This document shows, piece by piece, positions 1 to 64,000 of a stretch of 64,000 bases of DNA. The notes below the pieces were generated by a model. The model was not told where the DNA came from and did no database searches. It worked only from the letters and a program-made list of their open reading frames with translations. The position numbers and the translations under genes were made by a program. Each line of letters starts with the position of its first letter. Position 1 is the stretch's first letter. The stretch covers positions 3,614,823-3,678,822 of the forward strand of contig NZ_CP036265.1 of NCBI RefSeq assembly GCF_007743815.1, read 5' to 3'. Source of the DNA: Alienimonas californiensis (GTDB lineage: Bacteria > Planctomycetota > Planctomycetia > Planctomycetales > Planctomycetaceae).

Positions 1-315
1 GCTCTGCGGCAGGGCCTTCACGGCGGCCAGTGGATCACCGGGCCCCTCTTCGTCGCCTGTCGCCGTCCACGCGGCGAAGGTCCAGTTCCTCTCTTGGCAG
101 ACTGCGGCGAGGTCGCGAACGGCATCCTCGGGTTCGTCGCTGGTCACCAGCACGCCGGGGAAGGCGGCGGCGATCAGCTCCGCGAACCGCCGCTTCAGGG
201 TCGGCGGTCGCTCCTCCTCGGGGCTTTCGCCGGGCAGGCGTCGCCCCTCGTCGCGTCGCTCGCCTCGTCGTCTTCGACACCGGCCGGGGTTCTCGCCCGA
301 CGGTCGTCTGGCCAT
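1..315 (-). CDS. Ycf46-like AAA ATPase, N-terminal part (runs off left edge)
   Basis: Reading the minus strand from ATG 315 gives an open frame to the window edge (105 codons, no stop). After a basic, Arg-rich start it reads LIAAAFPGVLVTSDEPEDA and later ends DPLAAVKALP. This resembles the N-terminal domain that precedes the AAA module in Ycf46/SpoVK-like ATPases, where a strand, a helix and a 'W-x-x-x-G' segment are followed by 'dPl-al'. AGGAG lies six bases before ATG 315; an ATG at 321 sits directly on that SD and is less likely. The Walker motifs would be off the window, so ATPase activity is inferred from the N-domain and from the DUF2997/DUF1257 genes upstream, with which such ATPases commonly travel. 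Confidence is moderate because only about a fifth of the protein is visible. Confidence 0.6.
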   Translation of the reverse strand, partial: MARRPSGENPGRCRRRRGERRDEGRRLPGESPEEERPPTLKRRFAELIAAAFPGVLVTSDEPEDAVRDLAAVCQERNWTFAAWTATGDEEGPGDPLAAVKALPQS

Positions 316-367
316 CGGCATCTCCTGCTGGGGGTGTTTGGGTTGGGAATGCACTCGGCCGCGGAAT

Positions 368-562
368 CTACGCCCGCAGCCGCTCCTGCTCGCTGACCGA
401 TTCGGTCGCGTGGTATTCGGGCGTCAGCCGCTCGGCGGTCTGGCTGCCGAGGGCGTCCTCGTAGGGCTGGCTGGCGGCCTTGCAGGCGGGGCCGGCGAAG
501 CCCTTGGTCTCGACGCTGGTCTCGCCCTCCGGCGTGACGGTGATCTCGATGCGGGGGGTCAT
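368..562 (-). CDS. DUF2997 family protein
   Basis: A 64-residue protein beginning MTPRIEITVTPEGETSVETK followed by GFAGPACKAAS and PYEDALGSQ. This is the DUF2997 pattern: a short beta-hairpin followed by a conserved G-x-x-C segment and a helix. Function is unknown. Its ATG overlaps the stop of the DUF1257 gene by one base (TGATG), so translation is probably coupled. The pairing DUF1257-DUF2997-AAA ATPase is known from cyanobacteria, phages and planctomycetes. No signal peptide or membrane segment is seen. Confidence 0.8.
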   Translation of the reverse strand: MTPRIEITVTPEGETSVETKGFAGPACKAASQPYEDALGSQTAERLTPEYHATESVSEQERLRA

Positions 563-966
563 CAGGCGAGTCCTCCGTAGGCGTTCCCGGCGGCGCCGAA
601 GCCGACGGCCCCGGCGGTGACGGTCAGCCGCACGCCGCCGTCGGGCAGCGGGGTCTCGCTGATCCGGTGCCCGCGGGCCTTCGCCTGCAGCTTGGCGGCT
701 TCGACCGCGTAGGCCTGCTTCAGGCGGCCGAGGAAGGCGTCGTCGCCCCAGCGGCCGTTGTAGGTATCGCAGCGGACGTTTCCGTCGGTCTGCACCAGCA
801 CGGGGTAGACGAACCCCGGCGGCCTCACTGCGAGGCCGCTGTGTTCGGCGCCGTCGAAGAACTTGACGGTCTCGTTCCGGGGTTCCGGCAGCTTCAGCCG
901 GGCGCAGGCGGCGGACAACGCCGCCGGGTCTCTCAGCTTCGTCTCGATCGTGACGACGTGGCTCAT
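562..966 (-). CDS. DUF1257 (Ycf35-like) protein
   Basis: A 134-residue protein starting MSHVVTIETKLRDPAALSAA and containing GFVYPVLV, YNGRWGD and a C-terminal GGVRLTV strand. These are the hallmarks of DUF1257, the family that includes plastid Ycf35. Function is unknown. The start at 966 is preceded by AAAGGA about nine bases upstream. It lies 43 bp downstream of the small membrane protein gene and overlaps DUF2997 by one base, so the four minus-strand genes likely form one transcript. The family is often encoded beside a Ycf46-type AAA ATPase, which fits the partial gene at the window edge. Confidence 0.85.
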   Translation of the reverse strand: MSHVVTIETKLRDPAALSAACARLKLPEPRNETVKFFDGAEHSGLAVRPPGFVYPVLVQTDGNVRCDTYNGRWGDDAFLGRLKQAYAVEAAKLQAKARGHRISETPLPDGGVRLTVTAGAVGFGAAGNAYGGLA

Positions 967-1009
967 GGGACCGCGTCCTTTCGGGTGAGGGGATGGGAAA
1001 GCCGATCCG

Positions 1010-1327
1010 CTACGGCAGCCGCAGCGGGCGGCGGAGCGGGTCCGGCAGGGGGTTCGTGCGGTTCGCGGGGCCGCTGTTCGGCGGGGGGCCGCGGAATCGG
1101 CCGCCGCGGTCGCGGCGGGGGGCGCGGTTGCGCTGGTGACCGCCGGGATGTTCGTCGTGGTGCGGCGGCCTGGGCGGCGGCTTCACGATCCAAGCTCCCA
1201 AGGCGACCAGCGCGGCCCCGAGGGCCAGCAGCAGGACGGCGGGGAACAGGTCGTTCGCCCACGGACCGGAAGGGGGTACGGGCTCGGCAAAGGCGAGCAG
1301 GGCCGCGAGCGGCGGCGGGTCGGGCAT
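1010..1327 (-). CDS. Small single-pass membrane protein, unknown
   Basis: A 105-residue protein not recognised as a family. Residues about 25-47 (LFPAVLLLALGAALVALGAW) form one clear membrane segment. The C-terminal half is rich in Pro, Arg and His (KPPPRPPHHDEHPGGH) and should be cytoplasmic. A GGAAG sequence lies six bases before the ATG at 1327. It is the first gene of the minus-strand group leading to DUF1257. It may be real because of the RBS and the coherent hydrophobic stretch, but a frame-shifted overlapping reading frame also exists, so confidence is moderate. Confidence 0.5.
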   Translation of the reverse strand: MPDPPPLAALLAFAEPVPPSGPWANDLFPAVLLLALGAALVALGAWIVKPPPRPPHHDEHPGGHQRNRAPRRDRGGRFRGPPPNSGPANRTNPLPDPLRRPLRLP

Positions 1328-1552
1328 GGGTTCTTCCGACTGGGGAGAGGGGGCCGGCGGGTATTCCGCGGCGTCATCCCACAGTGCAGCGAACCCTCAT
1401 CGGGTTTAGTGCCCCGAAGATCTGGATTCGTCCTCCCGCCGTTCCGATTTCGACGCAGCGGGAAGCGGTTTCGCTTGAATCCGCCCGCCGCCCGCCGCAC
1501 CTTCCGGAGGCGGGTCCACTGACTTCACAATCCTCCGCGACCGCTCTACCGC
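1328..1552. other. Divergent intergenic region at left border of the dnd island
   Basis: 225 bp between the minus-strand DUF1257 group and the first plus-strand gene of the phosphorothioation island. Promoters for both directions should lie here. I see no convincing -35/-10 pair, no long inverted repeat and no tRNA-like sequence. The spacer is less G+C-rich near 1380-1450. Confidence 0.4.
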
Positions 1553-4519
1553 ATGCTTCCCGAGGACCAGTACCGTCAGCTTCGGAACCGTCTGCTAGAC
1601 GTCGCAGACGACGTGCTGCTTGATCGGTCCTTACGGGAGTGGGCAGCTCCCCATGACCGTCTTCAACTTGCCCCCTCGTTGTGTGATCGGCCGCTGCGAG
1701 AGGTCTTCAATCTAAAGTTCCAATGGCTCGCGGCGCGGCGGGGCGTCGACGATGAGCAGATTGTGAGCTTTTTAATGTTGTTGAGACAGGTCGTCCGAGA
1801 AGCGGAGTCGTCGGTAGACAGTCCCTCAGTGGGGGAGTTGGAAGATTGGCAACATGCGGGTGCAGTCCGCTACGACCACCTTCGTGCGGAACTCGCCGGT
1901 CATATCGCACCGGAGCAGCTCGACCGGCCCCTGCGGGATTGGTCGAATTCCGGCGATACGCACCTACCGAAAGCGTTAGTTGACCAGCCGCTGAGCGAGG
2001 TACTGCGGTCCGATTTCCTAGACCTGACTGCGCCCCGAGAAATCGGACGGCGGCGGGCGGAGAAGTTCCTCGATCTACTGGAGCGGGCGATCAAGACTGA
2101 GCCCGGCGTGGGTCACCCGGACGATTCTCTGGATGATCCCGCCGCCGCGTACGAACGAGTTCGTCGCCAACTTCTTTCGCTGGCAGATCAGACGGTCCTT
2201 GCGCGCGCCCTCCGCTCTTGGCCTCGCTTCTACCGGGCCGGACTCTCCCTCTGCTTCGCCGATCCGCCCATTAGCGACCTCTTATCGGACAGCTATGCCG
2301 ATCATGCCCTCAAGAACGGAGTGGGGCCGCTGAGGCTGGAAAAATTCATTGAAGTATTGGAAGAGTTGTGTCTTGAGGTGGCGGTTCGAGACCAGCTCGC
2401 TTTTACGGATGGTTTGGGAGAAGAAGAAACTGACGCAGCCCCTGTGCGGGGGGAGACACCGCTCGAGGTCGTCTTCGAGGCGCTCACGGAGGTTGAAGAA
2501 TCCGCGAAAGCGGAGTCATCGACGACTGAAAAGGTTGAAGCAAGTTCGTCACCGCCCTCCACCGCGGAAGTCCGAACTCGCCTGCCCCAGTCTCCAGAAC
2601 GACTAGACGAGTCAGCGTGGCGGCACATCCACGACTTATTCGTTCGACACCATCTCGCCCCGCAGCCGGTCGGGCGGTTCGCCGTCAGTCTCGCGGAGTT
2701 GCCGCGAACGCGTTGGCGAGATCCGATAGGCGAATATACTGGCCAACCGCTCGAAGAGTTCCGCGACGCCCCCGGAGTGGGTCCCACGCGGTTTCGTCAG
2801 ATCGCCGACATCCTGCTCCGCGTCGCCGCACCGTTGGATCAGCCCCTCGCGGTCGAGGACCCGCGGGAAGGTTTGACGGTTCAAGTCCTGCCGACTCGCG
2901 TCGCCCGCGTGCGAACCTGGATTGACGACGTCCTAGCCAGCGAAGCCCGCCCGTCGGCGGCGATAATCGCTGAGCAGTTCCTCGAACCGCTGCTCGAACA
3001 GATCGGTTGGGACTTGGGGTTCGAGACTGCCGAGTGCCTGCGCGGGCGGCTCGGACTCGACGGGGCGGTGCTAACGCTCCAAACGCTGGCGGAGGAATTC
3101 GGACTGTCACGCGAGCGGATCCGTCAACTCACGGCCCGCGCCAGCGACGTGCTCGGCGTCCGCTGGCCGGAGGCCCGGCACCTGCTGGACGACTTCTACG
3201 AACATTTTCGCCCATATGCGGACGCCGCCGACGCGGCGGCCCTTGTCGGCCGCACCATGGACTTACTGTTTAATGTGGAGGTCAGCGGGGACGAGACGCC
3301 CGAAGAGGTCTTAGAGAAATGGCGCAAGGTCGGGCGGAGTCGTTGTACGCCCTTCACCACGGACGAACTGCTGTCCTGGGCCGCCGGAGCTTGTCCGGGG
3401 GTGAAGCCGGAAATCGCGCGGGGTTGGATCGACGCGGCGTGTCCCGCCCTTCCCTCCGGAGGTCTCTACGCAGAAGCGGGCGAAACCCTGCACTTCACGG
3501 AGGAACCCCTCGACCGGTTGCTGGTCCGACTGATTCAAAGCGACGAGCCCATGCACCTCCGGGATGCCGCCGCTTTGGTCGAGTCGGAAGAACGGAGCCT
3601 TAAAGGCAGACTTGACCGCGACCTACGGTTCCTCCGCGACGAATTCGGTCGTGTCGCCCCTTCCGGGCGTTACCGCTTGAGCCGTCGCGGAGATCTTTGG
3701 GAGATCTCGCTGCCGGCTGTCGAGGGATCTGCCAGTTCCGGGCGGACGATGTCGCTGGAAGCGCTACGAACGCTCATCCTCTCGGGACTCAGTAGCCGCG
3801 GTATTCATGACGCGACGGCGTGGGGCGTGCATCGGTTCGCCCAGGAGACGCTGCGGCGACTGTTCGGCGTCACGCTGCCGCCGGGTCTCGATCAGTTCTT
3901 GCTCGCCGACGTTCTTGTGCAGGAGTCAGGCGGCGACGTCCGCCCGATGCGGCGACGTCGGTTGCGTTGGAACGAGGCCGGGGGGACGGCGACGGCCCTC
4001 GGCAAGCGAGGCTGGGTCTGCCGAACGGTCGCTGAGGCCGGCGGTCCGGTGACGCTCGGCGAAATTGGCGTTCGGCTCGCTCGCTACTATCAAGATTACG
4101 AGCCGTACGTGATCGGACAGTTGCCGAGCGCCTTCGAAGGACGGGACGACGAGGAGGGCGAGAATCCGCACGCCATTCGATTCGAGGGGGCCGGCCCCCT
4201 GCCCACCGTCGCGGTTCCGGAGGGATGGACGTTCGACACGGCACAGATGAACGTCTCGCCGGGCGTGCTGAAAGCCGCATATAAAGCGTCGAGCCGGCGG
4301 TTCAACAGTTCCGACCAAGTCCCCGCATGGTTCGAGGAATTGCTGAAGGAGGTTCGGCTCGGGCACGTCGCGGAGCCAACGGAGGCGGTCGAAGACGAAA
4401 TACCGCCCGCTGAAGAAGTGCCGCCGAACGAGCCGGCCCCCGATCACGCCTTTTCGCCGCCGTCTCCCCAACCGCTCTCAACGGAAGAGCTCGATGAAGC
4501 GTTAGCGGGTCTCTTTTGA
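1553..4519 (+). CDS. Large repeat protein with sigma-region-4-like HTH, dnd-linked
   Basis: 988 residues, no named family recognised with certainty. The first 430 residues hold four diverged repeats of about 75 residues starting near Y7, Y107, Y200 and W356. Each begins with a 'Y-x-x-[LV]-R' helix, continues through an 'L-R-x-W' segment and a 'PL-x-[ED]-[VL]' motif, and ends in a 'G-x-x-R-x-x-[KR]-F' helix. Around residues 507-540 lies LAEEFGLSRERIRQL, a good match to the sigma-70 region 4 helix-turn-helix. A winged-helix-like segment follows near 660-710. The C-terminus is acidic and proline-rich. It is first in an operon whose next gene overlaps it (TTGA) and which converges on dndA. Inference: a DNA-binding or scaffold component of the phosphorothioation-linked defence module. 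Base composition is visibly less G+C-rich than the flanking chromosomal genes. Confidence 0.85.
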   Translation: MLPEDQYRQLRNRLLDVADDVLLDRSLREWAAPHDRLQLAPSLCDRPLREVFNLKFQWLAARRGVDDEQIVSFLMLLRQVVREAESSVDSPSVGELEDWQHAGAVRYDHLRAELAGHIAPEQLDRPLRDWSNSGDTHLPKALVDQPLSEVLRSDFLDLTAPREIGRRRAEKFLDLLERAIKTEPGVGHPDDSLDDPAAAYERVRRQLLSLADQTVLARALRSWPRFYRAGLSLCFADPPISDLLSDSYADHALKNGVGPLRLEKFIEVLEELCLEVAVRDQLAFTDGLGEEETDAAPVRGETPLEVVFEALTEVEESAKAESSTTEKVEASSSPPSTAEVRTRLPQSPERLDESAWRHIHDLFVRHHLAPQPVGRFAVSLAELPRTRWRDPIGEYTGQPLEEFRDAPGVGPTRFRQIADILLRVAAPLDQPLAVEDPREGLTVQVLPTRVARVRTWIDDVLASEARPSAAIIAEQFLEPLLEQIGWDLGFETAECLRGRLGLDGAVLTLQTLAEEFGLSRERIRQLTARASDVLGVRWPEARHLLDDFYEHFRPYADAADAAALVGRTMDLLFNVEVSGDETPEEVLEKWRKVGRSRCTPFTTDELLSWAAGACPGVKPEIARGWIDAACPALPSGGLYAEAGETLHFTEEPLDRLLVRLIQSDEPMHLRDAAALVESEERSLKGRLDRDLRFLRDEFGRVAPSGRYRLSRRGDLWEISLPAVEGSASSGRTMSLEALRTLILSGLSSRGIHDATAWGVHRFAQETLRRLFGVTLPPGLDQFLLADVLVQESGGDVRPMRRRRLRWNEAGGTATALGKRGWVCRTVAEAGGPVTLGEIGVRLARYYQDYEPYVIGQLPSAFEGRDDEEGENPHAIRFEGAGPLPTVAVPEGWTFDTAQMNVSPGVLKAAYKASSRRFNSSDQVPAWFEELLKEVRLGHVAEPTEAVEDEIPPAEEVPPNEPAPDHAFSPPSPQPLSTEELDEALAGLF

Positions 4520-6648
4520 AGACTCGGTACAGATCGGTCGCTCAAACCTCGCCTGAACTGCTCCGGGGGCCGACGGCGCTCACGAGAGCTCTCCGCGAAC
4601 GCATCGCAGCGGCAGACGGCTACCGCCGGGCGGTGGCCTTTTTCGACAGCGGAGTCTTTGCCGTCGCGGCTGACGCGTTCCACACGTTCTTCGAGCGCGG
4701 CGGTCGAATGGAACTCATCTGTGGACCCGTCTGGGCGGCAAAGGATCTTTCCGCCGCGAAGCGAGCGCTCTACGGCCGTTTCCCGGTGCATCCAGGCCGC
4801 CCGTCAAACCACGTTCGCTGGGCCGAGCGGCTGATGGAATGGGCAATCGCTGCGGGCTGCCTGCAGATCCGCGTCGCGACGGTCGTGCCTCCAGATGGCC
4901 GCGTGACGGGAGCGTTCTTCGAGGGCATCTACCACGAAAAGCTGGGCTTGCTCGCTCGAAAGGCCTTTGTGGAGGCCTTTGAGGGTAGCGCCAACGAGAC
5001 CGCCGCCGCCTACACGCGTAACTACGAACGGCTGCTGTTTCATGCGCCGGGGGTGGCGACGAGCGCGGTCGAAGAGCATTTTGAGCGTCTCTGGGAAAAC
5101 GCCACGCCGGGCGTCTCCGTCCTCCCCCTGCACGACGCCTTCCGCGCCGGCCTCATGACCGCGAGGAACGAACAGCCGACCGTGGCGAACTCTGTCTCCG
5201 TCGAAGACGCCTCGGTTGGAGCGACAGCAGACTCGGTCCCGCCGGAGATTCTCCGTCGACCGGCTCGATTTGCGCTGCGGGATTATCAACAGGCTGCGAT
5301 CGACGGTTGGTTCGCGGCACGCGGCGTCGGCATCTATGCGATGGCGACCGGTACGGGGAAGACGTTCACCGCCCTTTGCACGGCGGAGGAGCTCTACCGC
5401 CGTGCGGGCGGCCCGCTGGCGGTCGTCATCGTCGCGCCGTACCTGAACCTGGTCTCCCAATGGTTGAAGGAGGGACGTCGGTTCGGGCTGGATCCGCTCG
5501 AATGCTCCGGATCACGACACGCCTGGAAGCCGGCGGCGGACGCGACCGTCCATCAACTCAACGCAGGAACCCGCCTGTTAGCGACGTTCGCCACGACGAA
5601 CGCCACGTTCTCGGGAGACGCTTTCCAAGACATGCTGGACTCGTTGAAGGTCCGCACGCTGTTGATCGCCGACGAGGTGCACAACCTCGGCGCACGGAAT
5701 CTTCGAGCCGCCCTGCCGGAGCGGGTCACGCTGCGGCTTGGCCTGTCCGCCACTCCGAGCCGCTGGATGGACCAGGAAGGCACCGCCGCGGTCAATCGTT
5801 ACTTCGGCTCGGCGGTCGCCGACGTTTCGCTCGGCGACGCCCTGAAGATGCGACCGCCGGTCCTTACGCCGTATAAATACTTCCCCATTCTGATTGAGTT
5901 GGACGACGACGAGCGGGAAGAATACCTGCTGCTGACCAAGCAACTCGCACGGTTCATGGCCGATCCGCGGGACGAGAATCTCTCGGAAACGGCGTTAGGG
6001 TTACTGCTCAAACGCGCCCGGCTGCTGGGATCCGCGAGCGGCAAACTTCCGGCGTTACGAACGGCGTTGGAGCCGCACCGCAAGAGCCGCTTCAACCTGA
6101 TCTACTGCGGCGACGGTCGGGTCGAGATCGAATCCGCCGTGTCATCCTCGAGTTTGAGGATCGGAGACGGAGAAACCGTGCGGCAGGTGAAAGCGGCCGC
6201 GGCGATGGCGAGCGAACTGGGGATGACCGCCTCGACCTATACGGCCGAAGTGTCCGCGAACGAACGCGCCGACGTGATGTCCGCGTTCGAGGAAGGCACG
6301 ATTCAGGCGTTGGTGGCGATCCGCTGCCTCGACGAGGGCGTGGACGTGCCGGCCGTACGACGGGCGTTCATCCTTGCCAGCAGCACCAACCCCCGGCAGT
6401 TCATCCAACGGCGCGGTCGCGTGCTCCGCCGCGCTGAGGGGAAAGAGCTTGCTGAGATCTACGACTTCGTGGTCGTCCCGCCGGCTGAAGCGGCCGATCC
6501 CGACTCGCCGGAGTACCGCCCGATGCGGGGATTGCTGGAGCGGGAGTTCGCCCGTGTCGCGGAGTTCGCCGACCTTGCCTTGAACGGTCCGCAGGCCCGC
6601 GCCACACTCCTCCCAACGCTTGAGGCGTTGGGCCTCTCGCATCTCTGA
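4516..6648 (+). CDS. PLD-nuclease/SF2 helicase fusion, phosphorothioation restriction type
   Basis: 710 residues. The N-terminal 210 residues resemble a phospholipase-D-like nuclease: H140-x-K142 in GIYHEKLGLL, followed by GSANET at 157-162, gives one HKD half-site. An SF2 helicase follows, with MATGTGKT (276-283), DEVH (386-389), SAT (411-413) and QFIQRRGRVLRR (about 628-639). This architecture corresponds to proteins annotated as 'DNA phosphorothioation system restriction enzyme'. Established: PLD and helicase domains are joined in several restriction enzymes. Inference: it senses or cuts DNA lacking (or carrying) sulfur marks. The start is TTG 4516, overlapping the previous stop; no better start lies nearby. 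A single HKD suggests dimerisation to form the active site. Confidence 0.88.
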   Translation: MKTRYRSVAQTSPELLRGPTALTRALRERIAAADGYRRAVAFFDSGVFAVAADAFHTFFERGGRMELICGPVWAAKDLSAAKRALYGRFPVHPGRPSNHVRWAERLMEWAIAAGCLQIRVATVVPPDGRVTGAFFEGIYHEKLGLLARKAFVEAFEGSANETAAAYTRNYERLLFHAPGVATSAVEEHFERLWENATPGVSVLPLHDAFRAGLMTARNEQPTVANSVSVEDASVGATADSVPPEILRRPARFALRDYQQAAIDGWFAARGVGIYAMATGTGKTFTALCTAEELYRRAGGPLAVVIVAPYLNLVSQWLKEGRRFGLDPLECSGSRHAWKPAADATVHQLNAGTRLLATFATTNATFSGDAFQDMLDSLKVRTLLIADEVHNLGARNLRAALPERVTLRLGLSATPSRWMDQEGTAAVNRYFGSAVADVSLGDALKMRPPVLTPYKYFPILIELDDDEREEYLLLTKQLARFMADPRDENLSETALGLLLKRARLLGSASGKLPALRTALEPHRKSRFNLIYCGDGRVEIESAVSSSSLRIGDGETVRQVKAAAAMASELGMTASTYTAEVSANERADVMSAFEEGTIQALVAIRCLDEGVDVPAVRRAFILASSTNPRQFIQRRGRVLRRAEGKELAEIYDFVVVPPAEAADPDSPEYRPMRGLLEREFARVAEFADLALNGPQARATLLPTLEALGLSHL

Positions 6649-6681
6649 CGATTGCCCTCAGCCGACCGGGTTTCCAACGAC

Positions 6682-6933
6682 ATGCCCCCTGACGATCACC
6701 GCGGCGGCGAGTTCAACTGGTCCGAGGCCGTTCGTCGACGTGACGAACTTCGCCGGGACGTTCTCGCAAATCTGTCGGAGCCGGCGCGGCAACTTCTCGG
6801 GATCGCCACGCAGGCGGAATGGGAACATCGCCACCTCCAATCGAACGCGGCCTATAAGCTGATCGAGGGGAAGTTGACCAACACCGTTCGCAACCTCGCG
6901 ACCCCCGCGAATGATGAGGGGGCAGACACGTGA
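6682..6933 (+). CDS. Small protein between helicase and SMC ATPase, unknown
   Basis: 83 residues from ATG 6682 (a TTG at 6652 would add ten residues). It is predicted to be mostly helical, with WSEAVRRRDELRRDVLANL then QAEWEHRHLQSNAAYKLIEG, and has no cysteine, signal or membrane segment. It lies 33 bp after the helicase gene and its TGA overlaps the next GTG start (GTGA). No family is recognised. Its fixed place between two large nucleic-acid enzymes suggests a small subunit or adaptor, which is inference from context only. Confidence 0.75.
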   Translation: MPPDDHRGGEFNWSEAVRRRDELRRDVLANLSEPARQLLGIATQAEWEHRHLQSNAAYKLIEGKLTNTVRNLATPANDEGADT

Positions 6934-9020
6934 TTCTCCGCAGCCTAACGATCGAAAACTTCCGGCAGGTCGCCGGCCGCTATGAGATCGAGTTCGCCCC
7001 GCCCGGCTCTCGAAACGTCACCGTCATTCTCGGCGAGAACGGCGCGGGAAAGACGAATCTGTTGAAGGCGTTCGGCTGGTGCCTCTACGGCAAGCTCGAC
7101 GCGGAGAACGCGGACGAATTGGTGTCGCACAAGGCGATTCAGGACACCGCCATCGGCGAACGGGTTGCTGTCGGTGTGGAACTGCGAATTGATCACGGCC
7201 CGGAGGTCTACGTCATCCGCCGCCGCGGAGAGTTTGAAAAACTCGACGGCAGCAAGCTGGACGCCGTCGGGAAGGTCACGCTCGACGTCTATAAGGGCGT
7301 GGGCGGCGACTTAAAGCGAGACGAGCATCCCGGTCGTACTGTCGAGCAGTTGCTGCCGGAGGCGTTAAGAACGTTCTTCTTCTTCCGCGGCGAAGAGATT
7401 GAAGACTTCGGATTGCAGAGCCGCGCGATCGAACTTCGCCGAGGAGTCGAAAACTTCCTCGGCCTCGGATTGATGGGCCGCTGCGTCAAACACCTACGCA
7501 GCCGACTGGCCCGCGGCCTCGACAGCGATATTCGCTCGTCAGCGCAAGGCGAGACACGCGAACTCGCCGACCGCGTCGAGAATGCCCGCGTCGACCGCGA
7601 TGCCGCCGTCGAGCGGCAACAGCAGGCGATCCGAAATCGAGACGGCGTCAACAAGCAGATTGAGGCTCTCGAACGAGAGCTGCAACAGCATGAAGAGGTC
7701 CGCCCCCTGCTCGAAGAAAAGGCCGCAACTGAGCGGGCGATTGAGGGCGTCCGAGCGGATCTGGCCCGAACCGAAAAAGACCTGGCTTCCCAGTTCTCGA
7801 CGAACGGGTTCTTAGGCGTCGGGATAAAAGTTCTCGAGGCGACGAAGCGGCTCTCCGCAGACGCTCGGGAGCGAGGGGAGCTGCCGGCCCGCATCAAACC
7901 GCAATTCGTGGAAGACCTGCTGGAGCGGGGTTCCTGTATCTGCGGCCGTGACTTGGGGTCTGAAGAGCGAGCCAAGTTGACGGGTTGGAAAGCGGCGACA
8001 GGACTCGCCGCGTTGGAGGAACAGTTGATGACCCTCACCGGCGGGCTGAGCCAACTCGCGAAGCGAGGAGGTGAGTTCACGACAAAGTTCGAGGAGCTCC
8101 GGAGCATTCGGTTTGAGCTTGTCCAGCAGCTCTATTCCGCTGAGCGGAAGCGAACCGACCTGGAGGACAAGGTCGGTCGTCAGCGTTTCGGCAAAGAGGA
8201 TCTGGACAATAAGAACGCGCGACTGACTGAACTCCGGTCAGAGGAAAAACGCTACATCAAAGAGACCGGGTACGCCGAGCGCGACGTCGAAGAGCTCGGC
8301 GAGAGCCTTGCCGCTCTAGAGGAGGATCTTAAGAAGAAGAACAAGCTGGATCGCCGTATGCAGGCCCTGCAGTCGCAGCGGGATATCGTCGTCGAGGCCG
8401 CCGAGGGTCTCGACCGCCTTCGCGAAGGTTGGGTGGCGATTATTCAGCAGTATCTCGATCGACGGCTTCAAGAGAACTGGGAGGACGTCGCTCAGCTACC
8501 GCGGTCTGTGTCGTTCACCGAAGAGTTCGAGCTGAGCATCCGCGAGCGTGGCCCTCATGGCGACTGGGTGCGGTCCGCTCCGTCATCGGCCAACCTGCGT
8601 GCTCTCGCCCTCTGCTTCGTCTCCGGACTAATTCAACTCGCAAAAGACATCGGCGAGGACAATGCGGAACGCCGCAGCCGAAACGAGCGGGCGACCATGT
8701 TTGAAGGAGGCGAATTCCCGCTAGTGATGGACGCCCCGTTCGCCACGATGGACGAACATTTCAAACGCCACGTCCCTGCCGGACTGCGGCGTGTGGTTCC
8801 GCAAATCGTTCTGATCACTAGCTGGGATCAGTGGAGCGGCGATGTGAGCGACACGCTCGGCGACAGCGTGGACAAAGCCTACGTGCTTGAACTGCACAAT
8901 CAGGGCGATCCCTCAAAGGTTCGCTCAATCACCTGGGCCCCTGGAACTGAAGTGCCGTACGTCGTCCCGGAACGGGACGCGGTGACGGACTGGAGCGAAC
9001 TCGTGGAGATCAAGCCGTGA
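6930..9020 (+). CDS. SMC/Rad50-like (DndD-like) ATPase with Cys hook
   Basis: 696 residues. Walker A is GENGAGKT (35-42). Long heptad-rich helices (about 200-330 and 360-490) flank a C-I-C-G-R-D-L turn near residue 336, like the hook of Rad50/DndD-type ATPases although with C-x-C rather than C-x-x-C. Near 551 is SSANLRALALCF, an ABC-signature equivalent, and near 597 LVMDAPFATMD is the Walker B/D-loop. It is related to but distinct from the dndD product further right, so the island has two such ATPases. It starts with GTG overlapping the previous stop and ends in a GTGA overlap with the next gene. Inference: DNA-bridging or damage-sensing subunit of the restriction/interference arm. Confidence 0.88.
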   Translation: MILRSLTIENFRQVAGRYEIEFAPPGSRNVTVILGENGAGKTNLLKAFGWCLYGKLDAENADELVSHKAIQDTAIGERVAVGVELRIDHGPEVYVIRRRGEFEKLDGSKLDAVGKVTLDVYKGVGGDLKRDEHPGRTVEQLLPEALRTFFFFRGEEIEDFGLQSRAIELRRGVENFLGLGLMGRCVKHLRSRLARGLDSDIRSSAQGETRELADRVENARVDRDAAVERQQQAIRNRDGVNKQIEALERELQQHEEVRPLLEEKAATERAIEGVRADLARTEKDLASQFSTNGFLGVGIKVLEATKRLSADARERGELPARIKPQFVEDLLERGSCICGRDLGSEERAKLTGWKAATGLAALEEQLMTLTGGLSQLAKRGGEFTTKFEELRSIRFELVQQLYSAERKRTDLEDKVGRQRFGKEDLDNKNARLTELRSEEKRYIKETGYAERDVEELGESLAALEEDLKKKNKLDRRMQALQSQRDIVVEAAEGLDRLREGWVAIIQQYLDRRLQENWEDVAQLPRSVSFTEEFELSIRERGPHGDWVRSAPSSANLRALALCFVSGLIQLAKDIGEDNAERRSRNERATMFEGGEFPLVMDAPFATMDEHFKRHVPAGLRRVVPQIVLITSWDQWSGDVSDTLGDSVDKAYVLELHNQGDPSKVRSITWAPGTEVPYVVPERDAVTDWSELVEIKP

Positions 9021-9475
9021 AAGACCGCGTCGGAATCCCCGAAGGCTATAGCGATCTGATGGAGCGACTTCGTCGCGACGATCGCGAAGGCGTCTTCGAC
9101 ACGAACCAAAAAACGCTTATGTTCGCCGCGGCCGTCGGCTGGGCGACCGCTCGAGACGAGGTCGACCTGACCGAGCAGGTCCCGTCCAAGACGGGGGACA
9201 GCATCCGGTTGGACATCTTCCGAACGGCGGACGATCTGCCGTTCCTCGACGCCCTCGCCGTTGATCGGGAGGACGACCTCAAGGTGATGTCGGACGAACG
9301 GCAGCCGGATCGGATCACACTGTTCGAACAATACGCCGCCGCCGGTCTCGCCAAAATGCGGCACTACTGCATCGAGGACAATCCGGACTCCCTTCTAGAC
9401 GGTCTCATCCGGCTTATGACGGATCTCGATCGCGAAGCCGGGGGCGACCTTCCTGGCTTGGACGGGGTGTTTTAG
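9017..9475 (+). CDS. DNA phosphorothioation-associated protein 4-like
   Basis: 152 residues, acidic, starting at GTG 9017 in a GTGA overlap with the ATPase gene. It contains NQKTLMFAAAVGWATAR and, further on, FEQYAAAGLAKMRHY. This fits the small family annotated as dnd system-associated protein 4, whose members carry an 'N-x-K-x-x-x-F-x-x-[AL]-G' segment. No catalytic motif is visible and its mechanism is unknown. It ends the five-gene operon; dndA converges on it with only 12 bp between the stops, leaving no room for a strong terminator. Confidence 0.7.
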   Translation: MKDRVGIPEGYSDLMERLRRDDREGVFDTNQKTLMFAAAVGWATARDEVDLTEQVPSKTGDSIRLDIFRTADDLPFLDALAVDREDDLKVMSDERQPDRITLFEQYAAAGLAKMRHYCIEDNPDSLLDGLIRLMTDLDREAGGDLPGLDGVF

Positions 9476-9487
9476 GCCGACTTGCTC

Positions 9488-10651
9488 TCAGATCAAGCGA
9501 GCCGCCGCCTGCCCGACAGCCTGCCAATTCAACGCCGGGGTTCGCTCGCACCAACTCAACCGCACGGCACCCCGCACCCTGGCTTCGGAGAGATCGTGTG
9601 CCCGCAGTACGTGGCTCGGCTCCGTGCCCGCGGAGGTGCAGGCAGAGCCATTGCTGGCTGCCAGCAGGCCTTTCCATGCCAGTAGAACCGCTTCGCCGTC
9701 AAGCCAGCCGTCGGCGCCGTCGCGGATGCTGACGTTCACGCAGTTCGGCAGGGCGGTGTCCGGGTCTGTATTGAAGTCGACGCCGTGGGGGAGAGCGGCA
9801 AGACCTTCCAGGATACCCCGCCGGTAACGCTCGCAGGCAACTCGCCACTCTTGAGTGCCGCTTGCTGCCGCTTCTGCAGCGGCACCAAAGCCTACGAGTA
9901 ACGCCGTCGGAAGCGTGCCCGGGCGTAAACCTCGTTCCTGACCACCCCCAAGTTGCACCGCGACTAGCGGCGGCGGGCGAAAACGACGTTTCTTCATCAG
10001 CAACGCGCCGATACCCATCGGACCGCCGAGTTTGTGGCCGCTGACAGCGATCAGGTCCACACGGTCGTGTCGGAGCGGCTCGGGGTCCTTACAGAAGCCT
10101 TGTGCAGCGTCGACGTGCAGGAAGACGGGACGGTCGCCGAGGCCGTCCGCGATCGCCTCGATCGGCTGTATCACGCCGGTCTCGTTGTTCACGTGCATGA
10201 CGGACACCAGCAAGGTGTCGTCGCGGACCTCATCAAGGATTCGCGACGGATCGACGCGTCCGCTCGCTTCCGGCTGCACGAACGTGACGTCGAACCCTCG
10301 GGCGGCGAGAGATTCCAACGGCTCGAGAACCGCGTGGTGTTCAATGCCAGTGGAGACGATGTGCTTCCGCTTGACTGCCGCGTCCGAGGCGGCGAGCCCG
10401 AGCAGGGCGAGGTTGTTCGCCTCCGTCGCCCCCGACGTGAAAATAACGCCGGACGCCGGCAGGCCCGCCGCGGCGGCGACCTGCTCGCGAGCCCGCTGCA
10501 CGGCCTTCGCTGCCGCCGCTCCGTAGCCGTGGGTGCGGCTGCCGGGGTTCGCCGGGCGGGCCGGATCCAGCCACTCCAGCATCGCGTCGCGGGCCGCCGG
10601 GAGCAGCGGCGTGGTCGCATTGCAGTCCAGATAGACCGGATGTTCAGGCAT
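9488..10651 (-). CDS. dndA: Cysteine desulfurase DndA
   Basis: 387 residues from ATG 10651 (MPEHPVYLDCNATTP). PLP-dependent class V aminotransferase fold: SGATEANNLAL, HVDAAQ, the Schiff-base lysine in VSGHKLGG, and the active-site cysteine in NGSACTSAG. It mobilises sulfur from L-cysteine and passes it to DndC for insertion into the DNA backbone. The assignment as DndA rather than a housekeeping IscS/NifS rests on its place divergent from dndBCDE. A longer in-frame extension upstream exists but has no homologous character. It converges with the five-gene operon on its other side. Confidence 0.9.
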   Translation of the reverse strand: MPEHPVYLDCNATTPLLPAARDAMLEWLDPARPANPGSRTHGYGAAAAKAVQRAREQVAAAAGLPASGVIFTSGATEANNLALLGLAASDAAVKRKHIVSTGIEHHAVLEPLESLAARGFDVTFVQPEASGRVDPSRILDEVRDDTLLVSVMHVNNETGVIQPIEAIADGLGDRPVFLHVDAAQGFCKDPEPLRHDRVDLIAVSGHKLGGPMGIGALLMKKRRFRPPPLVAVQLGGGQERGLRPGTLPTALLVGFGAAAEAAASGTQEWRVACERYRRGILEGLAALPHGVDFNTDPDTALPNCVNVSIRDGADGWLDGEAVLLAWKGLLAASNGSACTSAGTEPSHVLRAHDLSEARVRGAVRLSWCERTPALNWQAVGQAAARLI

Positions 10652-10754
10652 GGCTGTTTGTGAGAATCGGGGCCGACGTTTGGATGTCGCGGTGCATCTT
10701 GACAAACAGTTGCCGTCCGCACACTGTACCCCGCCAGTCCTCAAGGGGTCCGCC
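10652..10754. promoter_or_regulatory. dndA-dndB divergent promoter region with inverted repeat
   Basis: 103-bp spacer between divergent dndA and dndB. TTGACA at 10699-10704 is a good -35 for dndB; 17 bp on, CACTGT (10722-10727) is a weak -10. CTGTTTGT (10654-10661) and ACAAACAG (10702-10709) form an 8-bp perfect inverted repeat, 10 bp with one mismatch, with 40 bp between the arms. The right arm overlaps the -35. DndB is a known negative regulator of dnd transcription in some bacteria, so an operator role is plausible. An 8-bp match in a spacer this size could also be chance. Confidence 0.45.
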
Positions 10755-11924
10755 ATGTCAGTGAACAGGAAAGCCGCCCCGCCCGCCGTGGGCAGCGGTC
10801 TGGCCAGTGGGCGGGAGCGACGGCAGATCGGGCGAGTAAGCTTCGGATACGACTTCCCTGCGATCCGCGGCATCCAAGCCGGTCGGGAATACTACATCAG
10901 CATGTGCCCGCTGAGGTTGGTGCCCAAGCTGTTCACGTTCGACAACGAAGAACTGCCGCCCGAACTGCGGGCACAGCGGGCGTTGAACAAGGGGCGTCTG
11001 CCGGAGATCACCCGGTACGTACTCGACAACCCGGACGACTACTGCTTTAGCGCTATCACCGCCTCGATCGATTCTGACGTCCAGTTCGAGCCGCTCGACG
11101 AAGATGGGCTGCTCGGCAAGCTCAGCATCCCGATGGGGGCGAAGCTCATCATCAACGACGGTCAGCACCGGCGGGCGGCGGTGCAGCGTGCGTTGGAGGA
11201 GAACCCCGACCTGGGCGACGAAAGCATCGCGGTCGTGTTCTTCCTCGATCTCGGGCTGGAACGCTGCCAGCAGATGTTCGCGGACCTCAACCGGCACGTC
11301 GTCCGCCCGAGCAAAAGCATCGGCGTGCTCTACGACCACCGCGACGACAAGGCAGTCCTCGCCCGGTTAATGGTGCTCGGCAGCGACTTCTTCAAGCCGC
11401 TGGTCGAACTGGAGGGCAGCAGCCTGTCGCCCAGGTCGAAGCGGCTATTCACCCTCTCGGCGATCTATAACGCCAATACGGCTCTCCTAGATCGGCTGGA
11501 GATCGAAGATCGCGACGAGGCTAGGAAACTAGCCGTGGCGTGGTGGGAGGCCGTCGCGGATCATGTGCCGGAGTGGCGGCTTGTTCACCAGCACAAGATG
11601 AGCGCGGGGGACGTTCGCAAGCAGTTCATCCACACGCACAGCACCACGCTCGTCGCATTGGGCAGAACGGGCAACTCGCTGCTGCACGCCGACTCGGACC
11701 CGAAGGTGTGGCGTGCGAAGTTGGAACCGCTCCGCACGCTCCGTTGGGGCCGAACGGAGGAGGTCTGGCAGGGCCGCACCGTCATCAACGGGCAGGTCAA
11801 GAAGGGAGACCAGAACGTGCGGCTGACCGCGAATGCGATCAAGACGCACCTCGGATTGCCGCTCGGACCGGAAGAACGGCGGGCCGAGGAACAGTTCACC
11901 CCGCCGAGGGGCGACCGCCGATGA
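10755..11924 (+). CDS. dndB: DNA sulfur modification protein DndB (DGQHR domain)
   Basis: 389 residues from ATG 10755. The DGQHR motif is at 135-139 within INDGQHRRAAVQRAL, followed by FADLNRHVVRPSKSI, both hallmarks of DndB. DndB is not needed for sulfur insertion itself; it regulates dnd expression and the frequency of modification in known systems. It is first in the dndBCDE operon, and its TGA overlaps the dndC start (ATGA). A 35-codon in-frame extension upstream of ATG 10755 would run through the promoter region and is rejected. Confidence 0.92.
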   Translation: MSVNRKAAPPAVGSGLASGRERRQIGRVSFGYDFPAIRGIQAGREYYISMCPLRLVPKLFTFDNEELPPELRAQRALNKGRLPEITRYVLDNPDDYCFSAITASIDSDVQFEPLDEDGLLGKLSIPMGAKLIINDGQHRRAAVQRALEENPDLGDESIAVVFFLDLGLERCQQMFADLNRHVVRPSKSIGVLYDHRDDKAVLARLMVLGSDFFKPLVELEGSSLSPRSKRLFTLSAIYNANTALLDRLEIEDRDEARKLAVAWWEAVADHVPEWRLVHQHKMSAGDVRKQFIHTHSTTLVALGRTGNSLLHADSDPKVWRAKLEPLRTLRWGRTEEVWQGRTVINGQVKKGDQNVRLTANAIKTHLGLPLGPEERRAEEQFTPPRGDRR

Positions 11925-13618
11925 ACCAGAATGCGCAACGATCACTACTTGACGGCCGAGAGGCGACGATGACGGCCGAAACGACTAACGACGCCCCGAA
12001 CGGGCTGCTGGATAACCCTGCCCCCTTCATGGGCGGCGGGTCGGCGTTCGACGGCGGGATGAGCGGCGAACTGGCCGCCCTGCGGACGGAGATTTGCACG
12101 CTGTATAAAGACGACGCCGTCCCGTGGGTCATCGGCTATAGCGGCGGCAAAGATTCCACGGCGATCCTGCAGCTTGTCTGGCGGGCCTTGGAAAAACTGC
12201 CGGCCGCCGAGCGCACCAAGCCCGTGCACGTCATCAGCACGGACACGCTCGTTGAGAACCCCGTCGTGGCGGCATGGGTTTCCGGCTCGTTGAAGAAGAT
12301 CGGCGACGCAGCCCGCGAGCAGGGCTTGCCGATTCAATCGCATCGGCTCACCCCGCCGGTCGAGGACACCTTCTGGGTGAACCTGATCGGCCGCGGCTAC
12401 CCCGCCCCCCGGAACAAGTTCCGGTGGTGCACAAACCGCCTAAAGATTCAGCCGAGCAACAACTTCATCCGCGACGTGGTGCGGGAGAACGGCGAGGCGA
12501 TCCTCGTGCTCGGCACCCGGCGGGCCGAGAGCCAAGCCCGCGCCCGCAACATGGCCAAGCACGCGGAGAACGCCGTCCGAGATCGTCTCTCGCCGAACGT
12601 GACGCTGCCGAACTGCCTGATTTACACGCCCATCGAGCGTTGGGCGAACGACGACGTGTGGGCGTTCCTCACCCGCGAGGGCAACCCGTGGGGACAGGAC
12701 AACCACGCCCTCATGGGCATGTACCGCGGGGCCAGCGAGGACGGCGAGTGCCCGCTCGTGGTCGATAAGACCACTCCCTCCTGCGGCAACAGCCGGTTCG
12801 GGTGCTACGTCTGCACGCTCGTCGATCAGGACCGCTCGATGGCGGCCATGATCCAGAACGATGCCGAGAAGGAATGGATGGAGCCGTTGCTCGCCCTGCG
12901 AGACGAACTCGATTTTCGCGGTGACGAGAAGCGGGCGACCGAGAAGAAGAACCGCGACTATCGCCGGCTGTCCGGCAACCTCACGCTCTACCACCCCGGC
13001 GATAGCGACGAGAGCCAACTCGTCCGCGGGCCGTACACGCAGGAGGCTCGCGCCAACTGGCTGCGTCGCGTACTGGAAACCCAGCAAATCGTCCGAGAGA
13101 TCGGTCCTCCCGCAGTCGCCGAGACGGAGCTATTGACCCTTCCCGAGCTGCAGGAGATTCGTCGACTGTGGGTCGTCGAGAAACACGAAATTGAGGACCT
13201 CGTTCCGCAGATCTACGAGGAGGCGATCGGCGAGGCCTATCCGGGACCGCCGATCGACGAGGACCTCGTGTTCGACGCCGAGGCGCTGGCGATGCTGCGC
13301 GAGGAGTCGCAACCTGGCGTCGGCGGCGACGATCCCGCCGTCCCCGCCGCCGGTCCGCTGACTTTCGAGTTAGCTCGCAACCTGCTGGACGTGGAGCGTC
13401 GATTCCGCACCAAGGCGAACCGCCGCGGACTGTATAAAGCGTTGGAGAAGACCGTCGAGAAATGTTTCTACGACGGCGAGGACGACGCGCTCGACCGGGC
13501 CCGCCAACGCAGCGGCGAGGACGAACAGGAACCGCCGAAGAAGGAGCTCGTCCAGATCAGCCTGCTGCAACCGATCAACGACGCGGAACAGAACGCGGAG
13601 GCCGTCGATGCGGATTGA
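11921..13618 (+). CDS. dndC: DNA sulfur transferase DndC (PP-loop, Fe-S)
   Basis: 565 residues from ATG 11921. The PP-loop YSGGKDST (73-80) marks the PAPS-reductase/ATP-pyrophosphatase fold. C170 (FRWCTNR) with C288, C295 and C298 (C-x6-C-x2-C) form the cysteine set expected for the 4Fe-4S cluster of DndC. The protein activates DNA with ATP and transfers sulfur delivered by DndA. The start overlaps dndB (ATGA) and the end overlaps dndD by 11 bp, so expression is coupled. The C-terminal 120 residues are more variable, with LARNLLDVERRFRTKANR near the end. Confidence 0.93.
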   Translation: MNQNAQRSLLDGREATMTAETTNDAPNGLLDNPAPFMGGGSAFDGGMSGELAALRTEICTLYKDDAVPWVIGYSGGKDSTAILQLVWRALEKLPAAERTKPVHVISTDTLVENPVVAAWVSGSLKKIGDAAREQGLPIQSHRLTPPVEDTFWVNLIGRGYPAPRNKFRWCTNRLKIQPSNNFIRDVVRENGEAILVLGTRRAESQARARNMAKHAENAVRDRLSPNVTLPNCLIYTPIERWANDDVWAFLTREGNPWGQDNHALMGMYRGASEDGECPLVVDKTTPSCGNSRFGCYVCTLVDQDRSMAAMIQNDAEKEWMEPLLALRDELDFRGDEKRATEKKNRDYRRLSGNLTLYHPGDSDESQLVRGPYTQEARANWLRRVLETQQIVREIGPPAVAETELLTLPELQEIRRLWVVEKHEIEDLVPQIYEEAIGEAYPGPPIDEDLVFDAEALAMLREESQPGVGGDDPAVPAAGPLTFELARNLLDVERRFRTKANRRGLYKALEKTVEKCFYDGEDDALDRARQRSGEDEQEPPKKELVQISLLQPINDAEQNAEAVDAD

Positions 13619-15668
13619 CGAACTCGTTCTAAACAACGTCGGCCCCTACCGCGGCGAGCAGCGGGCCAACCTACGCCCGGCCTCGCCGGACAGGCCGGTG
13701 ATTCTGTTCGGCGGTCTCAACGGGGCCGGGAAGACAACCATTTTGGAGGGCATTCAACTCGCCCTCTACGGCAACCTTTCCGAACCGGTCCGTCGCAGCG
13801 GGCTGGCCTATGACGAATACCTGCGGCGATCGACGAATCGTTCGTCGCCGTCGTCTGAGGGCTCGGCGGTTGAGGTCACGTTCACCGTGCACGAATCCGG
13901 CAAGCCGAAGGAGTACCGACTCCGCCGGTGTTGGAGCCTCACGCCGTCCGCCTCAAAGAAGGCTAAGGAAGTCCTCGACATCTGGGTCGACGGCGAACCT
14001 GATCCGCCCCTGTGTGGCCTGTGGCCGGAGCACGTCGCCCAATTCCTGCCGCCACGACTCGCCCCGCTGTTCTTCTTTGACGGGGAACGGATCGAGCAAC
14101 TCGCCGACCCCGAACAGTCCGCGGGGACGCTCCGCACCGCCGTTGGCGCGTTGTTGGGAGCCGATCTCGTCGACCAGTTGCATGCGGACCTCGACGTCCT
14201 GCTAAAACGCCGCCAGGTTGATCGAGCCGCTGAGCAGGACGATCGGGTGCCTGCCGCTGAGAACGCTTTGGACGCAGCCGAGGAGGCGAGACAGGTCGTG
14301 GCACAGGCGGTCGCCGATGCGCGCTCACAGCTCGATCGGGCCGAGGAGCTGCTCAAGAGGGCGGATCGCCGCTACAGCGAACAGGGCGGTCGAGCCGCCG
14401 ACGACCGCCGCGAGAACGAGAAGCGGCTGGAAAAGGCTGTCACGGAACGTCGGGGCGTCGAGCAGGAGATGCGAACCCTCGCCGCCGGTTCGCTTCCGCT
14501 GGCTCTCCTTTCCCCGCTCATCAAGCGGACCGAGGAGCAGTTGGAGAAAGCCGGTCGCCGGTCAGACCAGCGTGTCGCCGCTCACGTGCTGCGAGACGCG
14601 GCCGACCGATTAGAAGCGGAGCTTACGGCCTCCAAAGCCGACCCAAACGTAATGGAGATCGTCCGCGAGTGGGCTGCGAACGAGTCGTACGTTCCAGAGC
14701 ACTCGCGTGCCGCCCCCCCGGACGCGAAACGCACCGCCGATCGCCTCGCTCAACTCCGCACCGTCGTACTCCCCGCGGAGATTTTTAAGGCGAGAGAACT
14801 CGCGGTCCGTCACGCCGAGGCCGCAGGCCGGGCGGATGACCTGACCCGCACCCTGTCGATGACTCCAGACGCCGACGCCGTTCGCGAAGCGGCGTCCGAA
14901 CGCGAGGAGGCGTTGATGACGGTCGGTGCCAAGCGAGAAGCTCTCGCGAACGCGGACGAACGCCTCGCCGACGCCACCGTTGAGAGAGACCGTAGGCAGC
15001 GTGATTTTGATAAATTACTCGCCGAGGATCGGCTCGCCCGCGGCGAAGAGGCCGATGCCGCCCGGTTCAACCGTCACGCCGGAGCCGCTCGCGCCGCCCT
15101 GGCTCGGTTCGGCAGTCGCCTGCGTCGCCGGCACCTCGAACGGCTGGAAAAGCTGGTGCTCGAGTGCTTCCGATCCCTATTGAGGAAGACAGAGCTGGCC
15201 AGGGGACTCTCCATCGACCCGAAGACGTATGCCCTAAGCATTACGAATTCGGATGGCGAAGAGGTTCGCGCTGAACGGCTCAGTGCTGGCGAGCGTCAGT
15301 TGCTGGCCGTGGCGATGCTTTGGGCGATGGCCCGTGCCAGCGGCCGTCCTTTGCCCGTGGTCGTCGACACCCCGCTCGGTCGACTCGACGGCGTCCATCG
15401 CCGCCGGTTGGCGGAGCGGTACTTCCCGCACGCCGCCGGGCAGGTGATTCTGCTCTCGACCGACGAGGAGATCGACGTCGACCTCTACGCGTCGCTCGCC
15501 CCGCATATGAGCCGGGCGTTCCACCTCGACCACGACGAACGCGGCGGGACGGTGATCAAGAACGGCTACCCCTTTGGCGGCCACGAGAGCGAGTCCGTCG
15601 CCCGCGAACCGGCCGAGCCGCGACGTTCTCACCCCGCCGCCTCTCGAACCGCCACGGTGCCGGTATGA
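13608..15668 (+). CDS. dndD: DNA sulfur modification ATPase DndD
   Basis: 686 residues from ATG 13608. It begins MRIDELVLNNVGPYRG, with Walker A GGLNGAGKTT at 35-44, a QLA...GT segment after FFFDGERIEQLAD, long coiled coils (about 200-530), signature LSAGERQLLAVAML (about 557-570) and Walker B VVVDTPLGRLD (about 582-592). DndD is an SMC-like ATPase thought to nick or remodel the DNA for sulfur insertion. No clear CxxC hook is seen in the middle, unlike the second ATPase encoded at 6930-9020. Its stop overlaps the dndE ATG (ATGA). Confidence 0.93.
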   Translation: MRIDELVLNNVGPYRGEQRANLRPASPDRPVILFGGLNGAGKTTILEGIQLALYGNLSEPVRRSGLAYDEYLRRSTNRSSPSSEGSAVEVTFTVHESGKPKEYRLRRCWSLTPSASKKAKEVLDIWVDGEPDPPLCGLWPEHVAQFLPPRLAPLFFFDGERIEQLADPEQSAGTLRTAVGALLGADLVDQLHADLDVLLKRRQVDRAAEQDDRVPAAENALDAAEEARQVVAQAVADARSQLDRAEELLKRADRRYSEQGGRAADDRRENEKRLEKAVTERRGVEQEMRTLAAGSLPLALLSPLIKRTEEQLEKAGRRSDQRVAAHVLRDAADRLEAELTASKADPNVMEIVREWAANESYVPEHSRAAPPDAKRTADRLAQLRTVVLPAEIFKARELAVRHAEAAGRADDLTRTLSMTPDADAVREAASEREEALMTVGAKREALANADERLADATVERDRRQRDFDKLLAEDRLARGEEADAARFNRHAGAARAALARFGSRLRRRHLERLEKLVLECFRSLLRKTELARGLSIDPKTYALSITNSDGEEVRAERLSAGERQLLAVAMLWAMARASGRPLPVVVDTPLGRLDGVHRRRLAERYFPHAAGQVILLSTDEEIDVDLYASLAPHMSRAFHLDHDERGGTVIKNGYPFGGHESESVAREPAEPRRSHPAASRTATVPV

Positions 15669-16078
15669 GCGATTCAACTTCGACCGAGGTGTCGGCTCCA
15701 ATCGTAGAGACCGTGCGACTCTCCCGCACCGCCCGCGACCAGATGCTGTCCCTCAAACGCCGCACCGGCATCGAAGGCTGGAACGTCCTGAGCCGGTGGG
15801 CCCTCTGCGTTTCCCTTGCCGAACCGACCCGCCCCCGCGATCCCGGCCCCGCCGGCGACGGCGGCATCGAGATGACCTGGAGAACGTTCGCCGGGGGCGA
15901 CGCGGACCTCTACGCCGCCCTAATCCGTCAACGGTGCACTGCGGACGGCCTCGCCGCAGACGATGCGACCGCAGTCGTTCAAGAGTTCCATCGCCACCTG
16001 CACCGCGGCGTCGCCTATCTAGTAGGAGAGCGTGATCTTGCGAGCGTTTCTCAGCTGGTCTCGAAGAGCCTCGCCTGA
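15665..16078 (+). CDS. dndE: DNA sulfur modification protein DndE
   Basis: 137 residues from ATG 15665. It contains VRLSRTARDQMLSLKRRTGI, then NVLSRWALCVSL and a C-terminal HLHRGVAYLVGE, all typical of DndE. DndE binds (nicked) DNA through basic residues and is required for phosphorothioation in most dnd systems. It is last of four overlapping genes; a 153-bp gap with a strong hairpin follows. Length is close to the family norm of 110-140. Confidence 0.9.
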   Translation: MSDSTSTEVSAPIVETVRLSRTARDQMLSLKRRTGIEGWNVLSRWALCVSLAEPTRPRDPGPAGDGGIEMTWRTFAGGDADLYAALIRQRCTADGLAADDATAVVQEFHRHLHRGVAYLVGERDLASVSQLVSKSLA

Positions 16079-16100
16079 CATCGGCATCGTCCAGCGAAAT

Positions 16101-16126
16101 CAACTGACGCTCACCAACGTCAGTTG
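16101..16126. promoter_or_regulatory. Perfect 9-bp inverted repeat after dndE
   Basis: CAACTGACG (16101-16109) and CGTCAGTTG (16118-16126) form a perfect 9-bp stem with an 8-nt loop, 23 bp after the dndE stop. No T-tract follows (GCGCAGCAGG), so a classic intrinsic terminator is unlikely. It could be an operator for the AIPR-methyltransferase transcript or an attenuating hairpin. Confidence 0.6.
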
Positions 16127-16231
16127 GCGCAGCAGGTACCCATCGGTAGATTGAGGTTGCCCTGGCTAGTTGGCTCGGGCGTGTTACGGCCGCGGGTAGA
16201 TCCCTCAGCCTTCCCCAACAGAAAGTTTCAG

Positions 16232-17512
16232 ATGGATACGCGTACGCCGCTGCGCCCGGTCGAATTCGAGTTCGCCGACGTCGAACTGAGGTCTCTACCG
16301 TTCCCCGAGGGATCCTCCCCCACCGGACGGGTCAAGCTGGGCACCTGCTTCCTTCCAGTCGACGATCTGCCCGACGAACTCAAGGAGTGGATGGGTGTTA
16401 ACCCTCGCCGCCCCCAGCTCAGTGCTAAGGGACGGCTGAAGGGGCCGGTCGCCAAGCGGATGGTGGAGACGTTGACGGACGACCCCTCCCGGTTCGTGCT
16501 GAAGAACATGGGCATCTACTTGCTGGTCGACGGGTTCGACCAGCAGAAGGAAGAAGGAGGCCGCTCGACCGTTCGCGTACGGCTATCTGATCCTGCCCTG
16601 CACGGGATCGTCAACGGAGGCCACACTTTCCACGCGATCATGGAGGCGCGGGAGCAGATCGGCGACGGAGATTCGTTGAATGCCCACGTGCGGGTCCACC
16701 TCATGCAGGGCGTGCACCCCGACGACATCGTGGAACTTGCTGAGGGGCTGAACCGTTCCGCTCAGGTAAATGACGCTAGCCTCGCCGAACTGACGGACCG
16801 CTTCGACCTCGTCAAGCGACACCTCGACGGGAAAACCGGTGCCGACAAGATCATCTACAAATCCGGTGACGTCGGCACAGTCAGCGTCGAGCAGGTTCTC
16901 GGGTTGCTGTCACTGTTCGACGTGAACCGCTTCTCCGATCGGAACACGCACCCGAATACGGTGTTTGGCCACCCGAAAGGGGTGTTGGATTTCTTCTTAG
17001 CGGACACCAAGCCGGCCGAAAAATGCGAACCCGGCGAGGTGCCCGCTAGGTCGTTCGAACGGATCGCCCCACGGTCTCATGAGATCCTCGTCCTTTCTGA
17101 ACGCATCAAACAGCGGAAAGAGATGAAGTCTCATTTCGGTAGCTTGAAGGTCGGTGAATCCAAAACCAGCAAGTATACCGGGGCCGGGAACGAGCGGTTC
17201 CGCAATCAAAAGTGCACGTTCGCTCCCGGACACTTCCACGTAAAGTTCATGCAGGGTTGGTTATACCCCATGCTGGCTGCCTTTCGGGCTAACGTCGACC
17301 GGGAGGCGTGGAAGGAAGGCCAACTTGAATGGTTAATGGATCCGCTTGAGCTGTTGGACGCTGCCGCCGACGAGATGGCTAAAATCATCTCGCAAGTGCA
17401 CAAGGAGAATAATGGCAAGCCCGCTGAGGTCGGTCGGAAGGAGGGGGCGTACCGCAGCTGCTACCACGCCGTCGCGTTCAAACTCGCACAAGACGGTCAC
17501 CCGATCGTATGA
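16232..17512 (+). CDS. AIPR (abortive infection phage resistance) family protein
   Basis: 426 residues from ATG 16232. A frame opening at TTG 16124 would run through the hairpin and lacks an RBS, so it is rejected. The NGGHT motif at 128-132, within LHGIVNGGHTFHAIMEA, and the VELAEGLNRSAQVNDASL segment are diagnostic of the AIPR family. That family includes phage-resistance proteins and is distantly reminiscent of the DGQHR motif of DndB. Molecular activity is not settled for the family. The 153-bp upstream gap with a hairpin suggests its own promoter. Presence inside a dnd island suggests an additional defence effector or regulator. Confidence 0.85.
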   Translation: MDTRTPLRPVEFEFADVELRSLPFPEGSSPTGRVKLGTCFLPVDDLPDELKEWMGVNPRRPQLSAKGRLKGPVAKRMVETLTDDPSRFVLKNMGIYLLVDGFDQQKEEGGRSTVRVRLSDPALHGIVNGGHTFHAIMEAREQIGDGDSLNAHVRVHLMQGVHPDDIVELAEGLNRSAQVNDASLAELTDRFDLVKRHLDGKTGADKIIYKSGDVGTVSVEQVLGLLSLFDVNRFSDRNTHPNTVFGHPKGVLDFFLADTKPAEKCEPGEVPARSFERIAPRSHEILVLSERIKQRKEMKSHFGSLKVGESKTSKYTGAGNERFRNQKCTFAPGHFHVKFMQGWLYPMLAAFRANVDREAWKEGQLEWLMDPLELLDAAADEMAKIISQVHKENNGKPAEVGRKEGAYRSCYHAVAFKLAQDGHPIV

Positions 17513-17594
17513 GTTCCGAAGGTCGATACCTCTGAATAAGGGAGCGTCGAAGGACACGGTTGAGCGGCGGGCGGTTGCGGTCGACTATTCTGTC

Positions 17595-19124
17595 ATGCCA
17601 CGATCGCCCGCCGATTCCGTTCTCGAGGTGTCCCTTGAACGAGGGCGCACAGCCATCATTCGAACCGGGTTGTCACGGCCAACCCGCTTAGCCTTGGACC
17701 TGGGCGTCCTGCGCGAAGGGCACACCTTCTACGACCACGGTTGTGGACGCGGCGGGGACGTTCGGCGGCTGCGAAAGGCGGGGATTGAGTCCGCAGGTTG
17801 GGATCCGTGCCACGCGCCCCGGGCATCGAAAATCCCCGCCGACGTCGTGAATCTCGGATACGTGATCAACGTTATCGAGAATCCTGCCGAGCGTGCAGAC
17901 ACGCTGCGTGAAGCGTGGGATTTCACTGGCGAACTGCTGGTCGTCTCCGCCCGGTTGCGCGACGAACTCGCCAGGCTTTTGGGAGCGGCGAGCAACGAGG
18001 GCGACGGCACGCGGACCGCCGCGGGCACGTTCCAGAAGTTCTATACGCAGGCAGAGCTGCGGACTTGGGTAGACGAGACGCTGCCGGACGACGCCCCGCC
18101 TGCGGTGCCGATCGCTCCGGGCGTGCTGCTCGTCTTTCGCGATCCGGCTCGACGGCAGGGCTTTATCGCGTCCCGCTACGTACGACGCCGAGCTGCGCCG
18201 CGGGTGCGGGTGAGCGACCGATTGTTCGAGGAGCACAAGGCTCTGCTCGATCCCCTCATCGCGTTCGTCGCCGACCGCGGACGTCTCCCGGGCGGTACGG
18301 AAGTGAAGACCTTCGCTGACATCGCCGAAGCGTTCGGATCGCTGAAGCGGGCGATGTCTGTGGTCCGGCGGGTCACGGGGGCGGAGCGTTGGGAGGAGTA
18401 CGAAGCGGCCCGTCGCGACGAATTGCGGCTGTACCTCGCGCTCAGCCGCTTCGACGACGCTACCAATGCGAAATCTCGTCAAAGACGGATCGGGCGGCCA
18501 AAGCTGTCGGACCTGCCGGAAGACCTACGGCTCGACATCCGGGCGCACTTCGGCACGTACGCCGCGGCCTGTGAAGAGGGCGATCGAACCCTGTTCTCGG
18601 CCGGCGACGAGAAGGCTCGCGAGGAGGCCGTCGCCTCCGCGTCGTTCGGCAAGACGTTACCGAGAGCGTTCTACGTCCACGTCGATCATCTTGATCGGCT
18701 GCCCTTGTCGCTCCGGGTGGCCGAGAGCTGCGCCCGCAGCTTCATTGGCGGATACGACGACGCCAACCTCGTCAAGTTCAACCGAGTCGAATCGAAGGTC
18801 TCCTACCTCTGTTACCCGACGTTCGACCGGGAAGCGCACCCTGCTCTGGCATGGTCAATGCGTGTGGCGATGGGCTGGTGCGACGTAAAGTCCCGCGACT
18901 TCAGCAAGTCGGCGAACCCGCCGGTGCTGCATCGCAAGGAGACGTTCTTGCCGGACGACGATTCGCGTTACGAGAAGTTTCGCAAGCTGACCGCGCGAGA
19001 GGAGAAACTGGGCCTATTGGACGACACCGCCCGCATTGGCACCCGTGACGGGTGGAACGAGACGCTGACACGACACGAGGTGCAGGTTCGAGGACATCGC
19101 ATCGAACATTCTCGCGGGGCGTAG
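17595..19124 (+). CDS. DNA phosphorothioation-associated putative methyltransferase
   Basis: 509 residues from ATG 17595 (MPRSPADSVLEVSLERGR). The N-terminus ERGRTAIIRTGLSRPTRLAL followed by FYDHGCGRGGDVRRLRKAGI is the signature of the dnd-linked putative methyltransferase family: a class I SAM-binding fold with D-x-G-C-G-x-G. A KFYTQAEL segment and a C-terminal half with GRPKLSDLPEDLRLDIR are also typical. Substrate is unknown. It starts 82 bp after the AIPR gene; a longer frame inside that gene is ignored. It is presumably co-transcribed with AIPR and the HNH gene. Confidence 0.88.
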   Translation: MPRSPADSVLEVSLERGRTAIIRTGLSRPTRLALDLGVLREGHTFYDHGCGRGGDVRRLRKAGIESAGWDPCHAPRASKIPADVVNLGYVINVIENPAERADTLREAWDFTGELLVVSARLRDELARLLGAASNEGDGTRTAAGTFQKFYTQAELRTWVDETLPDDAPPAVPIAPGVLLVFRDPARRQGFIASRYVRRRAAPRVRVSDRLFEEHKALLDPLIAFVADRGRLPGGTEVKTFADIAEAFGSLKRAMSVVRRVTGAERWEEYEAARRDELRLYLALSRFDDATNAKSRQRRIGRPKLSDLPEDLRLDIRAHFGTYAAACEEGDRTLFSAGDEKAREEAVASASFGKTLPRAFYVHVDHLDRLPLSLRVAESCARSFIGGYDDANLVKFNRVESKVSYLCYPTFDREAHPALAWSMRVAMGWCDVKSRDFSKSANPPVLHRKETFLPDDDSRYEKFRKLTAREEKLGLLDDTARIGTRDGWNETLTRHEVQVRGHRIEHSRGA

Positions 19125-19981
19125 GTAGCTCTGCTCACGGCAGCAGGCTCGAGCGACCTGATCCCTGCGAGCCCTTTCATATCTCACTCCTATTTATAAA
19201 CGATTCTGAAGGGGCACCTGCCAGCGAGACGATTACATTTCGACCCGCCCTGGCCTACCGGTTCGGAGTGTTCTGGACGATCGTCGCTCACCGCCGCACC
19301 CAACCGGCGAACGTGCGGCTGCCGTTCTTCCACCTCTCATCCGACGGGCTGTGGGAGTGTTTCGACGAAACCGGCGCCCCCTGCGACGACCGCAGGAAGG
19401 CGGCGACCGCGGCGCTGGACCCGGGCTTCGTCGCCTCCCTGCGGGATCCGTCGAGTCGCCTCAAGGCGATGCACGTGCTCGTGGAGACGTTCTTCCCGAT
19501 CGAGGAGCGGGCAGAGCTGTACGCCCTGCTCCAGATCGCCGGCCCCGGCGAGAGCGACGCCGACCTACCCGTGCCCGAGGCCCCGGCGGCCCGGGGCAAC
19601 GTTGCCCGCTTCCGGCTCACAGTGCTGAGTTCCTACGACTACACCTGCGCCCTCACCGGGTACCGGCTGGACGCCGTGGACGTCGGCTCGCCGGTGGACG
19701 CGGCCCACATCCACGCCCACGCCGCCAGCCACAACAATGCCCCGCAGAACGGCATCGCCCTGTCGAAGCTGCCGCACTGGCTGTTCGACAACGGGCTGTG
19801 GTCGCTGTCCGACGATCTGACGGTGTTGGTGGCGAACGACCGGTACTTTCGGGAGGCGGCGCCGGATCAGCGGGCATTGGCGGACTACGCCGGGCTGCCG
19901 GTCCGCCTGCCGAACGTCGAAGCGAACCGGCCGGACCCGGCGTGCCTGCGGTGGCACCGGCGGAAGGTGTTTCTCGGGTGA
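19052..19981 (+). CDS. HNH endonuclease, possible sulfur-dependent (type IV) restriction enzyme
   Basis: Up to 309 residues. The C-terminal domain has C-A-L-T-G-Y, VDAAHIHAHA, NNAPQNGIALSKL and HWLFDNGLWSL, the His-Me-finger HNH nuclease of the COG3440-like group. Upstream is VRLPFFHLSSDGLWECFDE, the conserved segment between the N-terminal domain and the nuclease in that group. Some relatives (McrA-like) read phosphorothioate DNA through a sulfur-binding domain. Whether this N-terminus does so cannot be decided here. The start is uncertain: GTG 19052 overlaps the methyltransferase gene by 73 bp, and the next in-frame candidate, GTG 19268, would remove conserved sequence. The segment CEPFHISLLFINDSEG at about 39-54 resembles the usual 'KP-LLLA-ID' start of the family, supporting the longer form. 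Confidence 0.82.
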   Translation: MERDADTTRGAGSRTSHRTFSRGVGSSAHGSRLERPDPCEPFHISLLFINDSEGAPASETITFRPALAYRFGVFWTIVAHRRTQPANVRLPFFHLSSDGLWECFDETGAPCDDRRKAATAALDPGFVASLRDPSSRLKAMHVLVETFFPIEERAELYALLQIAGPGESDADLPVPEAPAARGNVARFRLTVLSSYDYTCALTGYRLDAVDVGSPVDAAHIHAHAASHNNAPQNGIALSKLPHWLFDNGLWSLSDDLTVLVANDRYFREAAPDQRALADYAGLPVRLPNVEANRPDPACLRWHRRKVFLG

Positions 19982-20001
19982 GCGGATCCTTCGCCCGCGC
20001 C

Positions 20002-20014
20002 GGGGGGGGGGGGG
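20002..20014. repeat. G13 homopolymer just after the HNH gene
   Basis: Thirteen consecutive G residues, 20 bp past the HNH stop. Such tracts are prone to slippage and to assembly error. It does not lie in a coding region I support. Confidence 0.9.
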
Positions 20015-20157
20015 CAGGGGCCACGCCCGCTGGTCAGGAGGCGTTCCGCAAAAACACGAACAAAGCGTTGGCTGACGGCGCAGCCGAGCCAGGAAACGAA
20101 TGCAAGTGGCGGCGGTAGCGGAGGGGGTGTGGCCGCGCTGTCAGCCGCTCGCACCGA

Positions 20158-20300
20158 TCACATCCCCCCCGCATTAGACTCACGTGGCCCGGAGCTCGCC
20201 TCTACCAACGCCAGCACGCCGGCCTTCACGGCCGCCGGTAGGTGCGGCCACGCGGCGGCGACGCGGGCGAGTTCCGGGTCCGCAACGGTTGTCGCGGCGA
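20158..20300 (-). pseudogene. Possible C-terminal remnant of an integrase or integrase-associated tail
   Basis: On the minus strand, a frame ending at 20158 reads DPELARVAAAWPHLPAAVKAG followed by VLALVEASSG. The pattern 'DPELA-xxx-AWP-LP-x-x-[IV]-[KR]-A-[GA]-[IV]-LA-[LM]-V' is, from memory, the tail of many planctomycete tyrosine recombinases or of an ORF that accompanies them. Nothing upstream in this frame looks like a recombinase catalytic domain, so at most a fragment remains. Its place at the right border of the island makes it suggestive. The rest of 19982-20553 holds no gene I can support. Confidence 0.25.
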
Positions 20301-20379
20301 TTACGTCGGATTCTACGTCGCCCTCTCCCCCCGACAGAGAGTTCGAGCTACGTTTTATGGGTTTCCGTCCGTTGCGTTC

Positions 20380-20402
20380 ATCCCCTAGTCGGGGATCTTT
20401 TG
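20380..20402 (+). terminator. Hairpin with short T-tract
   Basis: ATCCCC (20380-20385), a 5-nt loop and GGGGAT (20391-20396), then CTTTTG. It is a modest intrinsic-terminator shape between the island and the ThuA gene. Confidence 0.4.
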
Positions 20403-20553
20403 TCGGGAGGCTCGGCCGAGGTGTCGGCGGGCCTGAGGTTGTCCGCCGCGGCAGGCGCGGCGTCGCAGAAACGAATCGGCGGGCCGGCGACGCTGGCGTT
20501 TCGGGGCGCGATCCGTTGGGATTCTCCGATCCCATCCCTTCCGGACGTTGCCG

Positions 20554-21576
20554 ATGAGCGCTCTCCCCCTCCTCGCGGCCCTGCTGGCCGCGGCCCCCGC
20601 CGATGCGAACGCCCCCCTCGTCTACCGCGGCGACGCCGGGCCGGGGCAGGGTACGAAGGTCGTGCTGATCGCCGGCGATCATGAGTATCGCTCCGAAGAG
20701 ACGATCCCCGCCCTCGCCCGCATCCTAGCGAAGCGGCACGGGTTCGAGTGCACCGTGCTGTTCAGCCTGAACGCCGCCGGCGAGATCGATCCGGCGGCGG
20801 ACAACATCCCGGGCCTCGAGGCGCTGGCGGACGCGGATCTGATGGTGAACTTCCTCCGGTTCAAAAATCTACCGGACGATCAGATGGCGCACTTCGACGC
20901 CTATCTCCGCCGCGGCGGGCCGGTGATCGGCCTGCGGACCGCCACGCACGCCTTCAAGATGTCGAAGGACAGCAAGTTCGCGAACTACGACTTCCAATCC
21001 AAGGCCGTCGGGTTCGACGGCGGCTTCGGCGAACAGGTGCTCGGCGAAACGTGGGTCGGCCACTACGGCAAGAACCACGAGATGAGCACGCGGCTGGACC
21101 TGAACGAGAAGCAGGCGGACCACCCGATTCTCCGCGGCGTCGAACAGGCCTGGGTTGAGGCGGGCGGGTACTGGGCGGAGCCGCTGCCGGGCAGCACCGT
21201 GCTGGCGTTCGCCCAGCCGTTGCAGGGGATGACGCCGGACTCCCCGCCCGCCGCGGACAAGCAGCCCTGCCCGGGCGCCTGGGTGCGGACCTACCGGATT
21301 CCCGGCGCCTCGTCCGCGGAGGACGCGGGCTCCGGTCGGGTGTTCACGACGACCTACGGCGCCTCGGAGGACCTGCGGAACGACGGGTTCCGGCGGATGC
21401 TGGTCAACGCCTGCTTCTGGGCCGCGGGGCTGGAGGAGGAAATCGCTCCGGACCTGAACGTCGAGTTGGTGGGTCCCTACCAGCCCACCACGTTCCGGCA
21501 CGGCGGCCATGTGAAAGGCGTTCGCCCGGCGGATCTGGCCGGGTGGGAGACGCCGATTCTCCCCGCGGCCGACTGA
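20554..21576 (+). CDS. Secreted ThuA-domain protein
   Basis: 340 residues from ATG 20554; a TTG two codons earlier is less likely. Signal peptide MSALPLLAALLAAAPADANA. The mature part has KVVLIAGDHEYRSEET, ADLMVNFLRFKNLPDDQ and GPVIGLRTATHAF, the class I glutamine-amidotransferase-like ThuA fold. ThuA proteins are linked to trehalose/disaccharide use, but planctomycetes encode many of unknown substrate, usually beside Gfo/Idh/MocA or PVC dehydrogenase genes as here. The next gene encodes a secreted SGNH/dehydrogenase protein. It is the first clearly chromosomal planctomycete gene right of the defence island. Confidence 0.88.
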   Translation: MSALPLLAALLAAAPADANAPLVYRGDAGPGQGTKVVLIAGDHEYRSEETIPALARILAKRHGFECTVLFSLNAAGEIDPAADNIPGLEALADADLMVNFLRFKNLPDDQMAHFDAYLRRGGPVIGLRTATHAFKMSKDSKFANYDFQSKAVGFDGGFGEQVLGETWVGHYGKNHEMSTRLDLNEKQADHPILRGVEQAWVEAGGYWAEPLPGSTVLAFAQPLQGMTPDSPPAADKQPCPGAWVRTYRIPGASSAEDAGSGRVFTTTYGASEDLRNDGFRRMLVNACFWAAGLEEEIAPDLNVELVGPYQPTTFRHGGHVKGVRPADLAGWETPILPAAD

Positions 21577-21745
21577 CGGTCGTGCGGCCGGGGTCGGGCG
21601 AACCGGGGATCGGGCGGCGGTCGGCGTCGACCCAACGGTAGCCGTCGCCCCGGTCGCGCCCGTACAGTTCTCCGATCGGCGGACGCCCACGTGACTCGGT
21701 CGCCGGCTCCGCCGCCCCGCCCCCGGTCCGCTCGCCCCCCGGAAC

Positions 21746-24451
21746 ATGATTCGACTTTCGCCGCTGGCGCTCTTCGCCTGCCTCCTGCCCGCCCCGTGCT
21801 TCGCCGCGGAACTGGAACCCGAACCCGGCGACCGCATCGCCCTGGTCGGCAACGCCCTGGCAGAGGGGTTACAGCATCACAACGAATGGGAGGCGCTGCT
21901 CTATCAGCGGTTCCCGGACCGCGAGTTGGTCGTGCGGAACCTCGCGTTTCCCGGCGACGAACCGTTCCTGCGGATTCGCACCCGGGACTTCGGCTCCCCG
22001 GACGATCATCTGAAGCACGTCGGAGCGGACGTGATTCTGTACTTCTTCGGCTTCAACGAATCCTTCGCCGGCGAGGCCGGGCTGGAGGATTTTAAAGCCG
22101 ACATGACGAAGCTCGTCGAGGAGACGAAGGCCAAGGATTTCAGCGGCGACGGCGCCCCGCGGATCGTGCTGGTCTCCCCGATCGCCTTTGAAGACACGGG
22201 CGACCCGCACCTGCCGGACGGCAGCGCGCATAACCCGCGGCTGGAGATGTACTCCGACGCGCTCAAAGCCGTGGCGGAGGCGACCGACGTCGGCTTCGTG
22301 GACCTGTTCCGCCCGACGTTGGACCTGTTCAACAAGACTGACGAGCGGCTGACCCTCAACGGCGCCCACCTCAATGAGGCGGGCTATGAAGCCCTCGCCC
22401 CGATCCTCGACGCCGGTCTGTTCGGCGACGGGGCTGCGGAGTCGCCGAACCCCGCGGTGGTCGCGGAGCTCGACGATAAAAACTTTCATTGGTGGCACCG
22501 CTATCGGGCCGTCAACGGCTACTCCATCTGGGGGCCGCGAGGTCTGGCCGGCTCCGACGGGACCTATAACAACCGGGACGTGATGAACCGGGAGTTGGCG
22601 ATCCTCGATGAAATGACCGCCAACCGGGACGCCCGCGTCTGGACGCTCGCCGGCGGCGGCAGCGTGCCGGCGGAGGTCGACGACTCGAACACGCTGCCGT
22701 TCATTAATCCGAAGTCGAACGTCGGCGGCGAGGACGACAAGCAGGCGAAGGCCGGCAAGCTGGGATCGCTGGATTATCTCTCGGCCGAGGCGCAGCTCAA
22801 ATCCTTCACGCTGCCGCCGGGATACAAGATCGAGTTGGTCGCCTCCGAGGAGCAGTTCCCGGAACTGGCGAACCCCGTCGCGTTGAACTTTGACGACGCC
22901 GGCCGGCTGTGGGTCGCGGTGATGCCCTCCTACCCGCACTGGAAGCCCAAGACGGAACTGGACGACAAACTGCTGATCCTCGAGGACGACGACGGCGACG
23001 GCCAAACCGACCGCTGCGTGACCTTCGCCGGCGGTCTGCACCAGCCGACCGGGTTTGAATTCGGCATGGGCGGCGTCTTCGTGGCCCAGCAGCCAGATAT
23101 TCTGTTTCTGAAGGACACCGACGGTGACGATCGAATCGACGTCCGCCGGGAGTTCACGAAAGACGGCAAGGACGTCCGCATCCGCAAGCTCTCCGGCTTT
23201 GGCACCGCCGACAGTCACCACGGCATCGCCGCGTTCGAGTGGGGGCCGGGCGGCAACCTCTACTTCCAGGAGGGCACGTTCAAAATGAGCCAGGTGGAGG
23301 ACCCGTTCGGCGTCGACCGCCTCAGCGAGGCCGGCGTCTGGCGGTACAACCCCCGCACGGAGCGGACGGACGTGCATATCTCCTTCGCCTTCGCCAACCC
23401 CTGGGGCCACGTCTTCGACGACTGGGGCCAGGAGTTCCTCGCGGACGCCTCCCCGGGCGAGAATTACTGGGGCACGCCCATTTCCGGCCGGATCGACTGG
23501 CCCGAAAAGCACCCCGGCGGCAGCCAGGGCGGGCGGGTCGTGAAGGAGATGAACCTCGACCCCAACAACCCCTACCCGCCGTTCTTTAAAAAGCGGATCC
23601 GGCCGACCGCCGGGGCGGAACTGATTTCCAGCCGGCACTTCCCGGACGAGGTGCAGGGCGACTATCTGATCACCAACGTGATCGGCGACCGGGCCGTGCT
23701 GCAATACGACGTGGAGGAGGACGGCTCCGGCTTCACGGCGAAAGAGCGGGAGATGCTGCTGGTCAACGGGGGCGACGGGAACTTCCGGCCGGTCGATCTC
23801 CAGTTCGCCCCGGACGGCTCGCTCTATATCGTCGACTGGCACAACGCTTTGATCGGCCACCTGCAGCACAACCTCCGCGACCCCGCCCGCGACCACACCC
23901 ACGGTCGCATCTGGCGGGTGACCTATCCGGAGCGGCCGCTGGTCGAAGCGCCCAAGATCGAGGGGGAATCGGTTCCGGCGCTGCTCGATCTGCTGGACGA
24001 GCCGGAGTTGCGGACCCGGTACCGGGCCCGCCGTCAGCTGTTGGGCCGCGACGCCGCCGAGGTCCTGCCGGCCGTGGAGAAATGGCTCGCCGGTCTGGAT
24101 GAATCCGATCCGAGTTATATCCGTAGCCGGCTCGAAGGGCTGTGGCAGTATCAGACCCACAACACGGTCAATGAGCCGTTGTTGAAGGAACTGCTGACCG
24201 CCGACGACCCCCGCGCCCGGGCCGCGGCGGTGCGGGTGTTGTCGTTCTGGCTGGACCGCGTGGAGAACCCGCTGGGGCTGCTTGAGGAACGCATCGCCGA
24301 CGAGCACCCCCGCGTGCGGCTCGAAACGGTGCGGGCGTTGAGCTTCCTGGAGGGCGACGCCGCCATCGAACTGGCCCTGGGCGTGCTGGAAAACGACGTC
24401 GACGTCTTCCTGCAGTACACCCTCGACGAAACGATGCGGGCGCTGGATTGA
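21746..24451 (+). CDS. Secreted SGNH hydrolase + PVC-type dehydrogenase + HEAT protein
   Basis: 901 residues. Signal peptide MIRLSPLALFACLLPAPCFAAE. Residues about 25-235 are an SGNH-hydrolase-like domain: RIALVGNALAEG, the NLAFPGDEP and FFGFNES blocks, and the C-terminal NGAHLNEAGY. From about 350 to 735 comes the putative membrane-bound dehydrogenase beta-propeller seen in PVC proteins (GYKIELVASEEQFPEL, DDAGRLWVAVMPSYP, ITNVIGDRAVLQYD, YIVDWHN). Alpha-helical HEAT repeats finish the protein and stop abruptly at LDETMRALD. Usual family members continue into a cytochrome c domain; here that domain is in the next gene. Exported role in polymer or sugar breakdown is inferred. Confidence 0.88.
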   Translation: MIRLSPLALFACLLPAPCFAAELEPEPGDRIALVGNALAEGLQHHNEWEALLYQRFPDRELVVRNLAFPGDEPFLRIRTRDFGSPDDHLKHVGADVILYFFGFNESFAGEAGLEDFKADMTKLVEETKAKDFSGDGAPRIVLVSPIAFEDTGDPHLPDGSAHNPRLEMYSDALKAVAEATDVGFVDLFRPTLDLFNKTDERLTLNGAHLNEAGYEALAPILDAGLFGDGAAESPNPAVVAELDDKNFHWWHRYRAVNGYSIWGPRGLAGSDGTYNNRDVMNRELAILDEMTANRDARVWTLAGGGSVPAEVDDSNTLPFINPKSNVGGEDDKQAKAGKLGSLDYLSAEAQLKSFTLPPGYKIELVASEEQFPELANPVALNFDDAGRLWVAVMPSYPHWKPKTELDDKLLILEDDDGDGQTDRCVTFAGGLHQPTGFEFGMGGVFVAQQPDILFLKDTDGDDRIDVRREFTKDGKDVRIRKLSGFGTADSHHGIAAFEWGPGGNLYFQEGTFKMSQVEDPFGVDRLSEAGVWRYNPRTERTDVHISFAFANPWGHVFDDWGQEFLADASPGENYWGTPISGRIDWPEKHPGGSQGGRVVKEMNLDPNNPYPPFFKKRIRPTAGAELISSRHFPDEVQGDYLITNVIGDRAVLQYDVEEDGSGFTAKEREMLLVNGGDGNFRPVDLQFAPDGSLYIVDWHNALIGHLQHNLRDPARDHTHGRIWRVTYPERPLVEAPKIEGESVPALLDLLDEPELRTRYRARRQLLGRDAAEVLPAVEKWLAGLDESDPSYIRSRLEGLWQYQTHNTVNEPLLKELLTADDPRARAAAVRVLSFWLDRVENPLGLLEERIADEHPRVRLETVRALSFLEGDAAIELALGVLENDVDVFLQYTLDETMRALD

Positions 24452-24475
24452 TTCGTCCCGCGATCGAATCGTGAT

Positions 24476-24505
24476 AACGCCGAGGCCCCGCGGGGCCTCG
24501 GCGTT
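24476..24505. repeat. 30-bp perfect palindrome (palindrome family A), terminator-like
   Basis: AACGCCGAGGCCCCG followed by its exact reverse complement. It lies between two co-directional genes. Related palindromes with compensated stem changes are at 38231-38258 and, within a coding sequence, at 62039-62070. No long T-tract follows. Confidence 0.85.
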
Positions 24506-24550
24506 ACGTCTATCTCACCTTCGACTCCCTTCCGATATCCGTCCCCGCCG

Positions 24551-27463
24551 ATGCCCCGCGCGACCGCTTTCCTCAGTCCACTCGCTGCGCTTCTCATTGC
24601 CCCCTGCGTCGCGCCCGCGTTCGCCCAGCACGAACACGGCGCCCACGCCGATCAGGCGATGCCGGGCATGACGGCGGAAAAGCCCAAGCCGCCGACGGTG
24701 TTCCTCGATAAGAGCCCGCGGATCGTTGAATATCAGTTGAAGCGTCTCGACGACGCCCGCTTGCTGTTGGTGGAGCGGGAGACCACCGATCCGAAATACG
24801 CCCCGGTTTACGAGGCGATCCTGTCCCGGCCGGGCGTGTCGCCGAAGGAGCGGGCGGCGGCGTTGGCGGGGTTGGTCGAATTGAACGACTCGGACGCCGT
24901 CGCCGAACTGCTGCGGGTCCTCGAACCCTTGGGCGATGAGGACCGCGGCGATCGGCGGGCGGCGGAGCAGTTGACGAACCTGCTGCTCAAACAGCCGGTC
25001 GACGCCCTGGCCGCCAAAGCGGAGGCGTTGAACGCCGCGGCGACGGCGGAGAACCGGCCGTTGCGGGTCGCGGCGTTCGCGGCGCTGATGCAGGCCGGGA
25101 AGTTCTCTGTGGGCAACGCCGGCACCTCGATCGATTGGCTGGCCGCCCTGCCGCTGGTGCCGTCGGCGGAGGCCCGGGTCGGGCTGCGGGAGGACGTCGT
25201 GGGGCTGCTCAGCAGCGACGACGCGGCGGTGAAGAAGGCCGCGATCGCCGCCCTCGCCGCGATTCCCGCGGGGCAGGCGGACACCTTCGTGCGGCTCGCC
25301 CCGCTGTTGAAGAACCCGGCGCTCCGGCCTGCCGCGGTCCGCACGCTGCTGACCGTGCCCGCCGAGGAGCGCAACCCGGCCGTCAGCGCCGCGGCGGCCG
25401 GTGTGCTAGTCGAACTGGCGGAGAAGACGGCCGCCGCCGACCGCACCACCGACGACTTTCTCAGTGCCATGCAGCTGGCCGACGGCCTGTTCGCCCGGCT
25501 GCCGGTCGAGGAGGCGAAGGCCCTGCGGACCCGGCTGCGGGAAGTCACGGTGCGGGTGGTCCGCATCAAAACCGTCGAGGAGGAGATGCGGTACGACATC
25601 CCCTACTTCGCCGTGGAGGCCGGCCGGTCGGTGCAGGTCTGGCTGGAGAACGAGGACCTCATGCCGCACAACCTGGTCGTCACCACGCCGGGGCAGCTCC
25701 GGGACGTGGCCGAACGCGGCATGCAGGTCGGCCCGTCCGGCGGTTCGACCGGCAACCCGTACGTGCCGGACGGTGAGGACGTGCTGTTCGCCACGGAACT
25801 GGTCGACGCCCACGCCAGCTCCCGCCTGACCTTCACCGCCCCCAGCGAACCGGGCGAGTACCCCTACGTCTGCACCTTCCCCCGGCACTGGATGCGGATG
25901 TACGGGGTGATGGTCGTCGTGCCGGACCTCGACGCCTGGCTCGCGAACCCGACCGTACCGGAAGACCCGATCGGCAACACCCGGGAGTTCGTGCAGAAGT
26001 GGACCGTCGCCGACCTGCTGCCGGAGGGGGCGGATCCGGAGCAGAAGCTCGCCGGCCGTTCGCCGGAGATCGGGCAGCGGATCTTCACGGAGGCCACCTG
26101 CGCCCAGTGTCATCGGTCGGACTCCGCCGAGAGTCTCGTCGGCCCGTCGCTGGTGGGGGTGTTCGAGCGGTGGAAGGGCGACGATCGCATCGTGCTGCGG
26201 GAGATGCTGGATCCCAGCGCCCACGTCGATCCGAAGTACGCCGTCCGGCAGGTGCTGACCATGGACGGGCAGGTCTTCACCGGGCTGGTGGTGGCGGAGA
26301 CCGAGGAGTCCGTCTCGATCCTCTCCGACCCGGAGGCGAAGGAGCCGACGGTGATCGCCCGGGAGGACGTCCTCGACATGGTGCAGTCGGACGTCTCGCT
26401 CATGCCCAAGGCCCTGCTGGACCGCTTCACCGAGGACGAAATCTTCGAGCTGCTGGCCTACCTCCGCGGGCTAGAATCGGGTGCCGCCGTCGACGCGGCG
26501 ATGTCTCCCGCCGCGGCGGAGGACGGGACCCCCGCGATGCCGCCGGCCCTGCCGGAGGGAAAGAAGCCGCAGAACTTCAAGGAGCTGAAGGCTGCCCTCG
26601 CCCCGCTGGGTTATGAGGTCGTCCGGCCGAACCTCAGCCCGGCCCAGGGCGTGACGGAGCAGTTGGGCGTGACCTTCGCCGAGCGGGAGACCGGGGCGTT
26701 GAAGCTTGATCTGTATCTGCCCGGGCCGAACGCCAAGCCGGGGGAGGAGCCGCCGCTGGTCGTGCTGATCCACGGCGGCGGATGGCGGAAGGGCGAACGC
26801 GGCGGCGAGCGGAACAAGGCCCTCTGGCTGGCCGCCCGCGGCTACGCCGCGGCGACGATCGACTACCGCCTTGCCGGGACCGCGAAGTTCCCCGCGGCGA
26901 TCGAGGACGTGCGGGCCGCGGTGCAGTTCCTGCGGTCCAAAGCGGGCGAATACGGCTACGACGAAGACCGCTTCGCCGTCGTCGGCAGTTCCGCTGGCGC
27001 CCACCTCGCCGCCCTGCTGGCGACGATGAACCCGCCGGCCGAGGAGCAGAAAGGCTTGGTCGACGCCATCAGCGCTCAGGTGCAGGCCGCGGTGGTCATT
27101 GCCGGGCCGACGGATACGGAGTCGAAGCAGGCGATCGACAGTTCCCGCCGTCCGGACTCCAACTACCGGCTGTTCCTCGGCGGGACCTTCGATGAGGTCC
27201 CGGAGCAGTACACGGCCGCGTCCCCGGCCCACTGGGCGACCGCGGACGCCCCGCCGATGCTGCTGATCGGCGAGAACTCGCTGGACAGCTTCGACGGCCT
27301 CCGCGGCAAGCTGGAGAAGCTGGGCGTCTCCGTGGACACCTTCGTCCTCACCGGCGGCCTGCACGGCGAATGGAACTGGGAACCGTGGTTCACGCCCACG
27401 ATGGAGCGGATCGACGCCTTCCTCCAAAAGGCTTGGCAGAGCGGCGACGTTTCCCAGCGGTGA
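24551..27463 (+). CDS. HEAT - cupredoxin - cytochrome c - esterase fusion, secreted
   Basis: 970 residues. Signal peptide ending around APAFAQ, then a His/Met-rich stretch (HEHGAHADQAMPGM). Residues about 60-330 are HEAT-like helices. About 345-455 is a cupredoxin: LMPHNLVVTTPG, GEYPYVCTFPRHWMRM supply the His, Cys, His and Met ligands of a type 1 copper site. The heme c site CAQCH is at 517-521 within the planctomycete-type cytochrome domain (VGPSLVGVF, ending LLAYLRGLES). The last 300 residues are an alpha/beta-hydrolase: LIHGGGWRKGE oxyanion segment and VVGSSAGAHLAAL nucleophile elbow (G-x-S-x-G). An exported redox protein joined to an esterase is unusual. It is likely functionally paired with the preceding gene. 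Confidence 0.88.
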   Translation: MPRATAFLSPLAALLIAPCVAPAFAQHEHGAHADQAMPGMTAEKPKPPTVFLDKSPRIVEYQLKRLDDARLLLVERETTDPKYAPVYEAILSRPGVSPKERAAALAGLVELNDSDAVAELLRVLEPLGDEDRGDRRAAEQLTNLLLKQPVDALAAKAEALNAAATAENRPLRVAAFAALMQAGKFSVGNAGTSIDWLAALPLVPSAEARVGLREDVVGLLSSDDAAVKKAAIAALAAIPAGQADTFVRLAPLLKNPALRPAAVRTLLTVPAEERNPAVSAAAAGVLVELAEKTAAADRTTDDFLSAMQLADGLFARLPVEEAKALRTRLREVTVRVVRIKTVEEEMRYDIPYFAVEAGRSVQVWLENEDLMPHNLVVTTPGQLRDVAERGMQVGPSGGSTGNPYVPDGEDVLFATELVDAHASSRLTFTAPSEPGEYPYVCTFPRHWMRMYGVMVVVPDLDAWLANPTVPEDPIGNTREFVQKWTVADLLPEGADPEQKLAGRSPEIGQRIFTEATCAQCHRSDSAESLVGPSLVGVFERWKGDDRIVLREMLDPSAHVDPKYAVRQVLTMDGQVFTGLVVAETEESVSILSDPEAKEPTVIAREDVLDMVQSDVSLMPKALLDRFTEDEIFELLAYLRGLESGAAVDAAMSPAAAEDGTPAMPPALPEGKKPQNFKELKAALAPLGYEVVRPNLSPAQGVTEQLGVTFAERETGALKLDLYLPGPNAKPGEEPPLVVLIHGGGWRKGERGGERNKALWLAARGYAAATIDYRLAGTAKFPAAIEDVRAAVQFLRSKAGEYGYDEDRFAVVGSSAGAHLAALLATMNPPAEEQKGLVDAISAQVQAAVVIAGPTDTESKQAIDSSRRPDSNYRLFLGGTFDEVPEQYTAASPAHWATADAPPMLLIGENSLDSFDGLRGKLEKLGVSVDTFVLTGGLHGEWNWEPWFTPTMERIDAFLQKAWQSGDVSQR

Positions 27464-27480
27464 GCGTACGTCGGAAACGC

Positions 27481-27569
27481 GTGAGCCCGGAGCGCAAGCT
27501 CCGGCGGTGCGTTGCGTCCCGCACTCGGCTCGCTCCGCTCGCCGGCCGGAGCTTGCGCTCCGGGCTCAC
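27481..27569. terminator. 25-bp perfect inverted repeat between convergent genes
   Basis: Arms 27481-27505 (starting GTGAGCCCGGAGCGCAAGCT) and 27545-27569 are perfect reverse complements with a 39-nt loop. It sits between the ends of convergent genes and its right arm covers the stop of the minus-strand gene. A bidirectional terminator or a dispersed hairpin element. Confidence 0.75.
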
Positions 27570-28036
27570 ACCGGGGGGCTCGGCGAACCCTGCCGTCGCG
27601 TCCACCGCCAGAGACCGGCCGCCGACGCCAGCGCCGGCAGCGGGAGCAACCACCAGATCCGGCAGGCAGCCCAGACGGACCTACTGAGCGAACTGCTCCC
27701 CCGGCCGGCGGAGAGCCCGCCGGCACGCCATTGCCAGTCCTGCCGCGTCGCGTTGGCATGGGTGAGGACGTGCATGTCCCAGCCGACCATCAGATAGAAT
27801 TGCGTCACCGGGGCGGTCGGCGGGCTCGGCTCCCAGACGTTGATCACGTCGGCGACGAGCCCAGGCTGCTGGCGCGGGATCGAGCCGGCGGCGCCAAGAT
27901 ACGGCCCCGGCGTGAAACCAATCAGCCCAACGAGCAGCAGGAAACTCACCAGCCACGGGAGCACGAGCCAGCACACCAACAGCCACGCTCGTTTGCCGGT
28001 CGTCGTGCTGTGTTCGCTCTCGGCGACGAGTTTCAT
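27566..28036 (-). CDS. Small membrane protein, unknown
   Basis: 156 residues from ATG 28036. An N-terminal segment (AWLLVCWLVLPWLVSFLLLV) and a C-terminal one (IWWLLPLPALASAAGLW) are strongly hydrophobic. The middle (GPYLGAAGSIPRQQPGLVAD) should be extracytoplasmic. No family is recognised. It follows the DUF1552 gene by 92 bp on the same strand. A longer frame starting upstream at 28423 would overlap the DUF1552 gene and is rejected. The coherent hydrophobic pattern supports a real gene. Confidence 0.6.
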   Translation of the reverse strand: MKLVAESEHSTTTGKRAWLLVCWLVLPWLVSFLLLVGLIGFTPGPYLGAAGSIPRQQPGLVADVINVWEPSPPTAPVTQFYLMVGWDMHVLTHANATRQDWQWRAGGLSAGRGSSSLSRSVWAACRIWWLLPLPALASAAGLWRWTRRQGSPSPPV

Positions 28037-28128
28037 GGGCGGTCCGGTTAAAACGCGGCCGGTTGTCGTGCGAACCCGGGTGAACCCAGTCTGATAACGC
28101 GGCCGCACCGGTGCGACGCCCGCCCCCG

Positions 28129-29466
28129 TCAGGCCAGTTCCAGCCCGCTTTGGGTGCCGGGGTCGCCGAAGAAGCGGTCGATGCCGAGGCCGTGGCGGTT
28201 GGCGATCGTGGTGAACAACTTCGGCAGCGGGGCGTTGTCCTGCGGGTCGTGGGCGAGGTGCTGGCCGTGCTGGTAGCCGCCGCCGGCGAGGAGTACCGGC
28301 ATGTTGCGGTTGTCGTGGTTCGAGGCGTTGCCGAGGTTCGAGGTCAGCAGCACGGTCGTGCTGTCCAGCAGGCTGCGGCCGGACTCCTTCACCTCGCCCA
28401 GGCTGCGCAGGAAGTCGCCCCAACTGGCGATCAGCGCGGCTTCGACGATCGCGAGCTGCGTGAGTTTGTCATCCTCCTTGCCGTGGTGCGACAGGCTGTG
28501 CCAGCCGGTATTCACGCCCGGCAGCGGCGCCCGGTGGTTGGAGCCGCCGAGGTGATGCACCACATAGCGGGTCGAATCGGTCTCCAGGGCCAGCTTCACG
28601 ACCTCGGACATCAACGCCTGCTTGGCGATGAACTCGTTGGCGTCCCGGATTTCGTCCGGCGGCTCCATCTCGACCTGCGGCTTCTTCGACTTGGCCCACT
28701 TCTCGTCGGCGGCCATGCGGACCTCCAGGTCGCGGACGCCGCTGAAGTACTCGTCCAGCCGGCGGCGGTCGCCGGCGCCGACTTCGCGGGAGAGCCGGTT
28801 CGCGTCGTCCAGCACCAGGTCCATCACGCTGCGGCCGTGGGCGGCCCGCTGGGCGTGCTGACGGCGGGCGGCGGGGTCGTCCTCGACGAACAGCTCCGCG
28901 AACAGGTCTTCCACGCGGTCCTGGGCGGGGATCATCGCCCCGCCGTCGGTGTAGCAGGGGCTGTTCGACCCGCCGCCGGACAGCACCAGCGAGGGGAACC
29001 GCGTCGAACCGCCGAGGTGCTTGGCGAGGTACTGATCCAGGCTGATCGTGTTCCGCCCCCGGCCGTTACCGCCAGCGGGGTTGGCGGTCAACAGGCTGGC
29101 CTCGGCCCGGTGCCCGCTGCGAACGCCGGGGTGCGACACGCCGCTGAGGATCGTCAGCTGGTCCCGCAGATCGGTCAGCGGCTCCAGGTACCGCGACGGC
29201 TCCCAACCCTTGCCGGCCTGCTTCGGGTTGAGGTTCTCGCCCAGCAGGCCGAGGCTCAGCGTGAAGGCGACGAACCGGCGGGGCGGGCCGTCGCCGCGCT
29301 CGATCTCCGGCAATTCGGGGGCGGTGGGGGTCTCCTCCGCGGCGGCGGCGGTACGGCCGTCCATCGCGGAGAGCCACGGCAGGGCCAACCCCACGCCGGC
29401 GGCCTTCAGCACGGTGCGGCGGGGCAGGGCGTCGCCGGGACGACGGGCGGGGCGGAAAGCGGACAT
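28129..29466 (-). CDS. DUF1552 secreted protein
   Basis: 445 residues from ATG 29466. Twin-arginine signal: PRRTVLKAAGVGLALPWL. Then RRFVAFTLSLGLLG, SGVSHPGV, SLDQYLAKHLG and a C-terminal DNRNMPVLLAGGG - all DUF1552 features. The family is abundant in Planctomycetes and almost always follows a DUF1592-type cytochrome gene, as here (47 bp apart). Function is unknown; it is presumed to be a folded exported partner of the cytochrome protein. Longer frames upstream run through the DUF1592 gene and are rejected. Confidence 0.9.
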   Translation of the reverse strand: MSAFRPARRPGDALPRRTVLKAAGVGLALPWLSAMDGRTAAAAEETPTAPELPEIERGDGPPRRFVAFTLSLGLLGENLNPKQAGKGWEPSRYLEPLTDLRDQLTILSGVSHPGVRSGHRAEASLLTANPAGGNGRGRNTISLDQYLAKHLGGSTRFPSLVLSGGGSNSPCYTDGGAMIPAQDRVEDLFAELFVEDDPAARRQHAQRAAHGRSVMDLVLDDANRLSREVGAGDRRRLDEYFSGVRDLEVRMAADEKWAKSKKPQVEMEPPDEIRDANEFIAKQALMSEVVKLALETDSTRYVVHHLGGSNHRAPLPGVNTGWHSLSHHGKEDDKLTQLAIVEAALIASWGDFLRSLGEVKESGRSLLDSTTVLLTSNLGNASNHDNRNMPVLLAGGGYQHGQHLAHDPQDNAPLPKLFTTIANRHGLGIDRFFGDPGTQSGLELA

Positions 29467-29513
29467 GGGGAGGGGCAGGGGGCGGGAAGGAATACGGGCG
29501 GGGGCCGGAACGC

Positions 29514-31991
29514 TTACTTCCGGCGGAAGAGCGGGCTTTGAATGCACGCGTGCAGCAGGGACCGCGTGCCGTAGTCGGCGTCGCGGGCCTGCCAGACGAC
29601 GTCGTCGATCGCCCGGCGGTCGGCGAAAGCGACCGGGGCGCCGGTGGCGTAGGTCAGCAGGTGACTGGCGAGGTTCGCGGCGAGCGGGTCCGGGCGGCGG
29701 GTCGCCAACTTCTGGAAGCCGACCACGTCGTCGAAGGAGGCGCCGTCCGGCATCTCGTAACTCGGATCGACCGGCGCCCGGGGGACAGTCTTCCCGCCCC
29801 GCCGCGTCATGTAATCGGTGCGGAAGGCCCCCGCGGGATCGAACGATTCCAACGCGAAGCCGACCGGGTCCACCTTCACGTGGCAACTGGCGCAACTCGG
29901 GTCGGCCCGGTGCTTGGCGAGCTGTTCGCGGATGGTGGTGGAGCCGCGGGTGTCCGGCTCGACGGCGGGGATGTTCTCCGGCGGCGGCGGGACGGTGATG
30001 CCCAACAGCCGTTCGGAGGCCCACACGCCCCGCAGGATCGGACTGGTGGCGGCGCCGTCGGCAGTGTGCTTCAGGATCGAACCCTGCGTGAGCAGCCCGC
30101 CGCGGGGGCTGTCCTTCGGCAACGGCACGCGGATCAGCCCGCCGTTCTCCGGGCTCCACTCCGTCGGCTTCGCTGTGAACGGCAGGTCGTACTGGTCGGC
30201 GAGCCGTTCGTTCAGGAAAACGAAGTCCGCGTCCACCACATGCGTGACGGACAGGTCCTCGGCGAACATCGCCCGCAACAGGGCGTGCGTCTGATCCCGC
30301 ATGGAGATCTGCAACGCCGGGTCGAAGGCGGGGTAGAGGGAGATCACCTCCGTGGCGTCCAGCTCGGAGAGGTCCAGCCACTCAAAGGCAAAGTCCTGCA
30401 CGAAGCGCTCGAGGCCGCGGACGCCGTGGCGTTCCTCCGTCAGCAGGCGTTCCGTCTGGGCCCGCAGCACGTCGTCCTTCGTGATCTCCCCGTTGGCGCC
30501 GAGGGCGGCGAGTTCCGCGTCCGGCGGGCCGCCGGTGAGGAAGTAGGCCAGCCGGGCCGCCAACGCCGGGCCGTCCAGTTCGCCCGGTTCCTCGACGTGG
30601 TAGATGAACCGCGGGCTGCACAGCAGGGCCCGATAGCCGCCTCGCAGGGCCTCCGTGAAGGACTGCCCGGCCTGCAGATTCGCCTGGGCGTCGGCGATGT
30701 AGGGGGCCAGCGAGGCGGAATCGACGGACCGGCGGAAGGCCCGGTCGGCGAACTGCCGCATCAGCGCCGACAGCGCCCCCTGGGGGTTCCGCGGTTTGGG
30801 TTCGTGCCAGCCGGAGGGCTGGCCCTTCTTGCGGTCCTCGTTCTTGACCCACTGCGTTTCCACGTCGCCGAACAGCAGCGCGCGGACCTCCTCGTCGGAG
30901 GGGCCGCGGTGGAAACGGGTCAGCGTGGCCTTATGCAGGCCGAGGCCGGCGACGTTCTGCGGCTGCATCTCGCCGGCGCCGACCTGCCCGCCGGGGGTCT
31001 GGCCCTGTTTGAGGCGGTGGTCGTTGGGCCGCACCTCGAACATGTCGCCCTCCGGCAGCCACGCTTCAAAGGTGTAGGTTTTCGGCTGGTCGGTGACGAG
31101 GAACGTGCCCACGTCCTGCATTGTCGGGGCGCTGGAGGAGAGCTTGCCGGTGCGGACGGTGCACCACAGGCCCTCCTTGGGGGCTTTGAGGGCCTCGGCC
31201 TCGAAAGTCAGCCGGTGCCAGCCGCCGCCGTCCCGGGCCGTCGTGACGGGCAGACGGCCGACGTAGACCAGCCTCGTCGACCAGCTGACCGCCATTTCTT
31301 TGTAGAGCTCCGGCTCGCGGCAGCGGCGGTTCGGGTTGGTGCGGGCCAGATCCTTCGCGGACAGCTCCTTCTCCCAGACGGCCTGCGGGGTCCGCGCCCG
31401 GTCGAACGCCTCCTCCAGCGCCGCGTCGACCACCTCCAGGTGGGCGGCGAGGTCGTGGTGGCTCAGCCCGCCCTCGGTCACGGTGGTGAAGCCGTGGTGG
31501 CGGCGGTCCGGCGGGAGGAGAGAGGCCAGCGGCACGTCGATGCCGAGCGTCGCCTGCAACGTCCGCTCCAGTTGGAGGGCCGTCAGCCGCCGCCCGCGGG
31601 AGCGGCCCTTCTCGGAGATCTCCACGGACTGCTGCGTGGAGAGCCAGCGGGAGAGATCGAACAGAAAGTCGCGGCTCTCTCCCCGATCCAGCGGGCCGTA
31701 ATCGGCCGGCGGCATCTCGCCGCCCTGAATGCGGTCATACACGCGGTCCCAGCGGCCGGCGTCGTGAACGGTGGGCTCGTCCGGCAGGGAGGACAGCTCA
31801 AAGCCGCCCTCCGTCGCCCCGTTCGCGTGGCAGTCACTGCAGTTCGCTTCCAGGAAGCTCCGCATCGCGCCCACCTCCGGCGCCGCGGCAGCCGCGGCGC
31901 GCAGCTCAAGCGAGCTGAGGAGGAAGACCACGGCGAGCGGGACGAACCGGCGCGCGGCGCGGCGGGGCTCGGTGGAACCGAAGGGGGGCAC
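29514..31991 (-). CDS. DUF1587/1592/1588/1585-type secreted cytochrome c protein
   Basis: 825 residues. Signal-like N-terminus (FVPLAVVFLLSSLELRAAAA). The heme site C-S-D-C-H near residue 52 is followed by GGEMPPADYG, typical of planctomycete cytochromes. Later blocks fit DUF1587 (RLTALQLERTLQATLGID), DUF1592 (ARLAYFLTGGPPDAEL), DUF1588 (RGGLLTQGSILKHTADG) and DUF1585 (near the C-terminus, ANLASHLLTYATG). Established: these multidomain proteins pair with DUF1552 and are exported. Their substrate is not known. It forms an operon with the downstream DUF1552 gene. Confidence 0.9.
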   Translation of the reverse strand: MPPFGSTEPRRAARRFVPLAVVFLLSSLELRAAAAAAPEVGAMRSFLEANCSDCHANGATEGGFELSSLPDEPTVHDAGRWDRVYDRIQGGEMPPADYGPLDRGESRDFLFDLSRWLSTQQSVEISEKGRSRGRRLTALQLERTLQATLGIDVPLASLLPPDRRHHGFTTVTEGGLSHHDLAAHLEVVDAALEEAFDRARTPQAVWEKELSAKDLARTNPNRRCREPELYKEMAVSWSTRLVYVGRLPVTTARDGGGWHRLTFEAEALKAPKEGLWCTVRTGKLSSSAPTMQDVGTFLVTDQPKTYTFEAWLPEGDMFEVRPNDHRLKQGQTPGGQVGAGEMQPQNVAGLGLHKATLTRFHRGPSDEEVRALLFGDVETQWVKNEDRKKGQPSGWHEPKPRNPQGALSALMRQFADRAFRRSVDSASLAPYIADAQANLQAGQSFTEALRGGYRALLCSPRFIYHVEEPGELDGPALAARLAYFLTGGPPDAELAALGANGEITKDDVLRAQTERLLTEERHGVRGLERFVQDFAFEWLDLSELDATEVISLYPAFDPALQISMRDQTHALLRAMFAEDLSVTHVVDADFVFLNERLADQYDLPFTAKPTEWSPENGGLIRVPLPKDSPRGGLLTQGSILKHTADGAATSPILRGVWASERLLGITVPPPPENIPAVEPDTRGSTTIREQLAKHRADPSCASCHVKVDPVGFALESFDPAGAFRTDYMTRRGGKTVPRAPVDPSYEMPDGASFDDVVGFQKLATRRPDPLAANLASHLLTYATGAPVAFADRRAIDDVVWQARDADYGTRSLLHACIQSPLFRRK

Positions 31992-32098
31992 GGGCGAACG
32001 GGTTGTGAGGCGGGAGGCGGGGGGACGCCGAGGGACGACGCATCAATGATGATACACGCCTTCAACCGTCGCTCACAACGGCCTTTCACGCTCGCCCC

Positions 32099-33166
32099 TC
32101 ACGCCGGCGGGGGGCGGCGGGGCGTTCGACGCCGGGGTTTGCGCAGGCCGAGCAGTGCCAGCCCGGCGATCGTCAGGGTGATCCCGAGCGCCAGCCAGCC
32201 GGTCGGCGGCTCCTCGAACCAGACGACGCCCACGACCCCCGCCATCGCTGCCTGCGAGGCGTTCAGCAGGTTCGACCGCACCACCGGGATGCGGTGCAGG
32301 GCCGCGGCGATGCAGAAGAAGGCCGTCGCGTTCGCCGCCCCGGCGATCAGCAGGGAGGGGACGGCCTCCGGCGGCGTGCCGGCGATGGGGTTCACGGACT
32401 GCCAGCCGGCGCCGCTCCGCAGGCCGAGCAGCGCCGCCAGGCTGATCAGCCCGGCGAGGCTCAATGGGGCCAGCGTGCCGGACACCCCCACGCCCTCGCC
32501 GCCGGTCTTGCGGATCACCACCCCCAGCGTGCCGTAGGCACAGCCGGCCCCCAGCGCCGTCGCCACCGCGAGCGCCACCCGCAGCGGATCGGCGTGCGCC
32601 CCGATCAGCGACTGCCGGAGCACCGCCTCCGCCGCGTCCGGCGCCGCGAGGCTCAGGGCCGCCGTCGCCGTGATCAGCAGCACGATTGACACCCCCTGCC
32701 GCACGCCGACCGGTTCTCCCAGCACGAACCAGCCCAGCCCGGCCCCGCACAGGATGATGCCGGTGAACGTCACCGGCACCGTGAGGGCCAGCCCCAGCAC
32801 GCCCAGGGCCTCCTGAAACATCAGGTTCCCGCCGAGTTGAGCCAGCACGCCCGCCGCCATCAGCCGCGGCAGGACCGACCGCGGCGGCAGCGCCGGCAAC
32901 CCCCGGGCGGTCCTCCACCCGACCAGCGTCCACGCCGTCAGGACGACCGGGGCCGCCTTGCAGAAGGTGACCCACAGCGACCAGTCGAGGTCGTCCGGCC
33001 GGCTGAGGTCCCGCAGGGCGGCGTTCGCCAGCGTGTAGGTCAGGGCGCTGCACAGGCCCAGCAGCGTGCCGATCGTCACGGCGCGGCCGTCCCCGGGAGC
33101 CGCGGCGGAAAGGGCGGGGGCGGCCAAGCGGGCACGATCGTGAGAGGCGGGCGAACCGTCGGACAA
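32099..33166 (-). CDS. EamA/DMT-family transporter
   Basis: 355 residues with about ten hydrophobic segments in two EamA halves. The first half holds TIGTLLGLCSALTYTLANAA and LAQLGGNLMFQEALGVLGLA; the second holds LGAGCAYGTLGVVIRKTGG and IPVVRSNLLNASQAAMAGVV. Inner-membrane exporter/permease for metabolites; substrate unknown. The N-terminal 30 residues are low-complexity and the true start may be VTIGTLLG. It is divergent from phoR, with a long hairpin in between. Confidence 0.85.
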   Translation of the reverse strand: MSDGSPASHDRARLAAPALSAAAPGDGRAVTIGTLLGLCSALTYTLANAALRDLSRPDDLDWSLWVTFCKAAPVVLTAWTLVGWRTARGLPALPPRSVLPRLMAAGVLAQLGGNLMFQEALGVLGLALTVPVTFTGIILCGAGLGWFVLGEPVGVRQGVSIVLLITATAALSLAAPDAAEAVLRQSLIGAHADPLRVALAVATALGAGCAYGTLGVVIRKTGGEGVGVSGTLAPLSLAGLISLAALLGLRSGAGWQSVNPIAGTPPEAVPSLLIAGAANATAFFCIAAALHRIPVVRSNLLNASQAAMAGVVGVVWFEEPPTGWLALGITLTIAGLALLGLRKPRRRTPRRPPPA

Positions 33167-33183
33167 CCCTCAGCGTCGTGCGT

Positions 33184-33237
33184 CGCTTGCGGTTTCGCGG
33201 AGCTAAAGAATCTTCGGACGCCGCGAAACCGCAAGCG
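33184..33237. repeat. 17-bp perfect inverted repeat in a divergent spacer
   Basis: CGCTTGCGGTTTCGCGG (33184-33200) and its reverse complement (33221-33237) flank a 20-nt loop. It lies 18 bp upstream of the EamA start and upstream of phoR on the other strand, so it is not placed as a terminator of either gene. Confidence 0.8.
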
Positions 33238-33450
33238 TCCGTTCGCAGCCCGCCCCGGCCTTCCCCCGTCGTCCCCTCTCGGGAGAGGAATCCGCCGGGT
33301 CCGGTCGGGAGGCGAGGCGTGCGGATGCTGTGAAGAACCGGTGTGGGAATCGCGGGGATTGGGTTGCGGACGGGCGCCCGCGGACGGACAAGGCCGTCGC
33401 CCGCAGTTCCCCCCGCCGGTTTCGCTCCCGTTCCGCCCGCGTCCCCCCCG

Positions 33451-34842
33451 GTGACCGATTCGCCCCCGCCGCGGCCGGTTGCGGTGGCGTGGACCGGCAC
33501 ACTGCCGTGGGCGGTCCCGGTGGCGATCGCGGGGCTGGGGCTGTCCTCGGACTCGCCCGCCTGGCGGGCGGCGGCGGCGGCGGGAATGCTGCTCGCGGCG
33601 GCGGCGGCGGCCGTGTGGCAGGTCTTCGGCCGCTATCGGCGGGATCGGGAACTGGCGGAACTGGCCGAGCACCTCCGCCGCGGCACCTCTTCTCCCCTCC
33701 CGCTGCTGCCCCCCCACGAGCCGGAGCCGGACCTGCGGGACGCCGTCCGCAGCGTCGCCCGCCGCGCCCGCCGCACGGATGCCACGGTGGTCGAACTGGC
33801 GGAGGACCGCGACCGTCTGTTCGCCGCCCTGGAAGGTATGAGCGAGGGCGTGCTGGCCGTGGACGGGGCGGAACGGTTGCTGCTGGTGAACCGCTCCGCC
33901 ACGGCCCTGCTGCGGTTGCCCTTGGGGGAACTGAAGGGCCGCCGGGTGTGGGAGGTGGTCCGCCGCAGCGCCGTCACCGACGCCTGCGAGGCCGTGCTGG
34001 GCGGGGCGGGGCGGTACGAGGCGGAGTTCGAAGTCGGCTCGGCGACGCTGGCGCTGCGGGCCGACCCGCTGCCCGGCATCGCCTCGGCGAAGGGCGCCGC
34101 GGGTGCCGTGCTGCAGGTTCGGGACGTGACGGACCTCCGCCGGCTCGAGTCGATGCGGCGGGACTTCGTCTCCAACGTCTCCCACGAACTGAAAACGCCG
34201 ATCGCCGCGATCAGCGCCCTCGCCGAGACGCTGCTGGACGGCCCGCTGGAGGGCCCGCCGATCGCCCGGCGGTTCCTGAAGGACATCGAGAACCACGCCG
34301 ACCGACTGCACGATCTGGTGGTGGACGTCATCCGCCTGGCCCGGGTGGAAAGCGGGCGGGACGTCTTCGACGTCCGCCGGGTGCCGGTCGGCCCGGCGGT
34401 GGAGGAGGCCCTGCGGGGCCTGCGGGCCGCGGCCGTGAAGGCGGGGGTGCAGCTGTCGTCCGTCCCGCCGCCGGAGGCGGCCCACGTGCGGGCGGACGCG
34501 GACGCCCTGATCACGATTTTGGACAACCTGCTCACCAACGCCCTCCGTCACACGCCGGCGGGCGGCCGGGCGACGGTCGAGTGGTTCCCCGATCAGGTCG
34601 ACGACCGACCCGTCATCCGGCTGCGGGTGATCGACACTGGCGAGGGCATTCCCCCGGAGCACCTGAACCGCGTGTTCCAGCGGTTCCACCGCGTCGACCC
34701 GGCCCGCAGCCGCGAGAAGGGCGGCACCGGGCTGGGGCTGGCGATCGTCAAACAGATGGTCGCCGTCTTCGACGGCGCCGTCGCCGTGGAGAGCGAACCG
34801 GGCCGGGGGGCGACCTTCACCGTAACGCTCCCCGCGGCCTGA
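33451..34842 (+). CDS. phoR: Phosphate-regulon sensor histidine kinase PhoR
   Basis: 463 residues from GTG 33451; an in-frame GTG at 33343 would add 36 low-complexity residues. Two hydrophobic N-terminal segments, then a PAS-like domain (EGMSEGVLAVDGAERLLLVN). HisKA H245 is in NVSHELKTP, and the HATPase_c domain has DNLLTNALRHTP, DTGEGIP, GGTGLGLAIVK and GRGATFTV. It phosphorylates PhoB when phosphate is scarce. Assignment as PhoR rests on the following phoU and phoB genes. phoR itself has no convincing Pho box directly upstream. Confidence 0.88.
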   Translation: MTDSPPPRPVAVAWTGTLPWAVPVAIAGLGLSSDSPAWRAAAAAGMLLAAAAAAVWQVFGRYRRDRELAELAEHLRRGTSSPLPLLPPHEPEPDLRDAVRSVARRARRTDATVVELAEDRDRLFAALEGMSEGVLAVDGAERLLLVNRSATALLRLPLGELKGRRVWEVVRRSAVTDACEAVLGGAGRYEAEFEVGSATLALRADPLPGIASAKGAAGAVLQVRDVTDLRRLESMRRDFVSNVSHELKTPIAAISALAETLLDGPLEGPPIARRFLKDIENHADRLHDLVVDVIRLARVESGRDVFDVRRVPVGPAVEEALRGLRAAAVKAGVQLSSVPPPEAAHVRADADALITILDNLLTNALRHTPAGGRATVEWFPDQVDDRPVIRLRVIDTGEGIPPEHLNRVFQRFHRVDPARSREKGGTGLGLAIVKQMVAVFDGAVAVESEPGRGATFTVTLPAA

Positions 34843-34858
34843 CCGGGGCTCCCCCCGG
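34843..34858 (+). terminator. GC hairpin after phoR
   Basis: CCGGGG, CTCC loop, CCCCGG immediately past the phoR stop. There is no T-tract, so it is a weak terminator call. Confidence 0.35.
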
Positions 34859-34902
34859 GGCCTACCGCCAGGGGCGCCAGGTTCAAGTCCCCGGGGGGTC
34901 TC

Positions 34903-34945
34903 CTTCACGGAAACTTCGCAAAACTTTGATCAAATGCGGTAGGAT
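34903..34945 (+). promoter_or_regulatory. Candidate Pho box and -10 upstream of phoU
   Basis: Three 7-mers at 11-bp period: CTTCACG (34903), CTTCGCA (34914) and the weaker TTTGATC (34925). TAGGAT (34940-34945) follows nine bases later as a -10. PhoB boxes are direct 7-bp repeats with 4-bp spacers that replace the -35, as this layout shows. The same motif precedes phoB and pstS. Confidence 0.7.
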
Positions 34946-35045
34946 GAGCACTGGTCAGGAACGTACGATTCGTCCTGCCGGCCCGGTCGCGCTCGTTGGC
35001 CCCGCGACCGCCTTCTCGCCCCCCCTTTGCATTGGACTGCCCGTT

Positions 35046-35840
35046 ATGTCGCTCTCTCTCAGCCGAGACATGGAGGAGACCCATCGTGACATCCTCACGA
35101 TGTGCGCGCTGACTGAGGAACTGGTCGGGGCGGCGGTCGACGGTCTGGGCGGGACCGGCGGTCTGGCGACGCAGCTGAAGGCCGCGGACAAGCGCGTCGA
35201 CTGGTACGACGTGCAGGTCGAGGAGCGCTGCCTGCGGGTGCTCGCGCTGCACGCCCCGGTGGCGGAGGACCTGCGTCGGGTCGTGTCCGTGTTGAAGATC
35301 GCGAAGGAACTGGAACGCGTCGCGGACCTGGGCGTCCACATCGCGGAGCGAGCCGATCACGCCGCCGCCGCGGCCGCCGCCGCCCGCGAGGCCGGCGAGG
35401 CCCGGCCGGTCGGGCTCAGCGATCTGCCCGCGTTGAAGCGGGTCCGGCAGACGGCCGGGGTGGCGCTGGACATGCTCCGTCGCAGCATTGACGCCTACGT
35501 CGATCTCGACCCCGCCAAGGCCCGGGCGGTGTGCGCCGACGACGACATCGTCGACGGCCTGAACCGGGAAACGCTCGACGAGATGACCGCCGCGATGCGG
35601 GCGAACCCCGCCGCGGTCGACGCCGCCGTCGGGCTGTTCAACGTCTCCCGCCATCTGGAGCGGATCGCCGACCACGCGACCAACATTGCCAAGGACGCGA
35701 TCTACCTCGTCGAGGGGCAGATCGTGCGGCACCGCAAAAAGTTCCCGGACCGCCGGGCCGGCGAAACGGCGGAGGAACGGTTCGGCCCCGCCGATTTACA
35801 GATCCCGCATCCGGATTCCTCGCTCGCCGTCGCGTCCTGA
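35046..35840 (+). CDS. phoU: Phosphate signalling protein PhoU
   Basis: 264 residues from ATG 35046. Two three-helix PhoU halves: RDMEETHRDILTMCALTEEL with RVVSVLKIAKELERVADLG, then DMLRRSIDAYVDLDPAKA with VSRHLERIADHATNIAKDA. The paired E-x-x-R-[IV]-A-D motifs are diagnostic. PhoU links the PstSCAB transporter to PhoR and keeps the kinase inactive when phosphate is plentiful. It is about 30 residues longer than E. coli PhoU because of an Ala-rich linker after RADHAAA. It lies between phoR and phoB with its own candidate Pho-box promoter. Confidence 0.93.
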   Translation: MSLSLSRDMEETHRDILTMCALTEELVGAAVDGLGGTGGLATQLKAADKRVDWYDVQVEERCLRVLALHAPVAEDLRRVVSVLKIAKELERVADLGVHIAERADHAAAAAAAAREAGEARPVGLSDLPALKRVRQTAGVALDMLRRSIDAYVDLDPAKARAVCADDDIVDGLNRETLDEMTAAMRANPAAVDAAVGLFNVSRHLERIADHATNIAKDAIYLVEGQIVRHRKKFPDRRAGETAEERFGPADLQIPHPDSSLAVAS

Positions 35841-35869
35841 CCGTTTCAGGCTGACCGGCGGAGGGCGGG

Positions 35870-35898
35870 CTTCTCCAAACCTTCACAGGTTCTTCACG
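35870..35898 (+). promoter_or_regulatory. Candidate Pho box upstream of phoB
   Basis: Three direct repeats at exact 11-bp period: CTTCTCC (35870), CTTCACA (35881), CTTCACG (35892), with AAAC and GGTT spacers. It lies 32 bp before the phoB ATG. GATGCT (35919-35924) is a possible -10. It would give phoB autoregulation. Confidence 0.75.
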
Positions 35899-35930
35899 CC
35901 CCGCCCTCGTCTTTCGGGGATGCTGGCCCC

Positions 35931-36632
35931 ATGCCCCGCAGGACCATTCTGATCGTCGAGGACGAACGCAGCCTCGCCGAAGTGCTCGCCTACAACCTGG
36001 AGTCGGAAGGTCACGAGGTGCACGTCGCCCGGGACGGCCGGGACGGACTCTCCAAGGCCCGGGCGCTGCTGCCGGACCTGATCGTGCTCGATCTGATGCT
36101 CCCGGTGATGGACGGGCTGGCCGTCTGCCGAGAACTTCGCAGCGACGCCCGCACCAAAGGCGTGCGGGTGCTGATGCTCACGGCGAAGGGGGAGGAGGTC
36201 GACGAGTTGGTCGGTTTCCACATGGGGGCGGACGACTACGTCACCAAGCCGTTCAAGATGAAGCCGCTTGTGGCCCGAGTTCGCAGCCTGCTCCGCCGGC
36301 CGGACGCCGAGGAAGCCGAGGCGGACAAGGTTTCCGGCGCCGGGTTAGAAGTGGACCGTGAACGGCACACCGCGACCGCCGGGGGGGAGGACCTGAACCT
36401 CACGCCCACGGAGTTCCGCCTGCTCTGGACGCTGATGCGGCAACCCGGGCGGCCGTTCAGCCGGCATGAACTGATGGACGCCAGCCGCGGCGGCGACGCT
36501 AACGCCCTGGAACGCACCATCGACGTGCACGTCCGCAGCCTGCGGCAGAAGCTCGGCGATCGGGCGGAAACCGTGGAGACGGTCCGCGGCGTCGGCTACC
36601 GCTTCAACGAGAACGCCGTCGCCGCGGACTGA
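35931..36632 (+). CDS. phoB: Phosphate-regulon response regulator PhoB
   Basis: 233 residues. Receiver domain with acidic pocket E10/D11, phospho-acceptor D54 (VLDLMLPVMDG), T84 region and K106 (DDYVTKPF). The C-terminal winged-helix domain has LTPTEFRLLWTLMRQPGRPF, and RTIDVHVRSLRQKLG with RGVGYRF, typical of OmpR/PhoB. It binds Pho boxes as a dimer on tandem 11-bp repeats, which matches the repeats seen upstream of phoU, phoB and pstS. It is 90 bp after phoU. Confidence 0.92.
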   Translation: MPRRTILIVEDERSLAEVLAYNLESEGHEVHVARDGRDGLSKARALLPDLIVLDLMLPVMDGLAVCRELRSDARTKGVRVLMLTAKGEEVDELVGFHMGADDYVTKPFKMKPLVARVRSLLRRPDAEEAEADKVSGAGLEVDRERHTATAGGEDLNLTPTEFRLLWTLMRQPGRPFSRHELMDASRGGDANALERTIDVHVRSLRQKLGDRAETVETVRGVGYRFNENAVAAD

Positions 36633-36751
36633 GCGGCGGGCGAGGGGGCGCTGGGCGATACGGCGATCCATCGGGAACTGTTTGCCCATGGGCGTCGGGC
36701 CGATTAGCCTTCCCGGTCGCGTTCAACTCGTTCCTGCGAAAGTCCGGCCCG

Positions 36752-38218
36752 ATGTCCAGTTTGAAACGGCGTACGTTCCTCCAGGCGACCGGCGCCGCCG
36801 TCGCGCTTTCCGGCGTGCGGTCCGCCTCCGCCCGCACGGCGGCGAACGAGGAGATCGGCATGGGCCTGATCGGCGCCGGCGGCCGCGGCGGACAGGTCAG
36901 CGGGGGCTTCAAGAAGCTTCCGGGGGTGAAGTTCGTCGCCGTCGCCGACCCGGACGAGAGCCGGGCCAAGAAGCTCGCCGGCTCGCTGGGGGCCGAGAAG
37001 GTTTACACCGACCTGCGCAAACTGCTGGACGATCCGGCGGTGGACGCGGTGATCATCACCACCTGCAATCACTGGCACTGCCTCGCCGCGGTCTGGGCGA
37101 TGCAAGCGGGCAAGGACGTCTACGTCGAGAAGCCGCTGTCCCACACCCAGTGGGAAGGCCGTCAGGTCGTCAACGCGGCCCGGAAGTACGACCGCATCTG
37201 CCAGCTCGGCACCCAGCAACGGAGCGATCCGATGCAGACCGAGATCAAGCAGTTCCTCCACGAGGAGAAGGCCCTCGGCGAGATCGAGTACGTCCAGGCG
37301 AACCGCTTCGGCGTCCGCGGCCCCATCGGCAAGCGGGAGAAGCCGCTGGAGATCCCGAAGGAGGTCGACTACGACCTCTGGCTCGGCCCGGCCCAGGAGG
37401 AACCGCTGTACCGCAGTAACCTCCACTATGACTGGCACTGGGACTGGAACACCGGCAGCGGCGAGATGGGCAACTGGGGCGTCCACGTGCTGGACGACGT
37501 CCGCAACGTCGTCTTCCAAGACGAAGTCACCCTGCCGACCCGCATCGTGGCAACCGGCGGTCGCGTCGGCTGGGACGACGCCGGCGACACGCCGAACGTC
37601 CACTACGCCTATTTCGACACCGGCAAGATTCCCACGATCATCGCCCTGAGCAATCTCTGGTCGAATCCCGACACGAAGAAGGGCAGCTGGTCCTCCCGGG
37701 CCGGCCGCAAGGTCAGCGGGCCGGGCACCGGCTACGTCGTGACCTGCGAGGGCGGCTCCTACGTCGGCGGTCGCGGCTCCGGCACAGCCTACGACGCCGA
37801 CGGCAAGGAGATGCGGAAGTTTAAGGGCGGCGACATGGACCGCATCCACTTCCAGAACTTCCTCGACGCAGTCCGCTCCCGGAAGAAGGAAGAGCTGCAC
37901 GCGGAGATCGAGGTCGGCCACCACTCGACCGGCTGGTGCAATCTGGCCAACGTCGGCTTCCGGGCCGGCGGGGAAGTGCCCGGCAAGGGCGCCGCGAATC
38001 TGGACGTCGGCACCGACGTCTGGCCGAAGGTGCTGGAGGAGATGGCCGCCCAGCTCAAGCCGTTCGGCGTCCGCCCCACGGACGACGTGATCCACACCAG
38101 CCCGATGCTGACCCACGACCCGGAAACGGAACGCTTCACCGGCGAACACGCCGAGGCCGCCAACGCGTTCCTCAAGCGGAAGTACCGCGACGGCTTCGTC
38201 GTGCCCGAAATCGGCTGA
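36752..38218 (+). CDS. Tat-exported Gfo/Idh/MocA-type oxidoreductase
   Basis: 488 residues. Tat signal: R6-R7 in LKRRTFLQATGAAVALSG. Rossmann segment GMGLIGAGGRGGQ, then VKFVAVADPD. The family catalytic motif E126-K127-P128 occurs in VYVEKPLSH. The second domain has the planctomycete-type NWGVHVLDDVRNVV and a C-terminal HHSTGWCNLANV. Predicted to be an exported NAD(P)-dependent dehydrogenase of sugars or inositols; exact substrate is unknown. Planctomycetes hold dozens of such paralogues. It is a single gene ended by a hairpin with a T-tract. Confidence 0.88.
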   Translation: MSSLKRRTFLQATGAAVALSGVRSASARTAANEEIGMGLIGAGGRGGQVSGGFKKLPGVKFVAVADPDESRAKKLAGSLGAEKVYTDLRKLLDDPAVDAVIITTCNHWHCLAAVWAMQAGKDVYVEKPLSHTQWEGRQVVNAARKYDRICQLGTQQRSDPMQTEIKQFLHEEKALGEIEYVQANRFGVRGPIGKREKPLEIPKEVDYDLWLGPAQEEPLYRSNLHYDWHWDWNTGSGEMGNWGVHVLDDVRNVVFQDEVTLPTRIVATGGRVGWDDAGDTPNVHYAYFDTGKIPTIIALSNLWSNPDTKKGSWSSRAGRKVSGPGTGYVVTCEGGSYVGGRGSGTAYDADGKEMRKFKGGDMDRIHFQNFLDAVRSRKKEELHAEIEVGHHSTGWCNLANVGFRAGGEVPGKGAANLDVGTDVWPKVLEEMAAQLKPFGVRPTDDVIHTSPMLTHDPETERFTGEHAEAANAFLKRKYRDGFVVPEIG

Positions 38219-38230
38219 AACGGAACCGTC

Positions 38231-38266
38231 ACGCCGAGGCTCCGCGGAGCCTCGACGTTATTTTTA
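38231..38266. terminator. Palindrome family A copy with T-tract
   Basis: Stem CGAGGCTCCG/CGGAGCCTCG plus an outer ACG/CGT closing after one G-T pair, then TTATTTTTA. The inner C-to-T change is compensated by G-to-A relative to the copy at 24476. It lies between convergent genes, and its T-tract includes the stop of the minus-strand gene. Confidence 0.8.
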
Positions 38267-39550
38267 CCCGCCGCTTTCGATCCGCACCTGCGAGGCGTGT
38301 TCGCTGGCCAGTGCGCGGGTGCGGACGTCGAGGAATGCGGCTTCCTCGGCGGGGCTCATGACCAGTTGGCGGCGGGCCATGACCGTTTTGGCGATGGCGA
38401 GGCCGCGGGCGGCGTCGTAGCGGTCGACCGTCAACTCGCCCCCCGTCGAGTCCAGCCAGGCGAAGGAGGGCGTGAACTTCGGTGCCGCCGGGCCGACCAC
38501 GCTGCTGCAGAATCCCATCACGGCGCCGGTGGGGAAGCTCACGTTGATGCCCACCTTGCTGTGGTCGCCGATCGTGGGGCCGACGAACATCCGCCCGCTG
38601 TCCACGTCGCGGCCGTTCAGCGGGACGCGGATGCGGCCGTAGGTGTTCTTCAAATCGCTGGCGACCACGTCGGCGGCGACGTTCACGAAGCTGCCGACGA
38701 CCGCGTGGCCCAGGAAGCCGTCGTGCTGCTTGTTGCTGTAGGGGTGGAAGATGGACGCCTCCAGTTCCCCGCCGATCTTGCAGACCCGGCCCACGGTGCA
38801 GCCTTCGTGCACCACGGCGCCCGGTTGGAGCAGGGTGCGGTCGCCGAGGTAGCAGGGGCCCTCAATGAAACTGTGCGGCTGGATCGTGCAGTTCTCGCCG
38901 ATCCAGACCGGCCCCTCGGTCGCGTCGATCACCACGCAGGGCTTCACCACGGAGCCGGCCCCGATGTGGATGTCCTCCCCCAATAAGTGCGAACCGGGGT
39001 GAACCGTGCCCCGCACGCCGGCGCCGGGGGAGCCGTCCTCCCAGTCGGCCCGCAGCAGGGCGTCGTTGTGGGCGACCAAGTCCCAAGGGTACGCCATCAG
39101 GGTGACGTCCTCGGACACGTCCTCCCGCGGCACGCCGGCGAGCAGCGCTTCGATCCGCACCTCGTTCAGCATCGTTTTGGGGGAAAGCGCCGCGGCGAGT
39201 TCGGCGTCCGCACGGATGCAGGCGATCGCCGAGCCGACTGTGCCGACCCACGGCGCCGGCCGCTCCAACTCCGGCAGCCGCCGCCACCAGCCGCGGGCGC
39301 TCAGCAGGAGCGAGCCCGCCGCCAGCGGTTCGTTGACCGGGCGGTCGGTGCGTTCGCGGGTCAGTTCGGCGAGGTGCGGCCGCACCCATAGACCGCATTC
39401 GGCTGGCAGCCCGGCGTCGGCGACGCGGCGTTCGGTCCGCTCCCGCAACGTCTGGGCGCCGCATAGCAGTTCGCCGACGCTCCGCAGGTAAACCAACGGC
39501 AGCAGGCGGAGCCAGCGGGGGTCCTCGAACAGGGTGACGGGCGCGCTCAT
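38264..39550 (-). CDS. GlmU-like putative sugar nucleotidyltransferase
   Basis: 428 residues from ATG 39550 (MSAPVTLFEDPRWLRLLPLV). The N-terminal half matches the 'putative sugar nucleotidyltransferase' group that starts with 'LFED--w--L-PL---R'. The C-terminal half is a left-handed beta-helix with hexapeptide repeats: HIGAGSVVKPCVVIDATEG, GENCTIQPHSFIEG, GDRTLLQPGAVVHEG, then VAADVVASDLKNTYG. In relatives this joins nucleotidyl transfer to acyl-transferase-like domains in cell-envelope sugar metabolism. A longer frame to 39592 lacks an RBS. It is convergent with the oxidoreductase gene. Confidence 0.85.
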   Translation of the reverse strand: MSAPVTLFEDPRWLRLLPLVYLRSVGELLCGAQTLRERTERRVADAGLPAECGLWVRPHLAELTRERTDRPVNEPLAAGSLLLSARGWWRRLPELERPAPWVGTVGSAIACIRADAELAAALSPKTMLNEVRIEALLAGVPREDVSEDVTLMAYPWDLVAHNDALLRADWEDGSPGAGVRGTVHPGSHLLGEDIHIGAGSVVKPCVVIDATEGPVWIGENCTIQPHSFIEGPCYLGDRTLLQPGAVVHEGCTVGRVCKIGGELEASIFHPYSNKQHDGFLGHAVVGSFVNVAADVVASDLKNTYGRIRVPLNGRDVDSGRMFVGPTIGDHSKVGINVSFPTGAVMGFCSSVVGPAAPKFTPSFAWLDSTGGELTVDRYDAARGLAIAKTVMARRQLVMSPAEEAAFLDVRTRALASEHASQVRIESGG

Positions 39551-39578
39551 CGGCGCACCATACCATTGGACGCAAACA

Positions 39579-39645
39579 CGCCCCGACCCCACTGCGGGGC
39601 CGGGGCGTGCGCGTCTTGCCAGACGTCTGCGGGGCGTCGCCCCGC
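39579..39645. terminator. Two GC hairpins between minus-strand genes
   Basis: 39579-39607 pairs CGCCCCGACCCC with GGGGCCGGGGCG (one mismatch, 5-nt loop). 39629-39645 is GCGGGGCG-T-CGCCCCGC. They follow the secreted protein gene on the minus strand and are likely its terminator. Confidence 0.5.
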
Positions 39646-39653
39646 GACCGGGT

Positions 39654-41360
39654 TCAGAACCCCTGGGCGCCGCCCTGCAACGCGGTGCCGAACTCGACCA
39701 CGTTGCGGACCTGCTCCGCCGGGATCACCCCCTCGACGACGATCGTTTCGCCTTCGACGCGGAGGACGAACGCGGCGTAGCTGTTCTCGATCTGCACGCC
39801 GCGAACCTGCTCCGCGGGGAAGAGCGGCGGGAACATCTCTTTCTCAATCGCCATCGCCAGGCCGGCCTGCGCCACGCTGGCGAGGTCGATCGCTCCGAAC
39901 ACGTTGCCCTGCTTCGGCAGCATGGCTCCGACGGTTGTCAGGGCCTCGTTCGTATGATCGCTGGCGCCGGTGGCGTGCGAGACGACCTCTTCGACGAAGG
40001 CGTCGCCGCCGCCGTTGATCTGCAGGACGGCGTCGTCGGTGAAGCCGATCATCTGTTCCTGACCGGCCTCGCCGAACATCGTGCGGAAGGCCTTCACGGC
40101 CGCCTGGGTCTGCTCCGTGTCCTCCACGGCCTCCAGGTCGGTGACGTACTTCTGCAGCGTGATCCCGCCGACCTCCATCGTGCCGGCCTCTTCGATCGTG
40201 GTGCGGAGGCCCTGCTGTTCCATGCCGTCGGCGGCCTGCAGGTACTTCTCGATCGCGGGCTTGGCGGCGGCGACGTCCTTGACGGTCGTCACTTGGGCGC
40301 CGGTCAGCAGCGACTCGCCGCCCAGTTGGAAGCCGCCGGCGGTCGCGGTCATGCCGGCCTTCGCCAGTGCGGCGACGATCTCACGCTGCGGGGCCTGCTC
40401 CTCCGTCGTGAGCATGGACTGGACGAGCCGGAGCAGCGGTTGGAAATCGCCTTCCATCGCGATGTAACCGTCCATCCCCTCCGGCAGCCGGGCGAGGGTG
40501 TCGAACGACTTGGGCGACTGCTTCGCCAGCACGGCGGCGATTCGCGAGTTCGGTTTGAAGGCGGACAGCTTCTTGACCGACAGGGCCTCCTCCGTCGCCT
40601 TGAAGCCGACGACGGTGCTGCCGGAATCCTTCAGCAGGCCCACGAGGGCGTCGATCGCCTGGGCCTGGGAGGCGGCGGTCTCCGCGTTGGGGGCGCTCTC
40701 GGCGGCCCGGTCCTTGGCGCCGGCGAGGCCTTCCTCAAGCTGATCGCCGTAGACCTCCAGCAGACGCGGCACGTTGATCGCCAGGGCCACGTCGTGGTCG
40801 GCGGCGATCTCCGCGGCGCCCTCCGGCAGGCTCTTGACGAATCCGCCGCCTTCGCCGAAGGCCTCCAGAACCTCTTCGCCGGCGTCGGTGTAGGCGACGT
40901 AGGTGCCGATCACCTTCAGCTTGATCCCCGGCCCGAGGCCGGTTTCCATCGCCTGCACGTTGGCGGCGGGCAGCAGGTAAACGGTCGCGGGCTCCGCGTT
41001 TTCACGGGGAATGCCGACGATGTACCAGGGCTCCTTCAGGTTCACCCCGGACAGCGTCGCGTTCTTCACGCTCATGCCCAGCAGGCCGCGGCCCGCGATC
41101 ATCTGGGGGGCGTACTGCGGGGCGGCGTTGCGGACGAACGCCGTCAGGTGCGTCAGGGCGCTGTCGGGGTCCTTGATCCGCACCACCACGCCGGCGTCCG
41201 CGGGAATCAGGGTGGCGGCGTCGGCGACGAACGGATCGGCGGCGTCCCCGCCGGTGGGCGGCAACTCCTGACCGTGCGCGGGGACGGACAGCGCCGGAAC
41301 GAACAGCAGCGCCGCGGCGAGCAGCGCCAGCGGGGGGCGGGACGGGAGCGGACGAAACAT
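39654..41360 (-). CDS. Secreted protein, DUF3352-like, function unknown
   Basis: 568 residues. Signal peptide LALLAAALLFVPALSVPAHG. The mature protein starts with ATLIPADAGVVVRIKDPDSAL, the pattern 'P-D-a-x-v-x-v-rikd' seen in DUF3352-like planctomycete proteins, and has repeated strand-helix units. Two stretches, FVRNAAPQYAPQMIAGRGLL and MVGF-like segments with MTTEEQAP, suggest an internal duplication, but I cannot align it with confidence. It is presumed periplasmic or surface-located. It is transcribed alone, ended by hairpins. Confidence 0.8.
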   Translation of the reverse strand: MFRPLPSRPPLALLAAALLFVPALSVPAHGQELPPTGGDAADPFVADAATLIPADAGVVVRIKDPDSALTHLTAFVRNAAPQYAPQMIAGRGLLGMSVKNATLSGVNLKEPWYIVGIPRENAEPATVYLLPAANVQAMETGLGPGIKLKVIGTYVAYTDAGEEVLEAFGEGGGFVKSLPEGAAEIAADHDVALAINVPRLLEVYGDQLEEGLAGAKDRAAESAPNAETAASQAQAIDALVGLLKDSGSTVVGFKATEEALSVKKLSAFKPNSRIAAVLAKQSPKSFDTLARLPEGMDGYIAMEGDFQPLLRLVQSMLTTEEQAPQREIVAALAKAGMTATAGGFQLGGESLLTGAQVTTVKDVAAAKPAIEKYLQAADGMEQQGLRTTIEEAGTMEVGGITLQKYVTDLEAVEDTEQTQAAVKAFRTMFGEAGQEQMIGFTDDAVLQINGGGDAFVEEVVSHATGASDHTNEALTTVGAMLPKQGNVFGAIDLASVAQAGLAMAIEKEMFPPLFPAEQVRGVQIENSYAAFVLRVEGETIVVEGVIPAEQVRNVVEFGTALQGGAQGF

Positions 41361-41585
41361 CAGGGACCTTCTGGGAGGTGACGGGCGGGGAGGTGACGGG
41401 GCGTCAGGATGCGGTCACGCCGACCGGGGGCGAACGCCGTCCGCCGCCGACCGGTTCAGCCAATCCTACCGGACGGCAAGATTCTCCCGATCGGGAGAAC
41501 CCCCACTGCTCGCCGGGAGCGAAATGCGACTCCCGAAACGGGTAAACTCACGCCGTTGCGTCCTCCCCCCGCTGAAGGCTGTTCC

Positions 41586-42962
41586 ATGTCCGCCCCCGCC
41601 ACCCGTCGTTCGTTCCTCGGCGCCGCCGCCTCGGCCGCCGTCGCCGGGCCGCTCGTCTGCCGGCAGTTCGCCTTCGGCCGCCCCAGCGCCGCGGACAAGA
41701 TCGCCGTCGCCGTCCTCGGCCTGGGCAATCAGGGGTTCAACGACACGAAGGCCTTCCTGCAGAACGCCGACTGCCGGGTCGTCGGCGTGTGCGACGTGAA
41801 CACGGCCTCGCACGGTTACCGCGACGCCAGCCAGTTCTGCGGCCGCGAGCCCGGCAAGAAGCTGGTGGACGACTTCTATAAGGAGACCGGCTCCGGCTGC
41901 TTCGCGGAGGCCGATTGGCGGAAGGTCGTCGGCCGGAAGGACGTCGACGCGATCGTGATCGTCACGCCGGATCACCATCACGAAGCGCAGACGATTGCCG
42001 CCCTCGAAGCCGGGCACGACGTGTACTGCGAGAAGCCGCTGAGCTGGTCGGTCGCCGAGGGCCGGCGGATGGTCGAGGCCGCCGAACGCACCGGCCGCGT
42101 CACGCAGACCGGCAGCATGCACCGCAGCGAGAAGGACGCGGTGAAATTCGTGGACTTCGTCCGGGCCGGCGGGGTGGGCGACATCCAGGCGATCACCACG
42201 TTCATCGCCCCCAACAACGCCGTCGGCCCCGGCCCCGGCTGGACGCCGGACCCGATTCCCCAGGGCTTCGACTACGCCGCCTGGCTCGGCCCGGCGCCGA
42301 AGGTCCCGTACCACAAGGATCGCTGCTTCTACCGGTTCCGCTTCGTCTCGGACTACAGCGGCGGGCAGATCACCAACTTCGGCGCCCACAGCAACGACCT
42401 CGCCGGCTGGTGCCTGGGCGAGCCCGAACCGGTCGCCGTGGTTCCGATGGAGGCGACCTACCCGGAGCCGGGCTCGCTGTTCAGCACCGCGGAGTTCAGC
42501 CGGTATCGCTTGGAGTTCGCCGACGCCCCGCCCGTCGTCTGCCAGACCGACGACCGCAAGTTCGGCCTGCGGGTGGAGGGAACCGACGGCTGGGCCGAGC
42601 ACGGCTACGGCGACGCCCGGTTCTCCTCCCCGGCGCTCCAGAAGGCGTTCCAGGCGTTCGCCGCGGCGGAGGGGACCTCGCTGGCTCACCCCTCGCTGAC
42701 CCTGCCGACGGACTCCGCCCGGCTGGACAACCACGTCGCCGACTTCCTCCGCTGCGTGAAGACGCGGGAGACGACCGTCGCCCCGCTGGCGAAGGGGCAC
42801 TACACCGCCAAGCTGTGCCACCTCGGCTCGCTCACGCTGGGGCTGAAGGACGGCTACGGCGAGCGGTTCGCCTGGGACCACGACGCCGAACGCTTCACCG
42901 CCGCCCCCTCCGCCGATCTGCTGGCCGAAGCCAACCGCCGGCTCGACCCGCGGGGGGCGTGA
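41586..42962 (+). CDS. Tat-exported Gfo/Idh/MocA-type oxidoreductase (second)
   Basis: 458 residues from ATG 41586. Tat signal R7-R8 in TRRSFLGAAASAAVAG. Rossmann segment KIAVAVLGLGNQGFND and VVGVCDVNTASHGYRD, then E149-K-P in VYCEKPLSWSV. The C-terminal domain has the conserved NFGAHSNDLAGWCLGEP and a DNHVADFLRCVKTRE tail. It is a different subfamily from the paralogue at 36752-38218, with only motif-level similarity. Substrate is unknown. It precedes the azoreductase-like gene by 96 bp on the same strand. Confidence 0.88.
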   Translation: MSAPATRRSFLGAAASAAVAGPLVCRQFAFGRPSAADKIAVAVLGLGNQGFNDTKAFLQNADCRVVGVCDVNTASHGYRDASQFCGREPGKKLVDDFYKETGSGCFAEADWRKVVGRKDVDAIVIVTPDHHHEAQTIAALEAGHDVYCEKPLSWSVAEGRRMVEAAERTGRVTQTGSMHRSEKDAVKFVDFVRAGGVGDIQAITTFIAPNNAVGPGPGWTPDPIPQGFDYAAWLGPAPKVPYHKDRCFYRFRFVSDYSGGQITNFGAHSNDLAGWCLGEPEPVAVVPMEATYPEPGSLFSTAEFSRYRLEFADAPPVVCQTDDRKFGLRVEGTDGWAEHGYGDARFSSPALQKAFQAFAAAEGTSLAHPSLTLPTDSARLDNHVADFLRCVKTRETTVAPLAKGHYTAKLCHLGSLTLGLKDGYGERFAWDHDAERFTAAPSADLLAEANRRLDPRGA

Positions 42963-43058
42963 CCGCGTCGGCTGCTGGGCGGAGGACCCGTCCGGTGGCG
43001 AGCGGGGGGGCGGGGCCTACGGTTCCTGCCCCCCGACCCTCGTTTTTTCGGAACGATC

Positions 43059-43682
43059 ATGGCCCGCCTGCTTTACGTCGAAGCTTCTCCCCGCAAGCAG
43101 CGGTCGCATTCCATTGCCGTGTCGCGGGCGTTTCTCGACGCCTACCGGGCCGCGAATCCGACCGACACGATCGAGGAACTGGACGTCTTTGCGGAGAAGC
43201 TGCCCCCCTTCGACGGCGACACGATCGCCGCGAAATACGCCGTCATGGGCGGCGAAGACTTCTCGCAGGAGCAGAAGGCCGCTTGGGACGACGTCACCCA
43301 GCGGGGCGAGAAGTTCAAGTCGTTCGATAAATACGTCTTCAGCGTGCCGATGTGGAACTTCGGCATCTCCTACGCGCTGAAGCACTACATCGACTACATC
43401 ACCCAGCCGGGGCTGCTGTTCAAGACGACCGACTCCGGCGACTACGAGGGCCTGTGCAGCGGCCCGGCGCTGGTGATCTGCGCCCGCGGCGGGGAGTACA
43501 ACCCGGCGATGCCCGGCGGCTACGACTATCAGGCCCCCTACATGAAGCTGTGGTGCGGCTTCGTGGGGCTCTCGCCGGAGTTGCTGCTCGTTCAGCCGAC
43601 GCTCAACAACGGCCCGGAGGCCGCGAAACAGGCCCGGGCCGAGGCGATCGAGGAGGCGAAGAAAAAAGCCGCCGAGTTCTGA
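43059..43682 (+). CDS. FMN-dependent NADH-azoreductase-like flavoprotein
   Basis: 207 residues from ATG 43059. It begins MARLLYVEASPRKQRSHSIA, the FMN-phosphate loop of AzoR proteins, with FSVPMWNFGISYALKHYID and PALVICARGGEY as the other two flavin contacts. It is predicted to reduce quinones or azo compounds by two-electron transfer from NAD(P)H in the cytoplasm. Length is normal for AzoR. It is convergent with a cysteine hydrolase gene across a long hairpin. Confidence 0.88.
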   Translation: MARLLYVEASPRKQRSHSIAVSRAFLDAYRAANPTDTIEELDVFAEKLPPFDGDTIAAKYAVMGGEDFSQEQKAAWDDVTQRGEKFKSFDKYVFSVPMWNFGISYALKHYIDYITQPGLLFKTTDSGDYEGLCSGPALVICARGGEYNPAMPGGYDYQAPYMKLWCGFVGLSPELLLVQPTLNNGPEAAKQARAEAIEEAKKKAAEF

Positions 43683-43708
43683 ACCGGTTCCCGGCCTGCC
43701 CTCCTTCA

Positions 43709-43779
43709 GGTTCGCCGTCGCCGTTAGGCGGCGCGGGAGCAACGCGTGACTCCTCGCCGCCTAACAGCGACGGCGAACC
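43709..43779. terminator. 25-bp inverted repeat (repeat family B) between convergent genes
   Basis: Arms 43709-43733 and 43755-43779 match over 25 bp with one mismatch (a G-U pair in RNA), with a 21-nt loop. It is placed as a bidirectional terminator. The right arm plus flank is near-identical to 50795-50823. Confidence 0.75.
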
Positions 43780-43797
43780 GGGGCGGCTCCCTCAGTG

Positions 43798-44415
43798 TTA
43801 TTCGCACGCATCCCAGTCGCGGCGCTTCAGTTCTTCGAAATCGACCTCCGCGGCGTCGAGCACGTTCGCTTTGCAGACGAGCCGCATCTGCTCCAGAGCC
43901 GCCTCGTTCAGTTCCGGGGCGTTCGAGGCGCAGGCGTCCCGCGGGACGACCACCCGGTAGTTCCGCAGCAGGGCGTCGTGGGCGGTCATCAGCACGCAGA
44001 TGTTCCCCGCGATCCCCGTGAGAACCAGCGTGTCCGCCTCCAGATCGCCCAGTAGTTCCTCGAGGACGGTCCGGTAAAACCCGCTGTGCCGCGGCTTGAG
44101 GACGAAGTAGTCGTCCTTGTCCGGGGCGATCAGTTCGGTCAGCCGTTTGCCGCGGCTGCCGTCCCGGGCGGCGTGGTCGAGCGTGGCGGCGAAGTCGCTC
44201 CGCCAGCGGCCGAAGTTGTCGTTCACGTAGATCGTCGGCACGCCCGCGGCCCGGGCCCTGCGCTTGAGGTCCGCGGCCTTTTCCGCGGCGGCCTCGGCGT
44301 GCGGTCGCAGATCCTCCCCCTCGGGGAAATCCAGATCGTTGACGAAGTCGATCAGCAACAGGGCGACGCGGCAGCGGTCGTCGCCGGATGAGGAGTCGGA
44401 GGCAGAGTCGGACAC
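43798..44415 (-). CDS. Isochorismatase-like cysteine hydrolase
   Basis: 205 residues. After an acidic/serine-rich N-terminus it reads VALLLIDFVNDLDFPEGED (catalytic Asp in LLIDF), LKPRHSGFYRTVLEELL (catalytic Lys in LKPRHSGF) and LTGIAGNICVLMTAHDALL, with the nucleophile Cys in NICV. This is the D-K-C triad of the isochorismatase/nicotinamidase-type hydrolases. The natural substrate (nicotinamide, ureido- or maleamate-type amide) cannot be decided. It is cytoplasmic; there is no signal peptide. It is convergent with the azoreductase gene. Confidence 0.86.
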   Translation of the reverse strand: MSDSASDSSSGDDRCRVALLLIDFVNDLDFPEGEDLRPHAEAAAEKAADLKRRARAAGVPTIYVNDNFGRWRSDFAATLDHAARDGSRGKRLTELIAPDKDDYFVLKPRHSGFYRTVLEELLGDLEADTLVLTGIAGNICVLMTAHDALLRNYRVVVPRDACASNAPELNEAALEQMRLVCKANVLDAAEVDFEELKRRDWDACE

Positions 44416-44624
44416 GGGGCGGCGCGGCGGAGTCGGGGGGCGAACGGCCCCACGCTACGGCCAGCGGGGCGATCGCCCTTCGGGAGGGCTCCCCGCCACG
44501 GCGTCAGTCGCTCCCGGTTCACGCCGCCGCGGCCGGTCGGCGCCGCGGCCGGGGCCCGCGCACGGAAAAACGCCCCGGCCGGGGGCGGCGGGGCGTCGAG
44601 CAATCGGTTAATCAGGGCAGCGAC
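44416..44624. other. GC-rich spacer upstream of the cysteine hydrolase and downstream of csrA
   Basis: 209 bp, very G+C-rich, with several overlapping GC hairpins near 44530-44600 that could terminate csrA transcription. I see no gene. Confidence 0.4.
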
Positions 44625-44813
44625 TCAGACGTCGGCGCCGGCCACGTCGCGTTCGCGACGGATGGCGTTGAACACCTCTTCACGATGAACGGAGACGTCC
44701 TTCGGAGCGTCGATTCCCAGCCGGACCTTGTCCCCGCGGATCTCGATCACCATCAGGGTGACGTCCTCTCCGATCATGATCTTCTCGTCCTTCTTGCGGC
44801 TCAGTACCAGCAT
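44625..44813 (-). CDS. csrA: Carbon storage/translation regulator CsrA
   Basis: 62 residues: MLVLSRKKDEKIMIGEDVTL, then the RLGIDAPKDVSVHREEVF block. Key RNA-binding residues L4, R6 and V42-H43-R44-E45 are present. It binds GGA motifs in mRNA leaders and controls translation. A very strong SD (AAAGGAGG, five bases before ATG) and an upstream promoter-like pair are present. No flagellar genes or fliW are adjacent, unlike many other csrA loci. Confidence 0.95.
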   Translation of the reverse strand: MLVLSRKKDEKIMIGEDVTLMVIEIRGDKVRLGIDAPKDVSVHREEVFNAIRRERDVAGADV

Positions 44814-44866
44814 AGCGGCCTCCTTTCGCGGGGCGGGGTGTTTCTAGGTCGAACTGCGCCGTGCGA

Positions 44867-44895
44867 AGTGTACCCCGCTTGACAGCCACTGTCGT
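44867..44895 (-). promoter_or_regulatory. Putative csrA promoter with small palindrome
   Basis: On the minus strand ACGACA (44895-44890) and TACACT (44872-44867) are 17 bp apart, each 4 of 6 to consensus. GACAG-CCA-CTGTC (44881-44893) overlaps the -35. Confidence 0.35.
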
Positions 44896-44971
44896 GGTTG
44901 TTCTCACGAGATTCTCCCGGCCCGGGAGCCTACCCGCGCCCCGCCGCGGGAGTCGGCCGCGACGCCAAAAG

Positions 44972-45985
44972 TCAACGGCGCCGACCCGTGCGGGACCCGG
45001 AACTGCCGGTTCTGCCGCTCCGCCGGCTCTCGGATTCCTCGGCAGACGAAGGGTCCGACCGCTCCATCTCCGGCCGGGAGCCGATGATCCGCACCGCGTC
45101 GCCCACCCGCACGACCCCGCCGTTTCCCCCGCCCCGGCTGCGGCCCAGCGGCCGCGTGTTCACCGCCAGGCGGAAGAAGTGGTCGAATCCCGAGTCCGGG
45201 GCGAACCGCGGCAGCGTGCGTCGCCGGAGGTTCGCGAACTCCTTTTGGAACCCCCGCATCGCGGCCCCGGTGCGGCTGTCGCGGGTCGGCACGACGCACC
45301 GCTGGCAGGCGCCGGTCCCCACGAACCGCCCCTCGCCGGCCCAGAACTCGATCTCCTGCCCCGGCTCCGGCACCAGCCGGTCCTCGGCGAAGGGCTCCGC
45401 GGTGCCGGTGCCCTGGGCCGTCAGTTCGAAGTTCGTCCGGAATCGCCGGCGGACCTCGTCCGGGGGCAGGTCGAACCAGCCGGCGATCGTGGCGATCGTG
45501 GCGGCGGTGATGACCGTCGGCCCGGGGGAGATTTCGTCGTCCGGAAAGCCGGTCCGCTGATCCTCCCGCAGCCGCACCGAGCGGGCCAGCATCCGGGATA
45601 GGAACGCTTCCAACTCCTCGCGGTCGTCGTGCAGGGAGAAGGTCCGCGACCCCGGCCCCGGCTCGCCCCCGCCGCCGTCCGGCTCCGTCGCGGTCCGCGG
45701 GCCGACGGTCACGCACTCCCCGCTGAGGTCGAATCGGGCGGCCACCCGATGCACCCGCGGCTCCCGCTTGCCGTTCACCACGCTGCCGTCCGGCTCGAAC
45801 AGGGCGAACCGGCGGTCCCAGGCCAACGCTCCGCTGGGCAGCACCGCGGCGGCGTCCACCCCGACGCCGTCCAGACTCTTGATGGGGAAGACGGTGATGC
45901 GACCGATGCGCAGTTCCGGCCCGGGCGGGGTGGCGGCGGCTTCCGCGGCGTCGTCGGCGGCGGACCCGGGGGCGGAATCGCTCAT
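44972..45985 (-). CDS. MOSC-domain protein
   Basis: 337 residues. MOSC_N beta-barrel domain: RIGRITVFPIKSLDGVGVD, LAWDRRFALFEPDGSVVNGK. MOSC domain: RFRTNFELTAQG (R-x-N motif), and the conserved cysteine in GACQRCVVPTRDSRTG, likely the molybdenum-cofactor ligand or sulfur carrier, as in YcbX/mARC relatives. The C-terminus after VGDAVRII is a disordered Arg/Ser-rich tail. It probably reduces N-hydroxylated compounds or handles sulfur on Moco. Its ATG overlaps the stop of the upstream small gene by four bases. Confidence 0.88.
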   Translation of the reverse strand: MSDSAPGSAADDAAEAAATPPGPELRIGRITVFPIKSLDGVGVDAAAVLPSGALAWDRRFALFEPDGSVVNGKREPRVHRVAARFDLSGECVTVGPRTATEPDGGGGEPGPGSRTFSLHDDREELEAFLSRMLARSVRLREDQRTGFPDDEISPGPTVITAATIATIAGWFDLPPDEVRRRFRTNFELTAQGTGTAEPFAEDRLVPEPGQEIEFWAGEGRFVGTGACQRCVVPTRDSRTGAAMRGFQKEFANLRRRTLPRFAPDSGFDHFFRLAVNTRPLGRSRGGGNGGVVRVGDAVRIIGSRPEMERSDPSSAEESESRRSGRTGSSGSRTGRRR

Positions 45986-46383
45986 GTTCGCTCTGCGGCC
46001 TCGTCGGGGTCGGCGTGTTCGTCGGGGGCGCTCTCCACGGCGTCCTCCTCCCCCGGTTCTGCCACGAGCCCGCCGTAGCGGGTGAAGACCGCCTCGATTT
46101 GCGGCGCCAGGGCCATCAGCAGCAGATCGTCGCCGGTCCGCAGCCGCCGGTCGGACCCGATTTTGCCCGCCCGGTTCGCCAGCACGACCGCCGCGATGAC
46201 GTGTTCCACGTCCACCGGCCGGCCGGTCCGCTCCTCCAGCGTTTCCGCGAGGTCCAGCAGGGTCTCGGTGAGGCCTTCGTCAACGCTGACTTGGCCCGCA
46301 GGTGTGATCGAAACGCCCTCCGCAACGGGGATCGGATCGTCAGATCCGACGGGCTTATCGATGGGGGGGAGAGGCGAGGCCAT
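45982..46383 (-). CDS. Hypothetical acidic protein
   Basis: 133 residues. The middle (ETLLDLAETLEERTGRPVDV, then EHVIAAVVLANRAGKI) is helical, and the tail is acidic (EPGEEDAVESAPDEHADPDE). No signal or membrane segment. The family is not recognised; similar short acidic proteins are common in planctomycetes. The stop overlaps the MOSC start, indicating one operon. The SRP RNA gene lies just upstream on the same strand. Confidence 0.65.
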   Translation of the reverse strand: MASPLPPIDKPVGSDDPIPVAEGVSITPAGQVSVDEGLTETLLDLAETLEERTGRPVDVEHVIAAVVLANRAGKIGSDRRLRTGDDLLLMALAPQIEAVFTRYGGLVAEPGEEDAVESAPDEHADPDEAAERT

Positions 46384-46471
46384 ACCTCAAGAATAGGCGC
46401 AGGGCGGAGTCTCGCCCAGCGTCCACGGATCGCCGTCAGGGCGTGTTCAACGCCGGCGAAAGAGGGGGGAA

Positions 46472-46564
46472 CGCGCCCCCGGGCACACCCGGACACGACA
46501 CTTAGGGCTGCTCCGGTTAAGGCCTGACCCGGTTCACGACGCGCCCGCCGCACCCGGGGGAGCT
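46472..46564 (-). ncRNA. ffs: Bacterial small SRP RNA (4.5S RNA)
   Basis: On the minus strand the conserved domain IV loop reads GGGTCAGGCC-TTAA-CCGGAGCAGCCC (46529-46503). It has the invariant 5' CAGG and 3' AGCAG sides of the symmetric internal loop that binds Ffh, with a UUAA tetraloop. Flanking sequence folds back, with an 8-bp perfect closing helix CCCCCGGG/CCCGGGGG at 46560-46553 and 46483-46476. Size (about 90 nt) fits the small bacterial type without an Alu domain. A pyrimidine-rich stretch (46470-46455) follows the 3' end. Exact ends are approximate. Confidence 0.85.
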
Positions 46565-46755
46565 CCCGGCTCCCGCCGCGACCGCCTCCTGGGAGGCCGT
46601 CCGGCGGGGTGATGCGATTGGAGGGGCATTGTGTGCCGCCGGACCGAGCGGTCAAGGCGGGCGGGGCGTCGAATCGGTCGGGGCGGCGGATTTCGGGCTC
46701 AACGGGACGGCGCCGCCGCCGACCCGCCGGTCCGGTCGGACCGGCTGGGGCGGAC

Positions 46756-46784
46756 CTGCTTCGCGTCTTCACATATTCTTCGCG
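46756..46784 (+). promoter_or_regulatory. Candidate Pho box upstream of pstS
   Basis: CTTCACA (46767) and CTTCGCG (46778) at 11-bp period with TATT spacer, preceded by the weaker CTGCTTC at 46756. The pstS ATG is 76 bp downstream. TAGGGT (46816) is a possible but distant -10. Confidence 0.7.
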
Positions 46785-46859
46785 CAGTCCCGTGCCCCGA
46801 TTCCCCCGGCCCGGGTAGGGTTCGAGGCGTTCATTTCCCGCACCCTGCGTTCGCCCTCG

Positions 46860-47987
46860 ATGTCGCGCCCGCCGCTTCGCGTACTGCTCGCCCTGTCGCT
46901 CGTCACCCTGACGGCATTCGGTTGCTCTTCCGAGACCGACGCCCTCGACGGCGTCTCGGGCGCCCCGGAGGCGGTCGTGGCGCCGGTCGAATCGGGGAGC
47001 GACCCGTCCGCCGCCGAGACGGCCGCCTTCAAGCCGGCCGGCGACGCCGTTCCGGTCGATGCGGCTCTGCCGACGTACGAGCGCGGCGCCGCCGTCAGCG
47101 GGACGGTCATCTCCAAGGGGTCCGACACGATGCGGGCCGTGATGGACTACTGGGCCGAGGGGTTCTCGGGGTTCTATCCCGGCGTCGACTTCGAGATCGA
47201 ATCGAAGGGGAGCAGTTCCGCCCCGACGGCTCTCATCGAGGGCAGCGCCCTGATCGGCGTGATGAGCCGGCCGATGAAGGAGAGCGAGATCCAGGACTTC
47301 GAGAAGAAGTACGGTTATCCGCCGACCGAGATCCGCACCAGCCGCGACCTGCTGGCGGTGTTCGTCAATAAGGACAATCCGGTCGAGGGCCTGACCCTGC
47401 CGGAGGTGGACGCGATCTTCAGCGCCAACCGCAACCTGGGACTGACGGAGAAGATCGAGCGGTGGAGCCAGGTCGGCGTGGACGGTCCGCTGGCCGATCG
47501 GCCGATCAGCCTGTACGGTCGCAACAGCGCCTCGGGGACGTACGGCTACTTCAAGGAGGTGGCGCTGGGCGACGGCGACTTCAGCAACGCCGTGAAGGAA
47601 CAGTCCGGCACCAGCGGGGCGATTCAGGCGGTGTCCGACGACAAGGCCGGCATCGCCTACAGCGGCATCGGCGGCACGACGGCCGGCGTCCGGGCCCTGC
47701 CGCTCGCCGCCGAGGACGGCGGGGAATACTTCGAGCCGACCGTCGAGAACGCCGATACCGGCGATTACCCCCTCGCCCGCTTCCTGCTGATCTACGTGAA
47801 CAAGAAGCCGGACGCCCCCCTCGAGCCGCTGCCGACCGAATTCCTGAAGTACGTTTTCAGCAAGCAGGGCCAACAGCGGGTCGTGCAGGCGGGCTACTTC
47901 CCGGTCTCGGCGAAGGAAGCCGCCGCCCAACTGGAGAACGCCGGCATCCCGGTCGCCTCCGCGTCCTCCGAAGATGCCGACAACTGA
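46860..47987 (+). CDS. pstS: Phosphate-binding lipoprotein PstS
   Basis: 375 residues from ATG 46860. Lipoprotein signal with C22 in LTAFGCSS. Mature part: GTVISKGSDTMRAVMDYW, SKGSSSAPTALIEGSALIGV, ISLYGRNSASGTYGYFKEV and a C-terminal LPTEFLKYVFSKQGQQRVV. These serine/threonine and arginine segments form the phosphate site of PstS-like periplasmic proteins. It delivers phosphate to PstCA. Preceded by a candidate Pho box; 19 bp separate its stop from pstC. Confidence 0.92.
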   Translation: MSRPPLRVLLALSLVTLTAFGCSSETDALDGVSGAPEAVVAPVESGSDPSAAETAAFKPAGDAVPVDAALPTYERGAAVSGTVISKGSDTMRAVMDYWAEGFSGFYPGVDFEIESKGSSSAPTALIEGSALIGVMSRPMKESEIQDFEKKYGYPPTEIRTSRDLLAVFVNKDNPVEGLTLPEVDAIFSANRNLGLTEKIERWSQVGVDGPLADRPISLYGRNSASGTYGYFKEVALGDGDFSNAVKEQSGTSGAIQAVSDDKAGIAYSGIGGTTAGVRALPLAAEDGGEYFEPTVENADTGDYPLARFLLIYVNKKPDAPLEPLPTEFLKYVFSKQGQQRVVQAGYFPVSAKEAAAQLENAGIPVASASSEDADN

Positions 47988-48006
47988 ACCGTCGGCGATT
48001 GCAGGT

Positions 48007-50778
48007 ATGACACAGTCCGCTCCCGCCGCCGGCGCCTCGTTCACGGGGCGCCGGCGGAATCGCAAAACGAAAGCCTCCGTCCGCTGGGCGGACCGGATCG
48101 CCTCGGGTCTGATCTCCGTCGGCGGGATCGGCACGATCCTGGCGATCTTCGGCGTGGGGTTGGTGCTCGTCTGGCAGGTCGTGCCCCTGTTCCTGCCGGG
48201 CGAACTGGAGACCCCCACCACGCTGACCGGCGGCGCCACGCCCCGGACCGCGACCGCCGACGCGCCCGTCATCGAACCCGCCGACGGCGTGATCCCGACG
48301 GACGGCACTGGTGACGCCGGCACTGCGGGGGTCGCCGCCGCGGGAGGCCCCGCTGCGAACCCCGGGGCTCCGGACCGATTCGCCGTGGACGAATTCGCCG
48401 TGGCCGCCGCCACCGTCGCCGCCGACGGGACCGTGGTCGCGCTCGACGCCCGCACTGGGCAGCGGCTGGGTTCAAAACGACTGTCGGAACAGGCCCCGAC
48501 CGCCGTCACCGCCGCTCCGGACGGGGCGATGGTGGCCGTGGGTTACGCGGACGGCACGATCCGGCTGGGTCAGATGCGGTTCGACTCCGCGTTCCGCTCC
48601 GCCGAGGCGCTGCCTGCGGCGGTGCGGACGCTGGGCGAGGGGGAAACGGCGCCCGTGCCGACGGAGGATGACGCCGCGGTCGCCGCCGTCGCTGAGGCGA
48701 CCCGCGGCGGCCGGTTCCGCGTGCAGACCGTGATCGCGGCACTGGACGAGGAGGTCTATTCCTTGGGCGAGGGCCCGGTGCGGGCGCTGGGCGTGTACGA
48801 GTCCCGCAGCGGCCCGGCGGTCGCCGGCTGGGTGGAGGGGGAGGGGCTGAAGTTCCTGCCGTTCCGCCGCTCCGGTTCGACCCTCACGCCGCGCGACGTG
48901 GCCGCCCTGCAGATCCCCGCCGGCGCCGACGTGCCGGACGGCTCGCCGGCGTTCGTGCGGATCGGGGCGCGGGCGTCCGAGGCGCTCGCCGCGTGGCCGG
49001 ACGGCCGGGCGGTGCGGTTCAACACCCGCAACGCCCGCAGCCCGCAGTTCTCCGAGGCCCTCCGATTGGTCGAGGCCGGCCGCACGCTGACGGCGCTGGA
49101 ATGGGCCGTCGGCCGCGGCACACTGCTGGTCGGCGACGACGCCGGCGTGACGACGGGCTGGTTTCCCTCCCGCGGCGACGCCGCCGGCGGGGCGCGCTCC
49201 CTGACCGCCGCCAAGCGTTATCCCGACGGCCCGGCGGGCGTGACGGCGATCGGCCCCAGCCCGGTCGATCGGCTGGCCGCGATCGGCTACGCCGACGGCA
49301 CCGCCCGCGTGATTCAGACCACGGTGGAAAACGTCGTCGGCGAGACGGAACTCGACGGCCCGGCGAGTGCCGTGACGATCACGCCGCGCTCGGACCGTTC
49401 CTTCCTCTACGCCCTGTCGGCGGCGGCCGGTCCCCAGGGGTCGGACGCGGGGCTGAGCCGGGCGGCGTTCGACGCCGGGGCGGCGGACGCGACGCTGGCG
49501 AGCCTGTTCCTGCCGGTCTGGTACGAGGGCGGTCCCGGCCCGGAGGCGAAGTGGCAGAGCACCAGTTCCGGCGTCGGTTTCGAGCCGAAGTACGGCATGT
49601 GGCCGCTGATCTTCGGCACGCTCAAGGCGACCTTCTACAGCATGCTGTTCGCCGCCCCGCTGGGGATTCTCGCGGCGATCTACACCGGCGAGTATCTGAC
49701 GAAGCCGGTCCGGGCGAAGGTGAAGCCCGCCGTCGAGGTGATGGCCGGCCTGCCGAGCGTCGTGCTGGGCTTCCTGGCGGCGGTGGCGTTCGCCCCGTTC
49801 GTGGAGCGGTACCTCGTGTCGGCGCTGTGCGGGTTCGTGACCGTGCCGGTCGCCGTGCTGCTGGGGGCCTACATCTGGGAGGCTTTGCCGCAGCCGTTCA
49901 CCCTGCGGTATCGCCGCTGGCGGTTGGCGGCCTGCGCGGTGTGCCTGCCGCTGGGCGTGTGGGCGGCGCACGCGGCGGCTCCCGTCGTGGAGGAGCTTTT
50001 GTTCGCCGGGGACGTGAAGTTCTGGCTGGACGGCCGCATCGGCACGCCGGTGGGAGCCTGGATGTTTCTCACGCTGCCGCTGGCGGTGTTGGCGGTCGGG
50101 CTGGGCTCGGCCTACGGGGCCACGCCGAAGTTGGTGCGGCGGGCGCGGGGCTGGAAACGGGGCCGGTTCGCCTGGCTGCGGGTGGGGACGTTCCTCGGCA
50201 GCGTGGCGCTGACGCTCGGGCTGGCCTGGGGCGTGGCCTGGGGGCTGTCGGCGGCGGGCGAGTTGCTGGCCGGTTCGCCCTGGGATCCGCGGGGGGAGAT
50301 CGTCGACACCTACCAGCAGCGGAACGCCGTCGTGGTGGGCTTCGCGATGGCCTTCACCATCATCCCGATCGTGTACACGCTGGCGGACGACGCCCTCAGC
50401 AGCGTGCCGGACAGCCTCCGCAGCGCCAGCCTCGGCGCCGGGGCGACCACCTGGCAGACGACCGTGCGGGTCGTGGTGCCCGCGGCGATGAGCGGGTTGT
50501 TCAGCGCGTTGATGGTCGGCTTGGGCCGGGCGGTGGGAGAGACGATGATCGTGTTGATGGCGGCCGGCGGCACGGCGATCACGGAGGTGAACCCCTTCAA
50601 CGGCTTCCGCACGCTGGCGGTGAACATCGCCACCGAGATCCCCGAGGCCGCCCGCGGCACCACGCACTACCGCACGCTGTTCCTCGCCGCCCTGCTGCTG
50701 TTCGGGATGACCTTCATCGTGAACACCGCCGCCGAGACGGTGCGGTTGCGGTTCCGCAAACGCGTCTCGCAGATTTGA
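48007..50778 (+). CDS. pstC: Phosphate ABC permease PstC with large extra domain
   Basis: 923 residues from ATG 48007, about three times the length of E. coli PstC. One membrane segment near 35-60 (IGTILAIFGVGLVLVWQVV) is followed by a long extracytoplasmic region (about 75-520) with WD-like strands: VAADGTVVALDARTG, VAVGYADGTIRLGQ, IGYADGTARVIQ. The permease proper starts near 535 (IFGTLKATFYSMLFAAPLG) with VMAGLPSVVLGFL and a C-terminal SLGAGATTWQTTVRVVVPA. A second insertion with extra hydrophobic helices lies around 620-720. Large PstC forms exist in Pseudomonas and other bacteria; a beta-propeller-like insert is the unusual part. Confidence 0.88.
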   Translation: MTQSAPAAGASFTGRRRNRKTKASVRWADRIASGLISVGGIGTILAIFGVGLVLVWQVVPLFLPGELETPTTLTGGATPRTATADAPVIEPADGVIPTDGTGDAGTAGVAAAGGPAANPGAPDRFAVDEFAVAAATVAADGTVVALDARTGQRLGSKRLSEQAPTAVTAAPDGAMVAVGYADGTIRLGQMRFDSAFRSAEALPAAVRTLGEGETAPVPTEDDAAVAAVAEATRGGRFRVQTVIAALDEEVYSLGEGPVRALGVYESRSGPAVAGWVEGEGLKFLPFRRSGSTLTPRDVAALQIPAGADVPDGSPAFVRIGARASEALAAWPDGRAVRFNTRNARSPQFSEALRLVEAGRTLTALEWAVGRGTLLVGDDAGVTTGWFPSRGDAAGGARSLTAAKRYPDGPAGVTAIGPSPVDRLAAIGYADGTARVIQTTVENVVGETELDGPASAVTITPRSDRSFLYALSAAAGPQGSDAGLSRAAFDAGAADATLASLFLPVWYEGGPGPEAKWQSTSSGVGFEPKYGMWPLIFGTLKATFYSMLFAAPLGILAAIYTGEYLTKPVRAKVKPAVEVMAGLPSVVLGFLAAVAFAPFVERYLVSALCGFVTVPVAVLLGAYIWEALPQPFTLRYRRWRLAACAVCLPLGVWAAHAAAPVVEELLFAGDVKFWLDGRIGTPVGAWMFLTLPLAVLAVGLGSAYGATPKLVRRARGWKRGRFAWLRVGTFLGSVALTLGLAWGVAWGLSAAGELLAGSPWDPRGEIVDTYQQRNAVVVGFAMAFTIIPIVYTLADDALSSVPDSLRSASLGAGATTWQTTVRVVVPAAMSGLFSALMVGLGRAVGETMIVLMAAGGTAITEVNPFNGFRTLAVNIATEIPEAARGTTHYRTLFLAALLLFGMTFIVNTAAETVRLRFRKRVSQI

Positions 50779-50781
50779 CGC

Positions 50782-50825
50782 CTCCCCGGACGCGCGCCGC
50801 CTAGCGGCGACGGCGAACCGGGGAG
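50782..50825. repeat. Nested hairpin between pstC and pstA (repeat family B)
   Basis: Outer stem CTCCCCGG/CCGGGGAG (50782-50789, 50818-50825) and inner stem CGCCGC-CTA-GCGGCG (50795-50809). 50795-50823 matches 43755-43783 at 27 of 29 positions. It sits inside the pst operon and may reduce downstream expression. Confidence 0.65.
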
Positions 50826-50844
50826 ACCTACCGAGAACATCGAC

Positions 50845-52677
50845 TTGAACCACCGCCCCGCCCCCGCCGCCCTCCCTGCCCGCCGCGTGCGGGGCGGGCC
50901 GGCGCGCAGCGTGGTCGCGGGCGGCGAGCCGGCGGTCTGGCTGTCCGGAGCGGCGCTGATCATCTGCCTGGTGATGATCTTCGGGCTGCTGGGCCTGATC
51001 CTGTGGAACGGCGTCGGCACCTTCTGGCCGGGCCATCTGGTGCAGGTCTCGCTGCGGAACGGCGACGTCCTGCTGGGCGAGCCCTACGGCACGGAGACCT
51101 ACGAACTGCGGCGGGCCTCCATGGCCCTGTTGCCGGACGAGGCCCGGGCCGCCGCCCTCGCCGCGTTCCCAGAGGGCGAGGACGCCATCGACGCCGTCCG
51201 CGTGCTGCTCCGCACCGACAACCGCCGCGAGTCCGGCTCCACGTTCACCTACGTCAACGCCTTCGAGGTCGCCCCCGGGTCGCGGACCGAACCGGAGTGG
51301 GCCGTCGTGCTGGAACGTGCCGATCAGGGACGGTTCCTCGGCGAACCGGTGCGGCTCATCTCCCCGGAGGGCACGTTCGAGGGCCCGGCGGAGGCCTGGG
51401 CGGCCTTCGAGCGGCTTCGCCCCGCGGCGCTGGAACGGAACGAACGGGCCGAGGAGTTGGAGGACGCGATCGCCGCCAGCGGACCGGCGCTCAACGAGGC
51501 CCGGCTGCGGGTGCGGTCCGCGGAGATGCGCACCGGCGTCGAGGGCCGTTCGCTCGCCGAAGCCCTCGCCCGGTCGAACCTCTCCGAGGCAGAGCGGGGC
51601 CGGTTGGAGGCGGAGCTTGAGGAGAAGCCCGAACCGCTCCGCGGGGCGGTGGCTGCCTTCGCCGAGGCCGGACGGCGTCACGCCCTGCTGAACGCTCCCC
51701 GGGGGCAGGAGATGGCGGAACTCGCCGCTCAGAACGCCGCGGAACGCCTCGTGATGCGCACCGCGGCCGGCCGGGAGGTGGAGATCGAAACGGCCGAGGT
51801 CGTCCGCGGTTACCGGGCGAATGCCCTGTCTTGGTGGGGGCGGCTGGGGGTCTACCTGTCGCGGTGGTGGGAGTTCCTCAGCGAGGAGCCCCGGCAGGCC
51901 GGCACCGCCGGCGGCGTGTGGCCGGCGATCTGGGGGACCGTGACGATGACGCTGGTGATGACCGTCGCCGTGGTGCCGTTCGGCGTGCTGGCGGCGCTCT
52001 ATCTGCGGGAGTACGCCGCGCAGGGGCTGGTCGTCTCGGCGGTGCGGGTCGCGGTGAACAATCTCGCCGGCGTCCCGAGCATCGTGTTCGGCGTCTTCGG
52101 GCTGGGGTTCTTCTGCTACCTGATCGGCGGCGGCGTGGACCAACTCTTCTACGCGGAGCGCCTGCCGGACCCGACGTTCGGCAAAGGCGGGCTGCTGTGG
52201 GCCAGTTTGACCCTCGCCCTGCTGACGCTGCCGGTGGTGATCGTGGCGACCGAGGAGGCCCTCTCCGCGGTGCCCAACAGCATGCGGGAAGGGAGCTACG
52301 CCTGCGGGGCGAGCAAGTGGCAGACGATCCGCCGCATCGTGCTGCCCCGGGCGCTGCCGGGCATTCTGACGGGGACGATCCTCGCGGTGGCCCGCGGGGC
52401 GGGGGAGGTCGCCCCGCTGATGCTGGTCGGCGCCGTGAACACCGCCCCGGCGCTGCCGGTGGACTTCGAGCCGCCCTTCGTGCACCCCTCCCGCAGCTTC
52501 ATGCACCTCGGCTTTCACATCTACGACCTCGGCTTTCAGGCCCCGGACGGCGACGCCGCCCGGCCGATGGTCTACACGACCATGCTGTTGCTGATTGCTC
52601 TGGTCGCCGTGCTGAACCTGGCGGCGATGTGGCTGCGGGCGCGATTGCGGCGCCGGTACGTCTCCGCGTCCTTCTAG
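50845..52677 (+). CDS. pstA: Phosphate ABC permease PstA with long extracytoplasmic insert
   Basis: 610 residues from TTG 50845; GTG 50887 is a possible shorter start. First membrane segment LSGAALIICLVMIFGLLGLI, then a long insert (about 75-340) with a coiled-coil stretch (ALERNERAEELEDAIAASGP). The permease core starts near 365: IWGTVTMTLVMTVAVVPFGV, NNLAGVPSIVFGVFGLGFF (EAA-loop region), and SYACGASKWQTIRRIVLPRA. With PstC it forms the membrane channel. The hydrophobic segments appear intact. The gene follows pstC by 66 bp including a hairpin. Confidence 0.88.
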   Translation: MNHRPAPAALPARRVRGGPARSVVAGGEPAVWLSGAALIICLVMIFGLLGLILWNGVGTFWPGHLVQVSLRNGDVLLGEPYGTETYELRRASMALLPDEARAAALAAFPEGEDAIDAVRVLLRTDNRRESGSTFTYVNAFEVAPGSRTEPEWAVVLERADQGRFLGEPVRLISPEGTFEGPAEAWAAFERLRPAALERNERAEELEDAIAASGPALNEARLRVRSAEMRTGVEGRSLAEALARSNLSEAERGRLEAELEEKPEPLRGAVAAFAEAGRRHALLNAPRGQEMAELAAQNAAERLVMRTAAGREVEIETAEVVRGYRANALSWWGRLGVYLSRWWEFLSEEPRQAGTAGGVWPAIWGTVTMTLVMTVAVVPFGVLAALYLREYAAQGLVVSAVRVAVNNLAGVPSIVFGVFGLGFFCYLIGGGVDQLFYAERLPDPTFGKGGLLWASLTLALLTLPVVIVATEEALSAVPNSMREGSYACGASKWQTIRRIVLPRALPGILTGTILAVARGAGEVAPLMLVGAVNTAPALPVDFEPPFVHPSRSFMHLGFHIYDLGFQAPDGDAARPMVYTTMLLLIALVAVLNLAAMWLRARLRRRYVSASF

Positions 52678-52870
52678 AGCTTGATTTGCCCGTCGTTCGC
52701 CGAATCGTTCGGCGAGATTGCACCTTCCTCCCCTCGACGTCGCTCCCTTGGTCGCCCATCCGCTCGCCCCGCCGAACGCCCGCGCCGCCCGCTCGACCGC
52801 GGGGAGCCCCGGCGGTCCCGACGACGTGATCCTCGCCGGCGCCCCGCCCTCGGAGCCGCCCTCGGACCGC

Positions 52871-53686
52871 ATGGCGGCGATCGCCCGCGGCGAGGTCGTC
52901 CCGGCCGAGGTGCACCCGGAATTGGACGACGAGGAGCACGTCCTCCGGGTGCAGAACCTCCGGCTGTGGTACGGGGCGAAGCAGGCGTTGTTCGACGTCA
53001 GCCTCGACGTGCCGAAGGGGCAGGTGACGGCGATGATCGGCCCGTCCGGTTGCGGGAAGAGCACCCTGCTGCGGTGCGTAAACCGCATGAACGACTTATT
53101 GGATATCGTCCGGATCGAGGGGGACATGACCCTCAACGGCGACAGCATCTACGACCGCAGCGTGGACGTCATCGAACTCCGCAAGCGGATGGGCATGGTC
53201 TTCCAGAAGCCCAACCCGTTCCCGATGAGCATTTATGAAAACGTCGTCTATCCCCTCCGCATCGACGGCGAGCGGGACCGCCGGGTGCTGGACGAGGTCT
53301 GCGAACGCAGCCTCCGCGGCGCCGCGTTGTGGGACGAGGTGAAGGACCGTCTGCAGGAGTCGGCCCTCGGGATGTCCGGCGGTCAGCAGCAGCGGCTGTG
53401 CATCGCCCGCGCCATCGCCGCGGAGCCGGAAGTGTTGTTGCTGGACGAGCCCTGTTCGGCCTTGGATCCGATCGCCACCGGCAAGGTGGAGGACCTGATC
53501 CAGCGCCTGAAGGGCGAATACAGCGTGCTGATCGTCACCCACAACATGCAGCAGGCCAGCCGCATCAGCGAGTACACGGCCTTCATGTACCTCGGCCGAC
53601 TGATGGAGTACGGGCCGACGGAGGCGATCTTCACCAACCCGAAGCTGGAAGAGACGAACAGCTACGTGACCGGCCGCTTCGGCTGA
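52871..53686 (+). CDS. pstB: Phosphate ABC transporter ATPase PstB
   Basis: 271 residues from ATG 52871; in-frame GTG 52826 and TTG 52718 would add low-complexity residues and I see no strong SD for any. Motifs: Walker [11 protein letters not shown]-loop [17 protein letters not shown] (typical PstB), signature MSGGQQQRL, Walker [14 protein letters not shown]-loop VTHNMQQA, and the C-terminal SYVTGRFG. PstB powers phosphate import and its state is read by PhoU/PhoR. It is 193 bp after pstA, ending the pst cluster. Confidence 0.92.
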
Positions 53687-53803
53687 TCGCGGGGAGCGTC
53701 CGGGGGACGCGCCGCTTCTCGGCGACGGCGACGCAGGGGGGGCGGAGCAGCGTCGCGGCGCTAGGATCGAGCTTCCCCGCCGCTTCTTCCGCTCGCTGCG
53801 CCC

Positions 53804-54373
53804 GTGTACCTCGTCGTCTCCGCCAGCCTCAGCCCGACCAGCCGCAGCCGGCTCCTCGCCGAGGCCTGTGCGGCCCGGCTGACGGAGCGGGGCGAGACGG
53901 TGGAGCTGCTCGACCTACGGACCGACCCGCTGCCGATGTGCGACGGGGCCGCCGCCTACGGCCACCCCAACGCGGTGCGGGCCGCGCAACTGGTCGCGGA
54001 GGCGCAGGCCGTGCTGTTCGCCTCCCCCGTCTATAACTACGACGTCAACGCCGCCGCGAAGAACCTCGTGGAACTGACGGGCAGGGCGTGGACGGGCAAG
54101 ACGGTCGGCCTGCTGCTGGCCGCCGGCGGGCACGGCAGCTACATGAGCGCCCTGGGGCTGGCGAACAGCCTGATGCTCGATTTTCGCTGCCTGATCATCC
54201 CGCGGTTCGTCTACGCCTTGGGGGAGGCGTTCGGCGAAACCGATGCGGACGACCCGGCCGAATGGGGCGTCACCGACGACGAAATCGCCCGCCGCGTGCA
54301 CCAACTGGTCGACGAAACGCTCCGCGTCAGCCGGGCGCTCTCCGCCGCCCCAACCCCGACCGCGATCGGTTGA
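53804..54373 (+). CDS. NADPH-dependent FMN reductase-like protein
   Basis: 189 residues from GTG 53804. It begins VVSASLSPTSRSRLLAE, the FMN-binding loop of the flavodoxin-like NADPH-FMN reductases, with FASPVYNYDVNAAAKNLVEL and LLLAAGGHGSYMSAL following. It is cytoplasmic. It may supply reduced flavin or reduce quinones or metals. It shares the flavodoxin fold with the gene at 43059 but belongs to a different family. Single gene; no clear operon partner. Confidence 0.86.
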   Translation: MYLVVSASLSPTSRSRLLAEACAARLTERGETVELLDLRTDPLPMCDGAAAYGHPNAVRAAQLVAEAQAVLFASPVYNYDVNAAAKNLVELTGRAWTGKTVGLLLAAGGHGSYMSALGLANSLMLDFRCLIIPRFVYALGEAFGETDADDPAEWGVTDDEIARRVHQLVDETLRVSRALSAAPTPTAIG

Positions 54374-54545
54374 GCGGCGACCGGCCCGCCGCGGGGCGGG
54401 CGGGGAACGACGTAACCGGGACGGACCTTTTGTTTACGGCGTCGGGGCCGCAGGCGGCCTGTTGACAGGGCGCGCCGGGGCGTTTGGGCTGGCCGGGACG
54501 CCACGGGGCGTTCCCCATCGCCGTCCCCGTCCACAGGAACCCCGC
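54374..54545. other. Spacer upstream of the caspase-like gene
   Basis: 172 bp. TTGACA at 54462-54467 could be a -35 but no good -10 lies 16-18 bp on. AGGAA precedes ATG 54546. Confidence 0.35.
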
Positions 54546-55586
54546 ATGTCGCCTCGCATCCCGATTCCGATCCTCGCCGTCGCACTCTGTTGGGGCGTTC
54601 CGTGGGGAACGGAGTGCCAAGGTCAGGAGCGGCTCGACTGGCAGACGGCGATGACGTTTCCCCGGGTGAAGACGGATCACCTCGGGACGACGCGGACGAA
54701 CGACGTCGTCACCCGATTGCGGGCTGAAGGCTGCCCGTGCGGGTGCGGGATGAAGCTCGCCCAGTGCCTGGTCGACGACCCAAACTGCACCCACAGCCCG
54801 CCGGCGGCCAAGGCGGTCGTCGACGCCGTCTGGGCGACGCCGCGGCTGCACGTGTTGGCGATCGCGGACAAGTTCGACAAATCGATCGGCGTGGACTGCG
54901 CCGCCGACCGCCTGCTTTTCCTCGGCCTGATCGAGGACAGCGTCGACAATCGCCTGATCGAGGTCGAGGAGTTCTCCGAGCGGTCCGCCCGTTGGAAGGA
55001 GCGGATGACGGCGGAGCACGTGCTGGCCCGGATCGGCTCGCTGAAGGTCGCCCCGCACGACTCGGTGCTGTTCTACTACTCCGGCCACGGCGCCTATACC
55101 GACCGGGCCGGGCACCTGTTCCACATGCCCCACGGGGACACGAAGTTGAAGCGCTCGACCGTGCTGGCGGCGCTGACGAAGCACAACGCCCGGCTGACCG
55201 TGTTGCTGTCGGACACCTGCTACACCCGCTGGACCGGCAAGGAACCGGGCGTCGCGGCCCGTGTCTGGAACGAGCGGACCCGGCCGCTGATGCGGTCGCT
55301 GTTCTTCGAGTCGACCGGGGTGGTGGACGTCACCTCCAGCGAGAAAGACGAGTTCTCGATGGTCTATCCGAACCGGGCGGGCTCGTTGTTTACGGGGTCC
55401 TTGCAGCGGGTCGTCGAGGCGAACCTCGACAAGCCGTTGACCTGGCAGGCGGTGTTCCAGGCCGTCCGGACGGACACGCAACGCCAGTTCACCCACTTCA
55501 ACCCGGGCGGGGTGCCGAACGGCGCCGGCGTGCAGACCACGCAGACGCCCCTGGCCCTGCAACTCGCTCAGCGGGCGCCCCGGTAG
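54546..55586 (+). CDS. Secreted caspase-family (C14) protein with Cys-rich N-terminus
   Basis: 346 residues from ATG 54546. Signal peptide RIPIPILAVALCWGVPWG. A Cys-rich block C63-P-C-G-C-G-M-K and C74 (with C81 in DDPNC) may bind metal. From about residue 98 it has a caspase/metacaspase fold: RLHVLAIADKFD, the catalytic H181 in YYSGHGAYTD, and C225 in LLSDTCYTRW, after a loop equivalent to the p10/p20 boundary. Bacterial caspase-like enzymes act in cell death, defence or regulated proteolysis; the role of an exported one is unknown. No defence genes lie beside it. Confidence 0.82.
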   Translation: MSPRIPIPILAVALCWGVPWGTECQGQERLDWQTAMTFPRVKTDHLGTTRTNDVVTRLRAEGCPCGCGMKLAQCLVDDPNCTHSPPAAKAVVDAVWATPRLHVLAIADKFDKSIGVDCAADRLLFLGLIEDSVDNRLIEVEEFSERSARWKERMTAEHVLARIGSLKVAPHDSVLFYYSGHGAYTDRAGHLFHMPHGDTKLKRSTVLAALTKHNARLTVLLSDTCYTRWTGKEPGVAARVWNERTRPLMRSLFFESTGVVDVTSSEKDEFSMVYPNRAGSLFTGSLQRVVEANLDKPLTWQAVFQAVRTDTQRQFTHFNPGGVPNGAGVQTTQTPLALQLAQRAPR

Positions 55587-55727
55587 GCGGTCGCCGGGCC
55601 GTCCGATGGGGCCGCCGCGTGGGCGGCCGGATTGCGGTCTGCGTGCGCGGTCCTACGATGCGCCGCCGGATCGCTTTCCCCAGCCTCTCTTCAACCCCCG
55701 CCGCCGGCGGGGCGGTTCCCAGACAGT

Positions 55728-57401
<1,674 letters not shown>

Positions 57402-57412
57402 CGCCGACCCCT

Positions 57413-57436
57413 AAGCCGGACGCATGCGTCCGGCTT
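57413..57436. terminator. 24-bp perfect palindrome after ettA
   Basis: AAGCCGGACGCA followed by its exact reverse complement, 11 bp past the ettA stop. No T-tract follows. Confidence 0.65.
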
Positions 57437-57612
57437 GGGCGAGAGACTTGAGCGCCGCTCGGACGGTAGCGGTCCTGCCGATGCGGTCCCTTGGACACCG
57501 CCCGCGGTCCGCCGCGGCGGCGGAAACCGCTTGAACGGGCCATGCCGGCGGGGAAGACTGACCGGCCCCTATCGGGCAGATCGCGCCCGCCCCCCATCGC
57601 TTGATCGCACGC

Positions 57613-59313
57613 ATGGCCGCCAAGAAGTACCTGTCGCTCGAAGAGGCGGCCGAGCGCCTCTCGATGCCCTCCGAAAAGCTCAACAAGCTGCGGGCCGACG
57701 GCGAGCTCCGCGGCTTCGCCGATCGCGGCACCTGGAAATTCAAAGCGGACGACATCGAGGAGTACGGCCGCTCCCTCCAGGTCTCCAGCGATCCCGACGT
57801 CCCCCTGCTGGACGATCCCGATTTCGACCTGAGAGACGACGACGCCCCGAGGCGGGGCGGCGGGGGCGGCTCCGCCCTCGGCGGCGAATCGCTGGAGATT
57901 CGCATGCCCGGCCAGCAGGACGACGACATCGGCCTCGCCGACGAGCCCACGATCGTCCGCGGCGGCCCCGGCGATACCGACGTGACCGACAGCGACGTTC
58001 GCCTGACCGTCGACAGCGGCGTCGGCGACCTCCGCGACACGGATTCCCGGGACACCGGCAGCGGCCCGATCGATCTGTCCGATTCCGACAGCGACGTCCG
58101 CCTGATCAGCGACGAATCCAGCGTGCTGCTGGGCGGCGGCGGCAGCGACAGCGACGTGCGACTGATCGCCGACGACAGCGCCGCCCTCTCCGCGGACGAC
58201 GACGACAGCGACGTGGCGTTGGTTTCCGATTCCGACTCCCGCCGCCCCGGCGGCTCCAGCGCCGTCGGCTCCAGCGTGCTGGACGACGATCAGCCGGTCG
58301 GCGGATTCGACGAGGACAGCCAACTGACCCTCGGGGCCGACAGCGGCATCATGCTGGAAAGCCCGCTGGACAGCGGCATCGCCCTGGAGGGAACCAGCGG
58401 CGTGCATATCGGGGACGACGACGACAGCGGCCTCAGCCTTGCGGACGACGACGACGATAGCGACGTCTCCCTCGCCGACGACAGCAGCGGCATCGCCCTG
58501 GTCGACGACAGCGACGTCTCGCTGTCCGACGTCGATTCCGCCGACGCCTCCAGCGCCATCGCCCTGGACGACTTCAACGGCGGGGACGACGGCTCCAGCA
58601 TCATCCTGCTGGGCGACGACAGCGGCATCGCCCTGTCCGGCGACAGCGGCCCCCTGATGGCCGACAGCGGCGTCGCCGACAGCGGCATCGCCCTCGACTT
58701 CCTCAACGAAGACGACTCCCCCTCGACCACCAAGTCCCTCGCCGCCGCCGGGGCCGGCGCCGGCGCCGCCGCGGCGGCCGCCCGCGCCGGCGCCACCGAG
58801 GCGGATCTGGAAGCGATGGACGACGAGGGCTACTCCGTCGCCGACGACGAAGAAGGCGGGGCCGACACCTCCGTCATCCTGTTCGAGGACGACGACGAAG
58901 ACGACTTCGACGACCCGATCGAAGCCCCCGCCGGCGGGAACACCAGCCAGTTCGAACTGGAGGAAGACTTCGACGAGTTCGAGTCCGATTCCTCCGGCAG
59001 CGTCGCCTCGGCGGAGATCCTCGCCGAGGACGACGACGAGGATCTGGACGTCTTCGAAGCCTCCGACGCCGACTTTGAGGACGACGAGTTCGAAAGCGGC
59101 GCCAGCCGTTCCGAGTTCGCCCCCGCCGGCTACGCCCGCGCTCCCGAACCGGAGTTCGACGCCGTCACCGTCAGCCTGCTGGGCGCCGGCACCCTGTTGC
59201 TGCTGTTGGTGGGCGTGCTCTCCTTCGACCTCGTCCGCAGCATGTGGGGCGTCAACGAGCCCGGCGTGTTCAGCCAGACGATCCTGGATTCGATTGGCAA
59301 GTCGCTGTATTGA
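57613..59313 (+). CDS. Excisionase-like HTH protein with acidic repeats and C-terminal membrane anchor
   Basis: 566 residues from ATG 57613. Residues about 5-55 (YLSLEEAAERLSMPSEKL, then FADRGTWKFKADDIEEY) are a MerR/excisionase-type winged helix. Residues about 60-510 are very rich in Asp and Ser and contain recurring peptides: D-S-D-V-x-L about seven times and D/S-S-G-I-A-L about five times. Near 525-550 is VSLLGAGTLLLLLVGVLSFDLV, a single membrane segment. HTH-containing planctomycete proteins with such acidic linkers are known, but their role is not. A membrane-tethered DNA-binding or partner-binding protein is inferred. Codon use in the repeats is GAC/AGC-heavy. Confidence 0.82.
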   Translation: MAAKKYLSLEEAAERLSMPSEKLNKLRADGELRGFADRGTWKFKADDIEEYGRSLQVSSDPDVPLLDDPDFDLRDDDAPRRGGGGGSALGGESLEIRMPGQQDDDIGLADEPTIVRGGPGDTDVTDSDVRLTVDSGVGDLRDTDSRDTGSGPIDLSDSDSDVRLISDESSVLLGGGGSDSDVRLIADDSAALSADDDDSDVALVSDSDSRRPGGSSAVGSSVLDDDQPVGGFDEDSQLTLGADSGIMLESPLDSGIALEGTSGVHIGDDDDSGLSLADDDDDSDVSLADDSSGIALVDDSDVSLSDVDSADASSAIALDDFNGGDDGSSIILLGDDSGIALSGDSGPLMADSGVADSGIALDFLNEDDSPSTTKSLAAAGAGAGAAAAAARAGATEADLEAMDDEGYSVADDEEGGADTSVILFEDDDEDDFDDPIEAPAGGNTSQFELEEDFDEFESDSSGSVASAEILAEDDDEDLDVFEASDADFEDDEFESGASRSEFAPAGYARAPEPEFDAVTVSLLGAGTLLLLLVGVLSFDLVRSMWGVNEPGVFSQTILDSIGKSLY

Positions 59314-59338
59314 GCCCGCGGTGCGGGAAGCTCCAGGG

Positions 59339-59420
59339 ACCAAGAAATCAAGAACCGGATTGATTTAGCGGTCCCTCGGCCTGCGACCGCCCGTCATCCC
59401 TTGGTTCTTGATTTCTTGGT
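59339..59420. repeat. 18-bp perfect inverted repeat before pyrE
   Basis: ACCAAGAAATCAAGAACC (59339-59356) and its reverse complement (59403-59420), 46-nt loop. The right arm ends nine bases before the pyrE GTG, so it may act on pyrE expression. The arms are AT-richer than their surroundings. Confidence 0.8.
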
Positions 59421-59429
59421 CTTGGAATT

Positions 59430-59987
59430 GTGCCTGCCACCTACGACAAAGACGCCCTCCACGCCCTGATCCTCGAGCGGGCGTTGAAGTTCGGCGACTT
59501 CACGCTCGCCAGCGGGCAGAAGAGTTCTCATTACCTCGACGGCAAGCAGGTCGCCCTGCACGCCGAGGGGCTGCGGCTGATCTCGGCCGGCTTTCTGGAA
59601 CTCGCCGCGGACTGGGAGTACGACGCCGTCGGCGGGATGAGCATCGGCGCCGACCCGCTGATCGGCGGGGTGCTCTGCCTCTCGGACCGCACCGACCTGG
59701 TCGGGGCGATGATCCGCAAAGAAGCGAAGGGCCACGGCACCGGCCGCTACGTCGAGGGGCCGTTGCAGGGCGGGCAGCGGGTCCTGATCGTGGAGGACGT
59801 CGTCACGACCGGCGGCTCCAGCCTGAAGGCCATCGAGCGCCTGCGGGAGTTCGGGGCGGAAATCTGCGGCGTGGTCGCGATCGTCGACCGCCTGCAGGGC
59901 GGCGACGCCGCCTTCGAAGCCGCCGGCGTCCCATTGAAAAGCCTGTTCACCGTCCGCGACTTCGGCATCGAACCGCCGGCGGCGTAA
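59430..59987 (+). CDS. pyrE: Orotate phosphoribosyltransferase PyrE
   Basis: 185 residues from GTG 59430. It begins KDALHALILERALKFGDFTL, with ASGQKSSHYLDGKQV, the PRPP-binding loop RVLIVEDVVTTGGSSLKA, and IRKEAKGHGTGRYVEG as the flexible catalytic loop. It makes orotidine 5'-phosphate from orotate and PRPP in pyrimidine synthesis. Length is that of the shorter bacterial PyrE type. No other pyr gene is near. A long inverted repeat ends just before its start and another follows its stop. Confidence 0.92.
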   Translation: MPATYDKDALHALILERALKFGDFTLASGQKSSHYLDGKQVALHAEGLRLISAGFLELAADWEYDAVGGMSIGADPLIGGVLCLSDRTDLVGAMIRKEAKGHGTGRYVEGPLQGGQRVLIVEDVVTTGGSSLKAIERLREFGAEICGVVAIVDRLQGGDAAFEAAGVPLKSLFTVRDFGIEPPAA

Positions 59988-59992
59988 CTTCT

Positions 59993-60099
59993 GAGCCCCG
60001 ACCGTCAGGGAGGCGGCCGTTCTCACGGTCGCGGGCCACTCTCGACCCCCTCAGGCGTTCGCACGCGGGTCATCGGCCCCTCCCTGACGGTCGGGGCTC
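59993..60099. terminator. 21-bp perfect inverted repeat between convergent genes
   Basis: Arms 59993-60013 and 60079-60099 (starting GAGCCCCGACCGTCAGGGAG) pair perfectly; after one mismatch five more pairs follow. Loop 65 nt. It is placed between the ends of pyrE and a convergent hydrolase gene. Confidence 0.75.
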
Positions 60100-60107
60100 G
60101 GACGGCT

Positions 60108-61010
60108 TCACCCGGCAAAGTCCGCCAGCGCCCGACAGTAGCGCTCCGGTTCGTCCTCCACCACGAGGTGCCCCGCCGGCAGGGCGACGGTGTCCGCGTG
60201 GGGCATTCGCTGTTGGAACTCCGCCAGGAACGGTTTGCCGAAGCACCAGTCGTCTTCGCCCCAGAGCAGCAACGTGGGCTTGTCGGTCAGTTTGGGCAGG
60301 CCCTCCTCCAGTTCGACGAGATGGGCGTAGCTGGGATGACCCGGCGCCGTCGGCACGTCCTGCACGAAGCGGTGCAGGGCGACGCGGTCCGCCCAACTGC
60401 CGTAGGGCCAGAAATACCCGCGGCGGGTCTCCGGCGTGATGCGGTCCGGGTGAACGACGCAGTCCTTCATCAGACCGCGGACGAACAGGTTCGGCCCCCG
60501 CAGCAGAAACCCGCCGATCGGCGAGCGGGCCAGGCCGATCTGCCAAGGCATCCGCTCGCTGCGGAACGCCGCGGTGTTCGAGATCACCAGCTTCGAGAAC
60601 CGCCCCGGCTCCCGCACCGCGGCCAGCAGCCCGATCGGCCCGCCCCAGTCATGCACGACGAGGGTGACGTCGTTCAGGTCGAGCTTCCGGACCAGCGCCA
60701 GCAGGTTCTCCGCGTGCTGGTTCAAGCGGTAGGGGTACTCCGCCGGCTTGTCGCTGCGGCCCATGCCCACATGGTCGACGGCGATCGCCCGGTGCGACCC
60801 GGCCACGGCGCCCAGCGCCCGCCGGTACATCCAAGACCACGTCGGATTCCCATGCACGAACAGCACGGGTGACCCTTCGCCAGCCTCGACGTAGGCCATC
60901 CGCGGGGAAGCCCCCCCCGTTTCGCCGTCGCCGACGGGCGGCGCGAACGTGTGAAACTTCGCGCCGTCAGGGAATCCGGCGCGAATGAAATCGGGAACAG
61001 CGTCGCTCAC
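60108..61010 (-). CDS. Haloalkane-dehalogenase-like alpha/beta hydrolase
   Basis: 300 residues from GTG 61010. Oxyanion segment HGNPTW (53-58), nucleophile D121 in VVHDWGGPIG, the acid residue in LLWGEDDWCF and the histidine in PAGHLVVEDEP. An Asp nucleophile rather than Ser marks the haloalkane dehalogenase/epoxide hydrolase branch. Its start overlaps the BioF-like gene by four bases (GTGA), making it the last of a three-gene operon. Whether it truly dehalogenates cannot be told. A longer upstream reading frame is ignored. Confidence 0.86.
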   Translation of the reverse strand: MSDAVPDFIRAGFPDGAKFHTFAPPVGDGETGGASPRMAYVEAGEGSPVLFVHGNPTWSWMYRRALGAVAGSHRAIAVDHVGMGRSDKPAEYPYRLNQHAENLLALVRKLDLNDVTLVVHDWGGPIGLLAAVREPGRFSKLVISNTAAFRSERMPWQIGLARSPIGGFLLRGPNLFVRGLMKDCVVHPDRITPETRRGYFWPYGSWADRVALHRFVQDVPTAPGHPSYAHLVELEEGLPKLTDKPTLLLWGEDDWCFGKPFLAEFQQRMPHADTVALPAGHLVVEDEPERYCRALADFAG

Positions 61011-62260
61011 GCGGCGTCTTTCAATGCGAAACAGAGAACGTTCGTGAGCTCGCCGACGGCATCGTCGAGTTGAGCGGCGGAGAAGCTTATCCGCAGCCGG
61101 CTCGTGCCGCGGGGGACGGTCGGCGGGCGGATCGCCGGGACGAAGAAGCCGGCGTCCGTTAACGTCGCGGATGCGGCCACGGCCGCCCCGGGGCTGTCGA
61201 ACAGGATCGGCAGAATGGGGCTCCCGTCGCTGCCGAGGACGCGGCCGATCCCGAGGCACATCCTCACCCGGCGCCCGACGTAAGCGGCGGAATCCTTCAA
61301 TCGCTCTCGTGCCGCGACCCCTTTGGGGGACGCGATCCACCGGAGGTTCGCCGCCGCCGCCGCCGCCGCCGCGGGGGGCAGGGCCGTGCTGAAGATGTGC
61401 GATTTCGCGGCGTGACGGAGGTAGTCGCACAACCCCCGCGATCCACTGACAAACCCGCCAGCGGTCCCCACCGCCTTGGATAGTGTGCCGGTGCGAATCA
61501 GCCGGGGGTGATCCGGTGGAACCCCGAATCGCTCGGCGACGCCGCGGCCGGCGTCGCCGTAGACCCCGGTCGCGTGAGCCTCGTCGAGGATCACGACTGC
61601 ATCGTGCTTCTCCGCCAGTGCCAGCAGGGCCGGCACCGGCGCAACGTCGCCGTCCATGCTGAACACCCCGTCCGCGACGATCCACCGACGCCGGGTGTTG
61701 GCGGCCTTCCGGAGTGCGTGTTCGAGCTTCGCCTGGGCCACCGGAATTCGCGTGTCGAACCCGTCGCTGCCCTTCGGCCTCGGCCCCGCCCGACGCCAAA
61801 CCCGCAGCTTGCCGCCGCCGAGCTTCGCCCCGTCGACCAAACAGGCGTGGCAGTCCCGTTCGAGGAACACGACGTCCCCCGGCCCGGTCAGGGCGGAGAC
61901 CGTGCCGAGGTTCGCCGCGTACCCGGTGGGGAAGACGACCGCGTCCTCGGTTCCCTCGAACTCCGCAATGGTGCGTTCCAACTCCGCGATCTCCGGCGAG
62001 CGGCCGACGACCGCGGGGGAGGCGGTGGCGCCGCTAGGTAACGCCGACGCCCCGCGGGGCGTCGGTGCTACGGGAACCGTCCGCGAGGCCAGCCCGAGGT
62101 AGTCGTTCGAACCGAAGTTCCACAGCTCGCGGCCGTCGATCTCCACCCGGCCGCCGGGCAGGGTGCGGCAGACGCGGGTCGGGCGCCGCAGGCCCTCGCG
62201 GTCCAGACGCCCCAGTTCCTCCGCGACCCACCCGAGCGGATCGCCGGCGTCGCCCGTCAT
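61007..62260 (-). CDS. BioF-like PLP aminoacyltransferase containing a palindromic insertion
   Basis: 417 residues, alpha-oxoamine synthase family (8-amino-7-oxononanoate synthase / 2-amino-3-ketobutyrate ligase). LWNFGSNDYLGLASR, VFPTGYAANLGTVSAL, the stacking His in FLERDCHACLVDGAKL, DEAHATGVYGDAG and the PLP lysine in GTLSKAVGTAGGF are present. Between NDYLGLAS and GATASPAVVG, where relatives have a surface helix, the residues VAPTPRGASALP are encoded by a palindromic element at 62039-62070. The overlap with an M24 peptidase and a hydrolase, and not with other bio genes, leaves the true substrate open. Starts at ATG 62260, overlapping the peptidase stop. Confidence 0.86.
   Translation of the reverse strand: MTGDAGDPLGWVAEELGRLDREGLRRPTRVCRTLPGGRVEIDGRELWNFGSNDYLGLASRTVPVAPTPRGASALPSGATASPAVVGRSPEIAELERTIAEFEGTEDAVVFPTGYAANLGTVSALTGPGDVVFLERDCHACLVDGAKLGGGKLRVWRRAGPRPKGSDGFDTRIPVAQAKLEHALRKAANTRRRWIVADGVFSMDGDVAPVPALLALAEKHDAVVILDEAHATGVYGDAGRGVAERFGVPPDHPRLIRTGTLSKAVGTAGGFVSGSRGLCDYLRHAAKSHIFSTALPPAAAAAAAANLRWIASPKGVAARERLKDSAAYVGRRVRMCLGIGRVLGSDGSPILPILFDSPGAAVAASATLTDAGFFVPAIRPPTVPRGTSRLRISFSAAQLDDAVGELTNVLCFALKDAA
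62039..62070. repeat. Palindrome family A copy inside the BioF-like gene
   Basis: Perfect 22-bp core CCGACGCCCCG/CGGGGCGTCGG (62044-62065) with imperfect flanks. It is translated as part of the BioF-like protein. Compared with the copy at 24476, an inner G-C pair is flipped to C-G on both arms. Confidence 0.85.
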
Positions 62261-63453
62261 CGGGTGAGGGCGATGCGGTGGTTGCTGAGCCGCTCGTAGC
62301 CGGTGGCGGTGATGCGGTAGTTATGCTCGACCCGCACGCCGCCGATGTCGTCGTGGTAGCTGCCGGGTTCGAGGGTGACGACGTCGTTCTCCCGCAGTTC
62401 GTCGCGGCTCTCGGGCACCTCGATGGGCGGCTCCGGGTGGCCCATGCCCAGGCCGTGGCCGGCGTGGTGGGACAGTTTGCCGAAGCCGGCGTCCACCAGC
62501 ACGCCGCTGCAGGCGTCGTAGACGGCGCTGGCCTTCGCCCCGGCCTTGAGCACGCCCTCGCCGGCTTTCAGGGCGGAGTGACAGGCGTCGAACAGCTCCC
62601 GCTGCCGGGCGGACGGCTCGCCGACGGCGTAGGTGTTCGTGAAGTCGCTGCGGTAGCCGTGCAGGACGAAGGAGTAGTCGAGGATGAACAGGTCGCCCTG
62701 CTCCAGCGTCTCGCCGACGGGCAGCCCGCCCGCCTTGCCGCGGCCCCGGCGGGTCGAGCGCCAGTCGCCGTAGACGATCCCCGGCCGGCCGGCGACCTCG
62801 TTGCAGGCCGTGGCGACGGCGTTGTAGACCTCGAGGTCCGTCACGCCGGGGCGGATCACCTCGAAGGCTTTCGCGTGGCCGGCGTCGCCGGCCCGCATGC
62901 ACCAGTTCAGACACTCGATTTCGTCCGGCAACTTCTGCCGACGCAGATCGCGGAGCAGCGTGCCCAGGCTCACCCGTTCGCCGGTGGCGGGGCACTGGAA
63001 GTGAAGTTCCGCGTCGGTCTTCAGGCTGTCCCGGCAGACTTCCCCGACCATCGCGGGGCACCATTCCGCTTCCAGCAGAGTCTTGCCGCCGATCGAGCCC
63101 CGCTTGGCGAGGGCGGCGAAGGTGGCGTGGTCCCGGTTCGTCACGCTGTGAACGTGGTCGTACCAGGGGACCTCCAGCAGGGAGTCGTAGAAGGCTTCGC
63201 CGTCGGCGGACTTGGCGGTGAAGTTATCCGCGGCGAGGGTGGCCTTGCCGGCGCCGTCGTGGTCGGCGGAGCCGCCGTCGCGTTCGAGCAGCAAAATCGC
63301 CCGCTCGTCCCGGCTGAACGACAGGGGCTGCACCCGGAAGTTCGTCAGGTAGCTGACGTGCCGCGGATCGGCGACGATCGCGGCGGTGATCGATTCGGGC
63401 AGCCGCGCCCAGAGTTTGGCGCGGCGTTGGCGGCAACCGGATTCGGAGAGCAT
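62257..63453 (-). CDS. M24-family (Xaa-Pro aminopeptidase-like) protein
   Basis: 398 residues. N-terminal creatinase-like domain (IVADPRHVSYLTNFRVQPL). C-terminal pita-bread domain with metal ligands: Asp in LFILDYSFV, Asp in YRSDFTNTY, His in HHAGHGLGMGHPEP, Glu in VVTLEPGSY and Glu in GVRVEHNY. All five ligands appear present, so activity is likely. It removes N-terminal residues before proline or acts as a related amidinohydrolase. First of three overlapping genes on the minus strand. Confidence 0.88.
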   Translation of the reverse strand: MLSESGCRQRRAKLWARLPESITAAIVADPRHVSYLTNFRVQPLSFSRDERAILLLERDGGSADHDGAGKATLAADNFTAKSADGEAFYDSLLEVPWYDHVHSVTNRDHATFAALAKRGSIGGKTLLEAEWCPAMVGEVCRDSLKTDAELHFQCPATGERVSLGTLLRDLRRQKLPDEIECLNWCMRAGDAGHAKAFEVIRPGVTDLEVYNAVATACNEVAGRPGIVYGDWRSTRRGRGKAGGLPVGETLEQGDLFILDYSFVLHGYRSDFTNTYAVGEPSARQRELFDACHSALKAGEGVLKAGAKASAVYDACSGVLVDAGFGKLSHHAGHGLGMGHPEPPIEVPESRDELRENDVVTLEPGSYHDDIGGVRVEHNYRITATGYERLSNHRIALTR

Positions 63454-63530
63454 CCCGGCAGTTTCGGGAACCCCCCCGAAAACTCAAGCGGTCGTGCGAA
63501 AGCGTGACGGGCCTAGGGAATAGGCAAACG

Positions 63531-64000
63531 CTAGCTGCGCTTCTGATTCTTCACGACAACGGCGCTCATTCCGCCGTCGACGCCGATCTCCTGGCCGGTA
63601 ATCCAGTCGTGGGCCGGGTCCAGCAGGAAGGCCACCGCGGCGGCCACGTCGCCGGGTTCGCCGAGCCGGTGCAGGGCGTGCATGTCGCGGGAGGCCTCCG
63701 CGGCGGGTTCACTTTTCCAGATGCGCTCGGTGAGTTTGGTTTGCGTCAGGCCAGGGCTGACGCAGTTGAACCGCAGGCCGCGGTGGGCGTAGGTCGCCGC
63801 GGCGGAGCGAGTCAGCCCGGCGACCCCCGCCTTCGCGGCGGCGATCGCCTCATGGGAGTGCACCCCGATCCGCCCCGCCACCGAGCCCATCAGCACGACG
63901 CTGCCGCCGTCCCGCAGCGCCTTGCCGGCGGACCGCACGCAGTAGAAGGCGCTGTCCAGGTTCGTGCGGAGCGTGTCGCTCCACTCCTCGTCGCTGGTGA
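63531..64000 (-). CDS. SDR-family oxidoreductase, C-terminal part, lacking the catalytic Tyr
   Basis: The frame is open to the right edge; its visible part reads TSDEEWSDTLRTNLDSAFYC, then GSVVLMGSVAGRIG, EAIAAAKAGVAGLTRSAAA, LRFNCVSPGLTQT and WITGQEIGVDGGM. This is a classical short-chain dehydrogenase. The usual Y-x-x-x-K is I-A-A-A-K, so the catalytic tyrosine is replaced while Ser and Lys remain. The N-terminal nucleotide-binding Gly motif is beyond the edge. A subfamily with 'HEAI-AAK' in this place exists, so this is probably not a sequencing error. Confidence 0.85.
   Translation of the reverse strand, partial: TSDEEWSDTLRTNLDSAFYCVRSAGKALRDGGSVVLMGSVAGRIGVHSHEAIAAAKAGVAGLTRSAAATYAHRGLRFNCVSPGLTQTKLTERIWKSEPAAEASRDMHALHRLGEPGDVAAAVAFLLDPAHDWITGQEIGVDGGMSAVVVKNQKRS

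Follow-up and report, generated by a model that had tools for sequence, protein, structure and literature searches.

Putative Pho boxes of 11-bp period precede phoU, phoB and pstS in Alienimonas californiensis and recur in other planctomycetes

The Pho promoter of E. coli is described in PMC1906773 and PMC4415409 as tandem 11-bp direct units, with 10 bp between the box and a TAN3T/A -10 element downstream. Related arrangements are given elsewhere in these two sources: the former has the cyanobacterial SphR box as CTTAACCT, 8 bp plus a 3-bp linker, at pst promoters, and the latter has the Streptomyces PhoP box as GTTCACC in 11-nt units. Within the PVC superphylum, which includes the planctomycetes, the account of Waddlia (Chlamydiae) in PMC4989314 reports a PhoB motif by ChIP-seq that is 21 bp long and AT-rich, with many hypothetical targets.

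The initial annotation of a 64,000-nt stretch of the A. californiensis chromosome (the window) had claimed CTTC-type 7-mers at a strict 11-bp period before phoU, phoB and pstS, and these were found at all three genes. The repeats resemble the E. coli box in their direct-unit period, pst/pho targets and presumed PhoB-type regulator, and in part of the family regions also in the 10-nt -10 layout, whereas the unit itself is CTTMACA in planctomycetes and CTGTCAT in enterics. This difference, also claimed in the annotation, held in the window: enteric CTGTCAT units with a 4-nt spacer had no match there even with 3 mismatches allowed, where chance alone predicts 1.55. By its sequence, the planctomycete unit is nearer to the cyanobacterial than to the enteric box. 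As far as the SphR description goes, it shares a nearly identical core (CTTAAC), the same period and the placement at pst promoters, yet the planctomycete box also takes C at position 4 and prefers A at position 7, and the phylum and regulator differ. The Streptomyces box shares the 11-nt units and a TTCAC core, unlike the planctomycete unit in its first base (G rather than C) and at position 4, which is C or A in planctomycetes. The Waddlia motif, as reported, is not the planctomycete box.

Repeats and genes of the two phosphate clusters

Features of the window that bear on the putative Pho promoters (all annotations predicted)
Feature	Coordinates	Strand	Basis
phoR-like sensor histidine kinase	33343..34842	+	HisKA, HATPase_c; best NCBIfam PnpS/PhoR, under equivalog cut-offs
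Putative Pho box 5' of phoU, units 1-2, CTTCAC ggaaa CTTCGC	34903..34919	+	sequence; PWM rank 3 in window
Possible degenerate third unit of phoU box, TTTGAT, +11 bp	34925..34930	+	sequence; TGATC kept in A. chondri
Predicted -10 hexamer of phoU promoter, TAGGAT	34940..34945	+	9 nt past degenerate unit; TATGAT in A. chondri
phoU	35046..35840	+	TIGR02135, 159.4 bits (cut-off 130.25); PF01895
Putative Pho box 5' of phoB, CTTCTC caaac CTTCAC aggtt CTTCAC	35870..35897	+	sequence; PWM rank 2
phoB-like OmpR-family response regulator, presumed box binder	35931..36632	+	best NCBIfam TIGR02154 PhoB, under cut-off
Putative Pho box 5' of pstS, units 1-2, CTTCAC atatt CTTCGC	46767..46783	+	sequence; PWM rank 1; kept in A. 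chondri
Possible degenerate units 3-4 of pstS box, CCCGTG, ATTCCC, in 11-bp period	46789..46805	+	spacing identical in A. chondri
Predicted -10 hexamer of pstS promoter, TAGGGT	46816..46821	+	10 nt past degenerate unit 4; GGGTAGGGTT identical in A. chondri
pstS, ATG start	46860..47987	+	TIGR02136, 219.8 bits (cut-off 206.6)
pstC, long N-terminal extension	47974..50778	+	TIGR02138, 197.4 bits (cut-off 196.45)
pstA, long N-terminal extension	50845..52677	+	TIGR00974, over cut-off
pstB	52718..53686	+	TIGR00972, over cut-off

The units start at 34903 and 34914 before phoU, at 35870, 35881 and 35892 before phoB, and at 46767 and 46778 before pstS. The spacing is exactly 11 bp at all three boxes, and each lies on the sense strand of the next gene. 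At phoU and pstS the -10 spacing is reached only through the degenerate units, with 9 nt at phoU. At the phoB box, a clear -10 element was sought at 10 or 20 nt past the last unit; none was found there, and none is conserved. The phoB ATG lies 33 nt past the end of the last unit.

Alignment of the upstream regions with those of Alienimonas chondri indicated that the phoB and pstS boxes are clearly kept and the phoU box weakly so. The phoB box is the best-conserved block of its alignment, and the A. chondri counterpart of the phoU box is degenerate (aligned block CTTCCT/CTTCTC; PWM score 9.3, fifth in its 15-kb stretch). A longer pstS ORF is excluded in A. chondri because of an in-frame stop shortly upstream. 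The suspicion that GGTTCAAGTCC, at ~34880 near the phoU box, is the 3' end of a tRNA was dropped, as ARAGORN predicted none in the window.

Specificity in the window and the genome

The bare CTTC pair pattern alone is not specific; the fuller motif supplies the specificity. With one mismatch allowed, the pair pattern had four matches in the window against a shuffle mean of 2.24, and 21 of 100 shuffles reached four. Across the 5.48-Mb genome, the exact CTTCRC pair was observed 17 times (6 for the reversed control) and a looser pair 54 times (control 40), while a three-unit pattern with at most two mismatches showed no excess (23 matches, control 28). The phoB site is the sole zero-mismatch match of the three-unit pattern in the genome. 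A two-unit PWM trained on other genera, with Alienimonas left out, ranked the three boxes 1-3 in the window at 21.8, 21.3 and 20.6, and the next non-overlapping place scored 8.9; on 60 Markov windows the same PWM reached a maximum of 19.0. In the genome scan, proposed in the initial annotation as a check, the bare patterns gave little or no excess; it was in the window that the full two-unit PWM singled out the boxes. By partial score, the phoU box stood about 15th among the 54 genome matches (14.4).

The exact CTTCRC pairs away from the three boxes were set aside as regulon members, nine of all 17 pairs being inside confidently called ORFs. Two matches (L010 and L011) fall within two related, perhaps mobile, repeat stretches with further TTTCACA copies and were also rejected; Pfam gave no match for the L010 ORF and only DUF3072 for the L011 ORF, at 19.8 bits and under the cut-off of 27.5. 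Three other exact pairs (L005, L007 and L009) were assigned neither to ORFs nor to targets. Of six further high-scoring matches that were fetched, five were inside ORFs and were dropped, and the sixth (L376) is a candidate only: an over-long ORF covers the match, and the cation-efflux domain starts downstream.

Recurrence across the family and phylum

Paired CTTMAC units at 11 bp were found in sense orientation in 34 of 63 family pstS upstream regions, with no pair at this threshold in the other 29, and in antisense orientation in two. Other spacings gave 0-3 regions at 7-10 and 12-21 bp, and 12 at 22 bp, as longer arrays predict. The 63 regions come from 80 rows, after leaving out one at a contig edge (G036), a second G060 match, a split G040 match, G051 (truncated) and the 13 lowest-ranking rows, starting at G029:C169; among those used, L069 is clipped and perhaps misplaced, and only 5 bases of L152 are usable. 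In 16 of 40 family regions, a TANNNT hexamer follows the last unit at exactly 10 nt; no other offset has more than three. In other planctomycetes the box type precedes pstS in 7 of 28 regions, 21 having no pair at this threshold, and none was seen at spacings of 7-10 or 12-19 bp (30 regions were fetched, two from the window's own family were left out, and L290 is clipped). Over 89 units the consensus is CTTMACA, with position 4 being 56% C and 44% A and the first base 79% C. The motif CTTC-R-C put forward in the initial annotation was in this way refined: the box type recurs in family and phylum, and CTTCRC is its GC-rich local form.

The annotation had also named equal frequency of the motif before unrelated genes as evidence against it. 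In a partial version of this comparison, the pair was found in 0 of 40 control upstream regions, which were well-scoring DUF1559 copies from one listing and not a random gene sample (L362 is shorter than the others). Exact CTTCAC pairs occurred 84 times in 61 family genomes, compared with 47 for the control, and six of the 84 are in pstS upstream regions. Twenty of the other pairs were chosen by eye for AT-rich linkers: 14 are under a mechanically called ORF (one in the G008 phoB contig), two precede DUF1559 genes and are also among the promoter-pattern matches below, and the rest are without a clear target.

A seed-free count of 6-mer repeats before pstS gave 102 at 11 bp, of which 39 came from one A. 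chondri tandem array. With that region removed, the counts were 63 at 11 bp (26 of 62 regions), 59 at 6 bp (22), 56 at 23 bp (23) and 49 at 21 bp, so 11 bp leads only narrowly. Because this lead weakened on re-check, the case for the 11-bp box rests on the seeded counts.

Among 30 phoB loci, only those of the two Alienimonas have, within 100 nt of the gene, a pair that scores 11 or more out of 12. In 29 of 35 contigs, picked by eye, phoB lies downstream of pstS at 3.6-4.6 kb in the same orientation; autoregulation there would therefore go via the pstS box.

Proposed regulation, rival readings and DUF1559 genes

The 11-bp repeats are very probably Pho boxes through which PhoB would activate phoU, phoB and pstS at low phosphate. 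Phosphorylated PhoB would bind the units head-to-tail, substitute for the -35 element and recruit RNA polymerase to a promoter whose -10 hexamer follows the last unit at ~10 nt. The pstS box would drive pstSCAB, the phoU box phoU, and the phoB box would provide positive autoregulation. In Alienimonas, phoR-phoU-phoB and pstSCAB are separate, each with its own boxes, while relatives with phoB behind pstS may need the pstS box only.

It is highly improbable that CTTC-rich 7-mers of a GC-rich genome merely happen to lie near Pho genes. A one-mismatch window count within chance and the 14 of 17 exact genomic matches elsewhere would fit such an accident, yet the PWM gap of more than 11 bits, the conservation in A. 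chondri, the recurrence in family and phylum with its exact period and strand bias, and the empty control upstreams all argue against it. We also consider it improbable that the repeats bind another OmpR-family regulator sensing another signal, with pst and pho genes merely among its targets. The genome does encode many related regulators (36 matches to the PhoB protein at E <= 0.001), the window PhoB scores 235.9 bits against the TIGR02154 equivalog cut-off of 296.2, though this is its top-scoring model, and DUF1559 genes, which are not known to be Pho genes, have the same promoter pattern in relatives. On the other side, it is phoU, phoB and pstS that the box precedes in the window, and many families of the phylum have it before pstS; the DNA-binding domain of the locally encoded regulator is closest to E. 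coli PhoB among solved structures in the PDB; and the arrangement is the same as in the known Pho promoters described above.

A less remote, still unlikely, reading is that PhoB binds the boxes and that at some promoters they are repressor or accessory sites rather than -35 substitutes. The phoB box is the likeliest case, given its closeness to the ATG and its lack of a -10 element at the expected distance. Planctomycete -10 elements may be degenerate, however, and TAGGAT and TAGGGT are present at the phoU and pstS sites, both of which speak against this reading.

The full promoter pattern had 16 matches against 4 in the control, and in relatives it precedes six DUF1559 genes, three of them orthologous, at 73-481 nt upstream of ORF starts. 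DUF1559 (SBP_bac_10) is a surface family resembling pseudopilins, and each of the 14 genomes searched has 23-96 matches. A possible confound, the CTTCAC within the GFTLIELL codons of DUF1559 genes (as in L003), was checked. Three of the seven DUF1559 sites are overlapped by mechanical ORFs in other frames, namely a sense ORF of up to 452 aa at L314, sense and antisense ORFs of 211 and 125 aa at L315, and an antisense ORF of 63 aa at L318. Scored gene calls place all six sites that were fetched, each before a different gene, in intergenic DNA. At one conserved locus, an orthologous DUF1559 protein is followed in three genera by a giant HEAT/WD40 protein whose start resembles a zinc ribbon; a search for orthologues of the latter led nowhere.

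We lean slightly towards a lineage-specific planctomycete Pho arm, in which PhoB would drive selected DUF1559 members besides the pst and pho genes. The shared repeats make the phosphate response of a little-studied phylum directly testable, and the phylum-wide promoter model, in which CTTMACA units of 11-bp period are followed after 10 nt by TANNNT, would allow phosphate-responsive planctomycete genes to be predicted from sequence. A link to phosphate is also possible for the very large DUF1559 family, whose function is unknown; if true, it would be a first regulatory handle on what these proteins do, such as binding phosphorus compounds at the surface or scavenging them.

Repeats upstream of the phosphate genes

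The initial annotation had placed 11-bp CTTCAC-type repeats before phoU, phoB and pstS, and all three were confirmed where it had placed them. Coordinates of the genes, boxes and neighbouring features are collected in the table. By analogy with known Pho systems, PhoB would sit head-to-tail on the 11-bp units and substitute for a -35 element. The window sequence has no clear -10 behind the phoB box.

Features of the window around the phosphate genes (window coordinates)
Feature	Position	Detail
phoR-like gene	33343-34842	NCBIfam score under cut-offs
tRNA T-arm-like stretch	34873-34900	GGTTCAAGTCC, directly before phoU box; rejected, no tRNA by ARAGORN
phoU box	34903/34914	CTTCAC ggaaa CTTCGC
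phoU promoter (predicted)	34925, 34940	degenerate unit TTTGAT, then 9 nt, TAGGAT
phoU	35046-35840	curated cut-off passed
phoB box	35870/35881/35892	CTTCTC, CTTCAC, CTTCAC
phoB	35931-36632	best model TIGR02154, 235.9, below cut-off of 296.2
small SRP RNA, bacterial (RF00169)	46469-46564 (-)	42.8 bits against gathering 40; divergent to pstS
sigma70-like promoter	46655-46628 (-)	TTGACC-16-CACAAT, accompanies SRP RNA
pstS box	46767/46778	CTTCAC atatt CTTCGC
pstS promoter (predicted)	46789, 46800, 46816	degenerate units CCCGTG and ATTCCC in 11-bp period, then 10 nt, TAGGGT
pstS	46860-47987	curated cut-off passed
pstC, pstA, pstB	after pstS, to 53686	curated cut-offs passed by all three
N-terminal extensions	47974-52677	long in PstC (934 aa) and PstA (610 aa); weak beta-propeller matches in PstC (Pfam)

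The genome of the window is a single contig of 5,475,215 bases, and other genes separate phoB from pstS in the window. Among 35 contigs examined, pstS is followed by phoB on the same strand, 3,570-4,561 nt away, in 29; this spacing, taken from coordinates and not from gene-by-gene annotation, is consistent with a pstSCAB-phoU-phoB run. The six exceptions are the two Alienimonas, with pstS ~10 kb downstream of phoB, and four relatives' genomes that are otherwise arranged (G006, G018, G043 and G054). In a comparison of 30 phoB loci, a pair with 11/12 matches or more lies no further than 100 nt from the start of phoB in the two Alienimonas alone; the phoB box thus looks like a local feature acquired with the separation of the phoB and pstS parts.

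Specificity and conservation of the boxes

Judged by pattern count on its own, the boxes are not striking: the one-mismatch pattern has 4 matches in the window against a shuffle mean of 2.24, and at least 4 were found in 21 of 100 shuffles. A genome-wide scan for the 11-bp pair, as proposed in the initial annotation, favoured exact pairs (17 against 6 in the reversed control) but gave little for the looser pair (54 against 40) and no excess for three units with up to two mismatches (23 against 28). The sole zero-mismatch three-unit match in the genome is the phoB site.

We then scored the window on both strands with an 11-bp unit matrix built from 69 units in pstS upstreams of other genera, with the window and A. 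chondri excluded. The scores were 21.8 for pstS, 21.3 for phoB and 20.6 for phoU, from training that is not fully independent, as the seed CTTMAC was picked after the window had been inspected. The next scores were overlapping registers at 13.4 and 11.6, then 8.9. The highest score in 60 first-order Markov windows was 19.0 and the mean maximum 9.4; none attained the third observed score. When the 54 looser genome matches are ordered by partial score, phoB comes second and pstS fourth, with phoU (14.4) just under the top 14; the third-ranked match lies within an ORF, and the first-ranked one in a repeat stretch of L010, a piece of the same genome. Related non-coding stretches occupy L010 ~1450-1700 and L011 ~1440-1660, near positions 3573974 and 3609390 of the genome contig, just upstream of the window. 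Both hold several TTTCACA/CTTCAC copies in both orientations, and an ATPase-like ORF without a Pfam match adjoins the L010 stretch; the repeats are perhaps iterons of related mobile elements.

In alignments with A. chondri, of the same genus, the best match in the phoB intergenic region falls on the units (TTCTCC-AACCTTCAC-G-TTCTTC-CGC), and the pstS upstream retains GGGTAGGGTT and most of the unit pair. Before phoU the block is retained, with degenerate units (CTTCCT, CTTCTC). On a 15-kb stretch of A. chondri the matrix gave 20.2 at pstS, 18.5 at phoB, 13.5 at a place at the phoR end and 9.3 at the phoU site. The A. chondri pstS upstream also carries an 11-bp tandem array, GGGACGGAGCC, which has the period of the Pho units and an unrelated sequence.

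Recurrence before pstS across the family and phylum

For the family, 63 pstS-upstream regions were taken from 80 match rows. Tallied by distance with no seed, exact 6-mer repeats peak at 11 bp with 102, of which 39 come from the single A. chondri array; with that region removed, 63 remain, a narrow lead over 59 at 6, 56 at 23 and 49 at 21. The top 11-bp words outside the array are TCTTCA, CTTCAC, TTAACA, TTCACA and CTTAAC. Unlike this narrow lead, the seeded count is clear: a CTTMAC pair at 11 bp occurs in sense in 34 of the 63 regions and in antisense in 2, while spacings of 7-10 and 12-21 give 0-3 regions and 22 gives 12. Base frequencies over 89 units are C 79%, T 98%, T 100%, C/A 56/44%, A 93%, C 82% and A 60%. 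With the most downstream unit chosen blind to the -10, TANNNT follows at offset 10 in 16 of 40 regions and at any other offset from 0 to 39 in at most 3, the runner-up, 32, being two units further. The strict form (pair, directly 10 nt, TANNNT) is present in 8 of 63. For E. coli, PMC1906773 describes the same layout, a Pho box 10 bp upstream of TAN3T/A.

The 11-bp pair was absent on either strand from 40 control upstreams, all of well-scoring DUF1559 copies and not of random genes, so the motif is not equally frequent before these unrelated genes. In other planctomycete families, 7 of 28 pstS regions have the sense pair and 3 the antisense pair, with none at spacings 7-10 or 12-19; TA stands 10 nt behind 6 of the 7, and TANNNT behind 3 of these. 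At spacings 8-14 these 28 regions contain no CTGTCA or GTTCAC pairs.

Matrix scan, genus conservation and recurrence in family and phylum support and extend the reading as a planctomycete Pho box: from sequence, the boxes are very probably a Pho box type for Planctomycetota. No planctomycete Pho box was found in the literature, weak evidence of novelty from a search made mostly without subscription papers. According to a passage of PMC6461901, which gives no motif, regulation by PhoR-PhoB is widespread in lacustrine planctomycetes.

DUF1559 and other candidate targets

Across 61 genomes of the family, the full pattern TTMAC-N5-CTTMAC-N10-TANNNT is matched 16 times, compared with 4 times for the reversed control. 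Chance is expected to account for about 4 of the 16. Four lie before pstS (G008, G014, G034, G057) and seven before six DUF1559 genes in five genomes (two genes in G025, one gene with two sites in G032, and G034, G037 and G040). Of the remaining five, one stands before the gene of a HEAT-repeat protein (G022), another before an arginine decarboxylase-like gene (G030), and three are hard to interpret (G002, G013, contig C10 of G057).

DUF1559 (PF07596) is above cut-off in all six genes, spanning only the first 55-110 of 268 positions in G025 (contig C8), G037 and G040. The proteins of these three share 43-54% identity over 423-457 positions, full-length similarity by which they are orthologous. 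HEAT/WD40 proteins follow all three genes, with an HTTM/VKGC gene between in G025, and the G022 HEAT-repeat protein is a homologue (37% to the G025 protein over 943 positions). Of these four proteins (L324, L328, L329, L331), three stand behind the orthologous DUF1559 gene and three have WD40 by Pfam; a zinc-ribbon-like start was seen by eye, above the Pfam cut-off just in G022 (PF13240, 25.1 against 25). About 1.2 kb upstream of the G032 site is the end of a gene for a PHO4-family phosphate transporter. The window's own genome has a four-unit 11-bp array, ATTCAC/CTTCGC/CTTCAA/GTTCCC, at 1096901-1096939 (1902-1940 of the stretch L376). It precedes a cation-efflux gene and a DUF1559 gene, and no -10 stands 10 nt behind it.

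DUF1559 is abundant: each of 14 genomes holds 23-96 matches. Despite these numbers, none of the 40 sampled copies has the box. In PMC2754498, nine genes of DUF1559 are reported to be upregulated under cold and salt shock, and heat shock is mentioned; PMC8567305 reports that N_methyl/SBP_bac_10 proteins are expanded and were mostly recovered in detergent-soluble fractions. The sequence matches make DUF1559 a probable lineage-specific Pho target, a bolder prediction that goes beyond the Pho box itself.
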